From: Falsirhodobacter xinxiangensis
GTDB taxonomy: Bacteria > Pseudomonadota > Alphaproteobacteria > Rhodobacterales > Rhodobacteraceae
Length of the DNA: 64,000 nucleotides
Assembly (NCBI RefSeq): GCF_004959935.1
Contig: NZ_SMYN01000007.1
Location: 1 to 64,000 of the forward strand
Direction: 5' to 3'
Shown here piece after piece: positions 1 through 64,000 of the stretch (position 1 is its first letter; the number at the start of each line of letters is the position of its first letter). The position numbers and the translations under genes were made by a program. The notes beneath the pieces were generated by a model. That model did not search any database and was not told the DNA's origin. It was given only the letters and a program-made list of their open reading frames with translations.

Positions 1-483
1 GATGGCGACGCGCTGGCGCTGCCCGCCCGACAGCTCTTTGGGGTATCGTTCGGCGAAACGGGCGGGAAGGCCGACCATGTCCATGATCTGGGCCGTGCGG
101 GCGCGGCGTTCGGCCTCGGTCCCGATGGCGTGGACGCGCAGCGGCATGGTCACGATGTCCGCGATGGTCTTGCGCGGGTTCAAGGACGAGAAGGGGTCCT
201 GAAACACCGGCTGCACGCGGCGGGTGAACTCCAGCCGCCCGATGCTGCCGATGTCGCGCCCGTCCAGACGCACGCTGCCTTCGGACGGGGCCAGCAGGTT
301 CAGCAGGATCTTGGCCAGCGTCGATTTTCCACAGCCGGATTCGCCGACGATGCCCAGCACCTCGCCCCGGTTCAGACGCAGATCCACGCCGTTCAGCGCG
401 TGCAGCGTGGCCTTCGGCGCGAACATGCCCTGACTGACCTGAAAGCGGCGGGTCAGCCCTTGGGTTTCCAGAAGAACGCTCAT
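1..483 (-). CDS. Dipeptide/oligopeptide ABC transporter ATP-binding protein (DppF/OppF type), partial
   Basis: This is the second ATPase of a peptide-type ABC importer and would energise uptake together with the DppD-like subunit. The first 161 residues are visible; the C-terminal half runs off the left edge. Walker A (GESGCGKST) lies at residues 47-55, the Q-loop is in VFQDPFSSLNP, and the signature LSGGQRQRV sits at the very edge of the window. The start is fixed by an ATGA overlap with the stop codon of the upstream ATPase gene. It is the last visible gene of the operon that starts at 4765. The substrate cannot be read from the ATPase. Confidence 0.93.
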   Translation of the reverse strand, partial: MSVLLETQGLTRRFQVSQGMFAPKATLHALNGVDLRLNRGEVLGIVGESGCGKSTLAKILLNLLAPSEGSVRLDGRDIGSIGRLEFTRRVQPVFQDPFSSLNPRKTIADIVTMPLRVHAIGTEAERRARTAQIMDMVGLPARFAERYPKELSGGQRQRVAI

Positions 484-1445
484 GCCGCCACCTCGCGGAT
501 GCAGGCCCAGTGGTGGCTGCCATGGCCGCGCACCGGCACGGGCCGGGCGCAGACGGCTTCGGACAGCGCGCAGCGGTCGCGGAAGGCGCAGCCCTCCTGC
601 CGCCCGATCAGGGACGGAACGACGCCGGGGATCGTGCCCAGATGCGCGCCGCGTTCGGTCTTGCCGGGCTGCGGGATGCAGTCGATCAGCGCGCAGGTAT
701 AGGGGTGGGCTGGCGCCTCGAAAATCTCGGCCGCGCTGCCTTCTTCGACCACGGCGCCGGCATACATGACCACCACCCGATCCGCGATGCGCGACACAAG
801 GCCGAGGTCATGCGTGATGAAGATGATCGCAAGGCCCAGTTCGCGTTGCAGATCCTTCAGCAGCCGCAGGATCTGGGCCTGAATGGTCACGTCCAGCGCC
901 GTCGTCGGCTCGTCCGCGATCAGCAGTTCCGGCTCTGTCATCAGCGCCATCGCGATCATCACCCGCTGGCGCAGGCCGCCCGAAAGCTGGTGCGGATATT
1001 GGCCAAGGCGCGATCTGGCGGACCCGATGCCGACCTTTTCCAGCATCTGCGCCGCACGGTCCACCGCCGCCGCACGGCTGCCGCCGACATGGAACAGATA
1101 CGCCTCGACCATCTGGTCGCCGATGGTGAAGGCGGGGTTCAGCGCCGTCATCGGTTCCTGAAAGATCATCGCCATGCGCCGTCCGCGCAGTTTTTCGGCG
1201 ACGCGCGGGCGCATCATGTCCTGCCCGTCGAAGGTCAGCCCGCTGGCCGACCGTTTCGCCACGCGCGGCAGCAAATCCATCAGCGCAAGCGAGGTCATCG
1301 ACTTGCCGCAGCCGGACTCGCCCACGATGCACAGCGTCTCGCCGCGGGCGACGTCGAAGGATATGCCGCGCACGGCGTGCAGCGTGCCGATCCGGGTTTT
1401 CAAATCCACGCGAAGGTCGCGCACGGAAAGGAGGGGCGCAGTCAT
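480..1445 (-). CDS. Dipeptide/oligopeptide ABC transporter ATP-binding protein (DppD/OppD type)
   Basis: A 321-residue ATPase of the peptide/nickel importer family. Walker A GESGCGKS is near residue 43, the signature is LSGGLRQRV, Walker B is LLIADEP, and the H-loop is ITHDLGLV. The C-terminal oligopeptide-transporter extension has the cysteine pattern CAFRDRCALSEAVC, which is often an Fe-S site in this family. The ATG at 1445 shares one base with the TGA of the permease gene (TGATG), supporting this start over longer readings. Its own stop overlaps the next ATPase by ATGA. It is fourth in a five-gene importer operon. Confidence 0.95.
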   Translation of the reverse strand: MTAPLLSVRDLRVDLKTRIGTLHAVRGISFDVARGETLCIVGESGCGKSMTSLALMDLLPRVAKRSASGLTFDGQDMMRPRVAEKLRGRRMAMIFQEPMTALNPAFTIGDQMVEAYLFHVGGSRAAAVDRAAQMLEKVGIGSARSRLGQYPHQLSGGLRQRVMIAMALMTEPELLIADEPTTALDVTIQAQILRLLKDLQRELGLAIIFITHDLGLVSRIADRVVVMYAGAVVEEGSAAEIFEAPAHPYTCALIDCIPQPGKTERGAHLGTIPGVVPSLIGRQEGCAFRDRCALSEAVCARPVPVRGHGSHHWACIREVAA

Positions 1446-2299
1446 CAGCTTCTCTCCGGTGTGATCAGATCGCGCAGGCCGTCGCCTGCAAGGTTGATGG
1501 CGAAGACCAGCGTGGCCAGCGCCGTGCCGGGAATGGCGATCAGCCAGAAGCTGAAGAACATGTAGCTCTTGGCCTCGGAGATCATCAGCCCCCAGCTGGG
1601 CAGCGGCGGCTGCACGCCAAGGCCAAGGAAGGACAGCGCCGCCTCCATCAGAATGGCGGATGCCACCTCGATCGTGGCGATGACGATCAGCTGCGGGGCG
1701 ATGTTGGGCAGCACCTCGCGCAGCAAGACCCAGGCGGTCGATGCCCCAGCCGTCCGGGCCGACGCGATATAGTCCAGCGCCCGGATCTGCTGCGTGGTGG
1801 ACCGCACGACCACGGCGAAACGGTCCCATTTCAACAGGCCCAGCACCGCGATCACCACCCAGATCGAGCCGCCAAACAGCGCCACCACCGCCAGCGCCAC
1901 AAGGATCACCGGCATGGCCAGCCGGACGGTGACGATGAAGGTCACGAACGTATCGACCCGCCCGCCGAAATATCCCGCCAGAAGCCCCAGCGTGGTGCCG
2001 ATGACGCCCGAGATCGCAACGACCGAGAACCCGATCAGCAGCGACACCCGCGCGCCATAGATCAGCCGCGACAGGTAATCCCGCCCCAGCTGGTCGGTGC
2101 CGAGGATGTTGTCCCACGTCCCCTTCTCATACCAGACCGGGGGGACGGCGCGGCGCGTGATGTCCTGCATATAGGGGTCGTGCGGGGCCAGCAGCGGCGC
2201 GAAGATGGCGACGAACAGCATCGCCGCGATGATGGCAAGCCCGACCACCAGCGAAGGGTTACGCAGCAGCCGCGACGGTTTGGAAATGGCGATGGTCAT
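1445..2299 (-). CDS. Dipeptide/oligopeptide ABC transporter permease (DppC type)
   Basis: A 284-residue inner-membrane permease. The N-terminal membrane segment around residues 16-38 is followed by the periplasmic stretch typical of DppC/OppC (LLAPHDPYMQ, then ILGTDQLGRDYLSRL). Five more hydrophobic segments follow, and the cytoplasmic coupling loop contains the form RTAGAS. It pairs with the DppB-like permease upstream. The start at 2299 overlaps the upstream stop by one base, so the two permeases are translationally coupled. Confidence 0.95.
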   Translation of the reverse strand: MTIAISKPSRLLRNPSLVVGLAIIAAMLFVAIFAPLLAPHDPYMQDITRRAVPPVWYEKGTWDNILGTDQLGRDYLSRLIYGARVSLLIGFSVVAISGVIGTTLGLLAGYFGGRVDTFVTFIVTVRLAMPVILVALAVVALFGGSIWVVIAVLGLLKWDRFAVVVRSTTQQIRALDYIASARTAGASTAWVLLREVLPNIAPQLIVIATIEVASAILMEAALSFLGLGVQPPLPSWGLMISEAKSYMFFSFWLIAIPGTALATLVFAINLAGDGLRDLITPERS

Positions 2300-3216
2300 C
2301 ACGCAGCCCTCAGGCGCGGATCGAGCCACGCATTGATGATGTCCGACAGAAGCGTCAGCACGACATAGGCCAGCGAAAGCAGCAGCACGACGCCCTGAAG
2401 CACCGGGAAATCGCGATAGCTGATGCTTTGATAGGCAAGGTATCCCAGCCCATCCAGCGCGAAGATGCTTTCCACCACGACCGATCCGCCCATCAGCAGC
2501 CCAAGCTGAACGGCCACCAGACCGACCACCGGCACCAGCGCGTTGCGCAGCGCGTGCTTGAAGACGACGCGGCGGGCGGGCAGCCCCTTGGCGCGGGCGG
2601 TGCGGACGTAATCGGTGTTCAGCGCGTCGATCATCCCCGCGCGCACCAGCCGCATGAAGGGCGGCGTGATGTAGTATCCCAAGGTCAGCGCGGGCAGCAC
2701 GAAGTTGCGCCAGCTGTCCGCCCCCGATGCCGGGAACATGCGAAGGTTGATCGCGAACACCATGATCAGCGCCAGCGCCAGAAAGAACGATGGCAGCGCC
2801 TGCCCCATCAGCGAGAACATCGTCACCGCGCGGTCGATGATCGACCCGGAATAGATCGCGGCCAGCACGCCCAGCGGGATCGACAGCGCCAGCGCGATGG
2901 CAAGCGACGCGGCCCCAAGGATCAGCGTGTTGCCGATCTTGCCGAAGATCAGTCCGGCCACGTCGGTGCGAAAGAAATAGGACTGGCCGAAATCGCCCCG
3001 CGCCACGTCCCACAGCCAGGACAGGTATTGCACCGGGATCGGACGATCGAGCCCATAGGTCTGCCGGATCACGGCGATGCTTTCTGGGGTCGCCCCCTCG
3101 CCCGCCAGCGCGGTCGCGATGTCGCCCGATGCGCGCAGCAGCGCGAAGGCGATGACCGAGACCGTCAGCGCGACGATCAGCGCCAGCCCCAGCCGTTTCA
3201 GGATATAGATGAGCAT
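2299..3216 (-). CDS. Dipeptide/oligopeptide ABC transporter permease (DppB type)
   Basis: A 305-residue permease, the usual DppB length. It begins MLIYILKRLGLALIV, the typical first membrane helix of the family, and has the periplasmic loop (YGLDRPIPVQYLSWL) and the coupling motif RTARAKGLPARRVVFKHALRNAL. It lies 49 bp after the substrate-binding-protein gene and is coupled to the second permease. Its role is to form half of the membrane channel of the importer. Confidence 0.95.
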   Translation of the reverse strand: MLIYILKRLGLALIVALTVSVIAFALLRASGDIATALAGEGATPESIAVIRQTYGLDRPIPVQYLSWLWDVARGDFGQSYFFRTDVAGLIFGKIGNTLILGAASLAIALALSIPLGVLAAIYSGSIIDRAVTMFSLMGQALPSFFLALALIMVFAINLRMFPASGADSWRNFVLPALTLGYYITPPFMRLVRAGMIDALNTDYVRTARAKGLPARRVVFKHALRNALVPVVGLVAVQLGLLMGGSVVVESIFALDGLGYLAYQSISYRDFPVLQGVVLLLSLAYVVLTLLSDIINAWLDPRLRAA

Positions 3217-3265
3217 ATTGCCTCCGTCTGCCTTGGCGGCACCGAAGGGCCACCGGGGTGCGGCA

Positions 3266-4765
3266 TCAGTTCCAGGACATTTCCCAGAAGCGCAGGATCT
3301 CGTCGGGATGCGTCTCGAAACTCAGCCCCTCGGTCCCGGCGTAATAGATGGGCAGCGTGAACATCGGCACGGCATAGGCCTGATCGGCGATGCGGGCGAA
3401 GCCTTCCGCGTAAAGCTCCTTGCGCTTTTCGCCGTCCATGGTCACGCCCGCCTCGTCGAACAGGGCCTTCAGTTCGGGATCGCCGTTGTTGTCGTCGGGC
3501 ATCCCGCCGAAATAGGTGGGCGCGGTGGCCGAGGCGTCGAACATGGAATAGGCGCCCCATGCGTTCTGCATCATGTCCACCTGATGCGCGCGCATTGCAT
3601 CGCGCATCGCGGCGGGCTGCATGAATTGCAGGTTCACGCCGATCCCGACATCGGCCAGATAGTTGATGATCGCCTCGGAGATGTGCCGCTCGCGATAGGC
3701 GGCGAGCGAGACGGTCAGGCCGGACACGCCCGCCTCGGCCAGCAGCGCCTTCGCCTTTTCGGGGTCGAAGTCATAGCTGGTCACGTCCTGCGTGCAGCCG
3801 AACTGGCCGGCAAAGCAGATGGCGTCGATGACGGTGCTGCCGGTCCCCACCAGGTTTTCCGAAATCGCCTTGCGGTCGATGGCGTGGTTGATCGCCTGAC
3901 GCACACGGACGTCCTTCAGCGCCTCGGGGCCGGTTTCGGTCGTGTTCATCTGCAGAAAGACGATGCGCATCGTCTCGCCGCTGACGACGCTGACGCCGGG
4001 CATCATGCCAAGCTGGTCGGCCATGTCGCGCGGCAGACCCATGACCAGATCGATCCCGCCGGACATCAGATCGGCAAGCTGCGTCTGTATGTCGGGCACG
4101 ATGCGGATCGACACCGTGTCGATGCTGGCGCCCGCCTTGGGGCTGCCTTCGAAATAAGCCTCGTTGCGGGCAAGACGCAATTCGCCACCGGGGGCATAGC
4201 TGTCGATCCGGTATGGCCCGGTGCCGACCGGCAGCGCGGTCTGCGTCTGCCCCTGCGGCCCGGTGAAATAGCCCGCGGGAAAGATCGCAAGCTGCGTGGA
4301 CAGGTATTCCATCGCCGCCGGGGTCGGTGCCTTCGCCTTGATGCGGACCGACAGCGGACCCGTCTTTTCGACCGAGGCGATCCAGCCCGCGATCTGCTGC
4401 GAGACGATGCCGTTGGCGGGGGTGGACACATAGGTCAGCGTTTCCACCACGTCATCGGCGTCGAGCGCGCTGCCATCGTGAAAGGTGACGCCTTCGCGCA
4501 GGGTCAGATCCAGCGTGGTGTCGTCGGCCCATGTCCATTCGGTGGCCAGCAGCGGCTGGAACGCTCCGTCCTCGCCACGCGCGACCAGCGTGTCCCAGAC
4601 GTTCCGCCCGACGATCACGCCCAGACGCAGCGTGGTGAAATAAGGATTCGGGCTTTCCAGCGTCTGGTTATAGGCGAAGCGCAGCGTGTTGTCGGCTGCC
4701 TGCGCATGGGCCGCGCCGCTGCACAGCGCGGCGAATCCGGCGGATAGGAGAAGGGATCTGATCAT
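3266..4765 (-). CDS. ABC transporter substrate-binding protein, peptide/nickel (SBP_bac_5) family
   Basis: A 499-residue periplasmic receptor. A Sec signal peptide (MIRSLLLSAGFAALCSGAAHA) precedes a family-5 solute-binding fold with the motifs LRFAYNQTLESPNPYFTTL, LATEWTW and HDGSALDADDVV. I place the start at 4765, before the signal peptide and behind an AGAGAGAG purine-rich site; a longer reading to 4837 lacks a ribosome site. The gene heads the importer operon. A TTTGATCAAA palindrome 58 bp upstream links it to the indole-type catabolic genes further right. Family members bind peptides, but also opines, sugar oligomers and aromatic conjugates, so the ligand is unknown. Confidence 0.93.
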   Translation of the reverse strand: MIRSLLLSAGFAALCSGAAHAQAADNTLRFAYNQTLESPNPYFTTLRLGVIVGRNVWDTLVARGEDGAFQPLLATEWTWADDTTLDLTLREGVTFHDGSALDADDVVETLTYVSTPANGIVSQQIAGWIASVEKTGPLSVRIKAKAPTPAAMEYLSTQLAIFPAGYFTGPQGQTQTALPVGTGPYRIDSYAPGGELRLARNEAYFEGSPKAGASIDTVSIRIVPDIQTQLADLMSGGIDLVMGLPRDMADQLGMMPGVSVVSGETMRIVFLQMNTTETGPEALKDVRVRQAINHAIDRKAISENLVGTGSTVIDAICFAGQFGCTQDVTSYDFDPEKAKALLAEAGVSGLTVSLAAYRERHISEAIINYLADVGIGVNLQFMQPAAMRDAMRAHQVDMMQNAWGAYSMFDASATAPTYFGGMPDDNNGDPELKALFDEAGVTMDGEKRKELYAEGFARIADQAYAVPMFTLPIYYAGTEGLSFETHPDEILRFWEMSWN

Positions 4766-4822
4766 CCGTGGCTCTCTCTGTTGTGTGTGAGCGCGCGGTT
4801 GTTCCGCGTCATTGCGATGTAA

Positions 4823-4832
4823 TTTGATCAAA
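4823..4832. promoter_or_regulatory. TTTGATCAAA operator candidate upstream of the ABC importer
   Basis: A perfect 10-bp palindrome in the 126-bp gap before the substrate-binding-protein gene. The same sequence recurs at 12042, 12100, 17869 and 19294. Its placement between genes and its recurrence suggest a regulator site. The closest candidate binder is the GntR protein encoded at 17120-17824, which carries a copy in front of its own gene. Confidence 0.6.
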
Positions 4833-4891
4833 AACATCTTAATCGATTTGTGACAGCTTCACTGCCCGGATGGCAAGCGAAACTTTGAATG

Positions 4892-5245
4892 TCAGCCGGC
4901 GATCGGCCGGGGCTGGCCCGCATCGTCTATGCAGATCATCGTGATCGAGGCGGTGGCGATGATTTTTCGGGCATCGGTGCGATCCAGCGCCACCGCCTCC
5001 ACCTCCAGCCGGAACGAGGTGCGGCCCGTCTTGCCGACGGTGGCGAAGATCGACAGGTCCTCGCCGGCGGCAAGGGGGGCATGGAAGGACAGCTCGTGGA
5101 TCGCGCGGATCAGGCAGGGGCCGGCGAACAGCCGCCCCGCCCGCCCCGCCGCGTGGTCGATCTGCGTCATGATCCAGCCGCCAAGGACGAAGCCACCTGC
5201 CGCCGTGTCGCCCACGGTCGGCACCGCGATGATGTCGGGGGTCAT
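4892..5245 (-). CDS. Acyl-CoA thioesterase, YciA-like hotdog fold
   Basis: A 117-residue single-hotdog protein. The N-terminal half contains GDTAAGGFVLGGWIMTQIDH, matching the family pattern with the catalytic Asp in the helix that follows the first strand. It then has the motif HELSFHAPLAAGEDL. Family members hydrolyse short and medium acyl-CoA esters. It is the last gene of the operon that starts at 7708, coupled by ATGA overlap to a second thioesterase. In this context it could release a CoA intermediate of the aromatic pathway or relieve CoA trapping. Confidence 0.85.
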   Translation of the reverse strand: MTPDIIAVPTVGDTAAGGFVLGGWIMTQIDHAAGRAGRLFAGPCLIRAIHELSFHAPLAAGEDLSIFATVGKTGRTSFRLEVEAVALDRTDARKIIATASITMICIDDAGQPRPIAG

Positions 5246-5652
5246 GCCGCCTCCAGATACCGCTCCAGCCCGGCGCGGATGTCGTCCGGCCAGGGGCGCG
5301 ATTTGTGATCGGTGGTCGAGGTCAGGACGATCCGCTGCCGGATGCTCCAGATCGGCTCTGCGCGCACGGTGACGACGGTTTCCAGATCAAGCGAGCTTTT
5401 GCCGATCTTGCGGACGTTGACGTTGAATTCCAGCACGTCGCCATAAACTGCGGGTTTGTAGAATTCGATGTTCATCGTGACCGTGGGCAGGCCCAGCTTC
5501 CGCTCGAACATGATCTCCTGCCACGTGATGCCGAAGGATGCGAACATCGCTTCGTTCACATCGACCAGCATCGACAGGTATGCAGGGTGATAGGCGATCC
5601 CGGTCAGGTCGCAATCGCCGAACCGCATCGGTTTGAGGATGGTGAAGGGCAT
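5242..5652 (-). CDS. 4-hydroxybenzoyl-CoA-thioesterase-type (4HBT) hotdog thioesterase
   Basis: A 136-residue protein of the YbgC/FadM/4HBT group. The catalytic-loop motif is FGDCDLTGIAYHPAYL near residues 11-26, with the Asp typical of the Pseudomonas-type 4HBT enzymes. It ends RPWPDDIRAGLERYL, almost the same tail as the thioesterase at 11209 (PWPDDLRAGLARHL), so the two are probably paralogues in divergent operons. The ATG at 5652 overlaps the TAA of the upstream SDR by one base. The exact CoA ester is unknown. Confidence 0.87.
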   Translation of the reverse strand: MPFTILKPMRFGDCDLTGIAYHPAYLSMLVDVNEAMFASFGITWQEIMFERKLGLPTVTMNIEFYKPAVYGDVLEFNVNVRKIGKSSLDLETVVTVRAEPIWSIRQRIVLTSTTDHKSRPWPDDIRAGLERYLEAA

Positions 5653-6434
5653 TACGGCTCCTGTTTGATGATTCCGGTTTCCACCGCCACGCGGCGATAT
5701 CCCGCCCCGGCGATGAACCCGCCGTCGATCAGGAAATCCTCGCCGGTGACGAATTTCGACGCGTCCGAGGCAAGATACAGCACCATCTGCGCCACCTCGT
5801 CCGGGGTGCCGCTGCGGCCCGCCGGGGTCATGCCGATCATGGGTGCCAGATGCGGCGAATCGGCGTTCAGCCCGGTCACGATCAGTCCGGGACAGATGGC
5901 GTTCACGCGGATGCCTGCGCCCGCATATTCCATCGCCGCGCTGCGCGTCAGGCCGCGAAGACCCCATTTGCTGGCGGTATAGGCCGGATCGTAATGCCCC
6001 GAAAACGCGCTGTTGGACGAGATGTTGATGATGCTGCCCCCGTTCGTCATCAGCGGCGCACAGGTGCGGATGCCAAGGAACGCGCCCGTCAGGTTCACGT
6101 CGATCACCCGCCGCCACGCATCGGGCGATGTGTCCGCGATCAGGCTGCGGTTGATGATTCCCGCGTTGTTGACCACAATGTCCAGACGACCCTCTACCCG
6201 CGCCGCAGCCTCGGCCCAGCCCGCCTCGGAGGTGACGTCCAGCTTCAGGAATTGCTGGCCAAGCTCCTCGGCCAGCGCCGCGCCTTCGTCCAGCACGTCG
6301 CAGATCAGCACGCGCGCCCCGCATTCGACCAGCAGCCGCACCTCGGCCTCGCCCTGCCCGCGCGCGCCGCCCGTGACGATGGCGGTGCGGCCCGACAGGT
6401 CGGTCATCGCCGCGCGAAGGGCCGCCGCGCTCAT
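5652..6434 (-). CDS. Short-chain dehydrogenase/reductase (SDR), classical type
   Basis: A 260-residue NAD(P)-dependent oxidoreductase. The Rossmann glycine motif is TGGARGQGEAE, the structural motif is NNAG, and the catalytic Ser-Tyr-Lys is visible as ISSNSAFSGHYDPAYTASK. The family C-terminal form FVTGEDFLIDGG follows. The start at 6434 is chosen because it overlaps the FAH-family stop by ATGA. It lies between a FAH-family protein and thioesterases, in an operon that probably handles products of the ring-attacking enzyme encoded divergently at 7825. The substrate is not readable from sequence. Confidence 0.9.
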   Translation of the reverse strand: MSAAALRAAMTDLSGRTAIVTGGARGQGEAEVRLLVECGARVLICDVLDEGAALAEELGQQFLKLDVTSEAGWAEAAARVEGRLDIVVNNAGIINRSLIADTSPDAWRRVIDVNLTGAFLGIRTCAPLMTNGGSIINISSNSAFSGHYDPAYTASKWGLRGLTRSAAMEYAGAGIRVNAICPGLIVTGLNADSPHLAPMIGMTPAGRSGTPDEVAQMVLYLASDASKFVTGEDFLIDGGFIAGAGYRRVAVETGIIKQEP

Positions 6435-7273
6435 GCCTGCACCGTCAGCTGCGACTGTTCGCCCAACCCCGCGGCACCAAGCGTCATCCACTGCCCCGCG
6501 CGCAGAAAGACCGGCGGTTTCATCCCCAGCCCCACGCCCGGCGGCGTTCCGGTCGCGATCACGTCGCCCGGCTCCAACGTCATGAACTGCGACAGATAGC
6601 TGACGACATGCGCGACGCCGAAGATCATCGTGCGGGTGTTGCCCGTCTGGCGGCGCACGCCATCGACATCCAGCCACAAATCGATGTTCTGCGGATCGGG
6701 AATTTCGTCGCGCGTTACCAGCCAAGGGCCAAGGGGGCCGAAGGTGTCGTGGCTTTTCCCCTTGGTCCATTGCCCGCCGCGTTCCGATTGGAAGGCGCGT
6801 TCGGACACGTCGTTGGCAAGGCAGTAACCCGCGACATGGTCCAGCGCGTCGGCTTCGGACACGTATTTGGCGCGCTTGCCGATGACGATGGCCAGCTCCA
6901 CCTCCCAATCGGCCTTTTCGGACCCGCGCGGGATTTCCACATCGTCGTTCGGCCCGCAGATGGCGGAAACGGCCTTGGCGAAGACGACGGGTTCGGGCGG
7001 CGGCTCTTTCCCGGTTTCCTTGGCGTGATCGGCATAGTTCAGGCCGATGCACAGGTATTTGCCCACCCGGCCGACGCAGGCGCCGATGCGTGCGCCCTCG
7101 TCCACCAGCGGCAGGGATGCGGGGTCGATCGCCGCCAGCTTCGCCAGCCCTTCGGCGGACAGGGCCGCGCCCGCGATGTCGTCCACATGCGCCGACAGAT
7201 CGCGCAGGCGGCCATCGGCATCCACCACTGCGGGGCGCTCGGCCCCCTTCTCTCCGTAACGTGCAAGCTTCAT
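6431..7273 (-). CDS. Fumarylacetoacetate hydrolase (FAH) family protein
   Basis: A 280-residue protein with the FAH catalytic domain from about residue 70 on. The metal-binding acidic residues are in WEVELAIVIGKRA, and the substrate loop and C-terminal glycine-rich motif GDVIATGTPPGVGLGMKPP are intact. The N-terminal 65 residues are the short cap common in acylpyruvase and ureidoglycolate-lyase-like members. Family members cleave or hydrate beta-diketo acids, a reaction that fits ring-opened products of aromatic degradation. It is second in the operon after the cupin. Confidence 0.9.
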   Translation of the reverse strand: MKLARYGEKGAERPAVVDADGRLRDLSAHVDDIAGAALSAEGLAKLAAIDPASLPLVDEGARIGACVGRVGKYLCIGLNYADHAKETGKEPPPEPVVFAKAVSAICGPNDDVEIPRGSEKADWEVELAIVIGKRAKYVSEADALDHVAGYCLANDVSERAFQSERGGQWTKGKSHDTFGPLGPWLVTRDEIPDPQNIDLWLDVDGVRRQTGNTRTMIFGVAHVVSYLSQFMTLEPGDVIATGTPPGVGLGMKPPVFLRAGQWMTLGAAGLGEQSQLTVQA

Positions 7274-7285
7274 GATCTTTTCCCC

Positions 7286-7708
7286 TTATGCGCGGCGATA
7301 GCCGATCAGCGAATCGTCCGGCACATCCTCGAAATTGACGACCAGGTTGTCCGGCGTGCGGCAGGTCAGCCAGACCAGTTCCTCGGTCGTGCTCATGTTC
7401 ACCTCCACATGCGGCATCATGGGTGGCACGAACACGAAGTCGCCTTCGTAAAGATCGACGAATTCGCGATACCCCTCGCCGAAATAGATGCGCCCGTGAC
7501 CCTTGAGCACATAGCCCCCCGTTTCGCATTCCGCGTGGTGGTGCGGGGGCGAACGGTGGCCGGGCTCGTTGGAAACCTTGCCGAACCAGATCTTCGTTGC
7601 GGGCGTGTTCTGCGGGCTGACGCCGCTGCGCCGCACGGCATCGCCCGACTGGGCCGTCTCGCCCCCAAGGGCGCTGCCACGGGTCACGACCGGAACTGCA
7701 TGGGACAT
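7286..7708 (-). CDS. Small single-domain cupin protein
   Basis: A 140-residue cupin. Metal-type residues appear in PPHHHAECETGGYVLKG (His-His-His plus Glu) and in the second motif GDFVFVPPMMPHVEV. The start at 7708 follows a strong GAGGAGAG ribosome site. It heads the minus-strand operon and is divergent from the ring hydroxylase at 7825. It could be a small dioxygenase or an isomerase acting on a pathway intermediate, or only a sensor; the length is too short for a bicupin gentisate dioxygenase. Confidence 0.85.
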   Translation of the reverse strand: MSHAVPVVTRGSALGGETAQSGDAVRRSGVSPQNTPATKIWFGKVSNEPGHRSPPHHHAECETGGYVLKGHGRIYFGEGYREFVDLYEGDFVFVPPMMPHVEVNMSTTEELVWLTCRTPDNLVVNFEDVPDDSLIGYRRA

Positions 7709-7824
7709 CTGATCTCTCCTCCTCATCGCCTGATGGAATAGTTCAAGCATATATGTTTTAAGCTTGCAATGATTTTGGCGATGCGCAAATCTGAAGCGGC
7801 AAATTCCCCAGATCGAGCCATGCC
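7709..7824. promoter_or_regulatory. Divergent promoter region between the cupin operon and the aromatic-CoA oxygenase operon
   Basis: A 116-bp gap between two divergent operons, with an AT-rich core at about 7740-7790. An imperfect dyad has arms CAAGC at 7744-7748 and GCTTG at 7762-7766 around an ATATATG core. The MarR protein encoded at 10778 is a plausible binder because MarR proteins often control such divergent junctions. No TTTGATCAAA copy is present here. Confidence 0.45.
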
Positions 7825-10080
7825 ATGAAAATCGCAGTCTTGGGCGCCGGCCCAACGGGTCTTTATTTCGCGATCAGCATGATGCTGCGCGACAAGGCCC
7901 ACGAGATCACCATCTATGAACGCAACGCGCCGGATGACACCTTCGGCTGGGGCGTCGTGCTGTCGGACGAAACGCTGGGCGCGCTGGCCACGAACGATCC
8001 GGCATCCGCCGCGACGATCCGCGAAAGCTTCGCCTATTGGGACGATATCCGCGTCGTCCGCGGGGCCGAGGAGATCACGACCTCGGGCCATGGGTTCTGC
8101 GGCATCGGGCGGATGCGCCTTCTGCTGCTGCTTCAGGCGCGCGCAAGGGAACTGGGCGTCACGATCCATTTCAAGCACAACGTGGACGACGCCGAATTCG
8201 ACCGCATCCGCGCCGAGAACGATATCGTCGTCGCGGCCGACGGTCTGAACAGCCGCACCCGAACACGGTTCGAGGATGCCTTCCGCCCCGAGGTGGACAT
8301 GCGCGCCAACAAGTTCGTCTGGCTGGGCACGAAACAGAAGTTCGACGACGCCTTCACCTTCATCTTCGAGCAGACCGAACACGGCTGGATCTGGGCGCAT
8401 GCCTATCAGTTCGACGCGGATACGGCGACCTTCATCGCCGAATGCAGCCAGCAGACCTATGACGGCTTCGGCTTCGGCGCCATGTCGCAGCAGGAAAGCA
8501 TCGCCGTGCTGGAACGGGTCTTCGCCGCGCATCTGGGCGGCCATGCGCTAATGACCAACGCGAACCACATCCGCGGTTCGGCATGGATCAACTTCCCCCG
8601 CGTCATCTGCGAGAAATGGCACCACGAGAATGTTGTCCTGCTGGGCGACGCCTCGGCCACCGCGCATTTTTCGATCGGGTCGGGCACCAAGCTGGGGCTG
8701 GAAAGCGCCATCGCGCTGGCCAACCACCTGCATGCGGGCGGCGATCTTGCGGCCTATCAGGAAGAGCGGAAGCTGGACGTGATCCGTCTGCAATCCGCCG
8801 CCCGCAATTCGACCGAATGGTTCGAGGATGTGGAGCGGTATCTTGGCCTGGACATGGTGCAGTTCAACTACTCCCTGCTGACCCGCAGCCAGCGCATCAG
8901 CCACGAGAACCTGCGCAAGCGCGACCCGAAATGGCTGGCCGAGGCCGAGGCGTGGTTCCAGCGCAGCGCCGGCGGCAACGGCGACCGCCGCCCGATGTTC
9001 GCCCCCTATGCCCTGCGCGACATGCGGCTGAAGAACCGCGTCGTCGTGTCCCCCATGGCGCAATACAAGGCGGTGGACGGCAATCCGACCGACTGGCATT
9101 TCGTCCATTACGCCGAACGCGCCAAGGGCGGCGCGGGTCTGGTCTTCACCGAAATGCTCTGCGTGTCCCCCGAGGGGCGGATCACCCCCGGCTGCCCCTG
9201 CATCGGTCCGGCGCAGGAACGCGCATGGGCGCGGCTGACCGCCTTCGTCCATACCGAGACGGACGCCAGGATCTGCGCTCAGATCGGCCATGCGGGGCGC
9301 AAGGGCGCGACGCGCGCGCCGTGGGACGGGATCGACCTGCCGATCGAGGATGGCTGGCCGCTGATCTCGGCCTCGGCGCTGCCCTATCTGCCGCAAAGCC
9401 AGACGCCACGGGCGATGGACCGCGCCGACATGGACTCGGTAAAGGCGCAGTTCGTCGCGGCAGTGCAATCGGCGGACCGCGCGGGCTTCGACATGATCGA
9501 AATGCACGCGGCGCACGGATATCTGCTCGCCTCGTTCCTGTCGCCCATCACCAACCGGCGCGATGACGCCTATGGCGGCAGTCTGGAAAACCGCCTGCGC
9601 TACCCGCTGGAGGTGTTCCACGCGATGCGCGACGCGTGGCCCGCAGGCAAGCCGATGACGGTCCGCATCTCGGCCCATGACTGGATCGAGGACGGGGTGA
9701 CCCCCGAGGACGCCGTGCTGATCGCCCAAGCCTTCCACGCGGCGGGCGCGGATGCGATCAACGTGTCCTCCGGGCAGACGGACAAGGCGGAGCGCCCCGT
9801 CTATGGCCGCATGTTCCAGGCCCCGTTCAGCGATCGCATCCGCAACGGGCTAGGCGTGCCGACCATGGTGGCGGGCAATATCTATGAACCCGACCACGTG
9901 AATTCGATCCTGATGGCGGGGCGTGCGGATCTGGTGCTGCTGGCCCGCCCGCATCTGGCCGACCCCTACTGGACGCTGCACGCGGCGGTGGCCTTGGGCG
10001 ATACCGAACAGGCATGGCCCGCCCCCTATGAAGGGGGCCGCCGTCAGGCGAACACGCTGGCCGAACGGGCGCGGGCATGA
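7825..10080 (+). CDS. Fused flavin monooxygenase / old-yellow-enzyme: 2-aminobenzoyl-CoA monooxygenase/reductase or salicylyl-CoA 5-hydroxylase type
   Basis: A 751-residue fusion. Residues 1 to about 385 form an FAD aromatic hydroxylase ([12 protein letters not shown] near residue 6, and the second FAD motif [14 protein letters not shown] near residue 273). Residues about 390-745 form an old-yellow-enzyme domain ([30 protein letters not shown], and the [14 protein letters not shown] barrel motif). This domain order is that of 2-aminobenzoyl-CoA monooxygenase/reductase, which hydroxylates and partly reduces anthraniloyl-CoA, and of proteins annotated as salicylyl-CoA 5-hydroxylase fusions. Neighbours favour anthraniloyl-CoA: a RidA deaminase follows, and an isatin-hydrolase-like gene lies beyond. 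It heads a five-gene operon with ATGA overlaps. Confidence 0.88.
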
Positions 10081-10781
10081 GGCGCGCGCTGGTCACGGGC
10101 GGCGGCAGCGGCGCGGGGGCGGTCATCGCCCGCGCGCTGGCCGATGGCGGCGTCGCGGTCACGGTCTGCGGGCGCAGGCCCATCGACGCACCGGGCATGA
10201 CCTCGGCCATCTGCGACGTGACGGACGAGGCGCAGATCGCGGCGCTGTTCGCGGATCACGGGCCGTTCGACATCGTGATCGCCAATGCCGGCGCATCGGA
10301 ATCCGCGCCCTTCGTCCGGACCGACAAAGCCGCGCTGGACCGGATGCTGGCCGTGAACGTGACCGGTACCTTCCTGACCTTCCGCGAGGCCGCCCGCACC
10401 ATGGGCGAAGGCGGACGGATGATCGCCATCGCCTCGACCGCCGGGCTGAAGGGGTATGCCTATGTCGCGCCCTATGCGGCGGCGAAACATGCTGTCGTGG
10501 GCATGGTGAAATCCGTGGCGCTGGAGCTGGCGGGGCGCGGCATCACCGTGAACGCCGTCTGCCCCGGCTTCATGGAAACCGAGATGACCGCCGCATCCAT
10601 CGCCCGCATCATGGAAAAGACCGGCCGGACCGAGGCAGAGGCCCGCGCCGCGCTGACGACCAACCCGATGGGAAAGCTGGTCGATCCGGACGATGTGGCG
10701 CAGGCGGTGCTCTGGCTCTGCGGGCCGGGATCGGGCATGGTGACGGGCCAGACCATCGCCATCTCCGGGGGGGAAACATGA
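10077..10781 (+). CDS. SDR family 3-hydroxyacyl-CoA dehydrogenase-like oxidoreductase
   Basis: A 234-residue SDR with [21 protein letters not shown], the catalytic triad in [21 protein letters not shown], and [13 protein letters not shown] at the end. It overlaps both neighbours by ATGA. In an operon behind an aminobenzoyl-CoA monooxygenase/reductase, a dehydrogenase of cyclic 3-hydroxyacyl-CoA intermediates is the natural assignment, because that pathway finishes by beta-oxidation-like steps. The substrate is inferred from context. Confidence 0.87.
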
Positions 10782-11212
10782 CCGACGCCTCGCGTCAAAG
10801 GCTGCGCCTTTGGCTGAACATGCTGAAGGCCACGCGGCATGTGGAGCTTGAGGTGCGCGAACGCCTGCGGGTCGATTTCGACACGACGCTGCCGCGCTTC
10901 GACGTGCTGGCCGTGCTGTCGCGCCACCCCGAGGGGCTGCGCCTGTCCGACCTGTCGAAAGAGCTGATGGTGTCCAACGGCAACGTGACCGTCGTGGTGG
11001 ACCGGCTGGCCGAGGACGCTCTGGTCGAACGCCTGCCCGTCCCGGGCGACCGGCGCGCGTGGCAGGTGCGGCTGACCCCGGCGGGCGAGGGCGCGATCCG
11101 GGCCATGACCGACGCGCATCGCGACTGGATCGACCGGCTGTTCGGCGGGCTGGACGATGCGCAGATCGCCGCCGCCATCGACACGCTTTCGGCGATACGG
11201 AAACCCGCATGA
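10778..11212 (+). CDS. MarR family transcriptional regulator
   Basis: A 144-residue winged-helix repressor. The core is FDVLAVLSRHPEGLRLSDLSKELMVSNGNVTVVVDRL, followed by the wing VPGDRRAWQVRLTPAG. It lies inside the oxygenase operon, between the SDR and a thioesterase, overlapping both by ATGA. MarR proteins of aromatic pathways commonly sense the free acid or the CoA thioester. Candidate sites are the dyad at 7744-7766 and the inverted repeat at 12147-12166. Confidence 0.92.
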   Translation: MTDASRQRLRLWLNMLKATRHVELEVRERLRVDFDTTLPRFDVLAVLSRHPEGLRLSDLSKELMVSNGNVTVVVDRLAEDALVERLPVPGDRRAWQVRLTPAGEGAIRAMTDAHRDWIDRLFGGLDDAQIAAAIDTLSAIRKPA

Positions 11213-11622
11213 CCTTCCGCCAGACCCGCATCGTCGAATTCCAGCACTGCGACCCGGCCGGGATCGTCTTCTATCCCCGCTATTTCGAGATGGTGTCCTC
11301 GGTGATCGAGCGGTTCTTCACCGACGCGCTGGGCTTCGGGTTCGGCGCGAACATGAAGCGCGGCATCGGCGTGCCCACGGCGCGGATCGCGGTGGATTTC
11401 CACGCGCCGTCGCGGCTTGAAGACAGCCTCGACTTCGCGCTGGTGGTGACCCGCATCGGCAACAGTTCCGCCGATTACCGCCTGATCTGCACCTGCCACC
11501 AGCCACGGTTCACCGCCACGGGAACGCTGGTGCATTACGACTTCACCGCCGGGCGTTCCGCGCCCTGGCCCGACGATCTTCGCGCGGGTCTTGCCCGCCA
11601 CCTTGCCACGGAGCCCGCATGA
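11209..11622 (+). CDS. 4HBT-type acyl-CoA thioesterase
   Basis: A 137-residue hotdog protein. The active-site loop FQHCDPAGIVFYPRYFEMV has the Asp of the 4-hydroxybenzoyl-CoA thioesterase group. The tail PWPDDLRAGLARHL closely matches the thioesterase at 5242-5652 on the other strand. It is coupled by ATGA overlap to the MarR gene before and the RidA gene after. A likely role is releasing a CoA product or rescuing CoA from dead-end aryl-CoA esters. Confidence 0.88.
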   Translation: MTFRQTRIVEFQHCDPAGIVFYPRYFEMVSSVIERFFTDALGFGFGANMKRGIGVPTARIAVDFHAPSRLEDSLDFALVVTRIGNSSADYRLICTCHQPRFTATGTLVHYDFTAGRSAPWPDDLRAGLARHLATEPA

Positions 11623-12029
11623 CCCCCCACCAATTCCTGAACCCCGAAGGCTGGAAACCGGCCAAGGGATACGCCAACGGCATGCTTGCCGCCGAGGGCC
11701 GCGTCGTCGCGCTGGGCGGGCTGATCGGCTGGAACGAGCAGCAGGAGTTCGAACATGCCGACCTTGCGGGCCAGTTCGGGCAGACGCTGGAAAACATCGT
11801 GGCCGTGCTGGCCGAGGCGGGCGCGGGGCCGGAACATCTGGTGCGCCTGACATGGTATATCACCGACCGCGACGAATACCTGTCCAGCCTGAAGGAGATC
11901 GGCGCGCATTACCGCCGGGTCATCGGGCGTCATTTCCCCGCGATGGCGGTGGTGCAGGTCGTGTCCCTGATGGAGGCCGAAGCCAAGGTGGAGATCGAGG
12001 CGACGGCGGTTCTGCCCATGGCGAAATGA
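11619..12029 (+). CDS. RidA/YjgF/UK114 family enamine/imine deaminase
   Basis: A 136-residue RidA-family protein with LGGLIGWNEQQEFEHADLAGQFGQTLENI, then HLVRLTWYITDRDEY and the C-terminal segment AMAVVQVVSLMEAEAKVEIEATAV. RidA proteins hydrolyse enamine/imine intermediates. The product of 2-aminobenzoyl-CoA monooxygenase/reductase is an enamine (2-amino-cyclohexene-carboxyl-CoA type), so a dedicated deaminase here is chemically sensible. It is the last gene of the operon, overlapping the thioesterase by ATGA. Confidence 0.9.
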   Translation: MTPHQFLNPEGWKPAKGYANGMLAAEGRVVALGGLIGWNEQQEFEHADLAGQFGQTLENIVAVLAEAGAGPEHLVRLTWYITDRDEYLSSLKEIGAHYRRVIGRHFPAMAVVQVVSLMEAEAKVEIEATAVLPMAK

Positions 12030-12041
12030 ATCGCTTGATTG

Positions 12042-12051
12042 TTTGATCAAA
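12042..12051. promoter_or_regulatory. TTTGATCAAA operator candidate, distal copy
   Basis: A perfect palindrome 13 bp after the RidA stop and 149 bp before the isatin-hydrolase start. It is the first of two identical sites whose centres are 58 bp apart. Confidence 0.6.
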
Positions 12052-12099
12052 TGCAAGGATGCTGTTTCAATCGGCATCCGACGCGCCATCTGCCCGGCA

Positions 12100-12109
12100 T
12101 TTGATCAAA
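12100..12109. promoter_or_regulatory. TTTGATCAAA operator candidate, proximal copy
   Basis: The second perfect copy, 91 bp before the isatin-hydrolase start codon. Paired sites in one gap suggest cooperative binding or a short DNA loop. A weaker half-like sequence (GTTGATCGG) follows at about 12132. Confidence 0.6.
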
Positions 12110-12146
12110 CCCCGGCACAAAGCGGCACATCGGTTGATCGGCCCTG

Positions 12147-12166
12147 AAATATGCGTTTGCATATTT
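12147..12166. promoter_or_regulatory. Perfect inverted repeat before the isatin-hydrolase gene, MarR-type operator candidate
   Basis: Arms AAATATGC (12147-12154) and GCATATTT (12159-12166) flank the spacer GTTT. This is the size and AT-rich character usual for MarR operators. It lies 34 bp upstream of the ATG at 12201, where it could cover the promoter. The MarR gene at 12983 is in the same operon, and a second is at 10778. It could also fold as a small hairpin in the leader RNA. Confidence 0.55.
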
Positions 12167-12200
12167 TTAAACAAGAAACATCAACGGGAGAGATTCACGA

Positions 12201-12983
12201 ATGCCAGCCACACTGACCCAGCTTGCCACCGCGCTTTCGTCCGGCCAGATCCGCGTCGTCGATTGCACCGCCACCTTGGGCCCGAAGACACCGCTGCTGA
12301 AGCTGCCCCCCGAAATCGCCGACGACACCCCCCCGATCGAGATCCACCAGATTTCGAAATACGGCGATCGCGGCCCGTTCTGGGCCTGGAACTGGCTGAA
12401 GCTGGGCGAACATTCCGGCACGCATTTCGACGCGCCGCACCATTGGATCACGGGCCGCGATTATCCCGACGGCGCGACCGACACGATCGACGCGCAGAAC
12501 TTCGTCGCTCCCGCCAACGTCATCGACTGTTCCGCGCAGGCCGCCGAGAACCCCGATTTCCTGCTGACCGCCGAAGGCGTCAAGGCGTGGGAGGCCGAAC
12601 ATGGCGAGATCGGCGCGGGCGAATGGGTCTTGATGCGGACCGACTGGTGCAAACGCAACCATGACGAGGCGCTGTATCTGAACGCGGACGAGACCGGGCC
12701 GCACACCCCCGGCCCATCCGCCGACTGCGTCCGCTATCTGATGGAAAAGAAGGTGCTGGGCTGGGGCACCGAATGCATCGGCACCGATGCCGGCGCAGCC
12801 GGCGGGTTCGAGCCGCCCTTCCCCGCGCATAACCTGCTGCACGCGAACAACCGCTATGGCCTTGCCTCGCTGGTCAACCTGTCGGAACTGCCGCCCAAGG
12901 GTGCGATCCTGATCGCCGCGCCCCTGAAGATCGAAGCCGGCACCGGCAGCCCGATCCGCGCGCTGGCGCTGGTTCCCGCCTGA
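12201..12983 (+). CDS. Cyclase-family metal hydrolase, isatin-hydrolase-like (alternatively kynurenine formamidase)
   Basis: A 260-residue member of the cyclase family (PF04199). The metal motif HxGTHxDxPxH is complete: H71, H75, D77, P79 and H81. Isatin hydrolases are about this long and have an aromatic-rich segment just before the motif, here FWAWNW; bacterial kynurenine formamidases of the family are nearer 210 residues. Isatin hydrolase opens the lactam of isatin to isatinate. The next genes encode a 2-oxoacid:ferredoxin-oxidoreductase-like enzyme that could use isatinate, and no kynureninase is visible. Two TTTGATCAAA sites and a MarR-like inverted repeat precede it. The substrate choice is inference. 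Confidence 0.8.
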   Translation: MPATLTQLATALSSGQIRVVDCTATLGPKTPLLKLPPEIADDTPPIEIHQISKYGDRGPFWAWNWLKLGEHSGTHFDAPHHWITGRDYPDGATDTIDAQNFVAPANVIDCSAQAAENPDFLLTAEGVKAWEAEHGEIGAGEWVLMRTDWCKRNHDEALYLNADETGPHTPGPSADCVRYLMEKKVLGWGTECIGTDAGAAGGFEPPFPAHNLLHANNRYGLASLVNLSELPPKGAILIAAPLKIEAGTGSPIRALALVPA

Positions 12984-13408
12984 TGCGCGACTTCGCCCCC
13001 TATCTGATGAACCGCATCATGGCCCGCTATAACGCGGGGGTCGCCGATGCCTTGGCGGCCGAGGGGGTGAGCGTGCCACAGATGCGGACCCTTGCCGTGC
13101 TGGTGCAGCAGGGTCCGCGCACGATCAACGAATTGTCGGTGCTGACAGTCATCAAGCAATCCACCCTGTCGCGCACCCTTGACGCGATGGAGGCGGCGGG
13201 CCTCGTGCGGCGCGAGCCGTGCGAGACCGACAGCCGCGTGCGCCACATCCACCTGACGGATGCCGGCCGCGCCGCCCACGACCGCGCCTGGCCCGCGATG
13301 CAGCGCGCCGAATCCGCGCTGTTCGCCGCCATCCCCGAAGATGAACGCGCGGCCTTCACCCGAACCCTGACGCGGATACTCGGCAGCATCCGCCACCACG
13401 ATTTCTGA
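12983..13408 (+). CDS. MarR family transcriptional regulator
   Basis: A 141-residue MarR protein with SVPQMRTLAVLVQQGPRTINELSVLTVIKQSTLSRTLDAMEAAGL and the wing CETDSRVRHIHLTDAG. Its ATG overlaps the hydrolase stop by one base (TGATG), so the regulator is co-expressed with the pathway. It probably binds the inverted repeat at 12147-12166 and responds to a pathway intermediate. Confidence 0.92.
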   Translation: MRDFAPYLMNRIMARYNAGVADALAAEGVSVPQMRTLAVLVQQGPRTINELSVLTVIKQSTLSRTLDAMEAAGLVRREPCETDSRVRHIHLTDAGRAAHDRAWPAMQRAESALFAAIPEDERAAFTRTLTRILGSIRHHDF

Positions 13409-13425
13409 CGCCAGAGGAGAGCCCC

Positions 13426-15573
13426 ATGGCAGAACGGTCATTCAAGAAGGAAGTCGAGCAGCTGCGCATGGGCGCGGGCGGCACCTTCCGCGGCGAGGGT
13501 ATCCTTGCCGTCACCAAGGCATTGCTGGAAAACGGCGTCGGCTATGTCGGCGGCTATCAGGGATCGCCGATCAGCCACCTGATGGACGTGTTCTCGGACG
13601 CGCAGGACCTGCTCGGCGAATACGGCGTCCATTTCGAAAACTCGGCATCCGAGGCGACGGCGGCGGCGATGCTGGCGGCGTCGGTGAACTATCCCATCCG
13701 CGGGGCGGTCGCGTTCAAATCGACCGTGGGCACGAACGTGGCGTCCGACGCTTTGGCGAACCTCGCCTCGGGCGGGGTGACGGGCGGCGCGCTGGTGATC
13801 CTGGGCGAGGATTACGGCGAGGGCTCGTCCATCATGCAGGAACGCAGCCATGCCTTCGCGATGAAAAGCCAGATGTGGCTCTTGGACCCGCGCCCGAACC
13901 TGACATCCATCGTTGCGGCGGTGGGGCATGGGTTCCGCCTGTCCGAGGCGTCGAACACCCCCGTGATGATGCAGATGCGGGTGAAATCCTGCCACGTCCA
14001 CGGCCATTTCACCGCCGCCGACAACCAGCGCCCGCAGATGACCGTGTCCGAGGCGCTGGAGAACCCGAAACGCGATCTGGGCCGCATCGTCCTGCCCCCC
14101 GCCGTCTTCGTGCACGAGGCCGAGAAGGTCGAGAAACGCTGGCCCAATGCCGTGCGCTATGTGCTTGAAAACAACGTCAACGAATTCTTCGGCAACGACG
14201 CGTCGAAGATCGGCCTGATCGTGCAGGGCGGCACCTATAACGGCGTGATCCGCGCGCTGAACCGTCTGGGGCTGGCCGACATCTATGGCGACACGGACAT
14301 CCATATCCTGTGCCTGAACGCGGTCTATCCGCTGTGCGACGGGCAGATCCTCGACTTCTGCGACGGCAAGGATGCGGTGCTGGTGGTCGAGGAAGGGCAG
14401 CCGAACTTCATCGAGCAAGCCATCGGCCACAGGCTGTATCAGGCAGGCCGCAAGACGGTGCTGATGGGCAAGGGGCCGCTGCCGATGGCGGGGGAATACA
14501 CCGGCCAGAAGCTGGTGGACGGCATCGCGGCGTTTCTGCGCGACCACGCGCCGAACATGCTGCTGCCCGCCAAATCCAAGGCGAACGAGCCGGAACAGAC
14601 CGAGATCCCGAACCTGGCCGAGGTTCTTCCGGGCCGCCCGCCGGGTTTCTGCACCGGCTGCCCCGAACGGCCCATCTTCGCCGCGACGAAACTGGTGCAG
14701 CAGGAGTTGGGCGAGCATCACATCGCCTCCGACATCGGCTGCCATCTGTTTTCGATCATGCCGCCCTTCGACATCGGATCGACCACGATGGGCTATGGCC
14801 TTGGCCCTGCATCCGCATCCGCGCTGCAAAACCGCGACAAGGACGGCAAGCGGTCGATCAGCTTTGTCGGCGATGGCGGGTTCTGGCATAACGGGCTGAC
14901 GTCATCCATCGGCAACGCCTCGTTCAACAAGCATGACGGCGTGATCGTGATCGTGGACAACCACTATGCCGCCGCCACGGGGGGGCAGGATGTGTTGTCG
15001 TCCCGCGCCAAGAACAAGAGCCGCAAGACGAACAACCCGATCAGCGACGCCGTGCGCGGAATGGGCGTGAAATGGGTGCGCCAGATCGACCGCACCTATG
15101 ACGTGACCAAAATGCGCGACACGCTGAAGGAAGCACTGACCAGCAAGGAAGAAGGGCCGAAGGTCATCGTCGCATCCTCGGAATGTATGCTGAACCGCCA
15201 GCGCCGCGAAAAGCCGCTGCTGGCCAAGGCGACCAAGGACGGCAAGCGCACCGTCAAACCCCGTTTCGGCGTGGACGAGGACATCTGCACCGGCGATCAC
15301 GCCTGCATGCGGCTGTCGGGCTGCCCATCCCTGTCGGTCAAGGACACGGGCGATCCGCTGCGCGACGACCCGGTGGCGCATATCGACCAGACCTGCGTCG
15401 GCTGCGGCAACTGTGGCGAGGTGGCGGATGCCGCCGTCCTCTGCCCCAGCTTCTGGCAGGCCGAGGTCGTGTCGAACCCCACCCCCGCCGAGACGCGCCG
15501 CGCCTCTCGCGCCGCCCGGATCATGGGCTGGCTGCAAGCCCGCCGCGACGCCAAACGTCTTACATTCGCCTGA
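13426..15573 (+). CDS. Indolepyruvate ferredoxin oxidoreductase alpha-like subunit (TPP-dependent 2-oxoacid oxidoreductase)
   Basis: A 715-residue IorA-type subunit. The N-terminal pyrimidine-binding domain (about 10-190) has GGYQGSPISHLMD. The TPP domain (about 405-590) has GFCTGCPERPIF, DIGCHLFSIMPPFDIG and the GDGGFWHNG...DNHYAAATGGQD cofactor motif. The C-terminal ferredoxin domain has two cysteine clusters: one with C-x5-C-x5-CP spacing and one with CxxCxxCx8CP. Family members convert aryl 2-oxoacids plus CoA to aryl-CoA, CO2 and reduced carrier. Here isatinate (2-aminophenylglyoxylate) giving anthraniloyl-CoA would fit the neighbours. The spacing in the first cluster is unusual and may mean one cluster is lost or altered. 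Confidence 0.88.
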   Translation: MAERSFKKEVEQLRMGAGGTFRGEGILAVTKALLENGVGYVGGYQGSPISHLMDVFSDAQDLLGEYGVHFENSASEATAAAMLAASVNYPIRGAVAFKSTVGTNVASDALANLASGGVTGGALVILGEDYGEGSSIMQERSHAFAMKSQMWLLDPRPNLTSIVAAVGHGFRLSEASNTPVMMQMRVKSCHVHGHFTAADNQRPQMTVSEALENPKRDLGRIVLPPAVFVHEAEKVEKRWPNAVRYVLENNVNEFFGNDASKIGLIVQGGTYNGVIRALNRLGLADIYGDTDIHILCLNAVYPLCDGQILDFCDGKDAVLVVEEGQPNFIEQAIGHRLYQAGRKTVLMGKGPLPMAGEYTGQKLVDGIAAFLRDHAPNMLLPAKSKANEPEQTEIPNLAEVLPGRPPGFCTGCPERPIFAATKLVQQELGEHHIASDIGCHLFSIMPPFDIGSTTMGYGLGPASASALQNRDKDGKRSISFVGDGGFWHNGLTSSIGNASFNKHDGVIVIVDNHYAAATGGQDVLSSRAKNKSRKTNNPISDAVRGMGVKWVRQIDRTYDVTKMRDTLKEALTSKEEGPKVIVASSECMLNRQRREKPLLAKATKDGKRTVKPRFGVDEDICTGDHACMRLSGCPSLSVKDTGDPLRDDPVAHIDQTCVGCGNCGEVADAAVLCPSFWQAEVVSNPTPAETRRASRAARIMGWLQARRDAKRLTFA

Positions 15574-15582
15574 AGGCCCGCC

Positions 15583-17109
15583 ATGAACATGCAAGCCCCC
15601 GTCATCGCCCGCCGTTCCCCCGGACCGCAGGGCGAACGCATCATCACGCTGGCCGCTCTGGCCGTCGGCGGTCAGGGCGGCGGCGTCCTGACCAACTGGA
15701 TCATCGACGTGGCCGAGGCGAACGGCTATCACGCGCAGGCCACGTCCGTCGCGGGCGTCGCCCAGCGCACCGGCGCCACCGTCTATTATGTCGAGATGTG
15801 CCGCGACACGGGCCGCACCCCGGTCTTCGCGCTGTCCCCGTCCGAAGGCGATGTGGACATCATGATCGCGTCGGAACTGATGGAGGCGGGGCGCGCGGTG
15901 ATGCGCGGGTTCGTGACCCCGGGCCGCACGACGCTGATCGCATCCACCCACCGCATCGCCGCCGTGTCGGAAAAGATCGCCCCCGGCGACGGGCGCGCCG
16001 ATGGGGCCAAGGTGCTGGAGGCCATGGGCATCGCCGCCGATCACGTGGTCGCCTTCGACATGGAAACGCTGGCGACCAAGGCCGGGTCGGTCATCTCGGC
16101 CAGCCTGTTCGGTGCGCTGGCCGGGTCCGGCGCGCTGCCCTTCCCGCGCGACAGCTACGAGGACATCATCCGCAAATCCGGCAAGGGGGTCGAGGCGTCG
16201 CTGCGTGCCTTCGGTCTGGCCTTCGATGTGGCCAAGGGCGATGCCGAGGCGCCGAAGGTCGAAGCCGTGAAGCCCCCCGCCCGCACCCTGACCGTGCCCG
16301 ATGCGCTGCGTGCGGATTGGGCGGCGCTGGAGGCCCGGCTGGCCGCCCTGCCCGAATCCGCGCGGGACATGGCGGGTCTGGGGCTGAAGAAGGTGGCCGA
16401 TTATCAGGACCTTGCCTACGGCCGGCAATATCTGGACATGGTCGAACGGGCCGCGGCGCGCGATCCGGCGCTGGCGGAACCGGCGGCGAAATATGCCGCG
16501 AACGCGCTGTGCTATGACGATATCCTGCGCGTGGCCGACCTGAAGACCCGCGCCGCCCGCCTGTCCCGCGTCCGCGCCGAGGCGCGCGTGAAGGAGGGGC
16601 AGGTCCTGCACGTCACCGAATATTTCCACCCCCGGTTCGAGGAGTTCACGACCACCCTGCCCGCCCGCCTTGGCGCATGGCTTCAGCGCAGCAAACGCGC
16701 CGAGGCGTTCTATGCCCGCCATCTGGACAAGGGCCGCCGCATCCGCACCGACAGCATCGGCGGCTTCGGTCTGCTCTGGATCGTCGGTGCGCTGCGCCCG
16801 TGGCGGCGCAGCCTTCTGCGGCATCGGTCCGAGATGGCGCATGTGAACGCATGGTTCGACGCGGCGCTGGCACAGCCCGACCCCGCGCTGGCGGCCGAGG
16901 TTCTGGCGAACCGCCGGCTCATCAAGGGCTATTCCGACACCCATGCGCGGGGGCTGTCCAAGTTCGACCGGGTGATGTCGGCCCTGCCGATGCTGCAGGG
17001 GCGGCCCGACGCGGCGGACTGGATGCGCCGCCTGCGCACCGCCGCGCTGGCCGACGAAAAGGGCACGGCGCTGGACGGCGCGCTGAAGACGGTGGCCAGC
17101 TTCGCCTGA
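15583..17109 (+). CDS. Indolepyruvate oxidoreductase beta-like subunit, long form
   Basis: A 508-residue protein. The first about 200 residues are the gamma-type domain of 2-oxoacid oxidoreductases (LAVGGQGGGVLTNWIIDVAE, and VAGVAQRTGATVYYVEM). Archaeal IorB proteins end about there; this one has an extra C-terminal domain of about 270 residues, as in many proteobacterial homologues. It starts 9 bp after the alpha subunit and surely forms a complex with it. The stop codon is embedded in a perfect hairpin that also contains the stop of the convergent GntR gene. Confidence 0.88.
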   Translation: MNMQAPVIARRSPGPQGERIITLAALAVGGQGGGVLTNWIIDVAEANGYHAQATSVAGVAQRTGATVYYVEMCRDTGRTPVFALSPSEGDVDIMIASELMEAGRAVMRGFVTPGRTTLIASTHRIAAVSEKIAPGDGRADGAKVLEAMGIAADHVVAFDMETLATKAGSVISASLFGALAGSGALPFPRDSYEDIIRKSGKGVEASLRAFGLAFDVAKGDAEAPKVEAVKPPARTLTVPDALRADWAALEARLAALPESARDMAGLGLKKVADYQDLAYGRQYLDMVERAAARDPALAEPAAKYAANALCYDDILRVADLKTRAARLSRVRAEARVKEGQVLHVTEYFHPRFEEFTTTLPARLGAWLQRSKRAEAFYARHLDKGRRIRTDSIGGFGLLWIVGALRPWRRSLLRHRSEMAHVNAWFDAALAQPDPALAAEVLANRRLIKGYSDTHARGLSKFDRVMSALPMLQGRPDAADWMRRLRTAALADEKGTALDGALKTVASFA

Positions 17110-17125
17110 ACCTTCGGGTTCAGGC
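17104..17125. terminator. Bidirectional terminator hairpin with TTCG tetraloop at a convergent junction
   Basis: Arms GCCTGAACC (17104-17112) and GGTTCAGGC (17117-17125) surround a TTCG loop. The stem contains the TGA of the oxidoreductase gene (17107-17109) and, on the other strand, the TGA of the GntR gene (17120-17122). A second perfect hairpin, AACCTTCGG (17109-17117) with CCGAAGGTT (17125-17133), overlaps it and could form instead. No clear U-tract follows. Confidence 0.65.
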
Positions 17126-17824
17126 CGAAGGTTCGCCCATGAACTGATGCAGCAGATCCTGCGTCGCGGTGATGTCCGCTTCGACCGCGCTGCGAAAGGC
17201 CGGGGCATCCCCCTTGCGCAGCGCGTCCAGCATCTCCTCGTGATGCAGGGTGAAGCCGCTGCGGTAATCGGTCTTCAGCAGGTCGCCCATCTGGTCCGAC
17301 AGGAACCGAACATAGGGGCCGGACCGCAGCCACAGATTCTCGATCTGGCTCATCAGAACGGGGCTTTGCGCGGCGGCATAGATGTGGAAGTGGAACTGCC
17401 GGTTCGCTGCGGCCATCGCCACGGTGTCGCCGCTGATGCCGGTGTCGCGGTGCAGATCGATCAGTGATTGCAGCGTCGCAAGATCCGCCTTGGACAGGTT
17501 CGGCAGCGCCAGATCGGCCGTCGCGCATTCGATGATGACGCGGGCGCGGCTGATGTCGTCCAGCTCCTCCTGCGACAGATCGGGAACGAAGGCGGTGCCC
17601 GAGGCGGCGATCCGCAGCGCGTTTTCCGCCGCCAACCGCCGCAGCGCCTCGCGCACGGGCATGTGCGAGGTCTGGAACCGTTCGGACAGCGACGCGATGG
17701 TGAACGTCTCGCGCGCCTCGAACGCGCCGGACATCAGGGCATCGCGCAATTGTTCATAGACCTGATCCTGCACCGTCCGGCGCGAGGCGACGGGTTTCAG
17801 TTGTTTTTGCGGGGAAACGGCCAT
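17120..17824 (-). CDS. GntR family transcriptional regulator (FadR/FCD subgroup)
   Basis: A 234-residue regulator. The N-terminal winged helix is QVYEQLRDALMSGAFEARETFTIASLSERFQTSHMPVREALRRL, and the C-terminal FCD all-helical effector domain has metal-site-like residues in NRQFHFHIY and LHHEEML. A TTTGATCAAA copy sits 45 bp before its start. Together with four other copies in front of importer and catabolic genes, this makes the protein the best candidate for controlling that local regulon and itself. Confidence 0.92.
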   Translation of the reverse strand: MAVSPQKQLKPVASRRTVQDQVYEQLRDALMSGAFEARETFTIASLSERFQTSHMPVREALRRLAAENALRIAASGTAFVPDLSQEELDDISRARVIIECATADLALPNLSKADLATLQSLIDLHRDTGISGDTVAMAAANRQFHFHIYAAAQSPVLMSQIENLWLRSGPYVRFLSDQMGDLLKTDYRSGFTLHHEEMLDALRKGDAPAFRSAVEADITATQDLLHQFMGEPSA

Positions 17825-17868
17825 GACAGCTCCGATGGTTGCCCTCCGGCCTTAGCGCAGGGAGGCGG

Positions 17869-17878
17869 TTTGATCAAA
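17869..17878. promoter_or_regulatory. TTTGATCAAA operator candidate in front of the GntR gene
   Basis: A perfect copy in the 70-bp gap between the Lrp-type and GntR genes, both read leftward. The position fits autoregulation of the GntR gene. Confidence 0.62.
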
Positions 17879-17894
17879 TACATAACTTCCGACC

Positions 17895-18359
17895 CTAGGG
17901 ACGCAGCGCCTTGGCCGCGCCGGCAAGCGAGTGCCGCGCCTTGATCACCCGCGTCGCCACGACGGTTTCGGTCCGCGCCACGCCGGGCATCCGCGCGATC
18001 TGCTGGCGCAGCAGACGGTCCAGCGCGTTCACGTCGGCGGCAAGGATGTGCAGCAGGTAATCCCCGGTCCCCGTCGTCGCGTGGCAGCGCCAGATGGCGG
18101 CATGGGCGCGCACCGCCGCTTCGAACCGTTCCGAGGCATCGAAATGCAGCGTCACCTGCACGAAGGCCTCAATCCCGAAGCCCAGCGCGGCCGGGTCCAG
18201 CAGCGCGGCATATCCCGTCACCACGCCCGCCTCCTCCAGCGCCTTGATGCGTTTCCACACCGGCGTCTTCGACATGCCCTGCCCCTCGGCCAGATCGGCG
18301 AAGGATTGACGCGCATCCGCCTCCAGCGCCGAGAGCAGGTTCAGGTCCACATTATCCAT
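17895..18359 (-). CDS. Lrp/AsnC family transcriptional regulator, KynR-like by position
   Basis: A 154-residue protein. The N-terminal helix-turn-helix is DLNLLSALEADARQSFADLAEGQGMSKTPVWKRIKALEEAGV and the C-terminal RAM domain has GDYLLHILAADVNALDRLL. I chose the start at 18359, which follows a GGGGGAA site and gives the usual MDNVDLN beginning; a start at 18389 is possible. It is divergent from the tryptophan-dioxygenase-like gene, the same arrangement as kynR with kyn genes in other proteobacteria, and probably senses an aromatic amino acid or kynurenine-like ligand. Confidence 0.88.
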   Translation of the reverse strand: MDNVDLNLLSALEADARQSFADLAEGQGMSKTPVWKRIKALEEAGVVTGYAALLDPAALGFGIEAFVQVTLHFDASERFEAAVRAHAAIWRCHATTGTGDYLLHILAADVNALDRLLRQQIARMPGVARTETVVATRVIKARHSLAGAAKALRP

Positions 18360-18383
18360 CGTTCCCCCGAAATCCGGTATCTG

Positions 18384-18451
18384 TTCCATTCGTTTCCGAA
18401 AACACTGCCACCCGCAGGATGACAGAACAATGTTTTCCGCGATACGTGGAA
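18384..18451. promoter_or_regulatory. Imperfect long dyad between the Lrp-type and TDO-like genes
   Basis: About 20-bp arms at 18384-18403 and 18432-18451 share TTCCA...GAAAAC against GTTTTC...TGGAA, with mismatches in the middle. Lrp/AsnC regulators often bind such spaced imperfect repeats. The dyad covers the divergent promoter region and the start of the Lrp-type leader. Confidence 0.4.
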
Positions 18452-18486
18452 TGATCGGTCAACCAAGCACAGCGCAAGGATGACAG

Positions 18487-19236
18487 ATGACCCGCGACGA
18501 ATGGCACCGCCTGATCGAAACGCCGAAGATGCTGGACTATGGCGTCTATCTTGCCGCGGACCGCCTTCTGGACTGCCAGAAGCCGCTGGCGGACATGTGC
18601 AACGGCGACGAATTGCAGTTCCAGATCGTCCATCAGGTCGAGGAGCTTTGGATGAAGCTCATCGCCTATACGCTGGTGGATGTGCGGGATTTCATGGCCA
18701 TCGGCGCGTCGCACCGCGTCGTGACGCTGATGGGCCGCGCCCACCGCCTGATGCGCCTGATGACCCAGCAGCTGGACGTGCTGGAGACGATGTCCCCCCG
18801 CGAATACCAGGAGGTGCGCAAGCAGCTTGGCAACGGGTCGGGGCAGGAATCGCCGGGGTTTCAGGTGCTGCTGCGGATGCCGCCCGACCTGTGGGAGACG
18901 TTCCGCGCCGTCTATCTGGACGGGCGCGGGCTGACGGTCGCGGACATCTATGACGCGCGTTACGATCACGGCGAAAGCTATGCCGTGGCCGAGGCGCTGA
19001 TCGAATATGACGAGCTGTTCCAGAAGTTCCGCGCCATGCACGTCTATCTGATCCACCGTTCGATCGGGATGGGGTCGCGCTCGCTCAAGGGGCGGCCGGT
19101 GGCGATCCTCGAAGCCGGGGCACGCCATCGGTTCTTTCCCGAATTGTGGGATGTCCGCTGCGACATGACCGACGCGTGGGGCGCAAGCTATGGCGTGGTG
19201 CGCGCGGCCATCCACAAAGGGGCTCCCCAACCGTGA
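18487..19236 (+). CDS. Tryptophan 2,3-dioxygenase-like heme protein, divergent subgroup
   Basis: A 249-residue all-helical TDO-family protein. The distal His is kept (H49 in VHQVEELWMK), and the heme-ligand helix is recognisable with H185 in RAMHVYLIHRSIG. However, the segment that in ordinary TDOs carries GTGGS, which helps hold the substrate ammonium group, is replaced by SRSLKGRP. The carboxylate-binding region reads GNGSGQESPGFQ in place of the usual SGFQS-type motif. The substrate may therefore be an indole without the amino-acid side chain, or a modified tryptophan. It lies divergent from an Lrp-type regulator and near isatin and anthraniloyl-CoA genes. Confidence 0.8.
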   Translation: MTRDEWHRLIETPKMLDYGVYLAADRLLDCQKPLADMCNGDELQFQIVHQVEELWMKLIAYTLVDVRDFMAIGASHRVVTLMGRAHRLMRLMTQQLDVLETMSPREYQEVRKQLGNGSGQESPGFQVLLRMPPDLWETFRAVYLDGRGLTVADIYDARYDHGESYAVAEALIEYDELFQKFRAMHVYLIHRSIGMGSRSLKGRPVAILEAGARHRFFPELWDVRCDMTDAWGASYGVVRAAIHKGAPQP

Positions 19237-19293
19237 AGTTCGCCAGATCCAGCACCGAACCCGGGCGAATGCCACTTGAAATCTTTGCTTGTG

Positions 19294-19303
19294 TTTGATC
19301 AAA
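19294..19303. promoter_or_regulatory. TTTGATCAAA operator candidate before the hydrolase-fragment/aminotransferase operon
   Basis: A perfect copy 43 bp before the ATG at 19347, in an AT-rich promoter-like stretch. A further GATCAAT follows immediately (19306-19312). Confidence 0.6.
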
Positions 19304-19346
19304 CGATCAATATATTCGGAATCGTTTGCGGGCAAGAGGATATGAA

Positions 19347-19670
19347 ATGGCCGCCCTGCCCAACAGCATCTGGACGCGCACCGCCCGCAACAGCTTCGTG
19401 GCGGGCCGGGTGCCGCCCGCGCGCGTGGATGTCGCGGTCGTGAGCGGCAGCTACATCCCCTTCCCCGAAACCGAGGAGGAGGCCGCCCTGACCGGCGATC
19501 CGCGCGTGCCGGTTCTGACCCGCTATGCCACGGCGGACGCCTATACCGCCGCCATCCGCACCGCGTCCGAGCAGCTGGTCCACGACCGCTTCCTGCTGCC
19601 CGAAGACGTCGGCGCCGCCATCGCCATGGCCGCCCGCTGGGGCCGCGTGAACCATTCCCATTCGCTTTGA
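19347..19670 (+). CDS. Small protein resembling the C-terminal end of alpha/beta-hydrolase-domain proteins (Abhydrolase_10 type)
   Basis: A 107-residue protein. The part after about residue 27 (SGSYIPFPETEEEAALTGDPRVPVLTRYATADAYTAAI, then LVHDRFLLPEDV) looks like the last about 80 residues of the large alpha/beta hydrolase-domain family I remember as PF20091. No nucleophile elbow or catalytic domain is present. The start at 19347 follows a GAGGA site and the gene has its own promoter with an operator copy, so it is expressed as a small protein or is the tail of a gene lost by deletion. It precedes the aminotransferase by 17 bp. The family match is from memory and needs a profile search. Confidence 0.6.
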   Translation: MAALPNSIWTRTARNSFVAGRVPPARVDVAVVSGSYIPFPETEEEAALTGDPRVPVLTRYATADAYTAAIRTASEQLVHDRFLLPEDVGAAIAMAARWGRVNHSHSL

Positions 19671-19687
19671 ACCTCAGGAACACTCCC

Positions 19688-20845
19688 ATGAAACATCTGG
19701 CCAAACGGATCACCGGAACCTCGAAGAAATCCTTCGGTATGTATGGACGCGCCGCCGCGATGACGGGGCGCGACCTGATCCATATGGAACTGGGCCGCCC
19801 CCATGCCGACACCCCCGATCACATCAAGGAGGCGACCATCGCCGCCATCCGCGCTGGCAAGGTCCATTATTCCAACCTGCCGGGCGAATTGCATCTGCGG
19901 CAGGCGCTGAAGGAGAAGCTGGCCCGCCAGAACGCGATGGAGGTGACGACCGACCAGATCATCGTGACCAACGGGCTGACCCATGCCTCATACGCCGCGA
20001 TCATGGCCTTCATCGACGATGGCGACGAGGCGATCCTGCTGGAGCCGTATTACCCCCAGCATATCGGCAAGATCGAACTGGCGGGCGGCAAGGTCGTCAT
20101 GGCCCCCTTGGGCGAGGATTTCCGCATCGACCCCGCGCTGATCGCACCGAAGATCACCGCGCGCACCAAGATGATCGTGCTGATCAACCCCTGCAACCCG
20201 ACGGGCCGCGTCTATAGCCGCGAGGAATTGCAGGGGCTGGCCGATCTGGCGATCAAGCACGACCTGCTGGTCATCGCGGACGAGGTGTATAAGGACATCC
20301 TGTTCGACGGCGCGAAACACATCTCCATCGCGACGCTGCCGGGGATGGCGGAACGCACGGTCAGCATGTTCGCCTTCACCAAAAGCTATGCGATGGATGG
20401 CTGGCGGATCGGATACATGACCGCGCCGGACTGGGCGATCCCGGCCCTGCTGAAGATCACCGCCAATGACGTCACGCACGTGAACACCTTCATCCAGGAA
20501 GGCGCGCTGGCGGCGATCACGGGCGATCCCGCCGTGCTGGCGGGCCTGATCGCCGAGGACCGCGAAAAGCGCGACATCGTGGTGACGCGGCTGAACCAGA
20601 TGGCGGGCGTGACCTGTGCCTGGCCCGAGGGCACGATCTATGCCTTCCCGTCGATCAAGGGCACGGGGCTGGGATCGCAGATCGTGGCCGAACGGCTGCT
20701 GGATGAAACCGGCGTGGTGGTGGAGGCGGGCAGCTTCTATGGCGCGGCGGGCGAAGGGCATCTGCGCGTCTGCTTCGGATCGCTGTCCACCCCGCATATC
20801 ACCGAGGCGATGGACCGGATGCAGCGTTTCTTCGGCGCGCTGTAG
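19688..20845 (+). CDS. PLP-dependent class I/II aminotransferase
   Basis: A 385-residue aspartate-aminotransferase-fold enzyme. Visible motifs are NGLTHASYAAIMAF, INPCNPTGRVYSREEL, the DEVYKDILFDG acidic motif, and the PLP-lysine region FAFTKSYAMDGWRIGYM. An AGGAA site precedes the ATG. It is co-transcribed with the small hydrolase-like gene under a TTTGATCAAA site. In this context it may transaminate tryptophan, kynurenine or another aromatic amino acid. The substrate cannot be fixed from sequence. Confidence 0.9.
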   Translation: MKHLAKRITGTSKKSFGMYGRAAAMTGRDLIHMELGRPHADTPDHIKEATIAAIRAGKVHYSNLPGELHLRQALKEKLARQNAMEVTTDQIIVTNGLTHASYAAIMAFIDDGDEAILLEPYYPQHIGKIELAGGKVVMAPLGEDFRIDPALIAPKITARTKMIVLINPCNPTGRVYSREELQGLADLAIKHDLLVIADEVYKDILFDGAKHISIATLPGMAERTVSMFAFTKSYAMDGWRIGYMTAPDWAIPALLKITANDVTHVNTFIQEGALAAITGDPAVLAGLIAEDREKRDIVVTRLNQMAGVTCAWPEGTIYAFPSIKGTGLGSQIVAERLLDETGVVVEAGSFYGAAGEGHLRVCFGSLSTPHITEAMDRMQRFFGAL

Positions 20846-20855
20846 GCGCCGAAGA
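20829..20855. terminator. Terminator hairpin containing the aminotransferase stop codon
   Basis: Perfect 10-bp arms TCTTCGGCGC (20829-20838) and GCGCCGAAGA (20846-20855) surround a 7-base loop that holds the TAG stop (20843-20845). The convergent gene ends at 20867, so the hairpin can serve both strands. Confidence 0.6.
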
Positions 20856-20866
20856 CGCGACCGGAC

Positions 20867-21994
20867 CTATCGCCGCCTGCGCGACAGGGCGGCCCCAAGG
20901 ACAAGCGCCCCGGCCAGCAGCGGCAGGCTGGCCGGAAGCGGCACGGGCGCCAGTTCGATCACCCGCCCATCCGTGGGCGAGACGCCGTTCTCGGCAACGA
21001 ACACATGCCCGTTCGCCCCGATGGCCAGCCCCGACGGGTTGATCAGCCCGCCATAGGCCAGCGTCCGGGTGCCATCCGCGCCGATCTGGAACAGCGATCC
21101 GGTGGCGTTCGGGCCAAGCAGGCTGTCGCTATCGAATTCCAGCGCGAACAGCGTGCCGTCATGCCAGGCGATGTCGATCAGGTTGGTGAACCCGCTGGCA
21201 AAGACATCGACCAGCCCCGCCTCGTCTATGGAAAAGACATTGGCACCGCCCACCGGGAAGGGAAACCCGGTCAACTGCCCGACCAGCAGGGTGCCGTCCG
21301 GCCCGGCGGCGGCCCCGGTCGGAACGGGCTGCCATTCGCCCTCGGGCAGCGCGGCCTTCACCGCAATGGCCCCTTCGGCGTCGATCGTCAGCACGTCGTT
21401 GCCGCCCGCATCGGTGGCGACCAGCCCGCCATCCACGGCGACAAGGCTGAACGGGTTGCTGTCGGGCTCGCCCACCGGGTTGTTCGCCAGTTCGAACCCG
21501 GCAAGGTCGGCGAAGGGCGTGGCGGTGCCGCCGGTCAGGGTCACGATCTGGCCCAGCAGCGCAGAACCCGGCGCAGCGGCCAGATCCTCGCGCAGCGCGG
21601 GGTCGGCCCCAAGGCCAATGGCGACGTGCATCGTACCGTCCACGAAGGCCACGTCATGCGCGCCGGTCGCGCCGAAGCCGCCCTCGGGGGCCAGCGAGGG
21701 AAGGTCCGCGACCTTCTCCTGCACGCCGTCCTTGTAACGGCTGACCCCGCCCGTCAGACCGAAGGACACGGTCTGCCCATCGCCCGACACGATGGAGGGG
21801 CCATCGCCGCCCGCCCCGGCTTCGGCCACGTAAAGCCAGCCATTGGGGCCGAAGGTCATGCCGCGGGGGTTTGCCAGCCCCTGCATCACCACCTTTTCGT
21901 GGTAAAGCGTCGCGGCCATCGGCGCGGTGGGAAGAAGCATGGAAAGGATCAGGGTGGGCGTCGACAGACGACGCCGGACAGCAGTCGAACTCAT
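20867..21994 (-). CDS. Secreted ScyD/ScyE-like beta-propeller protein with VPLPA-CTERM sorting tail
   Basis: A 375-residue exported protein. A signal peptide is followed by NHL/SMP-like repeats of the ScyD/ScyE family (GLANPRGMTFGPNGWLYVAEAG, GLINPSGLAIGANGHVFVAENG). The last about 26 residues read VPLPASLPLLAGALV followed by a hydrophobic run and RRRR, the VPLPA-CTERM signal known from Rhodobacterales, which directs processing by an exosortase-type enzyme at the inner membrane. The start at 21994 follows GAGGTG. The gene stands alone, convergent with the aminotransferase. Its role is unknown; a cell-surface or matrix protein is likely. Confidence 0.85.
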   Translation of the reverse strand: MSSTAVRRRLSTPTLILSMLLPTAPMAATLYHEKVVMQGLANPRGMTFGPNGWLYVAEAGAGGDGPSIVSGDGQTVSFGLTGGVSRYKDGVQEKVADLPSLAPEGGFGATGAHDVAFVDGTMHVAIGLGADPALREDLAAAPGSALLGQIVTLTGGTATPFADLAGFELANNPVGEPDSNPFSLVAVDGGLVATDAGGNDVLTIDAEGAIAVKAALPEGEWQPVPTGAAAGPDGTLLVGQLTGFPFPVGGANVFSIDEAGLVDVFASGFTNLIDIAWHDGTLFALEFDSDSLLGPNATGSLFQIGADGTRTLAYGGLINPSGLAIGANGHVFVAENGVSPTDGRVIELAPVPLPASLPLLAGALVLGAALSRRRR

Positions 21995-22070
21995 GAAGCA
22001 CCTCACTTGTTACAGGACGGCGCGCGACAGGCGGGCCGAGCAGGAAGCTTTTGCCCGCCCCGCCATCCTG

Positions 22071-23255
22071 TCAAGCGGCCCGCGCGGCGAAACGGTCGAA
22101 CAGGCGGTCATCCCCCATCTGCCCGCCCTTGAGCAGCACCGTCATCCGGTCGCGCGTGGGATCGTCGCTGCGCGTGGTGCAGACCGCAACGCCGTCGGCC
22201 ATGCGCGAATGGAACGCCAGCCCCCAGATCCCCAGCCCCATGACCACCCGGCTGGACGTATCGCCCCCCGCCACCGCCAGACGCCCCACCGGGGCCGCGC
22301 GCAGGATGCGGTCCACCAGCGCCGCGCAATGGGCGGCGATGCCGGGCGCGGCGGCGATGGCCGCGCTGTTCAGCAGCACGTTGCCGCCCCCCCGCAGGAT
22401 GTCCGCCGCGCGCCCCGCCACATCGGGCGCGTCCAGCGGGATATGGGTGTAAAGCTGCGCCGCCGCGACCTGTGCCCGCGTCTTCGCTGACAGGCTGCCC
22501 GCCAGCGCCAGCACCGGTCCGGCGATCCCTTCGGTCCGCGTGGCCTGCGGGGCGGCGGCAAAGAACGCCTCGGCCACGCTGCTTGCGCCGATGGCCAGCA
22601 AACGCCGCCCGCGCAGGAAGGCACCGATGCGGTCCAGATGATTCGGCGTCAGCACATCCACCAGCAGCGGTCCATTTGCGCGGTCCCAGTGGTCGGCGAT
22701 CCGGTCGATTTCGGTCCAGGGGACCAGACCGACCCTTGCCCCCATGGCGGCGAAATGGCGCGTCAGGTCGGCTTCGGCCATCGGCGTCGCGGGGTGATGG
22801 GCCATGGTCGGGTGGCGGTCCAGCCGATGCACCTGCCCCTCGGCGGTGGCGAACAGGTTTCCGAAGGCGCAATACCGCCCCAAGGACGGCTGCCCACCGA
22901 CGATCACCGCCCGCGGATCGCCCGAAAACCCCCGCAGCGCATCAAGCGCCACGGCAAGGTTGCCCATGCCCGCCCCGCTGTCGAAGGTGGAGCAGCATTT
23001 GTAATGCAGCAGCCGGGCACCCGCCTGCCGAAAGAAGGCGGCCACGGGGGCAAGCTCGGCCCGCATTGCATCGGGGGGCATGGTGCGCGCGGCCCCGGCG
23101 ATGCCGATGGCCTCCAGATCCGGCACCGCGGCCAGATGCGCCGCGCCGGGCACGCCAAGGAACAGAAAGGCCCGCCGCCCGCGCTGGGCGATGCTGGCCA
23201 GCGTATCGGTCGCGCCGGTGAAATCGTCGCCATACCAGCCGTATTCCGCCGTCAT
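22071..23255 (-). CDS. Four-carbon acid sugar kinase family (DUF1537) protein, OiaK/OtnK type
   Basis: A 394-residue sugar-acid kinase. The N-terminal substrate domain begins with YGWYGDDFTGATDTLASIAQRG, the family DDFTGA motif. The C-terminal nucleotide-binding part has VAGGDTSSRVVMGLGI. Members phosphorylate 3-oxo-tetronate, denormalised tetronates or 3-oxo-isoapionate. It overlaps the RuBisCO-like gene by ATGA; the pair kinase plus RuBisCO-like protein is the core of the 3-oxo-isoapionate branch of apionate catabolism. Assignment to that substrate is by context. Confidence 0.87.
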   Translation of the reverse strand: MTAEYGWYGDDFTGATDTLASIAQRGRRAFLFLGVPGAAHLAAVPDLEAIGIAGAARTMPPDAMRAELAPVAAFFRQAGARLLHYKCCSTFDSGAGMGNLAVALDALRGFSGDPRAVIVGGQPSLGRYCAFGNLFATAEGQVHRLDRHPTMAHHPATPMAEADLTRHFAAMGARVGLVPWTEIDRIADHWDRANGPLLVDVLTPNHLDRIGAFLRGRRLLAIGASSVAEAFFAAAPQATRTEGIAGPVLALAGSLSAKTRAQVAAAQLYTHIPLDAPDVAGRAADILRGGGNVLLNSAAIAAAPGIAAHCAALVDRILRAAPVGRLAVAGGDTSSRVVMGLGIWGLAFHSRMADGVAVCTTRSDDPTRDRMTVLLKGGQMGDDRLFDRFAARAA

Positions 23256-24484
23256 CCGAAGAAATCCAGCGCCGCGGCCAAGGGGGCGCTTTTCGCCGCC
23301 TCCAGCGTCTGACCGTGCAGCACGGCGTCCCAAGCGTCGCGGATGCTGGCGACCCCTGCCGCCGGCCCGCCCGGATGCGCCATGATGCCGCCGCCGGCCA
23401 TGAACAGCAGGTCGGCTCCGGCGGCGGCATGGGTTTGCGGCACCGTCCCCGCCCATTGCCCCGATGAAAACGCGGGCAGCACGCGGTCGTCGCCTTCCGC
23501 CAGCGGTGTCAGGCAGGCGCGGGCCGATGCGATGACCTCGGCATCCTCTTGCGCGAATTTGCCGCCAAGGCCGTGGACATGCATGTGATCCACCCCCGCC
23601 AGCCGCCAAAGCACCTGATACGCCCCAAACCCGATCCCAAGCGCCGGATGCCGCGAGAACGCGCCGTAGCCGTTGCGATGCCCGTGGATCGCCAGCCCCG
23701 TGTGACGGCGGAGCGTCTCCACCGCCGAAAACCCGCACCAGTTCAGGCTGACCATCGCGCAGGACCCGCCCTCGGCTTCGATCAGGTCGGCATGGCGGCG
23801 CATCGCGTCGGTCTCGTCGGTGATGTTGAAGGCGACCATCACCTGTTTGCCCGTCCGGTCGCGGTGGCGGCGCACGGCGGCCATCACGGCGCGGATGCGG
23901 GCACCGATGGGCGCGTGGTCGGGATTGGCCGCGATCTCGTCATCCTTGATGAAATCCAGCCCCGCCGCGCAAAGCCGCGCCGCCAGCGCCCCGATCTCCT
24001 CGGCGGGCAGCCCCACGTTGGGCTTGATGATCGACCCGATCAGCGGCCCCTGCCCCCCCGTCACCGCCCGCGTTCCCGCCACCCCGTGCGAGGGCAGCGG
24101 GAACCGCCGGCGGTATTCCTCGGTCACGCGGACATCCTCCAGCCGCAGGCCCGTCACCTCGCCCAGATCGAACAGGTTGCCCGCGACGGTGGCGGCCAGC
24201 GTGGCAAGATTCGCGCCGACATTCGCCTCGGGGAATCCGATCACCACCTCGGCCCGGTGCGAGGCGCCGCGATGCCCCTTGCGCGCCAGCCACGCGCTGT
24301 GCAGCGACGGCGGGCAGCCCCCCATGTCCCGCACCGACAGCACCTTTGCCCCCGCGCGTTCGCGCAGGGCGTCGGTTTCGCCCTCGACCCGGACAAAGGT
24401 GCCGCAGGACTGCTCGCCCGCCATGATCCCGGCGACCCGTTCGGGGTCCAGCGGGGTTTCGACGATGTATCGCGCCTCGATCAT
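23252..24484 (-). CDS. RuBisCO-like protein (form IV), OiaX-type candidate
   Basis: A 410-residue RuBisCO-fold protein. Most active-site positions are kept: E24 and T29 in GEQSCGTF, K154 in KPNVGL, the carbamylated Lys K180 with D182 and E183 in DFIKDDE, the Lys in GLGGKF, and the phosphate-loop glycines in MAGGGIMAHPGG. The second Lys of the RuBisCO KPKLGL motif is Asn here, so it is not a true CO2-fixing enzyme. Together with a DUF1537 kinase it resembles the 3-oxo-isoapionate-4-phosphate transcarboxylase/hydrolase OiaX. It is uptake-linked through the TRAP receptor gene upstream. Confidence 0.88.
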   Translation of the reverse strand: MIEARYIVETPLDPERVAGIMAGEQSCGTFVRVEGETDALRERAGAKVLSVRDMGGCPPSLHSAWLARKGHRGASHRAEVVIGFPEANVGANLATLAATVAGNLFDLGEVTGLRLEDVRVTEEYRRRFPLPSHGVAGTRAVTGGQGPLIGSIIKPNVGLPAEEIGALAARLCAAGLDFIKDDEIAANPDHAPIGARIRAVMAAVRRHRDRTGKQVMVAFNITDETDAMRRHADLIEAEGGSCAMVSLNWCGFSAVETLRRHTGLAIHGHRNGYGAFSRHPALGIGFGAYQVLWRLAGVDHMHVHGLGGKFAQEDAEVIASARACLTPLAEGDDRVLPAFSSGQWAGTVPQTHAAAGADLLFMAGGGIMAHPGGPAAGVASIRDAWDAVLHGQTLEAAKSAPLAAALDFFG

Positions 24485-24487
24485 GGG

Positions 24488-25027
24488 TCAGATCCGCGAC
24501 AGGTCGGGGAACGGGCGGACGGGGTCGCTGCCGTCCCATCCTTCGGAGGCTTCGCGGATCATGTCGAACATGCGCCCCTTCGGCCCCGCCACCTCGGACA
24601 GCTCGATCACCGTGCCGGGGTGGAATTCGGTGTCGAAATAGACGAAACGCCCGTTCGCCCCGACCTCGCCGCTCATGACCGATGCGAAGCCCTGCGCGGT
24701 CAGGCGGGCAAGGTCGGCGTCGTAATCCTCGGTCCAATAGGCGACGTGCTGAAGCCCGCGATGGCCCGCATCCCGGAAATCGCGATACATCGACGGCGCG
24801 TCGTTGCGGGTCTGGATCAGTTCGATCTGCAAAGGCCCGGAATTGGCCAGCGCCACCGAATTGTGGGGGCTGTGGCTTTCACCGCGATAGAGGTAATTCT
24901 CGATCGGGACGCGTTCCTTGTAGAAGAACGGCCCGACGCCCAGCACGCGGGTCCAGTGGTCCATCGCCGCTTCGATGTCGTCGACGACGTAACCCGCCTG
25001 CCGGATGGTTCCGAAGAAGGCGCTCAT
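24488..25027 (-). CDS. VOC/glyoxalase superfamily protein
   Basis: A 179-residue protein with a vicinal-oxygen-chelate fold. The N-terminal module has AGYVVDDIEAAMDHWTRVLGVGPFF; metal-type residues are in GLQHVAYWTEDYD and FVYFDTEFHPGTVIELSE. It overlaps the TRAP receptor gene by ATGA and lies 3 bp before the RuBisCO-like gene. In this operon it could be an isomerase or epimerase acting before the kinase and RuBisCO-like steps, in place of the oxidoisomerase of known apionate operons. The function is not proven. Confidence 0.82.
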   Translation of the reverse strand: MSAFFGTIRQAGYVVDDIEAAMDHWTRVLGVGPFFYKERVPIENYLYRGESHSPHNSVALANSGPLQIELIQTRNDAPSMYRDFRDAGHRGLQHVAYWTEDYDADLARLTAQGFASVMSGEVGANGRFVYFDTEFHPGTVIELSEVAGPKGRMFDMIREASEGWDGSDPVRPFPDLSRI

Positions 25028-26031
25028 GTCAGCGAACCCACCACGCCTTCCAGCGCGCCCCAGGCTTCCTCGCCGAAGGTCTTCTGCCATTCGGCATAGA
25101 AGCCGACCTCGCGCAGCCGGGCGCGGAAGCTGTCGGTGTCGGTCTCGTTGAAGGCCAGCCCCGCGCCTTCCAGATTTGCCCGGACCGAGGCGTTCAGATC
25201 GCGGATGTCGGCCCGTTGCTGCAGCCCCGCCTCGTTGATGGCGCGGGATACGATCTCCTGCACATCCTCGGGCATGCCCGACCATTGGCGGCCATTGGCG
25301 ACGAACCAGAACCCGTCCCAGATATGGTTGGTCAGCGCGCAGGAGGTCTGCACCTCGTTCAGCTTGGCGACCTGAATGATCGGCAGCGGGTTTTCCTGCG
25401 CGTCCACCACCTTGGTCTGCAGCGCGGTATAGACTTCGGAGAATTGCAGGCTGGCAGGCGACGCGCCCAGCCCCGAGAACATCGACACCGAAAGCGGGCT
25501 GACCGGCACGCGGATCTTCAGCCCCGCCATGGAGTCTGCGGTGGTGATGGGATCGCCGCTGGTGGTCATCTGGCGGAATCCGTTGTCCCAGATCGTCTCC
25601 AGCGTATGCAGGCGCGAATCGGCGATGGATTTGCGGACATAGGCGCCGACGGGGCCGTCCATCGCGGCCCAGACCTGATCGTAATCCTTGAACGCAAAGC
25701 CGACCGCGTTGATCGCCGCCGTCGGCACCAGCGTCGCGATGACCAAGGACGACGGCGTGAAGAAGGTCAGCGCGCCGTTCCTGACCTGCGAGAGCATGTC
25801 CGTGTCGCCGCCAAGCTGGTTGGCGGGAAAGATCAGCATCTCGGCCCGGCCATCGGTTTCGCGCGCGATGCGTTCGGCGGCTTCGGCGGCGCGGATGTTC
25901 AAAGGATGGCTCAGCGGCAGGTTGTTGCCATAGCGCAGCGTGATCTCTGCGGCATGGGCGAAACGCGGGATCGAAAAGACCAGCGGTGCGGCGGCAAGCC
26001 CGCCAAGCGCGGTGCGACGGCTCAGTTTCAT
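25024..26031 (-). CDS. TRAP transporter solute-binding protein (DctP family)
   Basis: A 335-residue periplasmic receptor. A twin-arginine-like signal peptide (MKLSRRTALGGLAAAPLVF, cleaved near FAHA) precedes a DctP fold with LRYGNNLPLSHPLNIRAAE, FPANQLGGDTDMLSQVRNGAL, and the Arg-containing strand GLKIRVPVSPLSVSMFSGLGASPASLQFSEVYTALQ. Two ATGs stand in tandem; I chose the second (26031) for its better spacing from GGGAGGG. It heads the operon with VOC, RuBisCO-like and kinase genes and is divergent from the LacI and TRAP-membrane genes. The ligand is probably a sugar acid. Confidence 0.9.
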   Translation of the reverse strand: MKLSRRTALGGLAAAPLVFSIPRFAHAAEITLRYGNNLPLSHPLNIRAAEAAERIARETDGRAEMLIFPANQLGGDTDMLSQVRNGALTFFTPSSLVIATLVPTAAINAVGFAFKDYDQVWAAMDGPVGAYVRKSIADSRLHTLETIWDNGFRQMTTSGDPITTADSMAGLKIRVPVSPLSVSMFSGLGASPASLQFSEVYTALQTKVVDAQENPLPIIQVAKLNEVQTSCALTNHIWDGFWFVANGRQWSGMPEDVQEIVSRAINEAGLQQRADIRDLNASVRANLEGAGLAFNETDTDSFRARLREVGFYAEWQKTFGEEAWGALEGVVGSLT

Positions 26032-26083
26032 CATTCCCTCCCTGAAAGAAACATCTTCCCCAATCACAAAATCCATCCTAGGC

Positions 26084-26096
26084 TTGATGTAGTCAA
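26084..26096. promoter_or_regulatory. LacI-type operator candidate in the divergent gap
   Basis: An imperfect palindrome, TTGATGTAGTCAA, whose odd length and TTGA/TCAA ends suit LacI-family sites. It lies 20 bp before the LacI start and 53 bp before the TRAP receptor gene, so one site could control both directions. Confidence 0.45.
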
Positions 26097-26115
26097 ATCT
26101 TCTTTATGATGCGAA

Positions 26116-27168
26116 ATGATGGAATCCGACACGCGCCGCCGCCCCACAGTATCCGACGTCGCCCGCGCGGCCGAAGTGTCCACGGCCACCGTGGACCGCG
26201 TGCTGAACGGGCGGGCGGGGGTGCGGTCGCTGACCACCTCGCGCGTGTTGAAGGCGGCGGCGGAGCTTGGGTATCTGGACCCGGCGGACGAGCGCACGCT
26301 GGAGGTGGGGGCCAAGGGGCAGATCTCGTTCATCCTGCCCGATGGCGGCAACCGCTATATCGCGCAGCTTGGCCGCCGGATCGTGGCGCTGACCCCGTGG
26401 TTCGAACGCCTGCGCCTGAAGCCGCGCGTGGAGTTCGTGCGCGCCTTCGACGCCGAGGCTTTGGCCAAGGCCATCACCCGCTGCGGCAGGAACGCGGATG
26501 GGATCGCCTTCATGGCCATCGAACACCCGCTGGTGCGCGAGGCCGTGGCCGACCTGACCCATCGCGGCATCCCGGTCGCGACGATGATCTCGGACGTCGC
26601 CAATGCGGGGCGGGCTGCGTATTTCGGGCTGGACAACCGGGCGGCAGGGCGGATGGCGGGCTATCTTCTGGCCCGCTTCATCCCGCAGCGCCCGGCCAAG
26701 GTGGCGATGATCGCGGGTAGCCTTGGATATCGCGCGCATGGCGAACGGGAGATGGGGTTTCTGGACATCCTGCGCGAATTGTATCCGCAGATCGAGGTCG
26801 TCGGCCTGCGCGAAGGCCATGACGACGAGGCGACGAACCAACGCCAGATGCGGGTGCTTCTGACCCAGCACCCCGATCTGGCCGGCATCTACAACATCGG
26901 CGGCGGCGCGACGGGGGTGGCGCGGGCGCTGAGGGACGCGCGGCGCGAACGCGATGTGGTCTTCGTCGGCCACGGGCTGACCGCCGACACGCGCAAGCTG
27001 CTGATGGACGGCACGATGGAGGCCGTCATCACCCAAAGCGCCGACGACACGGTGCGCCAATGCGGCACGCTGATGGCCGACCTGCTGGCGCGGCGCCCGG
27101 TGGCCGAACCGCCGCCGATGCGGATCGAGGTGGTGTTCAGGGAAAATCTGCCAGCCCCTGTGGGCTGA
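26116..27168 (+). CDS. LacI family transcriptional regulator
   Basis: A 350-residue repressor. The N-terminal helix-turn-helix reads TVSDVARAAEVSTATVDRVLNGRAGVR, followed by the hinge and a periplasmic-binding-like effector domain (FGLDNRAAGRMAGYLLARFI, and GIYNIGGGATGVARAL). It is divergent from the TRAP receptor/RuBisCO-like operon and is followed by the TRAP membrane gene, so it probably controls both. The effector is expected to be the transported acid or its first metabolite. Confidence 0.92.
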   Translation: MMESDTRRRPTVSDVARAAEVSTATVDRVLNGRAGVRSLTTSRVLKAAAELGYLDPADERTLEVGAKGQISFILPDGGNRYIAQLGRRIVALTPWFERLRLKPRVEFVRAFDAEALAKAITRCGRNADGIAFMAIEHPLVREAVADLTHRGIPVATMISDVANAGRAAYFGLDNRAAGRMAGYLLARFIPQRPAKVAMIAGSLGYRAHGEREMGFLDILRELYPQIEVVGLREGHDDEATNQRQMRVLLTQHPDLAGIYNIGGGATGVARALRDARRERDVVFVGHGLTADTRKLLMDGTMEAVITQSADDTVRQCGTLMADLLARRPVAEPPPMRIEVVFRENLPAPVG

Positions 27169-27208
27169 GCGGCGCGCGGCGGGGAGGCTGCGCGAAAGGG
27201 GGGGAGTG

Positions 27209-29062
27209 ATGACGATGCTGAGCGAGGCGGAGGAGATACCGACGCCGGGATTGCAGGCGGGATCGGCGCTGATGCGGCCCGTGGAAGTGGCTGCGGCGGC
27301 GCTTCTGGTCACGATCATCGGGCTTTTGCTGGCGGGGGTGGTGTCGCGCTATGTGCTCGGCTCGCCCCTGATCTGGGTGGATGAGGCGTCGTCGATCTGC
27401 TTTTTGTGGCTGGCGATGCTGGGGGCCGCGATTGCGGTGGACCGGGCCGAACATCTGCGCCTGACGCTGTTCGTGAACCAGTTGCCGCCCGCGCTGGGCC
27501 GCCGCGCGCATCTGCTGGCGCTGGTGCTGGTGGGGGCGTTCCTGCTGGCGATGCTGCATCCCGCATGGGAATACATGGTCGAGGAATCCTACATCACCTC
27601 TGCCGCGCTGAACATTCCGCTCAGCTATCGCACCGCCGCCTTGCCGGTGGGCGTGGCGCTGATGCTGGTGCTGGTGGCGCGCGATGCGCTGCGATCCGCA
27701 CCCTTGGCCGAAGTGGGCGCGGCGGTGGGCATCGTGGCGGCGGCGGCGCTGGCGCTGTGGCTGATCTCGCCCATGCTGCCGGGGCTTGGCTATGGCAACA
27801 TCTTCATCTTCCTCGTCGTCTTCGTCGCGCTGTTTCTGGCGCTTGGCGTGCCCATCGCCTTCTGCTTCGGGCTTGGGGCGCTGACCTTCCTGACCTTCAC
27901 CACATCCATGCCGACGATGGTTCTGGTCGGGCGCATGGACGAGGGGATGTCCTCGCTCGTGCTGCTGTCGGTGCCGATCTTCGTGATGCTGGGCTGCATT
28001 CTGGACGCGACGGGGATGGGACGCGCCATCGTGGAGCTGCTGGCCTCGATGCTGGGGCATGTGAAGGCGGGGATGTCCTATGTCCTGCTGGGGTCGCTGT
28101 TTCTGGTGTCGGGGATCTCGGGGTCCAAGGTGTCGGACATGGCCACCGTCGCCCCGGCCCTGTTCCCCGAGATGAAACGCCGCGGGCACAAGCCGAAGGA
28201 GATGATCGCCCTGCTGGCGACCGGGGCGGCGATGGCCGATACCGTGCCGCCGTCCATCGTGCTGATCGTGCTGGGATCGGTCGCGGGGGTGTCGATCGCG
28301 GGGCTGTTCACCTCGGGCTTCGTGATCGCGATGGTGCTTCTGCTGGTGCTGGCGGTGCTGGCCCGCTGGAAGGCGCGGCATGAGGTGATGGACGGTGTGC
28401 GCCGTGCGCCGTTGCGCGTCATCGGGCGGGCGGCGGTGATCGCGGCCCCGGCGCTGGTGCTGCCCTTTCTGATCCGGTCCGCCGTTGGGGGCGGCATCGC
28501 GACGGCGACCGAGGTGTCCACGCTGGCCGTCCTCTATGCGCTGGTGATCGGGATGGTGCTGTATGGCGGGATCAGACCCGCGCGGCTGTGGTCGATGCTG
28601 GTGGAAACGGCGGCGCTGTCGGGGGCGATCCTGATCATCCTTGGCGCCGCATCCGCGATGGCATGGGCGCTGACGCAGACCGGCTTTGCCTTCCACATGG
28701 CGCGGCTGGTGACGGATCTGCCGGGGGGCTGGGTCACCTATATGCTGGTGACGATCGCCGTCTTCGCGGTTCTGGGCTGCGTGCTGGAAGGGCTGCCCGC
28801 GATCGTGCTGATGGCACCGATCATGTTCCCCATCGCCGCCAATCTGGGCATCAACGACATCCATTATTCGATGGTGGTGGTGACCGCGATGAATGTCGGC
28901 CTGATGGCCCCGCCCATCGGCATCGGATTCTATATCGCCTGCAAGATCGGGAACGTCCCGCCGGACGAGGCGATGGGCGCGATCTGGCCCTATATCGCCG
29001 CGCTGATCGTCGGCCTTTTGCTGATCGCGTTCATCCCGGCGCTGTCCACCGCCTATCTTTGA
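27209..29062 (+). CDS. TRAP transporter fused small and large membrane subunits (DctQM)
   Basis: A 617-residue integral membrane protein. Residues about 25-180 form the DctQ-type four-helix part (VSRYVLGSPLIWVDEASSICFLWLAMLGAAIA), fused to a DctM-type carrier from about residue 195 (LALGVPIAFCFGLG, VPIFVMLGCILDATGMG, VSGISGSKVSDMATV, PPSIVLIVLG, MAPPIGIGFYIAC). Start at the ATG 27209 behind GGGGGGAG; a GTG three bases earlier is possible. It works with the receptor encoded at 25024, across the divergent promoter. Confidence 0.92.
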   Translation: MTMLSEAEEIPTPGLQAGSALMRPVEVAAAALLVTIIGLLLAGVVSRYVLGSPLIWVDEASSICFLWLAMLGAAIAVDRAEHLRLTLFVNQLPPALGRRAHLLALVLVGAFLLAMLHPAWEYMVEESYITSAALNIPLSYRTAALPVGVALMLVLVARDALRSAPLAEVGAAVGIVAAAALALWLISPMLPGLGYGNIFIFLVVFVALFLALGVPIAFCFGLGALTFLTFTTSMPTMVLVGRMDEGMSSLVLLSVPIFVMLGCILDATGMGRAIVELLASMLGHVKAGMSYVLLGSLFLVSGISGSKVSDMATVAPALFPEMKRRGHKPKEMIALLATGAAMADTVPPSIVLIVLGSVAGVSIAGLFTSGFVIAMVLLLVLAVLARWKARHEVMDGVRRAPLRVIGRAAVIAAPALVLPFLIRSAVGGGIATATEVSTLAVLYALVIGMVLYGGIRPARLWSMLVETAALSGAILIILGAASAMAWALTQTGFAFHMARLVTDLPGGWVTYMLVTIAVFAVLGCVLEGLPAIVLMAPIMFPIAANLGINDIHYSMVVVTAMNVGLMAPPIGIGFYIACKIGNVPPDEAMGAIWPYIAALIVGLLLIAFIPALSTAYL

Positions 29063-29115
29063 CGACCCGCCGCCCTTGGGAGGGGGCGCGGCAATGGCAA
29101 CCGGAGGAGTAAGCC

Positions 29116-30273
29116 ATGAATCCCAAAGTCTCACGTCGCAGTTTCATCGCCCTTACGGGGGCGGGGCTGGCCCTGCCGCGCATGTCATGGGCGCAAGGAT
29201 CGCCGGTCGCGCTGAACGTCATCGACGCGGCGGGCAACCTTGCCCTGACACAGCCGATCTTCGACAACTTCGCCGCCGCGCATCCCGATGTCGTGTCGCG
29301 CTTCACCTTCAACAAGGCCCCTGCCCCGGAACTGCCCGGCAAGGTCCGCGCGCAGCAACGCGCGAACCGGGTGGATATCGATCTGGTCATCATCGGCCCG
29401 GACGCGCTTTCGGCGGGGCTGGCGGACGATATCTGGACCGACATCATGGCGCTGCCGGATTCGGGGCTGCCGGATCTGCAGGCGATCTATCAGGACCCGG
29501 CATGGCGGATGCAGGGGATGGGGCAAGGAAAGGGCGTGGTCGTGTCCTATTACCCCTCGGGCCCCTTGCTGGAATACATGCCGGACAAGGTGGCCAAGGT
29601 GCCGACCACGGCCGAGGAGCTTCTGGCCTATGCGCGCGAAAACCCCGGCAAGTTCATCTATGCGCGGCCCGCGAATTCGGGTCCGGGGCGCACGTTCCTG
29701 ATGGGGCTGCCCTATCTTCTGGGCGATGCCGATCCCAAGGACCCGGCGAAGGGCTGGGACAAGACGTGGGCCTATTTGAAGGAGCTGCACCAGCATATCG
29801 AATACTATCCCGCGGGCACCGGCGCGCTGATGAAGGAGCTGGGCGAGGGCACGCGCGACATGACCGTGACCACCACCGGCTGGGACATCAACCCCCGCGC
29901 CCTTGGCGTCGTGCAAAAGGAAGCGATGGTGGCCAAGCTGGACGGCTTCCACTGGGTCTGCGACGCGCATTACTTCGCCATCCCCAAAGGCGTGTCCGAG
30001 GAAAAGATCGCCGCGCTGATGCAGTTCATCACTTTTGCGCTTCAGCCCGAACAGCAGGCCTATTCCTATGACGCGGGCTATTTCTATCCCGGTCCGGCGG
30101 TCAAGGACGTGCCCTTGTCGATGGCGCCGCAATCCAGCCAGGACATCATCGCCGAATTCGGACGCCCCGAATACGAGGACTGGATCGCGAACAACCCGAT
30201 CGAGTTGCCGCTGGAACCTGCCGCGCTCGTGACCGCCTTCCGCCGCTGGGACGAGGAAGTGGCCGCCGGCTGA
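29116..30273 (+). CDS. ABC transporter extracellular solute-binding protein (PotD/iron-type cluster)
   Basis: A 385-residue periplasmic protein with a twin-arginine-like signal (SRRSFIALTGAGLALPRMSWA). The body has LNVIDAAGNLALTQPIFDNFAAAHPDVV near the start and KFIYARPANSGPGRTFLMGLPYL in the middle, as in family-1 receptors linked to PotABC-like importers. A GGAGGAG site precedes the start. It heads a four-gene importer operon ending at 33071. Polyamine, iron and small organic ligands are all possible; in this region a carbon-source role is as likely. Confidence 0.87.
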   Translation: MNPKVSRRSFIALTGAGLALPRMSWAQGSPVALNVIDAAGNLALTQPIFDNFAAAHPDVVSRFTFNKAPAPELPGKVRAQQRANRVDIDLVIIGPDALSAGLADDIWTDIMALPDSGLPDLQAIYQDPAWRMQGMGQGKGVVVSYYPSGPLLEYMPDKVAKVPTTAEELLAYARENPGKFIYARPANSGPGRTFLMGLPYLLGDADPKDPAKGWDKTWAYLKELHQHIEYYPAGTGALMKELGEGTRDMTVTTTGWDINPRALGVVQKEAMVAKLDGFHWVCDAHYFAIPKGVSEEKIAALMQFITFALQPEQQAYSYDAGYFYPGPAVKDVPLSMAPQSSQDIIAEFGRPEYEDWIANNPIELPLEPAALVTAFRRWDEEVAAG

Positions 30274-30294
30274 CCCCCCTTATTGGAGCTGCGC

Positions 30295-31356
30295 ATGTCC
30301 GCATCTTTTACCGAGCTTCGCCTCGACCGGATGAGCCGGTCGTTCGGGGCTTTCAACGCGCTGAACGAAATCGACCTCACGGTCGGGAAGGGCGAATTCA
30401 TCGCCCTTCTCGGCCCGTCGGGCTGCGGCAAGTCCACCGCGCTCAACTGCATCGCGGGGCTTCTGGGCACCACGGGGGGCGGCATCTTCCTTGACGGGCG
30501 GCGGATCGACCAGCTCAAGCCCGAGGATCGGGGCTTCGGCATGGTGTTCCAGAACTATGCCCTGTTCCCGCATATGACGGTGCTGCAGAACGTGGGCTTC
30601 GGGCTGAAGATGCGCGGCCTGCCCAGCGCCGAAGTGACCCGCCGGGCCGAGGCCGCGCTGGCGCTGGTTCGGCTGCAAGGTCAGGGCGACAAGCTGCCCG
30701 GCCAGCTTTCGGGCGGCCAGCAGCAGCGCGTCGCCATCGCCCGCGCCATCGTGATCGAACCGCCACTGGTGCTGATGGACGAGCCGCTGTCGAACCTTGA
30801 CGCCAAGCTGCGGCTGGAGATGCGGGCCGAGATCCGGCGCATCCACAACCAGTTGGGTGCGACGACGATCTATGTCACCCATGATCAGGACGAGGCGCTG
30901 TCGCTGGCCGACCGCATCGTCGTTCTGCGCGACGGGTCCATCCGGCAGGTCGGCCCGCCGCATGAATTATACGAAAGCCCGGCCTATCTGGACGTGGCCG
31001 AATTCATGGGGTTCCGCAACAAGGTCGCAGGCCGCGTCACGCGAATCGAAGGCGGCACCGCCTTCATCGCCGTGGGCGACGCGGAACTGTCCGGCCGCGC
31101 GATGGATGCGCTGGCGGTGGGCGACGCTGCGACACTGGCCGCGCGGGGCGACGATGTGGCGCTTGGCACCGATGGCCTGCCCGCGACGGTGGAGACCATT
31201 GAATATCGCGGCCGCGAGCATGTCGGCACCGCCCGGACGGACAGCGGGATGGAGATGATCTTTCACAGCCCGCGCCACCTTGCGCTTGGCAGCCGCATCG
31301 CGCTGGTGATCGACCCGGCGCGGGCGCTGGTCTTTGCCGGGGGCGCGCATGGATGA
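30295..31356 (+). CDS. ABC transporter ATP-binding protein, PotA/FbpC type
   Basis: A 353-residue ATPase. Walker A is GPSGCGKST near residue 40, followed by the Q-loop [12 protein letters not shown], signature [14 protein letters not shown], Walker [15 protein letters not shown], and H-loop [12 protein letters not shown]-terminal TOBE regulatory domain (about 240-350) follows. The start at 30295 has GGAG upstream. It overlaps the first permease gene by 8 bp and powers the importer headed by the receptor at 29116. Confidence 0.94.
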
Positions 31357-32236
31357 CCTGACCCCCGGCCTGCGCCAGCGCCTTGCCAATCGCGGCATCG
31401 ACGGCGTGACGCTGCTGATCCTGCCCGCGCTGATCTTCGTGGTGGCGGTGTTCATCTATCCGTTCCTGTATGGGCTGGTGCTGTCCTTCAACCCGCTGGA
31501 AGGCGGCGGCGCGCTGGCCAATTACGCGAAGTTCTTCTCGGACCCCTACCTTTACAAGACCATCGGCGCGACGCTGTGGCTCGCGATCCCGGTCACGCTG
31601 CTGAGCATCCTTCTGGCCGTTCCCATCGCGATGCGCGTGCGGCTGATGAAGCGGCAGCGGCTGCTGACCACGATATTGGTGCTGCCGGTGACGCTGGGCA
31701 CGGTTCTGGTGGCCGAAGGGCTGCTGAACTACCTTGGCCCGCAGGGGTGGTTCAGCCGGACGCTGATGGCGGTCGGGTTCATCGACAACCCGCTGAAGCT
31801 GACCAACAACTACTGGGGCGTGCTGGTGTCGCTGGTCATCACCGTGTTCCCGTTCACGTTCCTTTTGACGCTGTCCTACATCACCGGGATCGACCCGGCG
31901 CTGGAACGGGCGGCGGCGACGCATGGCGCGAACAGCTGGCAGCGGTTCCGGTTCGTGATGCTGCCACTCTTGGTGCCGGGGCTGGTGGTGGCGGCCTGCC
32001 TGACCTTCGTGCAGGCCTTTGCGGTGTTTCCATCCGCCGTGCTGCTGGGCGCGCCATCGGGGCCGACGCGGGTGATCTCCATCGCCGCCGCGCAGGCCGC
32101 GTTCGAACAATATGACGACAGCATGGCCTCGGCCATCGCGATGATCATGGCGGCGGTGCAGCTTCTGGTGGTGGCCTCGCTGCTGGGCGTGCGGTCGCTG
32201 TTCTATCGCGGCTCGACCGCTGGCGGGAAAGGATGA
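31349..32236 (+). CDS. ABC transporter permease, PotB type
   Basis: A 295-residue permease with six likely membrane helices. Segment 1 is LLILPALIFVVAVFIYPFLYGL, and the coupling loop is ERAAATHGANSWQRFRFVMLPLLVPGL. The ATG at 31349 overlaps the ATPase stop by 8 bp. It pairs with the PotC-like permease that follows after 4 bp. Confidence 0.93.
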   Translation: MDDLTPGLRQRLANRGIDGVTLLILPALIFVVAVFIYPFLYGLVLSFNPLEGGGALANYAKFFSDPYLYKTIGATLWLAIPVTLLSILLAVPIAMRVRLMKRQRLLTTILVLPVTLGTVLVAEGLLNYLGPQGWFSRTLMAVGFIDNPLKLTNNYWGVLVSLVITVFPFTFLLTLSYITGIDPALERAAATHGANSWQRFRFVMLPLLVPGLVVAACLTFVQAFAVFPSAVLLGAPSGPTRVISIAAAQAAFEQYDDSMASAIAMIMAAVQLLVVASLLGVRSLFYRGSTAGGKG

Positions 32237-32240
32237 GACG

Positions 32241-33071
32241 ATGATCCGCGATACTTCTCTGCTCTCCAAGCTCTGGATCACGGCTGTCTGGGCGGTGACG
32301 GGGTTCTTCGTGCTGAACGTGCTGGCGGTGATCGCGGCGGTGGTGGTGTCGTCCTTCGGCACGCGCTGGCTTGGCACATGGCTGCCCGAGGCGCTGACGA
32401 CGAAATGGTATCTGGCCGCATGGCGGGAGTTCCAGCTGGATCACGTGCTGCTGGTCACGTTCCAGATCGTCTTCACGGTGGTGCTTCTGTCGGGGCTGCT
32501 GGGCGTCACGGCGGCCTATGCCATGGCGCGGCGGGATTTTCCGGGCAAGCGGTTCGTGCTGCTGATCTTTCTGCTGCCGCTTCTGGTGCCGCCGATCACC
32601 TTCGGGATTCCGCTGGCGACGGTGCTTTACAAGGTCGGCGTGGGGGGGACCTTCTGGGGCGTGGTGCTGGCGAACCTTGTGCCGACGGTGCCCTTCGTGA
32701 TCCTTGTGATGATCCCGTTCATCGAACAGATCGACCCCAAGGTCGAAGCCGCCGCGCGGGTGTTCGGCGCAGGCACGTTCAAGCTGTTCCGCTTTGTGCT
32801 GCTGCCGATGCTGATCCCCGGCATCCTTGCATCGATGCTGCTGGTGCTGGTCCGCACCGTGGCGATGTTCGAGCTGACCTTCCTGACCGCCGGCCCGACC
32901 AGCCAGACGCTGGTCGTCTCGCTGTATTATTCGGTGTTCGCGGCGGGGGTGCGGTCGGTGCAGTCGATCGACGCGATGGCGGTGATCTATATGGTCACGT
33001 CGCTGATCTGGCTCTTGATCGCGCTGCGGTTCGTGAACCCGACGCAGATCGTGGCGCGGGCGAAACACTGA
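32241..33071 (+). CDS. ABC transporter permease, PotC type
   Basis: A 276-residue permease. The EAA coupling motif is KVEAAARVFGAGTFKLFRFVLLPMLIPGI, and several hydrophobic helices flank it. It is the last gene of the importer operon. A perfect hairpin with a GAAA loop follows 11 bp downstream and contains the stop codon of the convergent dehydratase gene. Confidence 0.93.
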   Translation: MIRDTSLLSKLWITAVWAVTGFFVLNVLAVIAAVVVSSFGTRWLGTWLPEALTTKWYLAAWREFQLDHVLLVTFQIVFTVVLLSGLLGVTAAYAMARRDFPGKRFVLLIFLLPLLVPPITFGIPLATVLYKVGVGGTFWGVVLANLVPTVPFVILVMIPFIEQIDPKVEAAARVFGAGTFKLFRFVLLPMLIPGILASMLLVLVRTVAMFELTFLTAGPTSQTLVVSLYYSVFAAGVRSVQSIDAMAVIYMVTSLIWLLIALRFVNPTQIVARAKH

Positions 33072-33082
33072 AGCGCGCGGCC

Positions 33083-33100
33083 CCTACGCGAAAGCGTAGG
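33083..33100. terminator. Bidirectional terminator hairpin with GAAA tetraloop
   Basis: Arms CCTACGC (33083-33089) and GCGTAGG (33094-33100) enclose GAAA. On the minus strand the stem contains the TAG stop of the dehydratase gene (33084-33086). It separates the plus-strand importer operon from the minus-strand operon. Confidence 0.6.
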
Positions 33101-34271
33101 AGCCGTCGGGCCGCGTCGGCACCCGCCGTTGCCAGTGGATGTAACCGTCTTCCTGCATCGCGGCCTCGTCCATCTCCACCCCCCAGCCGGGGCGGTCGGG
33201 GCGCAGCTCCAGATAGCCGTCCTTCGGCAGATAGGGATCGACGACATAGCGGGCCGAAGCCTCGGTTCGCTGCACATCCGTTCCGCCATAGCTGTAGACC
33301 TGCCCGATCGGCAGACGATATTCCAGAATGCGGAAGTTCTGCTGCGCGGCGGAGAAATGCACGTTCACCGCCGTCGCCAGAGGCCCCATCGGGTTGTGCG
33401 GCGCGATGCCGACGAAATGCGCCTCGGCCAAGGTCGCGATGCGGCGCATTTCCGAGATGCCGCCCACCACGCAGATGTCGGGCTGGATCAGGTCCGCCCC
33501 CTTGACCTGCAACAGCCGCAGGAATTCGTTGCGGTTGTAAAGCGACTCTCCGGTCGCCAGCGGACAGGCGAGGCCCTGCTTCAGATCGCCATAGATCTCG
33601 ATATTCTCGGGGCGCAGCGGTTCTTCGAAGAACAGGGGATCATAGGGGGCCAGCGCGTTGCCAAGCGTGCGCGCGGCCTGCACGTCGAAGATCTGGGCAT
33701 GGGCGTCGAAGGCGATCTCATAGCTGTTATCCACCGTCTCACGCAACTCGCGGAAATATTCGGCGGATGCGCGCACCACCTCGCCCCAGCGATGGGCGTG
33801 CAGGTTGACCCGCCACGGGCTGAGCTTGAAGGCCGAAAACCCCCAACCCTCGTGCAGCCGGTCCAGCTCCTCTTTCGCCGCCCCCACATCGGGCGCGGTA
33901 TAGACGCCGGCATAGACCTTGATGCGGTCCCGGACCTCGCCCCCCAGCAGTTTATAGACGGGAACCCCCGCCGCCTTGGCCGCCAGATCCCACAGGCAAT
34001 GATCCAGCCCCGAAATCGCCGCCAGCCCAAGCGCCCCCGGCGGAAAGCGGCATTGCTGGATCATGTAGTTCACGAGGTAATCCACCCGCGTCGGGTCCTT
34101 GCCCGCGATGAAGCCGTAAAGGTAATCCAGAAGTGGCGGCAGCGCCAAATCCGGCCCGTGGTTGTAGCATTCGCCCCAGCCCGTCAGCCCGTCATCGGTG
34201 TCCAGCGCCACGATCACGCGCGGGCGGTCCTTGTCGCGGGTCATGAACACCCGCATCCGGTCGATCTTCAT
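33084..34271 (-). CDS. Enolase-superfamily sugar-acid dehydratase (mandelate racemase/galactonate dehydratase type)
   Basis: A 395-residue enolase-superfamily enzyme. The capping domain (1-125) is followed by a barrel with K149 (AFKLSP), metal ligands in FDAHAQ (D189, with H191 one step on), EEPLRPEN and TGES, and the catalytic His in APHNPMGP. This is close in style to galactonate-dehydratase-like members that make 2-keto-3-deoxy acids. It is the last gene of a peptide-type importer operon (ATGA overlap with the ATPase), and a DHDPS-family lyase lies across the divergent promoter; together they form a plausible dehydration-aldol pathway. Confidence 0.88.
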   Translation of the reverse strand: MKIDRMRVFMTRDKDRPRVIVALDTDDGLTGWGECYNHGPDLALPPLLDYLYGFIAGKDPTRVDYLVNYMIQQCRFPPGALGLAAISGLDHCLWDLAAKAAGVPVYKLLGGEVRDRIKVYAGVYTAPDVGAAKEELDRLHEGWGFSAFKLSPWRVNLHAHRWGEVVRASAEYFRELRETVDNSYEIAFDAHAQIFDVQAARTLGNALAPYDPLFFEEPLRPENIEIYGDLKQGLACPLATGESLYNRNEFLRLLQVKGADLIQPDICVVGGISEMRRIATLAEAHFVGIAPHNPMGPLATAVNVHFSAAQQNFRILEYRLPIGQVYSYGGTDVQRTEASARYVVDPYLPKDGYLELRPDRPGWGVEMDEAAMQEDGYIHWQRRVPTRPDGSYAFA

Positions 34272-35023
34272 AGTGCTTCCTTTTCGGTCGGACGGTATCC
34301 GAGGCTGCCCTCGCGCAGCATTCGGGTATAGGGATGGGACAGATCGCCCGAGATCATCGCCGCACGCGGCGCGACCTCGACGAAGGTGCCGTTCTGCATC
34401 ACGGCGATCCGGTCGCTTAGATGCGCAACGACCGCCATGTCATGGCTGACCAGCACATAGGTCAGCCCCTGCTGCTGGCGCAGATCCTTCAGCAGGTTCA
34501 GGATTTCCGCCTGGATCGACACGTCCAGCGCCGAGGTCGGCTCGTCCAGCAGCAGCACCTTCGGCTCCAGGATCAGGGCGCGGGCGATGGCGACGCGCTG
34601 GCGCTGCCCGCCCGAAAGCTGGTGGGGATAGCGGAAGCGAAAGCGGCGCGGCAGGCCGACGCGGTCCAGCGCCTGTTCGATCCGCGCTTCGCGATCGCCG
34701 ATGCCGTGGATCTCCAACGGTTCGGACAGCGCGCGCCCGATCGTGTGCCGGGGGTGGAGCGAGCCGAACGGGTCCTGAAACACCATCTGTTGCAGCCGAA
34801 GCTGCGCCAGCGTGCGCCGTTCGGGGCGCAGCGCCGACCCCGCCGCCGTGATGCTGCCCTGCCAGCGTTTTACCCGCCCCGCGATGGCCCCCAGAACGGT
34901 GGATTTCCCGCAGCCGGATTCGCCCACCAGCCCGAAACATTCGCCCGCCGCCACGGTCATATCGACGCCGCGCACGACATGGTTGGCGCCGAAGCTGACA
35001 TGCAGGTCCTTGACTTCGATCAT
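34268..35023 (-). CDS. Dipeptide/oligopeptide-type ABC transporter ATP-binding protein (DppF-like)
   Basis: A 251-residue ATPase, shorter than usual because the C-terminal oligopeptide extension is minimal. Walker A GESGCGKST is near residue 33, the signature is [14 protein letters not shown], and Walker B is VLLLDEPTSALD. The start at 35023 is fixed by ATGA overlap with the upstream ATPase; an ATG 15 bases earlier is less likely. It is part of the second peptide-type importer in the window. Confidence 0.93.
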   Translation of the reverse strand: MIEVKDLHVSFGANHVVRGVDMTVAAGECFGLVGESGCGKSTVLGAIAGRVKRWQGSITAAGSALRPERRTLAQLRLQQMVFQDPFGSLHPRHTIGRALSEPLEIHGIGDREARIEQALDRVGLPRRFRFRYPHQLSGGQRQRVAIARALILEPKVLLLDEPTSALDVSIQAEILNLLKDLRQQQGLTYVLVSHDMAVVAHLSDRIAVMQNGTFVEVAPRAAMISGDLSHPYTRMLREGSLGYRPTEKEAL

Positions 35024-35862
35024 GCCCCCACCTCCCATGCCGGATCGCGCCGCAACACGGCCAGCCGGTCCTTGGGCTCGGTCAGGCTGGGCAGCGCCTC
35101 CAGCAGCCCGCGCGTATAGGGGTGCTGGGCGCGGTCCAGATCGGCGGCGGCGATCTCCTCCACCACGCGGCCCGCATACATGATCAGCACCCGGTCGCAG
35201 AAGCTGCGCACAAGGTTCAGATCGTGCGAGATGAACAGAAGGCCCATGTCGCTGTCCGTGACCAGTTCGTCCAGAATGGCCAGCACCTGCTGGCGCACCG
35301 ACACGTCCAGCGCCGAGGTCGGCTCGTCCGCGATGATCAGCGCCGGTTTCGCGATCAGCATCATCGAGATCATCACCCGCTGGCCCATGCCGCCCGACAC
35401 CTCGTGCGGGTAAAGGCGCATCACCCGTTCGGGATCGCGGATATGGACCTTTTCCAGCATTTCCATCGCGCGCAGGCGGGCGGCGCGGCGCGGCAGGCGT
35501 TCATGCAGGATCACGGTCTCGGCGATCTGCTCGCCCACCGTCATCACCGGGTTCAGCGAATATTTCGGGTCCTGCAGGATCATCGCGATCCGGTGGCCGC
35601 GGATGGCCCGCATCTGGCGTTCCGGCAGGGTCAAGAGGTCCTGCCCCATGAAGGCCATCCGATCCGCCGTGATGCGGGTGCGCCCCGGATGCAGGCGCAT
35701 GATCGCCCGCCCGCAGGTGCTTTTGCCCGACCCGCTTTCGCCGATGATGCCGACCTTCTCGCGCCCCAGATCGAAGCTAACGCCGCTGACGGCGGGGCGG
35801 ATGCGGTGCAGCGACGGAAATTCCACCGTCAGGTTCCGCACGGACAAAAGGGGTTCAGCCAT
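35020..35862 (-). CDS. Dipeptide/oligopeptide-type ABC transporter ATP-binding protein (DppD-like)
   Basis: A 280-residue ATPase with Walker A GESGSGKST, the signature VSGGMGQRVMIS (Met where the family often has Gln or Arg), Walker B LIIADEPTSALD, and the C-terminal HPYTRGLLEALPSL motif. The start at 35862 overlaps the permease stop by 8 bp. It works with the DppF-like ATPase and the two permeases. Confidence 0.93.
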   Translation of the reverse strand: MAEPLLSVRNLTVEFPSLHRIRPAVSGVSFDLGREKVGIIGESGSGKSTCGRAIMRLHPGRTRITADRMAFMGQDLLTLPERQMRAIRGHRIAMILQDPKYSLNPVMTVGEQIAETVILHERLPRRAARLRAMEMLEKVHIRDPERVMRLYPHEVSGGMGQRVMISMMLIAKPALIIADEPTSALDVSVRQQVLAILDELVTDSDMGLLFISHDLNLVRSFCDRVLIMYAGRVVEEIAAADLDRAQHPYTRGLLEALPSLTEPKDRLAVLRRDPAWEVGA

Positions 35863-36760
35863 GTTTCGGGTCCAGAATATCGCGCAGCCCATCGCCGAGC
35901 AGGTTGAAGGCAAGGCTGACGATCAGGATCGCGATGCCCGGCACCGCCGTCAGCCACCATGCGTCCAGCAGGTATTGCCGCCCCTGCGCCGCCATCGCGC
36001 CCCATTCCGGCATCGGCGGCTGCGCCCCAAGGCCAAGGAACCCAAGCCCCGCCGCCGTCAGGATGATCGACGCCATGTTCAGCGTCAGCCGGATGATGAC
36101 CGACGGCGCGCAAAGCGGCACGATGTATCGAAACAGGATGCGCGGGGTGGAGGCGCCTTGCAGTTCCGCCGCGACCACGAAGTCGGAATGGCGGAAGGTC
36201 AGCGTTTCGGCCCGGACCAGCCGCGCCACCGGTGGCCAGATGGTCAGGGCGATGGCGATGACCGCATTCTCGATCCCCGGCCCGAGGGCGGCGGAAAAGG
36301 CCAGCGCAAGAACAAGGCTGGGAAAGGCGAGGAAGATGTCGGTGATCCGCATCAGCACCGTATCGACCCAGCCCCCCAGATACCCCGCCGTCGCCCCGAT
36401 GACGAAGCCGATCGGCCCGACGATCACGGTCACGAGGATCGCGATGTAAAGCGTCGTCCGCGCCCCCCAGACAAGGCGGGAATAGACGTCGCGGCCAAGT
36501 TCATCCGTGCCGAACCAATGCGCGGCGGAAGGGGCCTGCAAGGCGCGGGAGAAATCCTGCGCGAACGGGTCATAGGTCGCGACCAAGGGCGCCAGCGCCG
36601 CGATCAGCGTCAGCAGCACGATCACCGCCAGCCCGCCGAAGGCCAGCGGGTTCGAACTGAACCGCAGCCACGACAGATAGGCCTGATGCGCGCGGGCATG
36701 GCGGGCCGAGGTGAAATCCTCGGTCAGCAGCCAGGCGCGGAGTTTCGGAACGGTGGTCAT
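35855..36760 (-). CDS. Dipeptide/oligopeptide-type ABC transporter permease (DppC-like)
   Basis: A 301-residue permease. A cytoplasmic N-terminal tail of about 40 residues precedes the first helix (LAFGGLAVIVLLTLIAALAPL). It then has HWFGTDELGRDVYSRLVWGAR and the coupling loop VVAAELQGASTPRILFRYIVP. Start overlaps the DppB-like stop by one base. Confidence 0.94.
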   Translation of the reverse strand: MTTVPKLRAWLLTEDFTSARHARAHQAYLSWLRFSSNPLAFGGLAVIVLLTLIAALAPLVATYDPFAQDFSRALQAPSAAHWFGTDELGRDVYSRLVWGARTTLYIAILVTVIVGPIGFVIGATAGYLGGWVDTVLMRITDIFLAFPSLVLALAFSAALGPGIENAVIAIALTIWPPVARLVRAETLTFRHSDFVVAAELQGASTPRILFRYIVPLCAPSVIIRLTLNMASIILTAAGLGFLGLGAQPPMPEWGAMAAQGRQYLLDAWWLTAVPGIAILIVSLAFNLLGDGLRDILDPKHG

Positions 36761-37779
36761 CAGCGGGTCCTCGGATCGACGAAGCGGTAAACGATGTCGG
36801 ACAGCAGGTTGATCACGATGGAGATCAGCCCGATCAGCAGCACCGATCCCAGCACCGCGTTCATGTCGGCATAGAACAGCGCCGCCGTCAGGTATTGGCC
36901 AAGGCCCGGCCAGCCGAACACCGTCTCGATCAGCACGGCGCCGTCCAGAAGGCCGCAGAAGGCCAGCGTCACCACGGTCAGAAGCTGCACGCGGATGTTG
37001 CGGAAGGCGTGTTTCCAGACGATGGGGCGCTGCGCCAGCCCCTTGGCCCGCGCGGTCAGGATGTATTCCTGCCCCAGTTGCTCCAGCATGAAGCTGCGGC
37101 TCATCCGGCTCAGATACGCCATCGCGGCATATCCCAGTAGCAAAGCGGGGGCGAGGATGTGGTGGATGGCGGAAGCGAACACCTCCCATTCCCCCGCCAG
37201 CGCGGCGTCAAGGATCAGCATCCCGGTCGGCCCATCGACCAGCCCGTCGTTGTAAAGGTCGATCCGCCCGCCGCCGGGTATCCAGCCCAGCCCGGCATAG
37301 AAGATCAGGATCACCATGGTCCCAAGCCAGAAGATCGGCGTCGAATGGCCCAAAAGCCCGACGACGCGCCCTAGATGATCCACCCATGTTCCGCGCCGCA
37401 CCGCCGACACGATGCCAAGCGGCACGCCCAGCACGGTGCCGATGAAGATGGCAAGGATCGCCAGTTCCAGCGTGGCCGGGAACACGCGCGCCAGATCGGA
37501 CGCGACCATGTTCTTGGTCACGTTCGACTGGCCGAAATCCAGCTGCACGATGTTCTGGACGTATTGGAAGAACTGCACATACAGCGGCCGGTCCAGCCCC
37601 AGCGACTGATACACCCGGTCATAGGCCGCCTGATCGAACGTATCGCCAAGGATCGCCAGCACCGGATCGGCCGGAACCATCCGCCCGATGATGAAGGTCA
37701 GCGCCAGCAGCCCGAACAGCGTCGTCGCGATCACGCCGATCGAGGTCGCGAGCTTGCGCCCCGCCCCCGCCAGCGCCAT
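36760..37779 (-). CDS. Dipeptide/oligopeptide-type ABC transporter permease (DppB-like)
   Basis: A 339-residue permease with ILGDTFDQAAYDRVYQSLGLDRPLYVQFF in the periplasmic loop and the coupling motif LTARAKGLAQRPIVWKHAFRN. I chose the ATG at 37779, behind a GGGGGG run; a GTG at 37794 would add five residues. It follows the receptor gene by 16 bp. Confidence 0.92.
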   Translation of the reverse strand: MALAGAGRKLATSIGVIATTLFGLLALTFIIGRMVPADPVLAILGDTFDQAAYDRVYQSLGLDRPLYVQFFQYVQNIVQLDFGQSNVTKNMVASDLARVFPATLELAILAIFIGTVLGVPLGIVSAVRRGTWVDHLGRVVGLLGHSTPIFWLGTMVILIFYAGLGWIPGGGRIDLYNDGLVDGPTGMLILDAALAGEWEVFASAIHHILAPALLLGYAAMAYLSRMSRSFMLEQLGQEYILTARAKGLAQRPIVWKHAFRNIRVQLLTVVTLAFCGLLDGAVLIETVFGWPGLGQYLTAALFYADMNAVLGSVLLIGLISIVINLLSDIVYRFVDPRTR

Positions 37780-37795
37780 TCCCCCCGCGCCCACC

Positions 37796-39391
37796 TTACG
37801 CGTCCTTGGTCACGTTGTCCCAGCGGGTCACCCATGTCGGATGGCCGACATATCCGCTGACCCGCGCGGCGACCGCCTTCACGTCGATCCGTTCGAACGA
37901 GGTGATCAGCGCGGGCGAGGCGTTCAGGTATTCCTCGTTCAGCGCGGCATAGATCTCGGATCGCGTGTCGGGATTGGTTTCCCGCGCCGCGGCCCGCACC
38001 TTTTCCTGCAAGGACTGCGGCACGTCCCAGGCCGACCGCCACGCCAAGAGCCCGCTGAGCGGTGCGCCGTCGCTGTTGTCGGAGTTGGAGGCATAGCTTT
38101 GCAGGATCGCATGCGGATCGGGCAGCCGTTCGCCGCTGCGGGCGAAATAGATGTCTGTGGTCCGTTCGCGGAACTTGCCAAGGTAATCGCCGACCAGCAG
38201 CTCCAGTTTGATCCCCGCCTGGGCGGCATTGGCCTGAAGCGACTGCGCGAATTCGAAATAGGGGGTGCCTGCGGGCAGATAGCAGTTCTTGCTGAACCCG
38301 TCCGGCAGCCCCGCCTCGGCCAGCAGCGATTTGGCCTTTTCGATGTCCAGCTTGTAGGGCGCCTGATCCAGCACCCCCGGCAGCCCGGTCGGGATGATCG
38401 TCTGCCGCATCACGCCGTAATACCGCATGATCGAATTGGCCAACCCGTCATAGTCGATCAGGTAACGGAACGCCTCGCGCACCTGCGGGCGGGACAGGAT
38501 GTCATCCTTCTGGTTCAGCGCGATGTAATAGAACCCGAAGCCCGGCACCTTCTGGATGTCGATGCTGCCCGCCGCCTCGAACCCCGCAAGATCGGTCGAG
38601 GACAGGCGCGTCGCGACGTCCAGATCGCCCGCTTCCAGTTGCAGCCGCTGGACCGAGGATTCGGGCATGTGCCGCATGATGACCCGCCGCATCGCAGGCG
38701 CGCCGTTCCAGTAATCGGCATAGGCATCGGCCATCAGCACGTCGTTCGGGCGGAAATTGCGCAGCGAGAACGGCCCCGACCCCGCATCCGCCGCCTGCAT
38801 GAAGGCGCGGCCCATGTCGCCGTCGCGCTCCTGCTCCAGCGCCAATGTGCGGTCCACGACCGAACAGCCCGAACTGGCCAGCGAGCCGAGGATCAGGCTT
38901 TCGTTCCAGACCTCGGGCGTTTCGATCACGACGGTCCGTTCGTCGGTGGCGCGGATCAGCGTTTCGACGTTTTCGTCGGTGAAGCCCCATTGGCGCAGGT
39001 CGATCGCGGGCGACAGGCCCAGCTTGACCAGCCGGTGCAGCGACCATGCCACGTCATCGGCCGTCAGCGGATTGCCGGAATGGAAGGAGACGCCCTCGCG
39101 GATGGTGAAGGTGAAGGTGCGGCCATCCTCGGACACGGTCCATTCGGTCGCCAGTTGCGGCTTGGGTTCGGTCAGGTTGTCGGGTTCGAAATAGACCAGC
39201 CGGTCATAGAGGTTGGCGAGGATCTCGATGGATTCGATCTGGTTCGCCTCGTGCGGATCGACGCCGCGCATCGTCGTCATGTTGGTCGCGATGACGAACT
39301 GGTCCTGCGGGGTCGCGCCCCATGCGAGTTTCGGCAAAACGGCAACCATCGGCCATGCGGCAGCGGTCGCCAGAAACTGACGTCGTAGCAT
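37796..39391 (-). CDS. ABC transporter substrate-binding protein, SBP_bac_5 family
   Basis: A 531-residue periplasmic receptor. A signal peptide (MLRRQFLATAAAWPMVAVL, cleavage near AWGA) precedes the family-5 fold with DPHEANQIESIEILANLYDRLVYF, LATEWTVSEDGRTFTFTIREGV and FHSGNPLTADDVAWSLHRL. The start at 39391 has a strong GGGGAGGAGA site. It heads the importer operon and is divergent from a GntR gene; the 23-bp dyad in the gap is probably the shared operator. The linked dehydratase suggests a sugar-acid or oligosaccharide ligand, not a peptide. Confidence 0.92.
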   Translation of the reverse strand: MLRRQFLATAAAWPMVAVLPKLAWGATPQDQFVIATNMTTMRGVDPHEANQIESIEILANLYDRLVYFEPDNLTEPKPQLATEWTVSEDGRTFTFTIREGVSFHSGNPLTADDVAWSLHRLVKLGLSPAIDLRQWGFTDENVETLIRATDERTVVIETPEVWNESLILGSLASSGCSVVDRTLALEQERDGDMGRAFMQAADAGSGPFSLRNFRPNDVLMADAYADYWNGAPAMRRVIMRHMPESSVQRLQLEAGDLDVATRLSSTDLAGFEAAGSIDIQKVPGFGFYYIALNQKDDILSRPQVREAFRYLIDYDGLANSIMRYYGVMRQTIIPTGLPGVLDQAPYKLDIEKAKSLLAEAGLPDGFSKNCYLPAGTPYFEFAQSLQANAAQAGIKLELLVGDYLGKFRERTTDIYFARSGERLPDPHAILQSYASNSDNSDGAPLSGLLAWRSAWDVPQSLQEKVRAAARETNPDTRSEIYAALNEEYLNASPALITSFERIDVKAVAARVSGYVGHPTWVTRWDNVTKDA

Positions 39392-39440
39392 CGTTGTCTC
39401 CTCCCCCAAGGACCCGGGATGCCGTTTTCCAATCGACAGC

Positions 39441-39463
39441 ATCTGGTATGTGGTATATCAGAT
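39441..39463. promoter_or_regulatory. 23-bp dyad in the divergent gap, GntR operator candidate
   Basis: Nine-base arms ATCTGGTAT (39441-39449) and ATATCAGAT (39455-39463) match at 8 of 9 positions around a GTGGT centre. GntR/FadR regulators bind such TGGTAT-type dyads. It lies 38 bp before the GntR start and 50 bp before the receptor gene, so it can control both directions. Confidence 0.65.
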
Positions 39464-39500
39464 TTCACAACAACGCCCATCCGTCAACGAAAGATTTGTC

Positions 39501-40178
39501 ATGGCAACCCTCGTTCCGCTTGACGCCATCGCGACGGCCAGCCTGCGCGAACATGTCCACCGGGCGCTGCGGCAGGCGATCCTTTCGGGCCAATACGCGC
39601 CGGGCACGCGGCTGAACGAACGCAGCCTTGCGCAGCAGCTTGGCGTCAGCACGACGCCCGTGAAGGAGGCGTTGCGGCAACTGGAAGCCGACGGGCTGGT
39701 GCTGACCAAACCACGCAGCGGTGTCATCGTGCGCTTCGATTACGCCTGGGCCGAGGAGATGATCCTGGCCCGCGCCGCCATCGAATCCACCATCGCCCGG
39801 CTGGCCGCCCAGCGGATCACCGATGCCGACATCCCCGCCTTGCAGCAGGTGCTGGACGAAATGCGCCGCGCGACGGCCGATGGCGGGGTCGAGGATCTGA
39901 TCCGCCTGAACGAGGTGTTCCACGACCTTATCCGGTCCGTCGCGCGGGCCAATTACCTGCGCGTGCTGAACGACCGGCAGGACGTCTATGACAGCGGCGC
40001 GCGCCGGGTGATCCACATGGACCCGCGCGAGCGACAGCAGGCGTTCGACGAACATTCCGCCGTCGGCGCCGCCGTGATCGCGCGCGATCCGGCCGGGGCC
40101 GAGGCGGCGATGAAGGCCCACGTCCTGCGCGCGGGCGAAAGCTTCCTCACTCTCGTTTTTTCCAAGGAAAAGGACTGA
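39501..40178 (+). CDS. GntR family transcriptional regulator (FCD subgroup)
   Basis: A 225-residue regulator. The winged helix is SLREHVHRALRQAILSGQYAPGTRLNERSLAQQLGVSTTPVKEALRQL, and the FCD effector domain has NEVFHDLIRSVA and a late FDEHSAV His. It is divergent from the importer operon and 5 bp before the lyase gene, so it probably controls uptake and catabolism of one acid through the dyad at 39441. Confidence 0.92.
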   Translation: MATLVPLDAIATASLREHVHRALRQAILSGQYAPGTRLNERSLAQQLGVSTTPVKEALRQLEADGLVLTKPRSGVIVRFDYAWAEEMILARAAIESTIARLAAQRITDADIPALQQVLDEMRRATADGGVEDLIRLNEVFHDLIRSVARANYLRVLNDRQDVYDSGARRVIHMDPRERQQAFDEHSAVGAAVIARDPAGAEAAMKAHVLRAGESFLTLVFSKEKD

Positions 40179-40183
40179 CCCGA

Positions 40184-41080
40184 ATGGACACGATCAGGCA
40201 GGCGCTCAAAGGTATCTCCGGGGTTCCGGTCACGCCCTATGGCCCGGACGGGCAGATCGATGCGGGGCTGCTGACGCCGCTGATCCGGCGGCTGGCGGAT
40301 GCGGGCATCCACAACCTGATGGCGGCGGGCAATACGGGCGAGTTCTTTTCGCTGTCGCTGGATGAAATCCGCCGCGTCCACGCCATCACCGCCGAAGCCG
40401 CCGAGGGCCGCACCCTGATCAGCGCCGCCGTGGGCCGGTCGCTGGTCGAGGCGAAGTCGCTGGCGCGCGACGCCATCGCCGCCGGATGCGGCGCGATCAT
40501 GAGCCACCATCCGATGGACCCCTTCGCCAGCCCCGGCGCGCAGGTGGATTACTTTCTTGCGCTGGCCGATGCGGCGACCGTCCCGGTCATCGCCTATGTC
40601 CGCACCGACACCTTCTCGGTCGATGATTTCCGCCGTCTTGGCACGCATGAGAATGTCGCGGGGGTCAAATACGCCTCGACCAACCTGATGCTGCTGGCCG
40701 ACGTGATCCGCCAGACCGAGGATCTGGACACGATCTGGGTCTGCGGTCTGGCCGAAGCCTGGGCGCCCGCCTTCTATGCCATCGGCGCGCAGGGGTTCAC
40801 CTCGGGCTTCGTCAACGTCTTTCCCGAGGTTTCGCTTCAGGTGCATGCGGCGCTGGTCCGGGGCGATTACCCGGCGGCGCGCAAGCTGATCAACCGTTTC
40901 GCGGGGTTCGAGGAGCTGCGCACCCATTACCGCAACGGATCGAACGTGACCGTGGTGAAGGAGGCGCTGGCCATCCTTGGCACCGACATGGGCGCGGTGC
41001 GCCTGCCCGGCGTTCCGAAACTGTCGGATGCCGAGCGGGCGGAACTGGAATCGATCATCGCCGCGCAAAAGGCGGCGTGA
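40184..41080 (+). CDS. Dihydrodipicolinate synthase (DHDPS) family lyase/aldolase
   Basis: A 298-residue class I lyase. The Schiff-base Lys is K162 in AGVKYAS, the tyrosine of the catalytic relay is in IAYVRTD, and the glycine-rich phosphate/carboxylate loop is AAGNTGEFFSLSLDE, typical of catabolic members such as KDG aldolase or deoxyglucarate dehydratase. It is co-transcribed with the GntR gene and functionally linked to the dehydratase at 33084, which would supply a 2-keto-3-deoxy acid. Confidence 0.9.
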   Translation: MDTIRQALKGISGVPVTPYGPDGQIDAGLLTPLIRRLADAGIHNLMAAGNTGEFFSLSLDEIRRVHAITAEAAEGRTLISAAVGRSLVEAKSLARDAIAAGCGAIMSHHPMDPFASPGAQVDYFLALADAATVPVIAYVRTDTFSVDDFRRLGTHENVAGVKYASTNLMLLADVIRQTEDLDTIWVCGLAEAWAPAFYAIGAQGFTSGFVNVFPEVSLQVHAALVRGDYPAARKLINRFAGFEELRTHYRNGSNVTVVKEALAILGTDMGAVRLPGVPKLSDAERAELESIIAAQKAA

Positions 41081-41083
41081 CGA

Positions 41084-41230
41084 TCAGTCCTTCGTCTTCG
41101 GGGCGGATTCGGCGGCAAGGCGGGCGGCACGCAATCGCGCCGTCTTGCTGTCCCGCGCCTCGCGTTCGGCGTCCATGATCTCCTGCGCGGCGGCAGTCAC
41201 TTCGTCGATGCGTTTGTGATATCCGGCCAT
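41084..41230 (-). CDS. Small charged helical protein, 48 residues
   Basis: A short gene beginning MAGYHKRIDEVTAAAQEIMD and continuing with an Ala/Arg/Glu-rich helix ending ESAPKTKD. A very good ribosome site, GGAGG with 5-base spacing, precedes the ATG. It ends 4 bp from the convergent lyase gene. The composition suggests one long amphipathic helix. I do not recognise a family. The ribosome site and codon pattern support it as a true gene. Confidence 0.65.
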   Translation of the reverse strand: MAGYHKRIDEVTAAAQEIMDAEREARDSKTARLRAARLAAESAPKTKD

Positions 41231-41293
41231 GTGCCCTCCAGTATGTGCGGAAAGCCATACTTAGGGCGAAATCGTGGCAAGGCCCGCGATCAT

Positions 41294-41395
41294 TCACCAG
41301 CGCGACAGAATGAAAAGCGCGACGCATATGCCGATACCGGCCAGTCCGAAGACGAAGCCGGTCGTTTCGATCAGGATCAAGAGTGGCGGAAACAT
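41294..41395 (-). CDS. Very small single-pass membrane protein, 33 residues
   Basis: Reads MFPPLLILIETTGFVFGLAG and then a hydrophobic stretch ending ILSRW. About 25 residues form one membrane helix. A GGGGATC purine-rich site lies about 6 bases before the ATG. No family is recognised; it may be a membrane-stress or regulatory small protein. It is only weakly supported because very short open frames can arise by chance. Confidence 0.4.
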   Translation of the reverse strand: MFPPLLILIETTGFVFGLAGIGICVALFILSRW

Positions 41396-41482
41396 GGGCC
41401 GATCCCCATAAGAACTGCCCGGTCCTGTGGGCATAGGAACAACCATACCCTGTAAAACGATTCTCGCAATCGCCGCGTTACG

Positions 41483-41560
41483 CTATTGCGTCGCGGCCAG
41501 CCCCGTCATGACGATCAACAGGACGCCTATGACGACCATGACCAGCAATGCCTTGTCCAT
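41483..41560 (-). CDS. Very small membrane peptide, 25 residues
   Basis: Encodes MDKALLVMVVIGVLLIVMTG followed by LAATQ, a Lys-Asp-capped hydrophobic helix. A GGAAA site is present at workable distance before the ATG. It lies in a stretch with lower GC than its surroundings. No homologue is recognised from memory. Confidence 0.35.
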   Translation of the reverse strand: MDKALLVMVVIGVLLIVMTGLAATQ

Positions 41561-41972
41561 GCAATCGTTTTCCAATGCTGTCCAAAGACACCAAAGCTGC
41601 AGGGCATTTTTTTGTTCCCGATTGTCTGGAGCGGCAGCGTTCGGCAGACAAGCGGCGACAGGGGGAAGCCTGCCGCCGCTGGTATCACCAAATTCGGCAA
41701 TACTAGGAATGCACCGACTCGTAAATCGAAGTAACTTGTTAACAATCAACAGGTAAACAAAGAACTCGGAACGTCTTCGCGGGCAGGAAATGTCCCTTTC
41801 TCGCTTGAGGGACGGGGCAGGCAAGGCGCATCAGGCGCGAACATCTCTCATCCGCGTGAATTTCATCGCAGAGATTCGCGTGTCGGAGAAGTTGTCAAAG
41901 CGGACATGTCTTTTTGGACAGGTTCCGCCAGCCGCTGGCGCTTCGGACCCCGTGCAGGTTAAAGGCTCGAGC
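41561..41972. other. Gene-poor, relatively AT-rich stretch
   Basis: About 410 bases without a convincing gene, clearly lower in GC than the rest. It contains GTTAACAATCAACAGG-like AT-rich sequence near 41738 and a few short open frames without ribosome sites. It may hold the promoters of the small minus-strand genes and of the GNAT gene; I see no RNA gene in it. Confidence 0.5.
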
Positions 41973-42431
41973 ATGAACATCGAAATCAGACCGGCCCTGC
42001 CTTCGGACGTCACAGCGATCTTCCATGTCCGCACTGCGGTGACCGAGAATGCCCTGACGATGGCCGAATTGACCAAGATGGGGATCACCGCGCAATCGGT
42101 CACCGACATGATCGCAGCAGGGCCATGCGCCTGGGTCGCCGTGGGCGGCGACGGCGTGATCGGGTTCGCGATGATCGACGCCGTCGAAGGGGCGCTGTTC
42201 GCGGCTTTCGTGCTTCCGTCCCACGAAGGCAGGGGCATCGGCCGCCGCCTTGTTGAACTGGCCGAGCGCCAACTTTTCGAACGCCACCCGCTGTGCTGGC
42301 TGGAAACCGGCAAGGCGACGCGCGCCGCCGGTTTCTATCGCCGCCTGGGCTGGTCGAACGAGCAGGATCTGGGCAATGGTGACATCCGGCTGGAAAAGCG
42401 CCGCGCGCCCGGTCAGGGCTTGGGAAGATAG
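41973..42431 (+). CDS. GNAT family N-acetyltransferase
   Basis: A 152-residue GNAT fold. The acetyl-CoA loop is HEGRGIGRRLVELAERQLF, preceded by the strand GALFAAFVLP and followed by TRAAGFYRRLGW. The ATG at 41973 is the first with a family-like N-terminus (MNIEIRPALPSDV); a longer frame exists but adds low-complexity sequence. Its last 19 bases overlap the convergent DUF1330 gene. The acceptor substrate is unknown. Confidence 0.88.
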   Translation: MNIEIRPALPSDVTAIFHVRTAVTENALTMAELTKMGITAQSVTDMIAAGPCAWVAVGGDGVIGFAMIDAVEGALFAAFVLPSHEGRGIGRRLVELAERQLFERHPLCWLETGKATRAAGFYRRLGWSNEQDLGNGDIRLEKRRAPGQGLGR

Positions 42432-42739
42432 GGGATCGCACCCGCCAGATCCGTGTCGTCGATCACGCGGAAATGGCTGACCGAGCCGTCCTGCCGCGCC
42501 TTGGCGAAGGGGGCGTATTCCGGATCGTTGGCAAAGGCATGGGCGGCGGCGCGATCGGGAAACTGGATCAGCGCGATCAGCGTCTCGTCGGTGGGGGCGC
42601 CTTCCAACGTCTCGATACTGCCGCTGCGCGACAGATAGCGCCCGCCATGCCTGGCCGCGATGTCATGCACGCGGGCGGCATAGTCGGGAATCCAGGCGTC
42701 GTTCGTGACTTTCACCTCGGCGATCAGGAATGCGGTCAT
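42413..42739 (-). CDS. DUF1330 family protein
   Basis: A 108-residue protein with a dimeric alpha/beta-barrel (ferredoxin-like) fold: MTAFLIAEVKVTNDAWIPDY, GGRYLSRSGSIETLEG, and FPDRAAAHAFANDPEY. A GGAGGGAGAA ribosome site precedes the start. The biochemical role of the family is unknown. Its 3' end overlaps the GNAT gene by 19 bp on the opposite strand. Confidence 0.87.
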   Translation of the reverse strand: MTAFLIAEVKVTNDAWIPDYAARVHDIAARHGGRYLSRSGSIETLEGAPTDETLIALIQFPDRAAAHAFANDPEYAPFAKARQDGSVSHFRVIDDTDLAGAIPYLPKP

Positions 42740-42834
42740 TCTTTCTCCCTCCCATTGAAGGCCGCCGCGGCCGCGGTCGGCCTTCACAGCTTGGCAAACG
42801 AAGGGGGCCGGTTCAATCGCCGCGTCGCCGGCGG

Positions 42835-44472
42835 TCAGATGAGGGTGTAGTCGTTGCGGTGCAGGAACTCCTGACACTTCACGGGGTCCTTTTGCATGAA
42901 CCCGGCGATCGCCTCCAGAAAGGTCTGCCTGTCGTCCATGGTCTGTGCCAGCGTCGCGACGCGGCGCAGCAAGGGCAGCCGGTCCGGCGCAAGGATCATC
43001 GCGTGGCGCAGATGGCACAATGCCCCCGCCTTGTCCCCGATCCGAGAGAAGGTATTCGCGCGCCAGACATGCCAGTCGGGTTCGTGGAACAGGATGCCCT
43101 CGTGCGAGGTCAGCAGATCGTCCGCCCCCTCCGCCGTCTCGTTCGCCGCGCGGCACAGGTCCATGGCTTGGGTGTGGCCCGCCGCATCCAGCTTGGCCCG
43201 GATCAGCGATGCGATGACCCTGGCCTCGAATTCGCCCATGCTGACGCCCCGCAGCCCGTCCGACGGGATATCCGGCACGGCGGCGGTATCGGGGTGATCG
43301 TGGTCAAGAAAGACGTGCTGGTATCGGACACCCGCCGCCAGCGCCAGCGGGTTGAAATCGCCGAAACGGCCCAGCAGGGTCTGAAGGTTCGAAAGCTCCA
43401 CCACCAGACAGTCCGCCGGGGCGAAAAGCATGTTGGCAAGCCCAGCGCCATGCAGGCTGACGATGCATTCGGCGCGCGACACCGCAAGCGCCTGCTCGCG
43501 CGCGCTTATGTCTTCGAAGAAGATCGTCCTGAACCCCAGATCGGCCAGAAGCGGCTCCAGCAACGCCTCGCCCACGATGCGGCGGACGCGCTTGGATCGG
43601 CGCTTGACGTAAAGCCGGGCGGGCGCGGGCGCTGCGTCGATGCGGCCAAGGACATGGCTGCGAAGATCGCCGACCGGGCCGTCGAAGCTGTTGCGCGGCA
43701 CGGAATGGATGTCCGGCACCCTTGGCGATCCGCCACGCGGCGCAAGCGCCCGGAAATCCCGCCAGAAGTCGCGCGTGTTGAACGCGACCAGCGCCCGGTC
43801 CAGATCCAGCGGCCCCCGTGCGAAATCGACCCGATCCCGGATCTCGGGGAACCATGTGGCGATCATGTCGTGAACGAAATCGAAGATGGTGGCCGAGGGC
43901 GTGACGATCACGACCCGCCCCGACAGCCCGTGACCCCCGACCAGCGTCAGAAGCGGAAAGGTCTCCGTGACGAAATGGTAATAGTTGTGCAGGTTCCGCG
44001 CGTCGATGACGAGGGGCAGCGCGCGCCAGTCATCGCCTTCGGCCACCGGGAAATGCGCGGTCTTGTCGGCGGCGGCGGCGATACGATCGGACAGGGCGAC
44101 GGCGGCCTCCTGCCCCGCCTGTTCGGGGCCGGATCTGGCATAGCGGGTGCGCACCCGCCGAGCGGCCCCGGCGCTGAGAAGATATTTCCCCATCACCGAC
44201 AGGCAGTTGTCGTGAACGCCCACATCCTCTGCGACGGCCAGAACGGTGGGGAACATCGCGCCCCATGTCCAGATGCCTTGCCGGATGCCGTCGAGTTCGG
44301 CCAGAAGCCGCAACCGTTGTTCGATATCGCTGGCCAGCGCCATGCCGTGCAGCTTGATCGGGGGCGTCGATTGCGGATGCCTGTCCTGACCCGGCGCGAT
44401 CGCCATCCCCCGGTCGATGCCCGGGATGAAGAAATCCTCCGCGAAAGCTTCCTTGAAGGGAGGGGGTTTCAT
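42835..44472 (-). CDS. Glycosyltransferase family 61 (DUF563) protein
   Basis: A 545-residue protein. The central domain carries the DUF563 pattern: ARNLHNYYHFVTETFPLL, RVVIVTPSATIFDFVHDM, RLYVKRRSKRVRRI, and the sugar-nucleotide motif SLHGAGLANMLFAP. The C-terminal about 120 residues are helical and TPR-like. Members add pentose or hexose units to glycans. The start is taken at 44472; an upstream in-frame ATG (MWGKR) is possible. No other glycan gene is adjacent. Confidence 0.85.
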   Translation of the reverse strand: MKPPPFKEAFAEDFFIPGIDRGMAIAPGQDRHPQSTPPIKLHGMALASDIEQRLRLLAELDGIRQGIWTWGAMFPTVLAVAEDVGVHDNCLSVMGKYLLSAGAARRVRTRYARSGPEQAGQEAAVALSDRIAAAADKTAHFPVAEGDDWRALPLVIDARNLHNYYHFVTETFPLLTLVGGHGLSGRVVIVTPSATIFDFVHDMIATWFPEIRDRVDFARGPLDLDRALVAFNTRDFWRDFRALAPRGGSPRVPDIHSVPRNSFDGPVGDLRSHVLGRIDAAPAPARLYVKRRSKRVRRIVGEALLEPLLADLGFRTIFFEDISAREQALAVSRAECIVSLHGAGLANMLFAPADCLVVELSNLQTLLGRFGDFNPLALAAGVRYQHVFLDHDHPDTAAVPDIPSDGLRGVSMGEFEARVIASLIRAKLDAAGHTQAMDLCRAANETAEGADDLLTSHEGILFHEPDWHVWRANTFSRIGDKAGALCHLRHAMILAPDRLPLLRRVATLAQTMDDRQTFLEAIAGFMQKDPVKCQEFLHRNDYTLI

Positions 44473-44537
44473 AGACAGATCCGTGAGGCACCTCTTGCCC
44501 CACATTCCAAGAATATTAACGATCTGTATAGCCGGTT

Positions 44538-46034
44538 TCAGCCGGTGGCGGGCAGCGCCCCGACCGCATTCAGCACCAGGAACAGGATGGCCGAGGCGGT
44601 CGCCGTCATCGGCACGGTGATGATCCACGCCGCCACGATGGTCATGAAATGCGACCGGCGCACCAGCTTGCGGCGCGCGCGCTCCTCGGCCGCCATGAGG
44701 ATGGGCTGGGCGGCGCCGTGCCGCATCCGGCGCGCCTCCACCGCCTCGCGGAAGAAGCCGACGCCGAAGACGCCGCCGATCGCGATATGGGTGGTGCTGA
44801 CCGGCAGGCCCAGCCCGCTGGCGACGATCACCGTCACCGCCGTCGCCAGCACCACGCAATAGGCCCGCATCGCATTCAGCTTGGTGATCTGGCTGCCCAC
44901 CGTGCGGATCAGGCGCGGGCCGAACAGCAGCAACCCGACCGAGATGCCCAGCGCGCCGATCACCATCACCCAAAGCGGCATGGCGGCGGCGATGGTGCCG
45001 CTTTCGGTGCCCGACATCGACACGATGGCCGCCAGCGGGCCGACGGCGTTCGACACGTCGTTGGCGCCATGCGCAAAGCTCATCAGCGCCGCAGACAGCA
45101 CCAGTGGCAGCTGGAACAGCACCTTCAGCGATCGGTTGCGGTCCCGCAGCCCGACGGACCGGCGCGCGACAAAGGTGCGCGCCGCCGCCCATGACAGCAG
45201 GGCGCAGACCACCCCGATCAGCATCGCATTGCCCGTCGAGACGTCGAACAGATGCTTCAGGATCTTGTCCGCAAGATATGTCGTGAAGGCCCAGCACATC
45301 ACCGCGATCATCACGGGCACCCAGATGCGGGCGGCGGCGATCTTGTCGTCGCGGTCGATGACCAGCCGATGCACGACCCAAAGCACCGACGCCGCCAGCG
45401 TGCCGCCCACCACGGGCGACACGATCCAGCTGAAGGCGATCAGCGACAGGCCCGCCCAGTTCACCGCGCCAAGGCCCGCAGCGGCGATGCCGGCGCCCGC
45501 CACGCCCCCCACGATGGTATGCGTGGTCGAAACCGGCGCCCCGATCCATGTGGCGAAGTTCAGCCACAGCGCCGAGGACAGCAGCGCCGCCATCATCGCG
45601 ATCACGAAACTGCGCCCGTCCGCCAGGCTGCCGGGGTCCACGATGCCGGTGGCGATGGTATCGACGACGTCGCCCCCCGCGATCAGCGCGCCCGCCGCCT
45701 CGCAGATCGCGGCCAGCACCAGCGCGCCGGTCATCGTCAGCGCATTCGCCCCGACCGCCGGGCCCATGTTGTTGGACACGTCGTTCGCGCCGATATTCAT
45801 GGCCAGATAGGCGGCAAGCCCCGAGGCGACGATGACGATCAGGCTGCCCGATCCGTCCGTCGCGACGGCGGCCCAGATCGCCGCAAGGGCCACGAAGACC
45901 ATCGCCATCCCCACCGCGACCAGCGGTTGCGACAGGTGCGACGTCGCATATTCGACGCTCGAGATGCGGCCAAGATCGCGGTCGAGGATGTCCCACGCCG
46001 GCTCTTGCCGCCGCCTGTCGTTCGGTTCGGTCAT
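44538..46034 (-). CDS. PiT family inorganic phosphate transporter
   Basis: A 498-residue membrane carrier. The two PHO4 signature repeats are clear: GANDVSNNMGPAVGANALTM near residue 84 and FAHGANDVSNAVGPLAAIVS in the second half, with PVSTTHTIVGG and PVSTTHIAIGG after them. About ten to twelve membrane helices are present. It imports phosphate, or metal-phosphate, with protons. It is flanked by a glycosyltransferase gene and a Nudix gene and no PhoU-like partner (DUF47) is next to it. Confidence 0.92.
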   Translation of the reverse strand: MTEPNDRRRQEPAWDILDRDLGRISSVEYATSHLSQPLVAVGMAMVFVALAAIWAAVATDGSGSLIVIVASGLAAYLAMNIGANDVSNNMGPAVGANALTMTGALVLAAICEAAGALIAGGDVVDTIATGIVDPGSLADGRSFVIAMMAALLSSALWLNFATWIGAPVSTTHTIVGGVAGAGIAAAGLGAVNWAGLSLIAFSWIVSPVVGGTLAASVLWVVHRLVIDRDDKIAAARIWVPVMIAVMCWAFTTYLADKILKHLFDVSTGNAMLIGVVCALLSWAAARTFVARRSVGLRDRNRSLKVLFQLPLVLSAALMSFAHGANDVSNAVGPLAAIVSMSGTESGTIAAAMPLWVMVIGALGISVGLLLFGPRLIRTVGSQITKLNAMRAYCVVLATAVTVIVASGLGLPVSTTHIAIGGVFGVGFFREAVEARRMRHGAAQPILMAAEERARRKLVRRSHFMTIVAAWIITVPMTATASAILFLVLNAVGALPATG

Positions 46035-46057
46035 GGTGTCGTCCGCAGAAGGAAAGG

Positions 46058-46531
46058 TCAGGAAGAAATGCCGATCAGGTCGGGGCCGCGCCGCAACAGG
46101 GATGCGAGTTCCGCCTCCTGCACCAGCCGCGCCGCATCGGCAAAGGAAAACCACTTGCGTTCGCGCTGGCCCGCTTCGGGAAACACGTCCTCCAGCCCCG
46201 GAACATGTATGGCATAGACATCGACCAATGTATGCACCGGCACGTCGCCCTCCAGCCGCTTGTGATAGCTGTAGCGCCCGACAAGCACGGGCTGCGAGCC
46301 GTCCCTGCGGATGCCGGCCTCCTCCCACGCCTCCTGCATCGCGGTGGCGCCGCCATCGCGGTCCGGCATCGGCCAGCCTTTCGGCAGCACCCACCGCTTG
46401 GTCTCGCGCGAGGTGATGAGCAGCACCTCGACCTCATCGCCCGCCTTGCGCCAGCACAGCGCGGCGACCTGATACTGCGACGGACGCCGCAGGATCGGTG
46501 CGATGAAATCGGTCCAAATGCGTCTCAACAT
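46058..46531 (-). CDS. Nudix hydrolase, diphosphoinositol-polyphosphate-phosphohydrolase-like
   Basis: A 157-residue Nudix protein. The Nudix box is of the DIPP style: LPKGWPMPDRDGGATAM followed by QEAWEEAGI, where the usual REUXEE Arg position is Gln. Members act on inositol pyrophosphates, diadenosine polyphosphates or PRPP-like substrates. The start at 46531 gives MLRRIWTDFIAPIL. It lies 23 bp before the phosphate-carrier gene and may be co-transcribed with it. Confidence 0.88.
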   Translation of the reverse strand: MLRRIWTDFIAPILRRPSQYQVAALCWRKAGDEVEVLLITSRETKRWVLPKGWPMPDRDGGATAMQEAWEEAGIRRDGSQPVLVGRYSYHKRLEGDVPVHTLVDVYAIHVPGLEDVFPEAGQRERKWFSFADAARLVQEAELASLLRRGPDLIGISS

Positions 46532-46625
46532 ATCCAATACCCTTCGATGCCGGGGAGGTAGCAGCGCAGGCCCGGATGATCGAGGGAAAATGTCATCTTG
46601 CTGTAACAAATGACCCGTGCGGCGA

Positions 46626-47747
46626 TCACGAACCCGCGCGTTCGCCAAGGTCCGCCGCCAGCGCCCCGACCGATTGCGCGCGGATCTCCTCTCGGGTGCG
46701 GGGCAGCGCGCCGGGCAGTTCGGCCTGGATGAAGCCGATCAGCTTCTCGCGCATCTCGCAGCGCAGATCGAAGGCCCGCGGCGCGTTGCGGGCCGAGATC
46801 AGGACACGCACCTCCATCACCCTTTCGCGGAAATCGGTAACGGCAAGGTTGAAAACCTTGCGATCCCAAAGCGCCGAGGCATGCGCGATCCGCTCGGCTT
46901 CGGCGCGGATGCGGTCCACGGGGGCGGTGTGATCCAGATACAGCATCACCACGCCGATCAGCTCGGCATTCTCTCGCGTCCAGTTCTGGAACGGCTTTTC
47001 GATGAAATAGGACAGCGGGATGATCAGCCGCCGCCAGTCCCATACCCGGATCACGACATAGGTCGACGTGATCTCCTCGACATTGCCCCATTCGCCTTCG
47101 ACGATCAGCGCGTCGTCGATGCGGATCGGCTGGGTGATGGCAAGCTGGATGCCGGCGAACAGGTTCTTCAGCACCGGCTGCAACGCGATGCCCGCGACGA
47201 TGCCCGCCGCCCCCGCCGAAGCCAGCAGCGACACGCCGTATTGCCGCACTGCATCGAAGGTCATCAGCACCGATGCGATGGCAAGGATGACGATCAGGAT
47301 CTTGGCCACGCGCATCAGGATGCGGGTCTGCGTGATGTGCTTGCGCGCCAGCAGGTTGTCTTCGGCATCCAGCTTGAAGCGCCGCATGTGGATCGTGGTC
47401 CAGATGTAAAGCGCGGTATAGGCGATCCACGCGATGCAGACGATCACCCCCACCGTCATCAACTGGCGCAGCACCGCCGCCTCGGCCGGCGTGATCGGAG
47501 AGATGGCGGAGCCGAAGCCAAGCGCGATGATGATCATCACCAGCCGCAGCGGCCTTGCGCCCCGATCCACGAGCGAGCGCCAGAACAGATCCCGCCCGGC
47601 CACCATGCGCGTCAGGATGCGGAACAGGAAACGATAGGCGATCGCCGCCACCAGCGCCGACAGCAGAAGGATGATCACCGTGGCAAGCCAGTCCGGCAGC
47701 CAGTCGGTCGCCCCAAGGGCGATGTTTCGCAATTCGGTCAGGGTCAT
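46626..47747 (-). CDS. MscS family small-conductance mechanosensitive channel
   Basis: A 373-residue protein. Three to four N-terminal helices precede the pore helix SAGAAGIVAGIALQPVLKNLFAG, rich in Ala and Gly as in MscS. The beta domain follows (IRIDDALIVEGEWGNVEEITSTYVVIRVWDWRR, then IIPLSYF), and the C-terminal domain is alpha/beta. It releases solutes on osmotic down-shock. The start at 47747 has only a weak ribosome site. Confidence 0.92.
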   Translation of the reverse strand: MTLTELRNIALGATDWLPDWLATVIILLLSALVAAIAYRFLFRILTRMVAGRDLFWRSLVDRGARPLRLVMIIIALGFGSAISPITPAEAAVLRQLMTVGVIVCIAWIAYTALYIWTTIHMRRFKLDAEDNLLARKHITQTRILMRVAKILIVILAIASVLMTFDAVRQYGVSLLASAGAAGIVAGIALQPVLKNLFAGIQLAITQPIRIDDALIVEGEWGNVEEITSTYVVIRVWDWRRLIIPLSYFIEKPFQNWTRENAELIGVVMLYLDHTAPVDRIRAEAERIAHASALWDRKVFNLAVTDFRERVMEVRVLISARNAPRAFDLRCEMREKLIGFIQAELPGALPRTREEIRAQSVGALAADLGERAGS

Positions 47748-47905
47748 GCCACCGATGATAGACCCGGCCCGCCCCGCGTCACCCCCGCCGCGCCCACATT
47801 CTTGCGACTGCGGCATTCGCGGGTTCTGACCCCTTTTGTCGCAACGCGGAACCCCCGGCGGCATCGCGGATTGACCTGCGAGCCCTTCGAAACCCACGGT
47901 GATCC

Positions 47906-50248
47906 TTGCAATACGCCCCCCTTCCCCGCTGCGAAGACGATGCGTTCGTCACCGCTTTCGACCATTACGACCCCGAAGACGAGCTTCGCCGCGAATCCCT
48001 GCTGTCGATCGGCAACGGGTTTGTGCACATGCGCGCCTCCGCCCCCGAGGAGCGGTCGGGCCCCTGCCACCGCCCCGGCCTTTACCGCGCCGGATGCTAT
48101 GCCCGGCTGACCGGGCGCGTCGAAGGCCGGGACGTTGCCACGGATTCGCTGGCGAACCTGCCGAACTGGCTGGACCTGTCATTCCGTCTGGGCGAGGAGT
48201 GGCTGTCCTTCGACCGGGTGCAGATCCTGTCCTATCGTCAGGAACTGGACATGCGGGCGGCGGTCCTGACGCGGCGGGTCACCTTTCGCGACGGCTTGGG
48301 GCGGCAAAGCGAATTTCACGAGGAACGCTTCGTGTCGATGGCGACCGCGCGGCTTGGGGCGCTGCGCACCACCTTGCGCGCGATCGACTGGTCGGGGCGC
48401 GTCACGGTCCGGTCGGGCATCGATCCGGGCATCGGCAACGTGATCGCGGACGAAGGCGGCTATGATCCGCAGGCGCTGTGCAACGTGGCGGGGGGCCGCG
48501 CGCGCACGCTTGGAACCGATGTGGAAATCGCCGTCGCCGCCCGCACGACCATCACGCTGGACGGCGCGGCGGTCGAGGGAACGGAGGTCGATCTGCCGAT
48601 GGGCGCGACCCTCTGCGTCGAAAAGATCGGTATCACCTGCACCTCGCGCGATCATGCCATCGGCGATCCCGGCCCGACCGCGGCAGAGGCGGCGCAGGAT
48701 GCGCGCCCCTATGCCGTGCTGCGCGAGGATCACATCCGCGCCTGGGCGCAGCTTTGGGGCCGCTGCCGTCTGGAGGCCGAGGGCGCGGAACTGTCCCGCG
48801 CCCTTGCGCTGCACGGGTTCCACCTGCTGCAAACCGCGTCCCCCCATGCGGCGCTGTCAGATGCGGGCCTGCCCTCGCGCGGGTGGCAGGAGGCGTATCA
48901 CGGCCACATCTTCTGGGACGACATGCTGTCGCTGTCGTTCCTGAGCCTGCACCTGCCCGACGTCGTGCGTTCGGCCCTTCTGTATCGCCATCGGCGGCTG
49001 GATGCGGCGCGGCGCCGGGCGCGGGATTTCGGGCTGGCGGGCGCGCTGTTCCCGTGGCGCAGCGGCACCGTGGGTTTCGAGGAAACGCCCGCGTTTCAGA
49101 AGAACCCGAAATCCGGCCGCTGGATGCGTGACGACACGCGGTATCAGTTCCACGTCGGATCGGCCATCGCGCATAACGTCTGGCGCTATTTCCTCGCCAC
49201 CGGGGATTTCGACTTCATGGCCAGCTATGGCGCCGAGTTGATGGTCGAGATCGCGCGGATGTGGGCCTCGCTGGCGGCACCGCATCCCGAGGTCGAGGGG
49301 CGTTTCACCATCCGCGGCGTGGTCGGGCCGGATGAATTCCACACCCGCTATCCCGGCGCGGAAAAGCCGGGGCTGGATGACGAGACCTATACCAACGTCA
49401 TGGCCGCCTGGGTGCTGATCCATGCCGCCAAGGCGCTGGACCGCCTGCCCGCCTGCCACCGCGATGCCGTCACCGCGCGTCTGGCCATCGGCGCGGACGA
49501 GGCGCAACGCTGGGCGCAGGTCGCCGCGCATCTGCATCTGGTCCGCGACGGCGAAGGGCGGTTCCTGCCCTTCGACCGATACGGCACCCTGCGCCCCTTC
49601 GACATGGCGGCGCATGAGCGCGACAACCCCGGCGAAAGGCTGGACTGGTTCATCGAGGCGCAGGGCGGCGACATCAACGCCCTTCAGGCGCAAAAGCAGG
49701 CGACCTTCGCCATGCTGGGCCACCTGTTCACCCCGGACGAGTTGTCGGACCTTCTGGCCGCAATGGGCCACCCTGCCCCGCCCGACATCCTGCGCCGCAC
49801 GATCGAGGCCGACCTTGACCGCACCTCCCACGATTCCAGCCTGTCGGACCTGATCTATGCCGGGGCGCTGGCGCGGCTGGCGCCGGACCACGCGTGGCGC
49901 ATCTTTCGCGGCGCGCTTCACCCCGACGATGCCGAAACCGGCCATTCCGGCACCGAAAAGGGCATCCACCTTGGCGCGATGGCGGCCAGCATCGACATCG
50001 TGCAGCGCATCTTCCTTGGCCTGCGTCCGGGCGAGCAGGCGCTGATCGTCGATCCCGCGCCGCAATCGCACCTTTCGCGCATCTCCGCGCATGTGCTCTT
50101 TCGTTCGAACGCGGTCGCAGTCACATTGGACCATGGGCGGATCACCATCCACGCCGATGACGGCAATCACGGCCCGGTGCCGCTGCTGGTCCGGGGCGTC
50201 GCCCATGATCTTGAACCGGGCGCGACATATGAAGGGACATGCGAATGA
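47906..50248 (+). CDS. Glycoside hydrolase family 65 disaccharide phosphorylase (maltose/trehalose/kojibiose type)
   Basis: A 780-residue GH65 enzyme. The N-terminal beta-sandwich (FDHYDPEDELRRESLLSIGNGFVHMR) is followed by the barrel with the general acid Glu near residue 477 in VVGPDEFH, and the phosphate-binding region GTEKGIHLGAMAASID. The start is a TTG with GGTGA just before it. Members cleave alpha-glucosyl disaccharides with phosphate to beta-glucose-1-phosphate. A beta-phosphoglucomutase-like gene overlaps its end by ATGA and completes the route to glucose-6-phosphate. Confidence 0.9.
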   Translation: MQYAPLPRCEDDAFVTAFDHYDPEDELRRESLLSIGNGFVHMRASAPEERSGPCHRPGLYRAGCYARLTGRVEGRDVATDSLANLPNWLDLSFRLGEEWLSFDRVQILSYRQELDMRAAVLTRRVTFRDGLGRQSEFHEERFVSMATARLGALRTTLRAIDWSGRVTVRSGIDPGIGNVIADEGGYDPQALCNVAGGRARTLGTDVEIAVAARTTITLDGAAVEGTEVDLPMGATLCVEKIGITCTSRDHAIGDPGPTAAEAAQDARPYAVLREDHIRAWAQLWGRCRLEAEGAELSRALALHGFHLLQTASPHAALSDAGLPSRGWQEAYHGHIFWDDMLSLSFLSLHLPDVVRSALLYRHRRLDAARRRARDFGLAGALFPWRSGTVGFEETPAFQKNPKSGRWMRDDTRYQFHVGSAIAHNVWRYFLATGDFDFMASYGAELMVEIARMWASLAAPHPEVEGRFTIRGVVGPDEFHTRYPGAEKPGLDDETYTNVMAAWVLIHAAKALDRLPACHRDAVTARLAIGADEAQRWAQVAAHLHLVRDGEGRFLPFDRYGTLRPFDMAAHERDNPGERLDWFIEAQGGDINALQAQKQATFAMLGHLFTPDELSDLLAAMGHPAPPDILRRTIEADLDRTSHDSSLSDLIYAGALARLAPDHAWRIFRGALHPDDAETGHSGTEKGIHLGAMAASIDIVQRIFLGLRPGEQALIVDPAPQSHLSRISAHVLFRSNAVAVTLDHGRITIHADDGNHGPVPLLVRGVAHDLEPGATYEGTCE

Positions 50249-50874
50249 AGGCGCTGCTTTTCGATCTGGACGGAACGCTGACCCATACCGACCCGATCCA
50301 CCTGCGCGCGCTGCAACACCTGCTGGGCGAACATGGCCGGGACATGGACGAGGCGCTGTATCGCAGCCAGATCTCGGGCCGGTCCAATGCCGAGGTGGGG
50401 CGCCATCTGTTCCCGGACCGCGACGACCATGCCGAACTTCTGTCCCGCAAGGAGGCGCTGTTCCGCGATTACGCGGTCGAGCTGGTCCCGCTGGCCGGGG
50501 TGGCGGACCTGATCGCCGCCGCCCGGCGCGCCGGGATCGGGCTGGCGTTGGTCACCAACGCGCCGCGCGCCAATGTCGATCACATGCTGGCCGCCATCGG
50601 CCTTCACGGCGCCTTCGACACCATCGTCCATGGCGACGAGATGGACCGCCCCAAGCCCGACCCCCTGCCCTATCTGACCGCGCTGGACCGCCTTGGCGCC
50701 TCCGCGTCCGAGGCGCTGGCCTTCGAGGATTCCACCCCCGGCATCCGCGCCGCCACCGCCGCCGGCATCCGCACCATCGGCATCGCAACCACGCTGAGCG
50801 ATGATGAATTGCGGCAAGCGGGCGCCGAGTTTTCGATCGCCGATTTCACGGACCCGCGGCTTCCGCAGATCTGA
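50245..50874 (+). CDS. HAD family beta-phosphoglucomutase-like phosphatase/mutase
   Basis: A 209-residue HAD protein. Motif I is FDLDGTLTHTDP (D8, D10), motif II is LVTNAPRANV, motif III is DRPKPDP, and motif IV is FEDSTPGI. The start at 50245 overlaps the GH65 stop by ATGA and has AAGGGA at 8 bases; an ATG six bases earlier is too close to that site. The pairing with GH65 favours beta-phosphoglucomutase over a simple phosphatase. Confidence 0.9.
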   Translation: MKALLFDLDGTLTHTDPIHLRALQHLLGEHGRDMDEALYRSQISGRSNAEVGRHLFPDRDDHAELLSRKEALFRDYAVELVPLAGVADLIAAARRAGIGLALVTNAPRANVDHMLAAIGLHGAFDTIVHGDEMDRPKPDPLPYLTALDRLGASASEALAFEDSTPGIRAATAAGIRTIGIATTLSDDELRQAGAEFSIADFTDPRLPQI

Positions 50875-50930
50875 GGGAACACCTGCCCCCCGGATCGGTT
50901 CAGCCCCCGCACCCGAAGAAGGAGAGCGGA

Positions 50931-51275
50931 ATGGATGACGAACGGATTTGGAGCTTCGAGGAAAGCCTTTGGAAGACCTCGGAAGATCGGTATCACGAAA
51001 AGGTCGATCCCGAATGCGTCATGGCACTGAGCCATGCGCCGAACCTCGTGCGGGGGGATGACGCGGTGCGCGCCGTCAGCGGCACGCCCGATTGGGACGA
51101 TGTGGAGTTTTCGGACCGCGTCGTGTCGCGCCCGCAGGAAGGCCTGATCGTCGTCGGATACCATGTGAGGGCCCGCAAGGACGACACGCGCTTTTCGGCG
51201 GCCTGCACCTCGGTCTATCGCCGCAAGGGGCACGAGGACTGGACGGTCGTGCAGCACGCGCAGGTCGCGACCTAG
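50931..51275 (+). CDS. NTF2-like (DUF4440-type) small protein
   Basis: A 114-residue protein that begins MDDERIWSFEESLWKTSEDRYH and ends in the beta-strands FSAACTSVYRRKGHEDWTVVQHAQV, typical of nuclear-transport-factor-2-like folds. AAGGAGAG lies before the start. Its stop codon is shared with the convergent LysR gene in a CTAG. The function is unknown. Confidence 0.82.
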   Translation: MDDERIWSFEESLWKTSEDRYHEKVDPECVMALSHAPNLVRGDDAVRAVSGTPDWDDVEFSDRVVSRPQEGLIVVGYHVRARKDDTRFSAACTSVYRRKGHEDWTVVQHAQVAT

Positions 51276-52168
51276 CCCCGCGCCACTTCGCGCGCCAGCG
51301 CAACGAAGGCCGCCATCCCCGCAGAGGGGTTGCGGCGGCCCGCGTAATACAGGCTGAATCCGGGGCGCGGCGGCGTCCAATCCTCCAGCACCCGGATCAG
51401 GCGACCGGCGGCGATGTCTGCAAGGACGCTGCCCTCGACGAAAAACCCGATCATGCCGCCCGCCAGCACCGCCAGCCGCGCCACGTCGGCCTCGTCCAGC
51501 ACCAGCCTGCCCCGCACGTCAAGGTGCAGCACCTCCCCTGCCCTCTCGAACTGCCAGCGGAAGGGGGTGCCGTTGGGCAGGCGCACGCGGATACATTCAT
51601 GGGCCAGCAGATCGGCCGGAACCCGCGGCATCGGGTGCGCGCGAAGATAATCCGGCGAGGCGACGACGGCATAGCGTTGCGGGCGGCCAAGGGACAGCGC
51701 GATCATGTCGCTGGGCACCAGATGCGCCGGACGGATGCCCAGATCGAACCCTTCGGCCACGATGTCGACCAACCGCTCCTCCGTCACCAGATCGACCTGC
51801 ATCTCGGGGTAGCGGCGCAGGAATTCCAGCACCAGCGGGCCGATCACCTCGCACCCCGCCACGCGCGAGGCGTTGATCCGCAGCATCCCCGCGGGCGTGT
51901 CCCGCTGCGCGCGCACCACCTCCATCGCATCGTCGATATCGGCGACCGCCGGGGCGATCTGCGCCACGAAGCTGTCCCCTGCCCCGGTCAGCGAAACGCT
52001 GCGCGTCGTGCGGTGGAACAGGCGCACGCCCAGCCCCGCCTCCAGCCGCGCGATGCTGTGCGACAGCGCGGTGGTCGACATGTCCAGATCCGCCGCCGCC
52101 GCCCGGAACGAACGCCGCCGCGCAACGGCCAGCACGGCCTTCAAGTCCCTGATCGCCGCATCCCGCAC
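51272..52168 (-). CDS. LysR family transcriptional regulator
   Basis: A 298-residue regulator. The winged helix is [56 protein letters not shown], and the effector domain starts near residue 92. It begins with GTG. It is divergent from an NTF2-like gene and an SDR gene, which it probably controls, the usual LysR layout. The ligand is unknown. Confidence 0.92.
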
Positions 52169-52264
52169 TATCCCGTTCCCGTCATCATCGCATGCCGCAT
52201 TGTCCCGATTATCGCGACGATAGGTTCAGACTACATTCCAAGGCATACGTCAAGGAGAGCAATC

Positions 52265-52549
52265 ATGACCCTACCCGAACCGATCGACCGTTTCTTCCGC
52301 GCGGATTTTACCGCCTTCGATGCGGATGCCATCCTGCAGGACGAAGGCGCGACACATCGCGGCCCGTCCGAAATCCTGGCCTGGTGGCGGGAGGCCGAGG
52401 CCAGCTACCAGCACACCGTCACGCCCGAGTCGCTGGACGGCACGACCGTGACCGCCAAGGTCAGCGGCAATTTCCCCGGAAGCCCTGCCCGTATCCGTTT
52501 TGCCTTCACGTTGAAGAACGACCGCATCGCTGCGCTGGAGATCGGATGA
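52265..52549 (+). CDS. SnoaL/NTF2-like small protein
   Basis: A 94-residue protein ([20 protein letters not shown], and a later [18 protein letters not shown]) with an NTF2-like alpha+beta fold. AAGGAGAG precedes the ATG. It is coupled to the SDR gene by ATGA overlap and divergent from LysR. It may be a small isomerase or binding partner of the SDR pathway. Confidence 0.83.
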
Positions 52550-53313
52550 TGGGCAGCTTCATCGACCTGACAGGCAAGCGCGCGCTCGTCACCGGGGGCA
52601 CGCAGGGTACTGGCGCGGCGACGGTCGCCCTGCTGCGCGATCTGGGCGCACGGGTGGTGACTGCGGCCCGCACGGCACAGACCCACCCGGATTTCGTCGC
52701 CGCCGACCTGACCACGTCCGAGGGCTGCGCGCATGTGGCAGATGCGGTGCGCGACCGGCTGGGAGGTCTGGACATCCTCGTCCACATGCTGGGCGGCTCG
52801 TCCGCGCCGGCTGGCGGGTTTGCCGCGCTGTCGGATGCGGATTGGGAACGGGAATTGAACCTGAACCTGTTCCCGGCGCTGCGTTTGGATCGGGCCTTGG
52901 TGCCGTTGATGACGGAGGGCGGCGCGGTGATCCATGTCACCTCGATCCAGCGTCTGACGCCCTTGCCCGAAGCGACGACCGCCTATGCCGCTGCCAAGGC
53001 CGCGCTGTCGGTCTACAGCAAGAGCCTGTCGAAAGAGCTTTCCCCCAAAGGCATCCGGGTCAACCGCATCGCCCCCGGCTGGATCGAAACCGAGGCGTCG
53101 ATCCGCTTCGCCCATCGCATCGCCGCCGAGGCGGGCACCGATTATGAGGGCGGCAAGGCGATCATCATGCGATCGCTTGGCGGCATTCCGTTGGGGCGAC
53201 CGGCGAAACCGGAGGAAATCGCGGATCTGGTCGCGTTTCTGGCATCCGACCGCGCAAGCAGCATCACCGGCGCGGAATATGTGATTGATGGCGGAACGGT
53301 TCCCACGGCATGA
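52546..53313 (+). CDS. SDR family oxidoreductase
   Basis: A 255-residue SDR. The cofactor motif is [15 protein letters not shown], the catalytic residues are in [21 protein letters not shown], and the tail is [16 protein letters not shown]. Tandem ATGs occur at 52546 and 52549; the first overlaps the previous stop by ATGA. It ends 3 bp before the convergent repC stop. Confidence 0.9.
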
Positions 53314-53316
53314 CCG

Positions 53317-54408
53317 CTAATGCGCCGAGTTGACAGCTGTCAACTTGCCCAGCGCAGAAAGCATCGGGATCGCGCTGAAGCGATCCTTCTTCGCCAAGGC
53401 GCGCAGATAGGCGCCGGGGCGGGAAATCTGGTCGAACCGCTCCAGAATGCAGATCACCGTGGCGGCTGCATTCATTGCGCCCATTCTTTGCGAGGCGTGG
53501 CGCCAGGTTTCCTGCGTGATCCCCATCATTGGGCAGATCAACGCCGCCACGGCGACAAGCTGCTGCCAGGTCGTGATCGCATCGGTGCTGTAGTCGCGAA
53601 CGGATGGGCATGTGGTCAGGACGGTTTGCACAGCAATCGTCTCGGCGCTTTTTTCAGAGTCAGAGAGTGGTTTGTTTGAATCCTGTATGTGCCGCTCATT
53701 CTGGTTGTCAAAGCCGCTCGAAATCTCTGTGGGCGGGGGCACGAGCGTCTGCGCCTGCGCCGACATATCCACCGTCTGGCGGTGCAATTCGCGCAGTTGG
53801 ATCAGCGGAAGCTTGCGCCGCAACTGACGTTGAATCGCAAGGCAGCGTTCGGCCTCGTCCGGCAGCAGGCGGATCGCGTCGCGCAGGTGCAGGGCGATCT
53901 CCTCGCGCAGACAGCGGATCGTTTCGGCCTCTGCACGCGCTTGGGTGGCGGCGGCAGCGATTTCCGCGCGGCGCACCAGCAGGGGTCGCAGGTCGAAACC
54001 GAAGGCGCGCGCGATCTGCCCGGACGCATCCCGGCGGGCATATCGTTTGCCGTTCGGGCTGTCATGGCGCAGCAGCAGCCCCGCGGCGACCAGCGCGGCG
54101 ATGTGGCGGCGCAGCGTGCTTTCCGGCATCCCATGCACACGGTCCGCGAGCGTGGTGTTCGATGGGAAGACGATGGTCGGCCCATCCGCCGACAGATAGG
54201 GCGAGGGCAGGAAGGACAGTAGCGCCTGCAGCACCATCAAATCGCGATCGCTAACATCGAAGGCGCGCCGCGCGGTGCCAAGGTCGCGCAAGATCGCCCA
54301 TTTGTCCGCCGCTGCGGCAGGGCAGGGTGCTTCGGCCAGCGATTGCCGTTCCAGATGGCCAGCCGCCACCGGATGCCGCCCGAAGGGCGTCATGGAAATA
54401 TGCTTCAT
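53317..54408 (-). CDS. repC: Replication initiator RepC of a repABC replicon
   Basis: A 363-residue RepC. The N-terminal domain shows the family pattern WAILRDLGTARRAFDVSDRDLMVLQALLSFLP and the winged-helix segment NTTLADRVHGMPESTLRRHIAALVAAGLL. The C-terminal domain has WQQLVAVAALICPMMGI and RPGAYLRALAKK. RepC is the initiator of repABC plasmids and chromids, and the origin lies inside its own gene in studied cases. Order repA-repB-repC on the minus strand is complete. A parS-like palindrome overlaps the last codons, and a second sits before the gene. Confidence 0.95.
   Translation of the reverse strand: MKHISMTPFGRHPVAAGHLERQSLAEAPCPAAAADKWAILRDLGTARRAFDVSDRDLMVLQALLSFLPSPYLSADGPTIVFPSNTTLADRVHGMPESTLRRHIAALVAAGLLLRHDSPNGKRYARRDASGQIARAFGFDLRPLLVRRAEIAAAATQARAEAETIRCLREEIALHLRDAIRLLPDEAERCLAIQRQLRRKLPLIQLRELHRQTVDMSAQAQTLVPPPTEISSGFDNQNERHIQDSNKPLSDSEKSAETIAVQTVLTTCPSVRDYSTDAITTWQQLVAVAALICPMMGITQETWRHASQRMGAMNAAATVICILERFDQISRPGAYLRALAKKDRFSAIPMLSALGKLTAVNSAH
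53329..53344. repeat. parS-like palindrome inside the 3' end of repC
   Basis: The perfect 16-bp palindrome GTTGACAGCTGTCAAC fits the general pattern GTT-N10-AAC with a central GC known for RepB sites of repABC replicons. It encodes part of the RepC C-terminus (TAVN). The same 16 bases recur at 54455-54470, so the two copies bracket repC. Confidence 0.8.
53640..53720. other. AT-rich segment within repC, possible origin region
   Basis: Within repC a stretch with runs such as GCTTTTTTCAG and TGGTTTGTTTGAATCC is clearly richer in A/T than the rest of the gene. In studied repABC replicons the origin lies inside repC at an AT-rich part of this kind. No iterons are visible. Confidence 0.4.
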
Positions 54409-54454
54409 CCGCTTTCACGAGGGTGCAAAAAATCGTGCCGTCGGACAGACGGGT

Positions 54455-54470
54455 GTTGACAGCTGTCAAC
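54455..54470. repeat. parS-like palindrome in the repB-repC gap
   Basis: The second perfect copy of GTTGACAGCTGTCAAC, 47 bp before the repC start. It contains TTGACA, which could also serve as a -35 element for the antisense RNA read on the plus strand. Confidence 0.82.
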
Positions 54471-54474
54471 TTAA

Positions 54475-54547
54475 GGCGTTACGTGCGAGTGCTTAGATCG
54501 ACGAAACGGCCTCTCGGGATGTCATGTCCTGGGGGGCTTTTTCTTTT
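54475..54547 (+). ncRNA. Antisense counter-transcript RNA (incA/ctRNA type) of the repABC replicon
   Basis: repABC replicons carry a short antisense RNA between repB and repC that represses repC. Here the plus strand of that gap ends in a strong intrinsic terminator at 54509-54547, exactly as expected. The 5' end is not visible; 54475 is an estimate from usual lengths and the upstream TTGACA. Confidence 0.6.
54509..54547 (+). terminator. Intrinsic terminator of the antisense RNA
   Basis: An 11-bp stem is made by GCCTCTCGGGA (54509-54519) and TCCTGGGGGGC (54527-54537) with three G-U pairs, and has a 7-base loop. A T-rich run (TTTTTCTTTT) follows at once. On the minus strand the same sequence is part of the repC leader, where it can fold as well. 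Confidence 0.72.
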
Positions 54548-54586
54548 GCGGGTCCTGTCCGTGCCTCCGTTGTTGTTGTTCTTGTG

Positions 54587-55498
54587 TCATCCCTCGCGAC
54601 TGGCCAGCCAGTTGCGGTGAATCTCGTCCATATTCGCGATCAGCCAGTCGTCGAACCCGGCAGCCTTGTCGCGTGAAAACGTCAATGTGGTGGCCCGCGC
54701 GCTGCGGCTGACATCACCCAGCGGGTGGCCATCGGCCCCGGTCAGCGACGGCTTCGGCGTGGATTTGGGCTTGGCGGTCACATGCGCCAGCACGGCGTCG
54801 AAACGGGCGTCGGAATTGGCCCCCGTCGCTGCGGCGACCAGTGACTGCACATCCATATCCTTGACGCGCGTTGCCAGCGTCAGCCAGCGGTCGCGCCCGA
54901 TGCCCGGTGCCGCGCCGATGGCATCCAGCAGGGCGGGGGGGATGCCATCGGCAATGGAAAGCATACGCGAAATCAATGTCTTATCGATGTGAAGCGCGTC
55001 GCAGATCACCTTGCGTTCGAACCCGCCGTCGCGCATCTTGCGGGCGAAATTCGCTTTTTCGATGAAGGACAGATCCTTGCGGGCGGCGTTTTCCTGACCT
55101 TGGGCGATCACCAGGTCGCGGTCGTTCAGCTGCCGGACCATCGCCTTGACCGGCTGGCCCAGCAGCTTCATCGCGGCGACGCGGCGGCGGCCATAGACGA
55201 TCTCGTAGCGGCCTTCGACATTCGGGGAATGGCGCAGCATCACCGGCACCTGCTGGCCGTATTCGCGCATGGAGTCCGCCAGCGCGGCGATGCCGTCCGG
55301 GTCCTCGTCCATCCGGTCGCGCAGGCCGGCGTGGTCGATCATGTCGGGCGGGACCTCGATCACCGAACGATTGCGCAGGTCGGCGATGGATTGGCTGACC
55401 GCCCCGATCGCGCCTTTCGTCGGACGCGGCGGGGCCGACGGGGCAGGGGAGGGGGGCTGTGCGCCAAGCAGGTTCTTCAGCAGGTCCTTGCGTGCCAT
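54587..55498 (-). CDS. repB: Plasmid partitioning protein RepB (ParB family)
   Basis: A 303-residue ParB-type protein. The N-terminal nuclease-like domain has IAALADSMREYGQQVPVMLRHSP and YEIVYGRRRVAAMKLLGQPVKAMVR. The helix-turn-helix follows: DLSFIEKANFARKMRDGGFERKVICDALHIDKTLISRML. It binds parS, here most likely the two 16-bp palindromes around repC. It starts within the last base of repA (TGATG-like one-base overlap). Confidence 0.95.
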   Translation of the reverse strand: MARKDLLKNLLGAQPPSPAPSAPPRPTKGAIGAVSQSIADLRNRSVIEVPPDMIDHAGLRDRMDEDPDGIAALADSMREYGQQVPVMLRHSPNVEGRYEIVYGRRRVAAMKLLGQPVKAMVRQLNDRDLVIAQGQENAARKDLSFIEKANFARKMRDGGFERKVICDALHIDKTLISRMLSIADGIPPALLDAIGAAPGIGRDRWLTLATRVKDMDVQSLVAAATGANSDARFDAVLAHVTAKPKSTPKPSLTGADGHPLGDVSRSARATTLTFSRDKAAGFDDWLIANMDEIHRNWLASREG

Positions 55499-56697
55499 CA
55501 GACCGCCCCTTTCCGGCCCCAGGCCGTCTGGATCAGCGCCTCGATCTCGCCATTGACGGCGTTGAGGCTTTCCATCGCGCGCTCATAGGTGGACCGGGTG
55601 AACTGCGTGCGTTCCACCTCGTAAAGCGTCTGTTTGGTGATGCCGGCGTCCGAAATCGCGGTGGATTTCAGCACCGGGTGGTTCAGCACATGTTCGCCGA
55701 ACATCGACCGCATGAAGCTGACCATCTGGTTCTGCGGCCCATCGCCCGGTTCATAGCGGGTCACGACGTATCGCAGCCAGTCATAGCTCATGTTGCCGCC
55801 CGCCTCGGCCACGACACCCAGAAGGTTCGAGGTCATGAGCAGGAACTGGCACATCGACATCACGTCCAGCATCTGCGGATGCACGGTCACAAGGACGGCG
55901 GTGGCGGCGGACAGGGCGGACATGGTCAGGAATCCCAGCTGAGGCGGGCAGTCGATCACGACCACGTCGTAATCGTCCTGCACCTCGGCCAGCTTGTCGC
56001 CGACGCGGGTAAAGAAGAACTGAGCCGACCGTTCGGCCAGCGCGCGGGGGGTCTCGTGCTCGAACTCCATAAGGTCGAGGTTGCCGGGAATGATGTCCAG
56101 CCCCGGGAAATAGCTTTTGCGGATCACATCGGCCAGCGGCACCGGATCGTCATAGCGGATCGCGTCGTAAAGCGTGCCGCCGTCGATCAGGTCGAATTCG
56201 GGCTGGAACCCGTGCAGCGCCGAAAAGCTGGCCTGCGGATCGAGGTCGATCGCCAGCACGCGGTATCCGTCCAGCGCCAGCTTCTGCGCCAGATGCGCGG
56301 CGGTCGTGGTCTTGCCCGAACCGCCCTTGAAGTTGATGACGGTGATGACCTGAAGATGATCGCCCGTGCGCCGCCCCGGAATATAGGTGCCGGGCGTCTT
56401 GGTGCCCTTTTCCAGCAATTCGCGCAGCGCCTGCACATCGGCCAGGCTGTAATAGCGACGCCCCCCGGCCCGTGTTTCGGGCGAGGGGCCGCGACCATCC
56501 AGATGCAGCTTGCGCAGATAGGCATCCTTGACGCCCAGCAGGTCGGCGACCTCTCCGGACGTGAATTTCCGCAATTCCTTGCTGGCATTCGGGGGGAAAA
56601 GCTGTTCACGATGCTGTTGCAGCCGTTCGGACAGCCGCGCCGCATGCTCGCCCACCAGAACGTCGATCCGTTCCTGCCGCCTCATCTCTGCCCTCAT
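55498..56697 (-). CDS. repA: Plasmid partitioning protein RepA (ParA family ATPase)
   Basis: A 399-residue ParA-type ATPase. An N-terminal DNA-binding region (about 1-110: LRKFTSGEVADLLGVKDAYLRKLHLDG) precedes the deviant Walker A FKGGSGKTTTAAHLAQKL, then LAIDLDPQASFSAL, and DVVVIDCPPQLGFLTMSAL. RepA segregates the replicon and represses the rep operon. The ATG at 56697 is taken as start; 56685 (MRRQERIDV) has a better purine-rich site and is also possible. Confidence 0.95.
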   Translation of the reverse strand: MRAEMRRQERIDVLVGEHAARLSERLQQHREQLFPPNASKELRKFTSGEVADLLGVKDAYLRKLHLDGRGPSPETRAGGRRYYSLADVQALRELLEKGTKTPGTYIPGRRTGDHLQVITVINFKGGSGKTTTAAHLAQKLALDGYRVLAIDLDPQASFSALHGFQPEFDLIDGGTLYDAIRYDDPVPLADVIRKSYFPGLDIIPGNLDLMEFEHETPRALAERSAQFFFTRVGDKLAEVQDDYDVVVIDCPPQLGFLTMSALSAATAVLVTVHPQMLDVMSMCQFLLMTSNLLGVVAEAGGNMSYDWLRYVVTRYEPGDGPQNQMVSFMRSMFGEHVLNHPVLKSTAISDAGITKQTLYEVERTQFTRSTYERAMESLNAVNGEIEALIQTAWGRKGAV

Positions 56698-56700
56698 GTC

Positions 56701-56726
56701 CGTGCCGTGTGTTACGCTTTGGCACG
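56701..56726. promoter_or_regulatory. Inverted repeat at the repA promoter
   Basis: Six-base arms CGTGCC (56701-56706) and GGCACG (56721-56726) just before the repA start, in an AT-rich stretch that continues to about 56750. RepA/RepB autoregulation at this place is usual for repABC operons, so this is a candidate operator. Confidence 0.4.
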
Positions 56727-56875
56727 TGTTATTTGCTTATTGCCGTAAGTCTGTGGATGGTTTTCCGGATTCGGGCAAGCGGTTTTTGGGCGATGAGGGT
56801 GGTTTTGGCGGCCGGAACGGCCATTTTCGGCCTTTTGGGCGGCGAAGGGAAGGGCAGGGGGGCCTGCCCGGTCCC

Positions 56876-57097
56876 TCATTCGTCCTTGGGGACGCGGTTC
56901 GCGGCGTGGTCCTGGCGCTGCTGCGTCATGTTGGCCTTGCCGTCCTGCCCGCGCGCCTTGCCATCCTGAGACTTGTCGCGATTGGACAGCACGGCGCCAT
57001 CCTCGACATCCTCGGGTTCGATGATGGCCATCGCCCCGCTGCCGTCGCCTTTGCCCTGATGGGTCGCGCCGAATTTCTTGTGGTTTGCATCTGCCAT
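56876..57097 (-). CDS. Small hydrophilic Gly/Asp/Lys-rich protein, 73 residues
   Basis: Begins MADANHKKFGATHQGKGDGS and ends QQRQDHAANRVPKDE. The composition is strongly polar and probably disordered, resembling small stress-type proteins I have seen in related alphaproteobacteria. A perfect AGGAGG with 7-base spacing precedes the ATG, so it is a true and well-translated gene. The function is unknown. It lies just upstream of repA, on the same strand. Confidence 0.75.
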   Translation of the reverse strand: MADANHKKFGATHQGKGDGSGAMAIIEPEDVEDGAVLSNRDKSQDGKARGQDGKANMTQQRQDHAANRVPKDE

Positions 57098-57296
57098 TTC
57101 GGGACCTCCTTCGTCCGATGAACCGAAAGCGGCCGGGCATGTTCCTGAATCGGCTCGGGCACCGGAAGGATCGGGAACAGCACAGGCGCGGCAAGGTTCA
57201 ACCTGGACCTGTATCGACATGAGCGGAATTGATGGGCGCGGGGTCTGGGCTATTTCATAGTCCAGCCTCCCCGGCAGTTTGTGTAGGACGAGTGCG

Positions 57297-57581
57297 ATGC
57301 ATCGAACATGGGCAGAGGATATCATCTTTACGCATCCCGAAACCGGGCGGACGGTCGTGCTTCAGGATACCGGCGCGGCCATCGTGTTTCTTGCCGAGGA
57401 CTGGGCCTGGGGATACACCCCCGAATACCGCGCCGCGACCAGCGCCTGCTATGAGGTGATGGAGCACGAGGCGGATCACGAGACGGCGCGCACGGCGGTC
57501 GCCGCCGCGCTGACCAGTGCCGGGGTCCCGGTGCGCCGTCCTCCGGGCGGGGGCGGGGCGGGGGTGGCCCACCGGGTCTGA
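57297..57581 (+). CDS. DUF982 family protein
   Basis: A 94-residue protein with IFTHPETGRTVVLQDTGAAIVFLAEDW, then YRAATSACYEVMEHEADHETARTAV, the pattern of DUF982 proteins common in Rhizobiales and Rhodobacterales plasmids. AGGACGAG lies before the ATG. The C-terminal tail is Gly/Pro-rich. Role unknown. Confidence 0.78.
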   Translation: MHRTWAEDIIFTHPETGRTVVLQDTGAAIVFLAEDWAWGYTPEYRAATSACYEVMEHEADHETARTAVAAALTSAGVPVRRPPGGGGAGVAHRV

Positions 57582-57661
57582 TCCGGCGCGCGCTGGTGTT
57601 GATCGACAGGCCTGCGATGCTGCAGGATGGCGCCCTGCGGAAGTTTCGGAGGAAAGACGCC

Positions 57662-58105
57662 ATGACCACCCCCAAGGATTGGAAGACCGAAGGCATCCGC
57701 GTCGTCGCCCCGCGCGAACGCTCTGCCGCCACGCCCGAGACGCGGGGCATGAACCGTCAGGTCGCCATATCGGGGGGGCGCACCGGATCGTCGGCGCTTT
57801 GGGCCGGCACCAACCACATCCGCCCGGGCGAGGTGACGGGCGCGCATCATCACGGGCCGCTGGAAAGCGTGATCTACGTCATCTCGGGCACGGCGCTGAT
57901 GCGGTGGGGCGAACGGCTGGAATTCATCACCAAGGCCGGGGCAGGGTCTTTCCTGCTGGTTCCGCCCTATATGCCGCATCAGGAGTTGAACGCGTCCGAG
58001 ACCGAGGATCTGCACTGCGCGCTGGTCCGCAGCGGGACCGAGGAGGTGGTCGTGAACCTGCCCGATCTGGACGTGGCGGAAGACCCGGAATGGATCGAGT
58101 TCTGA
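57662..58105 (+). CDS. Cupin domain protein
   Basis: A 147-residue cupin. Motif 1 is RPGEVTGAHHHGPLESVIYVISG (three His and a Glu), and motif 2 is GSFLLVPPYMPHQELN. GGAGGAAAG precedes the start. Metal binding looks intact, so it may be a small enzyme or a sensor. It stands next to vapBC, convergent with it by 3 bp. Confidence 0.85.
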   Translation: MTTPKDWKTEGIRVVAPRERSAATPETRGMNRQVAISGGRTGSSALWAGTNHIRPGEVTGAHHHGPLESVIYVISGTALMRWGERLEFITKAGAGSFLLVPPYMPHQELNASETEDLHCALVRSGTEEVVVNLPDLDVAEDPEWIEF

Positions 58106-58108
58106 GCG

Positions 58109-58507
58109 TCAGCCCCGCGCGAAGGGGTTTTCGATCTTCAGCCGCCCCTCGATCAGCAGCCCGTCCTGCATATCTTCGGACAGCAGCCGGTCGCACCCGT
58201 TGACCAGCGCCGAGGCGACGATCATCGCGTCATAGACCGAAAGCTGATAGCGTTCGGCCAGCGCCCTTCCGACGTCATGCACCGCTTCGGTCAGGTCCAC
58301 GACCGTCATCCGTTCGCGCACCAGCCCCAGAAGATCGCGCAATTCGTCCCAGCCCATGCCGATCTTGCGGCGGCAGACGGTGGTGATCTCGTTCAGGACC
58401 TGCACGCTGATGATCCCGCCTTCCGCAAGGATCGCGCGGGCGGTCGCAGCCTTCGGGCCATCGTCCAGAAGATAAAGCAGGACGTTGGTATCTATCGCCG
58501 TTCTCAC
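58109..58507 (-). CDS. vapC: VapC-type PIN-domain toxin
   Basis: A 132-residue PIN-domain RNase. The acidic residues are in place: D6 (AIDTNVLLYLLDD), E40 (QVLNEI), D93 (SVYDAMIVASA) and D112. VapC toxins cut tRNA or rRNA. The gene starts with GTG, overlapping the antitoxin stop by 4 bases (GTGA), so translation is coupled. On a plasmid such a pair helps retention. Confidence 0.9.
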   Translation of the reverse strand: MRTAIDTNVLLYLLDDGPKAATARAILAEGGIISVQVLNEITTVCRRKIGMGWDELRDLLGLVRERMTVVDLTEAVHDVGRALAERYQLSVYDAMIVASALVNGCDRLLSEDMQDGLLIEGRLKIENPFARG

Positions 58508-58731
58508 CTTTCGTTCGCCGCATCCCGGTCGAAACGAAAGTCCGCAGGCAGACGCCCGCGGAAGCGGTCAAGGTCGGTCAGGATCTCGTCCGTGGAGCGG
58601 GGCCGCGCGAGGGTCAGCCGCCCGCGCGCGACCTCGACCTCGATCTCGTCCCCCGCCTGAAGGCCCAGTTCGGCGACCAGCTTCGCGGGCAGCCTGACGG
58701 CCAGCGAATTTCCCCATTTGGCGACCTGCAT
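58504..58731 (-). CDS. vapB: AbrB/MazE-fold antitoxin (VapB type)
   Basis: A 75-residue antitoxin. The N-terminal swapped-hairpin DNA-binding domain is MQVAKWGNSLAVRLPAKLV, then LGLQAGDEIEVEVARG. The C-terminal half is acidic and probably wraps the toxin. It would repress its own promoter by binding the inverted repeat at 58747-58772. Confidence 0.9.
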   Translation of the reverse strand: MQVAKWGNSLAVRLPAKLVAELGLQAGDEIEVEVARGRLTLARPRSTDEILTDLDRFRGRLPADFRFDRDAANER

Positions 58732-58746
58732 GACTGATCCCTTTGT

Positions 58747-58772
58747 GATATACCCGGTGAGTAATGTATATC
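58747..58772. promoter_or_regulatory. vapBC operator
   Basis: Perfect 7-base arms GATATAC (58747-58753) and GTATATC (58766-58772) with a 12-base spacer, 16 bp before the antitoxin start. This is the standard position and size of an antitoxin-bound autoregulatory site. Confidence 0.72.
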
Positions 58773-58866
58773 CAAACCCCGCCAAGGTAAAGGCTTCCGT
58801 CGGTGGCCATCGTCGGTCATGTTGATACACGGGCAAAGGCACCAGACCGCGAAGGGGCAAGACCAC

Positions 58867-59664
58867 ATGCCGGGACCGTTTCGGACCGCCGCCCTTGCGG
58901 CTGCGCTTTGCGCCGCGCCCGCCGCATCCATGGCACTGCCCCCCGAGGGCGGCGTCGATTACCAGCTTGGCGGCGGCTATCCCCCCGATCCGCGCGTGGC
59001 GATCGTGGTGCGCGACAGCACCGACGCGCCCAGTCCGGGGCATTACAACATCTGCTATGTGAACGGGTTCCAGACCCAGCCGGGCGCGCTTGACTGGTGG
59101 CTGACGCATCACCCGCAATCCGTGCTGCGCGCGGATGGAAAGCCGGTGGCGGACCCCGGCTGGCCGGATGAATACGCGCTTGATACCACGACAGCCGCTG
59201 CGCGTGCCGGGATCGTCGAGGCGGTGGGCATGGCGATCCGGCGCTGCGCCGAGGCGGGGTTCGATGCGGTGGAATTCGACAATCTGGACAGCTGGACCCG
59301 GTTCAATGGGCTGAGCCTCGATGGCAATCTTGCCCTTGCGTCGCAGCTTGTCGCGGTGGCGCATGATCTCAAACTGGCGGCGGGGCAGAAGAACGCGCCC
59401 GATCTTGCGGCGCATGGCCCCGCTGCGGGCTTCGATTTCGTCATCAGCGAGGAATGTGCCGTCTGGGATGGATGCGGCAGCTATCGCGCGCATTACGGCG
59501 ATCGGCACATCGATGTCGAATATGACGACGCGCCCAAGGACGGGCTGCCCTTCGATCAGCTTTGCGCGCTGCCCGACCAGCCCCGGCGCACCGTCCTGCG
59601 CGACCGTCTGCTGCTGCGGCGCGGAGAGCCGGGATATGTGTTCAATCTGTGCCCGCCGCGCTGA
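58867..59664 (+). CDS. Secreted glycoside hydrolase, GH114/endo-alpha-1,4-polygalactosaminidase-like
   Basis: A 265-residue exported protein. The signal peptide is MPGPFRTAALAAALCAAPAA with cleavage near SMA. The barrel has HYNICYVNGFQTQPG near the start, FDAVEFDNLDSWTRF (acidic residues of the active site) and FDFVISEECAVW (the EEC motif of the family). AAGGGG precedes the ATG at 58867. Family members cut alpha-1,4-galactosaminogalactan or related biofilm glycans. The gene stands alone. Confidence 0.82.
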   Translation: MPGPFRTAALAAALCAAPAASMALPPEGGVDYQLGGGYPPDPRVAIVVRDSTDAPSPGHYNICYVNGFQTQPGALDWWLTHHPQSVLRADGKPVADPGWPDEYALDTTTAAARAGIVEAVGMAIRRCAEAGFDAVEFDNLDSWTRFNGLSLDGNLALASQLVAVAHDLKLAAGQKNAPDLAAHGPAAGFDFVISEECAVWDGCGSYRAHYGDRHIDVEYDDAPKDGLPFDQLCALPDQPRRTVLRDRLLLRRGEPGYVFNLCPPR

Positions 59665-59677
59665 TGCCGCGGCGGGC
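59651..59677. terminator. Terminator hairpin containing the GH114 stop codon
   Basis: Perfect 10-bp arms GCCCGCCGCG (59651-59660) and CGCGGCGGGC (59668-59677) surround a 7-base loop that holds the TGA (59662-59664). The convergent carboxylase gene ends 10 bp away, so it may stop both. Confidence 0.6.
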
Positions 59678-59686
59678 GCGGCGCGG

Positions 59687-61435
59687 TCAGGAAATCCGCG
59701 CGATGGGGGCGCCATAGGCCAGCGTGGTGCCGGTGTCGGCAAGGCGGCTCAGACGGCCCGCCTTGGGGGCTTCGATGCGCGTTTCCATCTTCATCGCCTC
59801 CATCACCGCGATGACGTCGCCTTCGGCCACATCCGCGCCATCCTCGACCTGCCACAGCGTCAGGGTTCCGGCCACGGGGGCGGTGACGGCATCGGCATCC
59901 GCCGCGACCGGGGTAGGGGCGGCGGATTGCGGCGCGGCGGTCAGGAACCCTTGCGGCAGGCCCAGCTCGTGACGTTTGCCGTCGATCTCGATCGCCATGC
60001 GCAGCAGGGGCGCGGGGTCGGCGGCGGCGACGCGCGGGTGGGCGGCCAGTTCGGCGGACAGGGTTTCGGCGAAATCCGTCTCGATCCAGCGGGTGTGGAC
60101 GCGGAAGGTGTTGATGAAATCGGCCTGTTTCAGCACCGCGCGGTGGAACGGGATGACCGAGGCGACGCCCTCGATGCGAAATTCGGCCAAGGCGCGTTTG
60201 GCGCGGGCAAGGGCTTCGGTCCGGGTCGCGCCGGTGACGATCAGCTTGGCCATCATGGAATCGAAGCTGGCCGCGACCGTGCCGCCGGTGGCAATGCCGC
60301 TGTCCATCCGCACGCCAGGGCCGGAGGGCGCATCGAACAGCGTGACCGCGCCGGGGGTGGGCAGGAAGCCGCGGGCGGGATCTTCGGCGTTGATGCGGAA
60401 TTCGATCGAATGGCCGCGCGGGGCGGGGGTGCTATCGTCGGCAAGTTTTGCGCCCGCCGCCACGCGGATCATCGCGCGGACAAGGTCGATGCCGGTGGTT
60501 TCCTCGGTCACCGGATGTTCGACCTGAAGCCGGGTGTTCACCTCAAGGAACGATAGCGTGCCGTTTTCCGACAGCAGGAATTCCACCGTGCCCGCGCCGC
60601 TGTAACCGGCCTTGGCGCAGATGTCCCGTGCCGAATCCAGAATGCGCTGCGTCTGTTCGGGTTCAAGGAAGGGGGCGGGGGCTTCCTCGACCAGCTTCTG
60701 GTTGCGGCGTTGGAGCGAGCAGTCGCGGGTGCCCAGAACCTTGACCGTGCCGTGGCGGTCGGCCAGCACCTGCGCCTCGATATGGCGGGGGCGGTTCAGG
60801 AACTGTTCGACGAAACATTCGCCGCGGCCAAAGGCGGTGACAGCCTCGCGCGTGGCGGAATGGAACAGCTCCTCCACCTCCTCCAGCTTCCATGCGACCT
60901 TCATGCCGCGGCCGCCGCCGCCATGGGCGGCCTTGATGGCGATGGGCAGGCCGTGTTCGCGCGCGAAGGCCAGCGCCTGTGCGGCATCGACCGGGCCGGG
61001 CGATCCAGCAACAAGCGGCGCGCCGACGGATTCCGCGATGCGGCGGGCCTCGATCTTGTCGCCCAGCGCCTCGATCACCTGCGGGTCGGGGCCGATCCAG
61101 GCCAGCCCCGCATCCATCACTCCTTGGGCAAATTCGGCGCGTTCGGACAGGAAGCCATAGCCGGGGTGGACCGCATCCGCGCCCGCACGCGCGGCGATGG
61201 CGAGGATCTTTTCGGCGTTCAGATAGGTGTCGGCGGGCTTGTCGCCCTCCAGCGCGAAGGCCTGATCGGCGGCGCGGGCGAACAGCGCGTCACGGTCGGC
61301 ATCGGCATAGATGGCGACGGATTCTATCCCCTCGTCGCGGCAGGCGCGGATGATGCGCAGCGCGATCTCGCCACGGTTGGCAATCAGGATGCGGCGGATG
61401 GGGCGCGGGTCGGGGGCGGTGGTGAACAGGGTCAT
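59687..61435 (-). CDS. Biotin carboxylase with C-terminal biotinyl domain (acyl-CoA/urea-type carboxylase alpha subunit)
   Basis: A 582-residue protein. The biotin carboxylase domain (about 1-450) has [20 protein letters not shown], the ATP-grasp loop [28 protein letters not shown] and [14 protein letters not shown]. The C-terminal biotinyl domain has the Lys-bearing motif EAMKMET. It overlaps the pxpBC gene by ATGA. Such carboxylases are often found beside 5-oxoprolinase-type genes; whether it supplies a carboxylated substrate to them is not established. Confidence 0.9.
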
Positions 61436-62985
61436 TTGGCTTCCGGCGTGATGGGGGCGAAGGGCGCGGCGGCTGTGAACCGGATACGCGCGCCGGGGGG
61501 GATCTGGGCGGCGAGGTCAAGCGCCTCGGGCCGCACGGTTGCGATGACGGGATAGCCGCCGGTCAGCGGATGGTCGGCAAGAAAGAACACCGGCTGGCCG
61601 GAATGGGGGATCTGGATCGCGCCCGTCTCGGTCCCTTCGGAGGGCAGCTCGCGCGCGTCGCGGGTCAGCGCCTCGCCCTCCAGCCGCATCCCGACGCGCG
61701 ACGACAGGGGCGATACGGCCCAGTCCTGCCCCAGAAACCGTTCCACCTGATCCGGCGCAAACCAGTCGGTGCGGGGGCCGAGGGTGACGGGGATTTCCAC
61801 AACCTCGCCCGTCGCGGGCAGGGCAGGGGGGGCGGAGGGCGCGGGATCGACCGCATCCGCCGCCGCGCGGGCCAAGGGCAGGACCGCGCCTGCGACCAGC
61901 GGCTCCGGCCCGATATGGGCCAGCGTATCGCGCGAGGCGCTTTGCATCACCGGGGCGATGTCGAACCCGCCGCGCACGGCCAGATAGCTGCGCATCCCGC
62001 GCGCGGGCGGCGGCAGGGTCAGCACCTCGCCCGCGTCCAGCGCGAACAGGTGCGGTGTCACGGGTGTGCCGTCGATGCTGGCCTCGGTTGCGGCGCCTTC
62101 GATGGCGATGGTCACGGGTTCGTCCACCGTCAGCCGCACGGGGCCAAGCGTGATCTCCAGCACCGCCGCGCCGGGCGGGTTGCCAAGGCGGCGGTTCGCG
62201 GCGCGAAGGCTACCAAGATCCAGCGCCCCGGCGGCGGAAACGCCCTGACCGCCCTGACCAGGCCGCCCTTCGTCCTGCACGGTGATCGGAAAGGCGGTGG
62301 ACAGGATTTTCAGCCCCGCGGTCGCGGGTGCCACCACTGGCGTCGCGATCCGGTCCGGCGCGGCGCGTTCGACAAAGCGCACCCGTTGCCCCGGCGCCAG
62401 AAGCGCGGGCGGGCTGCGGTTCAGATCGAACATCGGCACCTCGGTCCGCCCGATCAGCTGCCAGCCGCCCGGCGATTCCAGCGGATAGATGCCCGAGAAC
62501 TTGCCCGCCAGCGCCACCGACCCCGCCGGAATGCGCGTGCGCGGCGACGACCGGCGCGGGATGTCGAAGCGCGGATCGTCGCAGGTCATATAGGCGAAAC
62601 CGGGCGCGAAACCGACGAAGGCCACCTGCCACGTCGCGGCCTTGTGGGCGGCGATCACCTCGGGCGGTGACAGGCGCATCAGACTCGCCACCTCGGCCAG
62701 ATCCTCGCCGTCATAGGTGACGGGAAGCTCGATCGGGGGGGCGGTGTTTTCGGAGGGCGCGGTGCCGGGCGGGGGGCGACGGTTCAGGATCGCACGGGCC
62801 AGCGCGCCATCCGCCGCCATGCCCGCATCGGTGCGGACCATCAGCGTGCGGGCGGCGGGCACGATCTCGGCCACGCCGTCGATCGGGTGGGCAAGCAGCG
62901 CGTCGAACAGCACCAGCGTTTCGGTCAGGTCCGGCAGTTCGACCAGCAGCGTGCGCGGGCCGACGGGCAGGAAGGTCAGGCTCAT
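61432..62985 (-). CDS. Fused 5-oxoprolinase subunits B and C (PxpB-PxpC; KipI-KipA type)
   Basis: A 517-residue fusion. The N-terminal PxpB/KipI domain (about 1-215) has [13 protein letters not shown] and [30 protein letters not shown]. The PxpC/KipA domain follows from about residue 230 ([22 protein letters not shown], and [14 protein letters not shown]-like tail [15 protein letters not shown]). In many bacteria these are two proteins. With PxpA they hydrolyse 5-oxoproline using ATP. It is coupled to the neighbours by ATGA overlaps on both sides. Confidence 0.9.
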
Positions 62986-63746
62986 ACGTGCCACCTGTGA
63001 TCGGGGATGTCGGTTATGAACATATGCCCCGGCGCATGGGTGATCGCGAACGGCACGTTCGAGGCCATGACCGCGGCCTGAGGGGTGACGCCGCAGGCCC
63101 AGAAGACCGGAACCTCGCCCGCGCGGATTTCGACCGGATCGCCGAAGTCGGGGCGTTGCAGGTCCTTGATGCCAAGGCCGGCGGGATCGCCGATATGGAC
63201 GGGCGCGCCATGAACGCCGGGATAGCGGGCGGTGATGGTCGCAGCCTCGGCCACGCGGTCCGCCGGGATCGGGCGCATCGACACGACCATCGGCCCTTGC
63301 AGGCGGCCTGCGGGGCGGCAGGGGCGGTTCGTCGCATACATCGGCACGTTCGACCCCGCCGCGATGTGCCGCACCTCGATCCCCGCTTGCTGAAGCGGCG
63401 TTTCGAAGGTGAAGGAGCAGCCGATCAGGAACGTCACCAGATCGTCCTGCCAATGGGCGGCAGCATCCGCGACCTCCTCCACCAGCTTGCCGTCACGCCA
63501 GATGCGATACAGCGGCAGGTCGGTGCGCAGGTCCGCGCCTTCCGCCAGCGCGGTGTCGAAGCGGCCCGCCTCGGTCACGTCCAGCACGGGGCAGGGTTTG
63601 GGGTTGCGCTGGGCATAGAGCAGGAAATCCCACGCCCAATCGCGGGGCAGAGAAATCATGTTGCATTGCGTGAACCCCGGCGCCACCCCGGCAGAGGGCG
63701 CGGCAAGGCCGGAGCGATAGGCGGCGCGGGCCTTGGCCGGGGTCAT
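62982..63746 (-). CDS. DUF1445 putative hydro-lyase / D-glutamate-cyclase-family protein
   Basis: A 254-residue protein of the family found beside LamB/YcsF genes: [24 protein letters not shown] at the N-terminus, [29 protein letters not shown], and the C-terminal [15 protein letters not shown]. The family is annotated as hydro-lyase or as relative of D-glutamate cyclase, which makes 5-oxo-D-proline; that would supply the substrate for the adjacent 5-oxoprolinase. Overlaps both neighbours by ATGA. Confidence 0.88.
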
Positions 63747-64000
63747 GCGAACCCCCGGATTTCCACCCCGCCGGCCACCAGCACCTCGCGCACGCGCTGC
63801 GCCATGGCCACCGCGCCGGGGCTGTCGCCGTGGATGCAGATGCTTTGCGCAGGCAGGCGCAGGGTCGATCCGTCGATCGCCTCGATCACCCCATCGGTGG
63901 CAAGGCGCAGCATCCGCGCGGCGACTAGCTCGGGATCGTGCAGCACCGCGCCCGGCTCCCGCCGCGAGACAAGCGTGCCTTGGGGGGTATAGGCGCGGTC
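63743..64000 (-). CDS. pxpA: 5-oxoprolinase subunit A (PxpA; LamB/YcsF family), C-terminal part
   Basis: The last 85 residues of a LamB/YcsF-family protein; the start lies beyond the right edge. Visible motifs are [18 protein letters not shown] and the metal/active-site stretch [18 protein letters not shown]. It is first of the visible pxpA, DUF1445, pxpBC, biotin carboxylase operon. Confidence 0.9.

Follow-up and report, generated by a model that had tools for sequence, protein, structure and literature searches.

A predicted two-step, ligase-free route from isatin to anthraniloyl-CoA in a gene cluster of Falsirhodobacter xinxiangensis

Background

Phenylglyoxylate:acceptor oxidoreductase of Azoarcus/Aromatoleum, an enzyme built of several small subunits, converts an arylglyoxylate to an aroyl-CoA, and oxoacid:ferredoxin oxidoreductases yield CoA esters as a family. 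In Aromatoleum, phenylglyoxylate gives benzoyl-CoA, as stated in the accessible part of the report (PMC9765128). Two described anthranilate operons are relevant here: in Azoarcus evansii a 2-aminobenzoate-CoA ligase is followed by the 2-aminobenzoyl-CoA monooxygenase/reductase (ABM; PMC4539516), and ligase activity has been reported for the operon of Arthrobacter pAL1 (PMC3534580). The iad auxin-degradation locus of Variovorax, Bradyrhizobium and Achromobacter combines a cyclase-family hydrolase, IadI, with the IorAB homologues IadA and IadB, termed exclusive markers of iad-like operons; in the accessible text of both papers the pathway ends at free anthranilate, and IadA/IadB are given no reaction (PMC9613470, PMC12633357). 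Our literature search found no paper linking isatinate with anthraniloyl-CoA, or isatin hydrolase with indolepyruvate ferredoxin oxidoreductase.

In this work, we are presenting an analysis of 64,000 nucleotides of Falsirhodobacter xinxiangensis (contig NZ_SMYN01000007.1, positions 1 to 64,000; hereafter the window), in which a hydrolase and an IorAB pair resembling those of the iad locus were found. Unlike the Azoarcus evansii and pAL1 operons, the ABM operon of the window has no ligase and is instead accompanied by genes for isatin hydrolase and IorAB. Judging by comparative genomics, we consider it likely that the cluster converts isatin to anthraniloyl-CoA in two steps and without an ATP-dependent ligase. 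The proposed reaction is phenylglyoxylate-oxidoreductase chemistry, which is already known; the two enzymes are likened by their described reactions, and the window's IorAB differs in its two-subunit IorA/IorB-DUF6537 layout.

Results and discussion

Organization of the locus

The genes considered in this study are the following (window positions):

6431..7273, minus strand: FAH-family hydrolase, divergent, probably of the lower pathway of anthraniloyl-CoA (NF053535, likeness to pAL1)
7286..7708, minus strand: small cupin protein, divergent, probably of the lower pathway (likeness to pAL1)
7825..10080, plus strand: ABM-type fusion with FAD monooxygenase and old-yellow-enzyme domains (NF006101)
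10077..10781, plus strand: SDR oxidoreductase, frequent ABM partner, 4-bp overlap with ABM
10778..11212, plus strand: MarR regulator 1 (Pfam MarR_2); ATG at 10778, domain search from 10781
11209..11622, plus strand: 4HBT acyl-CoA thioesterase (Pfam 4HBT_2)
11619..12029, plus strand: RidA family enamine/imine hydrolase (Pfam PF01042)
12201..12983, plus strand: predicted isatin hydrolase, B type (4j0n match; metal motif, WxW and GLAS signatures)
12983..13408, plus strand: MarR regulator 2, between hydrolase and IorA (Pfam MarR_2)
13426..15573, plus strand: IorA-like thiamine diphosphate (ThDP)/Fe-S large subunit, proposed alpha subunit of an isatinate oxidoreductase (CoA-acylating) (TIGR03336, TPP_enzyme_C, tree)
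15583..17109, plus strand: IorB-like POR-gamma + DUF6537 subunit, proposed beta subunit of the same enzyme (NF006179, PF01558, PF20169)

The first-pass annotation had both IorAB subunits directly following the hydrolase. All three genes are present and IorB starts 9 bp past the end of IorA, but the MarR gene at 12983-13408, not mentioned earlier, separates the hydrolase from IorA; its homologue holds the equivalent position in many relatives. The longest open reading frame of the cupin extends to 7855, the ATG at 7708 gives 140 aa, and searches used 7286-7717. An aminotransferase gene of ambiguous substrate is located at 19667-20845.

The ABM-type fusion operon claimed directly upstream was confirmed, as the product of 7825-10080 reached 1197.9 bits with NF006101 (cut-off 1078), a model whose own name is salicylyl-CoA 5-hydroxylase/oxidoreductase and which does not settle the substrate. 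This protein is 48% identical to the ABM of pAL1, whose anthranilate operon also holds, as here, RidA, FAH, cupin and a thioesterase-domain protein. The cupin is 70% and the FAH protein 41% identical to the respective pAL1 products; the latter scored 436.6 bits with NF053535, under the cut-off of 500, and is conserved in Alloyangia. RidA is found near ABM in many relatives, and in 54 of 85 loci an SDR homologue lies no more than 8 kb from ABM.

Isatin hydrolase and the IorAB-like oxidoreductase

The hydrolase of 260 aa carries the metal motif HSGTHFDAPHH from residue 71, WAW at 61 and GLAS at 220; the reference motifs of isatin hydrolases are HxG[T/A]HxDxPxH, a WxW/FxW pocket and GLQC/GLAS (PMC6117287). 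Its best PDB match is isatin hydrolase B (4j0n, E 1.6e-131), and the Labrenzia aggregata enzyme (4j0n, 4m8d) is alike in length, metal motif, WxW and GLAS, with no substantial difference seen at the sequence level. Kynurenine formamidase (KynB) was rejected, the arylformamidase model TIGR03035 giving 27.4 bits against a cut-off of 223.05. The earlier assignment to the isatin hydrolase type thus agrees with the match to crystallised isatin hydrolases and not to kynurenine formamidases, and homology to enzymes with proven activity predicts that the 12201 product is an isatin hydrolase.

Features of the 2-oxoacid:ferredoxin oxidoreductase superfamily (ThDP motif, POR gamma domain, Fe-S cysteines) are all present in the following genes. 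IorA contains PF02775, the ThDP motif GDG at 482 and cysteines at 621-673, the first cluster with unusual spacing; a profile search against PDB gave just weak matches to ThDP enzymes. IorB has POR (PF01558) and DUF6537 (PF20169) domains and reached 669 bits with NF006179 (cut-off 348). Both subunits stay under the equivalog cut-offs for indolepyruvate oxidoreductase: 276 bits against 650.9 for IorA (TIGR03336) and 45.3 bits against 205.8 for IorB (TIGR03334).

In the proposed pathway isatin hydrolase would open the ring of isatin to give isatinate, i.e. 2-aminophenylglyoxylate. IorAB (13426, 15583) would decarboxylate it on ThDP, its Fe-S centres carrying two electrons, and pass the 2-aminobenzoyl group to CoA, so that no ATP-dependent anthranilate-CoA ligase would be required. 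Anthraniloyl-CoA would feed the ABM operon (7825-12029) for hydroxylation and reduction; RidA may hydrolyse an enamine/imine, while SDR, FAH and cupin may serve in ring opening. Regulation of both halves probably falls to the MarR proteins.

Linkage of isatin hydrolase and IorAB across genomes

Loci were found by IorA alone, with the more distant loci forming a sister clade in the IorA tree and the hydrolase not used as a query. In the IorA survey 60 of 66 places were taken (all except the window itself, three places at 28-30%, G368 and G255:C34), one locus survey retained 80 of 586 confirmed loci, and L037 and L135, being one locus, were counted once per set. Isatin hydrolase lay at most 13 kb from IorA in 56 of the 80 named loci, in 49 of the 66 flanked by more than 8 kb at each end, and in 0/43 loci of the sister clade. 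Of 27 plasmid records whose hydrolase reached 60% identity or more, 26 had an IorA, among the matches listed (40 of 54 records), at a distance of 0.5-2.7 kb. Since the closeness spans many genera and recurs in plasmid records, the pairing goes beyond chance.

A near hydrolase was absent in 24/80 IorA loci; 15 of 23 searched genomes with such a locus carry a hydrolase at another site (identity 52% or more). Class-wide, 12 of the 17 IorA loci with an identity of 60% or more had no hydrolase nearby, and the iad cluster of Roseibium has the hydrolase with no IorAB within 9 kb. The 24 loci would suit an IorAB acting on a different 2-oxoacid, e.g. from further down the ABM pathway, and placed beside the hydrolase via a common regulon. 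We regard this as most improbable: the 36 SDR-partnered ABM operons with no IorAB near suggest that the lower pathway does not need it, and IorAB follows the hydrolase even where the stretch examined holds no ABM (L031, L033, L192).

The genes that accompany the pair vary. Hydrolase and IorAB lie beside an indole/styrene monooxygenase in L032, L102 and L134 and beside an iad Rieske oxygenase in L150, L161, L051 and L194, and in L126 and L137 just MarR, hydrolase and IorAB were found among the searched genes. Because the pair is common to indole-monooxygenase and auxin (iad) loci, indolepyruvate is a poor substrate candidate. The product name in the annotation, the aminotransferase gene and the occurrence of IorAB in auxin-type loci do speak for a true indolepyruvate (arylpyruvate) oxidoreductase, in which case tryptophan would pass via indolepyruvate and indoleacetate to a pathway of indole degradation with isatin hydrolysis as a late step. 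This we find improbable, given the scores below the equivalog cut-offs and the stretches examined in L032, L102, L126 and L137, where no indoleacetate-degrading oxygenase was found. In the window's genome, the two Rieske alpha subunits, on other contigs, are just 27-32% identical to the iad type and did not qualify as IadDE. In addition, IadCDE acts on indoleacetate itself, according to the accessible text of PMC12633357, and such a function leaves the displacement of the ligase, described below, unexplained.

Displacement of the ligase in ABM operons

When an SDR partner was required on both sides, an anthranilate-CoA-ligase homologue was found in 30/36 ABM operons without IorAB vs 2/17 with IorAB (p 9e-7), the latter count being too low as the filter removes L116 and L153, where ABM is at the locus edge; with no filter the values were 33/59 and 6/23 (p 0.026). 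Filtering one side only gave 30/36 vs 6/23 (p 2e-5), a comparison under unequal filters. The six IorAB-linked operons with a ligase within about 13 kb (L116, L147, L153, L155, L161, L171) were hand-assigned as 'ligase near' from whole-genome positions, L147 and L171 being so already; the fetched stretches alone, several of them cut at the ends, gave 0/17. The pAL1 ligase, 53.5% identical to the query, served as family anchor. The ABM survey covered 60 of 79 places; 23 of them have no SDR partner, and the IorB at L285 belongs to the other clade. Set B of the ligase count excludes L138 and L163, and no ligase of 330-400 bits was found in their genomes. Explaining the IorAB label on the ABM tree takes at least 6 changes, and the independent-pair test gave a median p of 0.125, not significant alone.

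The exclusion is not strict. The ligase is also missing in 6/36 SDR-partnered operons without IorAB, and a ligase-family gene occurs somewhere in 19 of 26 IorAB-linked genomes searched, none being found in the other seven (G000, i.e. the window's, L098, L099, L101, L103, G202, G405). In Tsukamurella, hydrolase, IorAB, ABM and an AMP-binding gene stand together, and in some iad loci of Bradyrhizobium, Shinella and Pukyongiella a PRK06155-type ligase adjoins IorAB. The AMP-binding genes of auxin loci (IadF and PRK06155 types) were rejected as anthranilate ligases on sequence alone, at 27% identity to the pAL1 ligase. One operon in which the hydrolase is followed by a ThDP enzyme retained the ligase, and in Deinococcus psychrotolerans a ThDP protein is encoded beside the hydrolase.

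The first-pass annotation stated that no aminobenzoate-CoA ligase is seen in the window, and searches of the genome (99.58% complete) agree. No CoA ligase occurs among the ORFs read at 1-24000, none of the 10 AMP-binding matches lies on the window's contig, the search for the aminobenzoate/benzoate-CoA-ligase family came back empty, and the best TIGR02262 match (186.6 bits; the pAL1 ligase scores 338) is an acetate-CoA ligase. A kynureninase gene is present on contig C12, the window being C67.

IorAB might also oxidise isatinate with transfer of the acyl group to water, the free anthranilate then being activated by a ligase or CoA transferase that escaped recognition, or degraded in another way. 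Anthranilate is the end product detected in iad strains, as far as the accessible text goes (PMC9613470, PMC12633357), and the operon includes a 4HBT thioesterase. We judge this quite improbable, as the adjoining operon begins at a CoA ester, no candidate ligase of the known family was found in the genome, and formation of CoA esters is the rule in this oxidoreductase family.

The direct conversion of isatinate to anthraniloyl-CoA, put forward in the first-pass annotation, is thus backed by gene linkage and by the neighbourhood survey, in which IorAB occupies the usual place of the ligase, and those refuting conditions that were examined came out in its favour; as a prediction it is well supported by comparative genomics. 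The cluster very probably degrades isatin by this route, whose key step would fall to a widespread enzyme misnamed under its indolepyruvate-oxidoreductase annotation.

Relation to auxin-degradation loci

Unlike the iad locus, the first 27.5 kb of the window contain no homologue of the IadCDE oxygenase, the IadF ligase, IadG or IadH. The main counter-evidence to our reading of IorAB is that anthranilate forms without IadA/IadB. In Variovorax iadC-K2, a construct which appears to lack iadA/iadB, fully restored anthranilic acid, according to the accessible text (PMC12633357); isatinate therefore also reaches free anthranilate by a second route, for which IorAB is dispensable. The same text reports that C8H7NO3 and C7H7NO build up strongly only in iadC-K2 overexpression strains (PMC12633357), as expected of isatinate without its IorAB.

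We lean towards a wider interpretation, in which the IorAB-DUF6537 proteins of this clade, including IadA/IadB, are isatinate:acceptor oxidoreductases (CoA-acylating) and form a widespread ATP-free bypass that displaced the ligase several times, while in some lineages that lack it (Deinococcus, Rhodococcus) a separate ThDP decarboxylase takes its place and the ligase is needed. If so, a reaction would be assigned to an enzyme that now bears the name indolepyruvate oxidoreductase in many Alphaproteobacteria and, as seen here, in single Betaproteobacteria and Actinobacteria, and IadA/IadB, auxin-locus markers left without a step in the accessible literature, would gain one. The usual ATP-burning activation enzyme would be unnecessary for degradation of isatin, an indole breakdown product. 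Anthranilate in auxin-degrading strains would be partly a side product, with flux entering the CoA pathway and ATP saved.

As to the source of isatin, a search of the window's genome for indole monooxygenase, run without a positive control, was empty. The short TDO-like gene at 18487-19236 was rejected as a source, having matched only 3 of 146 IorA neighbour loci (L055, L058, L147) at 25-26% identity; its counterpart in L055 scores above cut-off as tryptophan dioxygenase and precedes a kynureninase gene.

Identity and arrangement of the genes

The genes under study, with IorA and IorB as the subunits of the indolepyruvate-ferredoxin-oxidoreductase-like enzyme (IorAB), are arranged as follows:

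6431-7708, strand opposite to the ABM operon: FAH and cupin genes
7825-12029, plus strand: 2-aminobenzoyl-CoA monooxygenase/reductase-type fusion (ABM), its frequent partner SDR, MarR, 4HBT thioesterase and RidA, in this order, overlapping or almost abutting
12201-17109, plus strand: hydrolase, MarR, IorA and IorB, in this order

A 171-bp gap separates the end of RidA (12029) from the start of the hydrolase gene (12201). The first-pass annotation had placed an isatin-hydrolase-type enzyme here, which was borne out: the product matches PDB entry 4j0n (E 1.6e-131), carries the isatin-hydrolase metal motif with the WxW and GLAS signatures (defined in PMC6117287) and fails the arylformamidase model in a profile search, so by these sequence tests it is an isatin hydrolase. 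The fusion exceeds the cut-off of NF006101, a model itself named salicylyl-CoA 5-hydroxylase/oxidoreductase. It shares 48% identity with its counterpart on pAL1, an Arthrobacter plasmid with an anthranilate operon. Domain and profile searches assigned IorA and IorB to the 2-oxoacid oxidoreductase superfamily, and neither reaches the indolepyruvate equivalog cut-offs.

Linkage of IorAB and isatin hydrolase

For the gene-neighbourhood survey suggested in the first-pass annotation, genomes were scanned with IorA as the sole query and the best 80 of 586 confirmed loci were kept. Isatin hydrolase (at least 48% identity, at most 13 kb from IorA) was present in 56 of these 80, ABM in 21 and both in 17; among the 24 hydrolase-less loci, 23 genomes were searchable, and 15 of them encode the hydrolase (at least 52% identity) at another place. 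Among plasmid records whose hydrolase match reached 60% identity or more, the listed matches put IorA 0.5-2.7 kb from it in 26/27.

A class-wide search of 385 genomes found IorA in 60 and hydrolase (at least 50% identity) in 13, all of them among the 60. In G065, G185, G187, G279, G281 and G357 IorA is just 54-55% identical and lies on a different contig from the hydrolase; the two genes are likewise on different contigs in G294. Within the 60 fetched neighbourhoods hydrolase was near IorA of at least 60% identity in 5 of 17 cases, and near IorA below 60% in none of 43. In the IorA tree (152 proteins, FastTree, no bootstrap) the 43 hydrolase-less loci stand opposite the hydrolase-linked ones across a fully supported split.

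Hydrolase and IorAB occur with an indole/styrene monooxygenase (L032, L102, L134) or an iad-type Rieske oxygenase (L150, L161, L051, L194), iad being a published auxin-degradation locus; in L126 and L137 no other searched-for gene was found. The iad-type label was given because the L034 alpha subunit matches PDB chains 9o71 and 7yls (E < 1e-188), which we infer to be IadD. These IorAB loci share isatin chemistry rather than indolepyruvate.

Displacement of the ligase at ABM operons

The common ABM operon without IorAB runs, in order, ABM, SDR, MarR, enoyl-CoA hydratase, acyl-CoA dehydrogenase and a homologue of the ATP-dependent anthranilate-CoA ligase, often with thioesterase and RidA next; in the window's operon, by contrast, ligase, hydratase and dehydrogenase are all absent. 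This ligase homologue shares 53.5% identity with the AMP-binding protein of pAL1, whose gene is taken to be ARUE_113p00220 because of its position beside the fusion; PMC3534580 shows ARUE_113p00220 to be an anthranilate-CoA ligase. A ligase-ABM pathway is also described in PMC4539516. Counting only ABM operons that include the SDR partner, 30/36 without IorAB had the ligase vs 2/17 with it (33/59 vs 6/23 without this filter). In Azospirillum, Sulfitobacter sabulilitoris, Mesorhizobium Root552 and Neorhizobium (L034, L122, L127, L154) the ligase alone is gone, hydratase and dehydrogenase being kept; all four genomes have a ligase homologue elsewhere, 33 kb off in L127. The ABM tree requires a minimum of 6 changes of the IorAB label, and in independent pairs the ligase as a rule follows the prediction in 4-5 of 6 (median p 0.125, alone not significant).

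The genome of the window has 10 AMP-binding places. Apart from L178 and L186, these were scanned and comprise an acetate-CoA ligase, two PRK07529-type synthetases (one below cut-off), a dihydroxybenzoate adenylating enzyme, peptide synthetases and one place with no match. An aminobenzoate-CoA ligase, named beforehand as evidence against the pathway if it lay in the same regulon, was not found in this genome, where the best TIGR02262 score is 186.6 bits vs 338 for the pAL1 ligase.

Given the linkage and the ligase displacement, the best explanation is that proposed in the first-pass annotation, namely a probable, though not universal, ligase-free conversion of isatinate (2-aminophenylglyoxylate) to anthraniloyl-CoA by IorAB. 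Of 26 IorAB-linked genomes searched, 7, the window's included, have no ligase-family match above 251 bits, and 19 carry one. Oxidative decarboxylation of isatinate would yield the CoA ester and make the ligase unnecessary; simple decarboxylation would lead through 2-aminobenzaldehyde to anthranilate, for which the ligase would be needed.

A candidate for such an isatinate decarboxylase is a thiamine-diphosphate protein encoded directly after the hydrolase in two Deinococcus and one Rhodococcus plasmid (L293:4995-7408, L290:8995-11414, L294:5315-7773). These proteins form one family (56-87% identity), and no IorAB is annotated within the 5-9 kb shown around the pairs. The D. psychrotolerans pair is embedded in an ABM operon where the ligase is retained, a contrast comprising one operon.

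PMC12633357 attributes pathway steps to iadC-K2 genes and reports strong accumulation of C8H7NO3 and C7H7NO only in iadC-K2 overexpressors; in our reading these formulae fit isatinate and 2-aminobenzaldehyde. Anthranilic acid was completely restored in these strains, which counts against IorAB as the sole exit from isatinate. The words iadA and iadB, the IorAB homologues of iad, are absent from the main text. No CoA-acylating step from isatinate appears in the accessible parts of PMC6221969, PMC8383072 and PMC11630574, and a literature search, its scope mostly outside subscription journals, returned no report joining isatin hydrolase or isatinate to such a step.

Other genes of the window and of IorAB loci

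In L032 hydrolase and IorAB lie between two CrtI/CrtO-like FAD oxidoreductases (11922-13493 and 17712-19259). An enzyme of the first type lies at most 13 kb away in 40/80 named IorA loci (best 80 of 586) and was not found within the first 27.5 kb of the window; these enzymes possibly perform an oxidation upstream of isatin. A second IorAB layout (L193:6996-19000, L035, L287, L289) includes thioesterase, gentisate-dioxygenase-like cupin, FAH hydrolase, nitrilase and Asp/Glu racemase, and may give anthraniloyl-CoA a gentisate-like exit. An IorAB of the other IorA clade (57% identity) adjoins tryptophan dioxygenase and kynureninase at L055:8773-15480.

A dipeptide-type ABC transporter occupies 1-4837 of the window (minus strand; family 5 binding protein by PF00496, other parts by ORF reading) and is perhaps an uptake system; ABC transporters also adjoin the Alloyangia and Tritonibacter IorAB loci. 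A short tryptophan-2,3-dioxygenase-like gene at 18487-19236 (122 bits vs a cut-off of 391), whose product matches PDB TDO partially with a shorter middle part, is divergent from an AsnC/Lrp gene (17895-18389) and is followed by a fragment-like Abhydrolase_10 ORF (19326-19670). At 22071-24484 (minus strand) a RuBisCO-like protein (PF00016, PF02788) is encoded beside a DUF1537-type kinase (SBD_N, NBD_C), a pair which resembles apiose/isoapionate cassettes.
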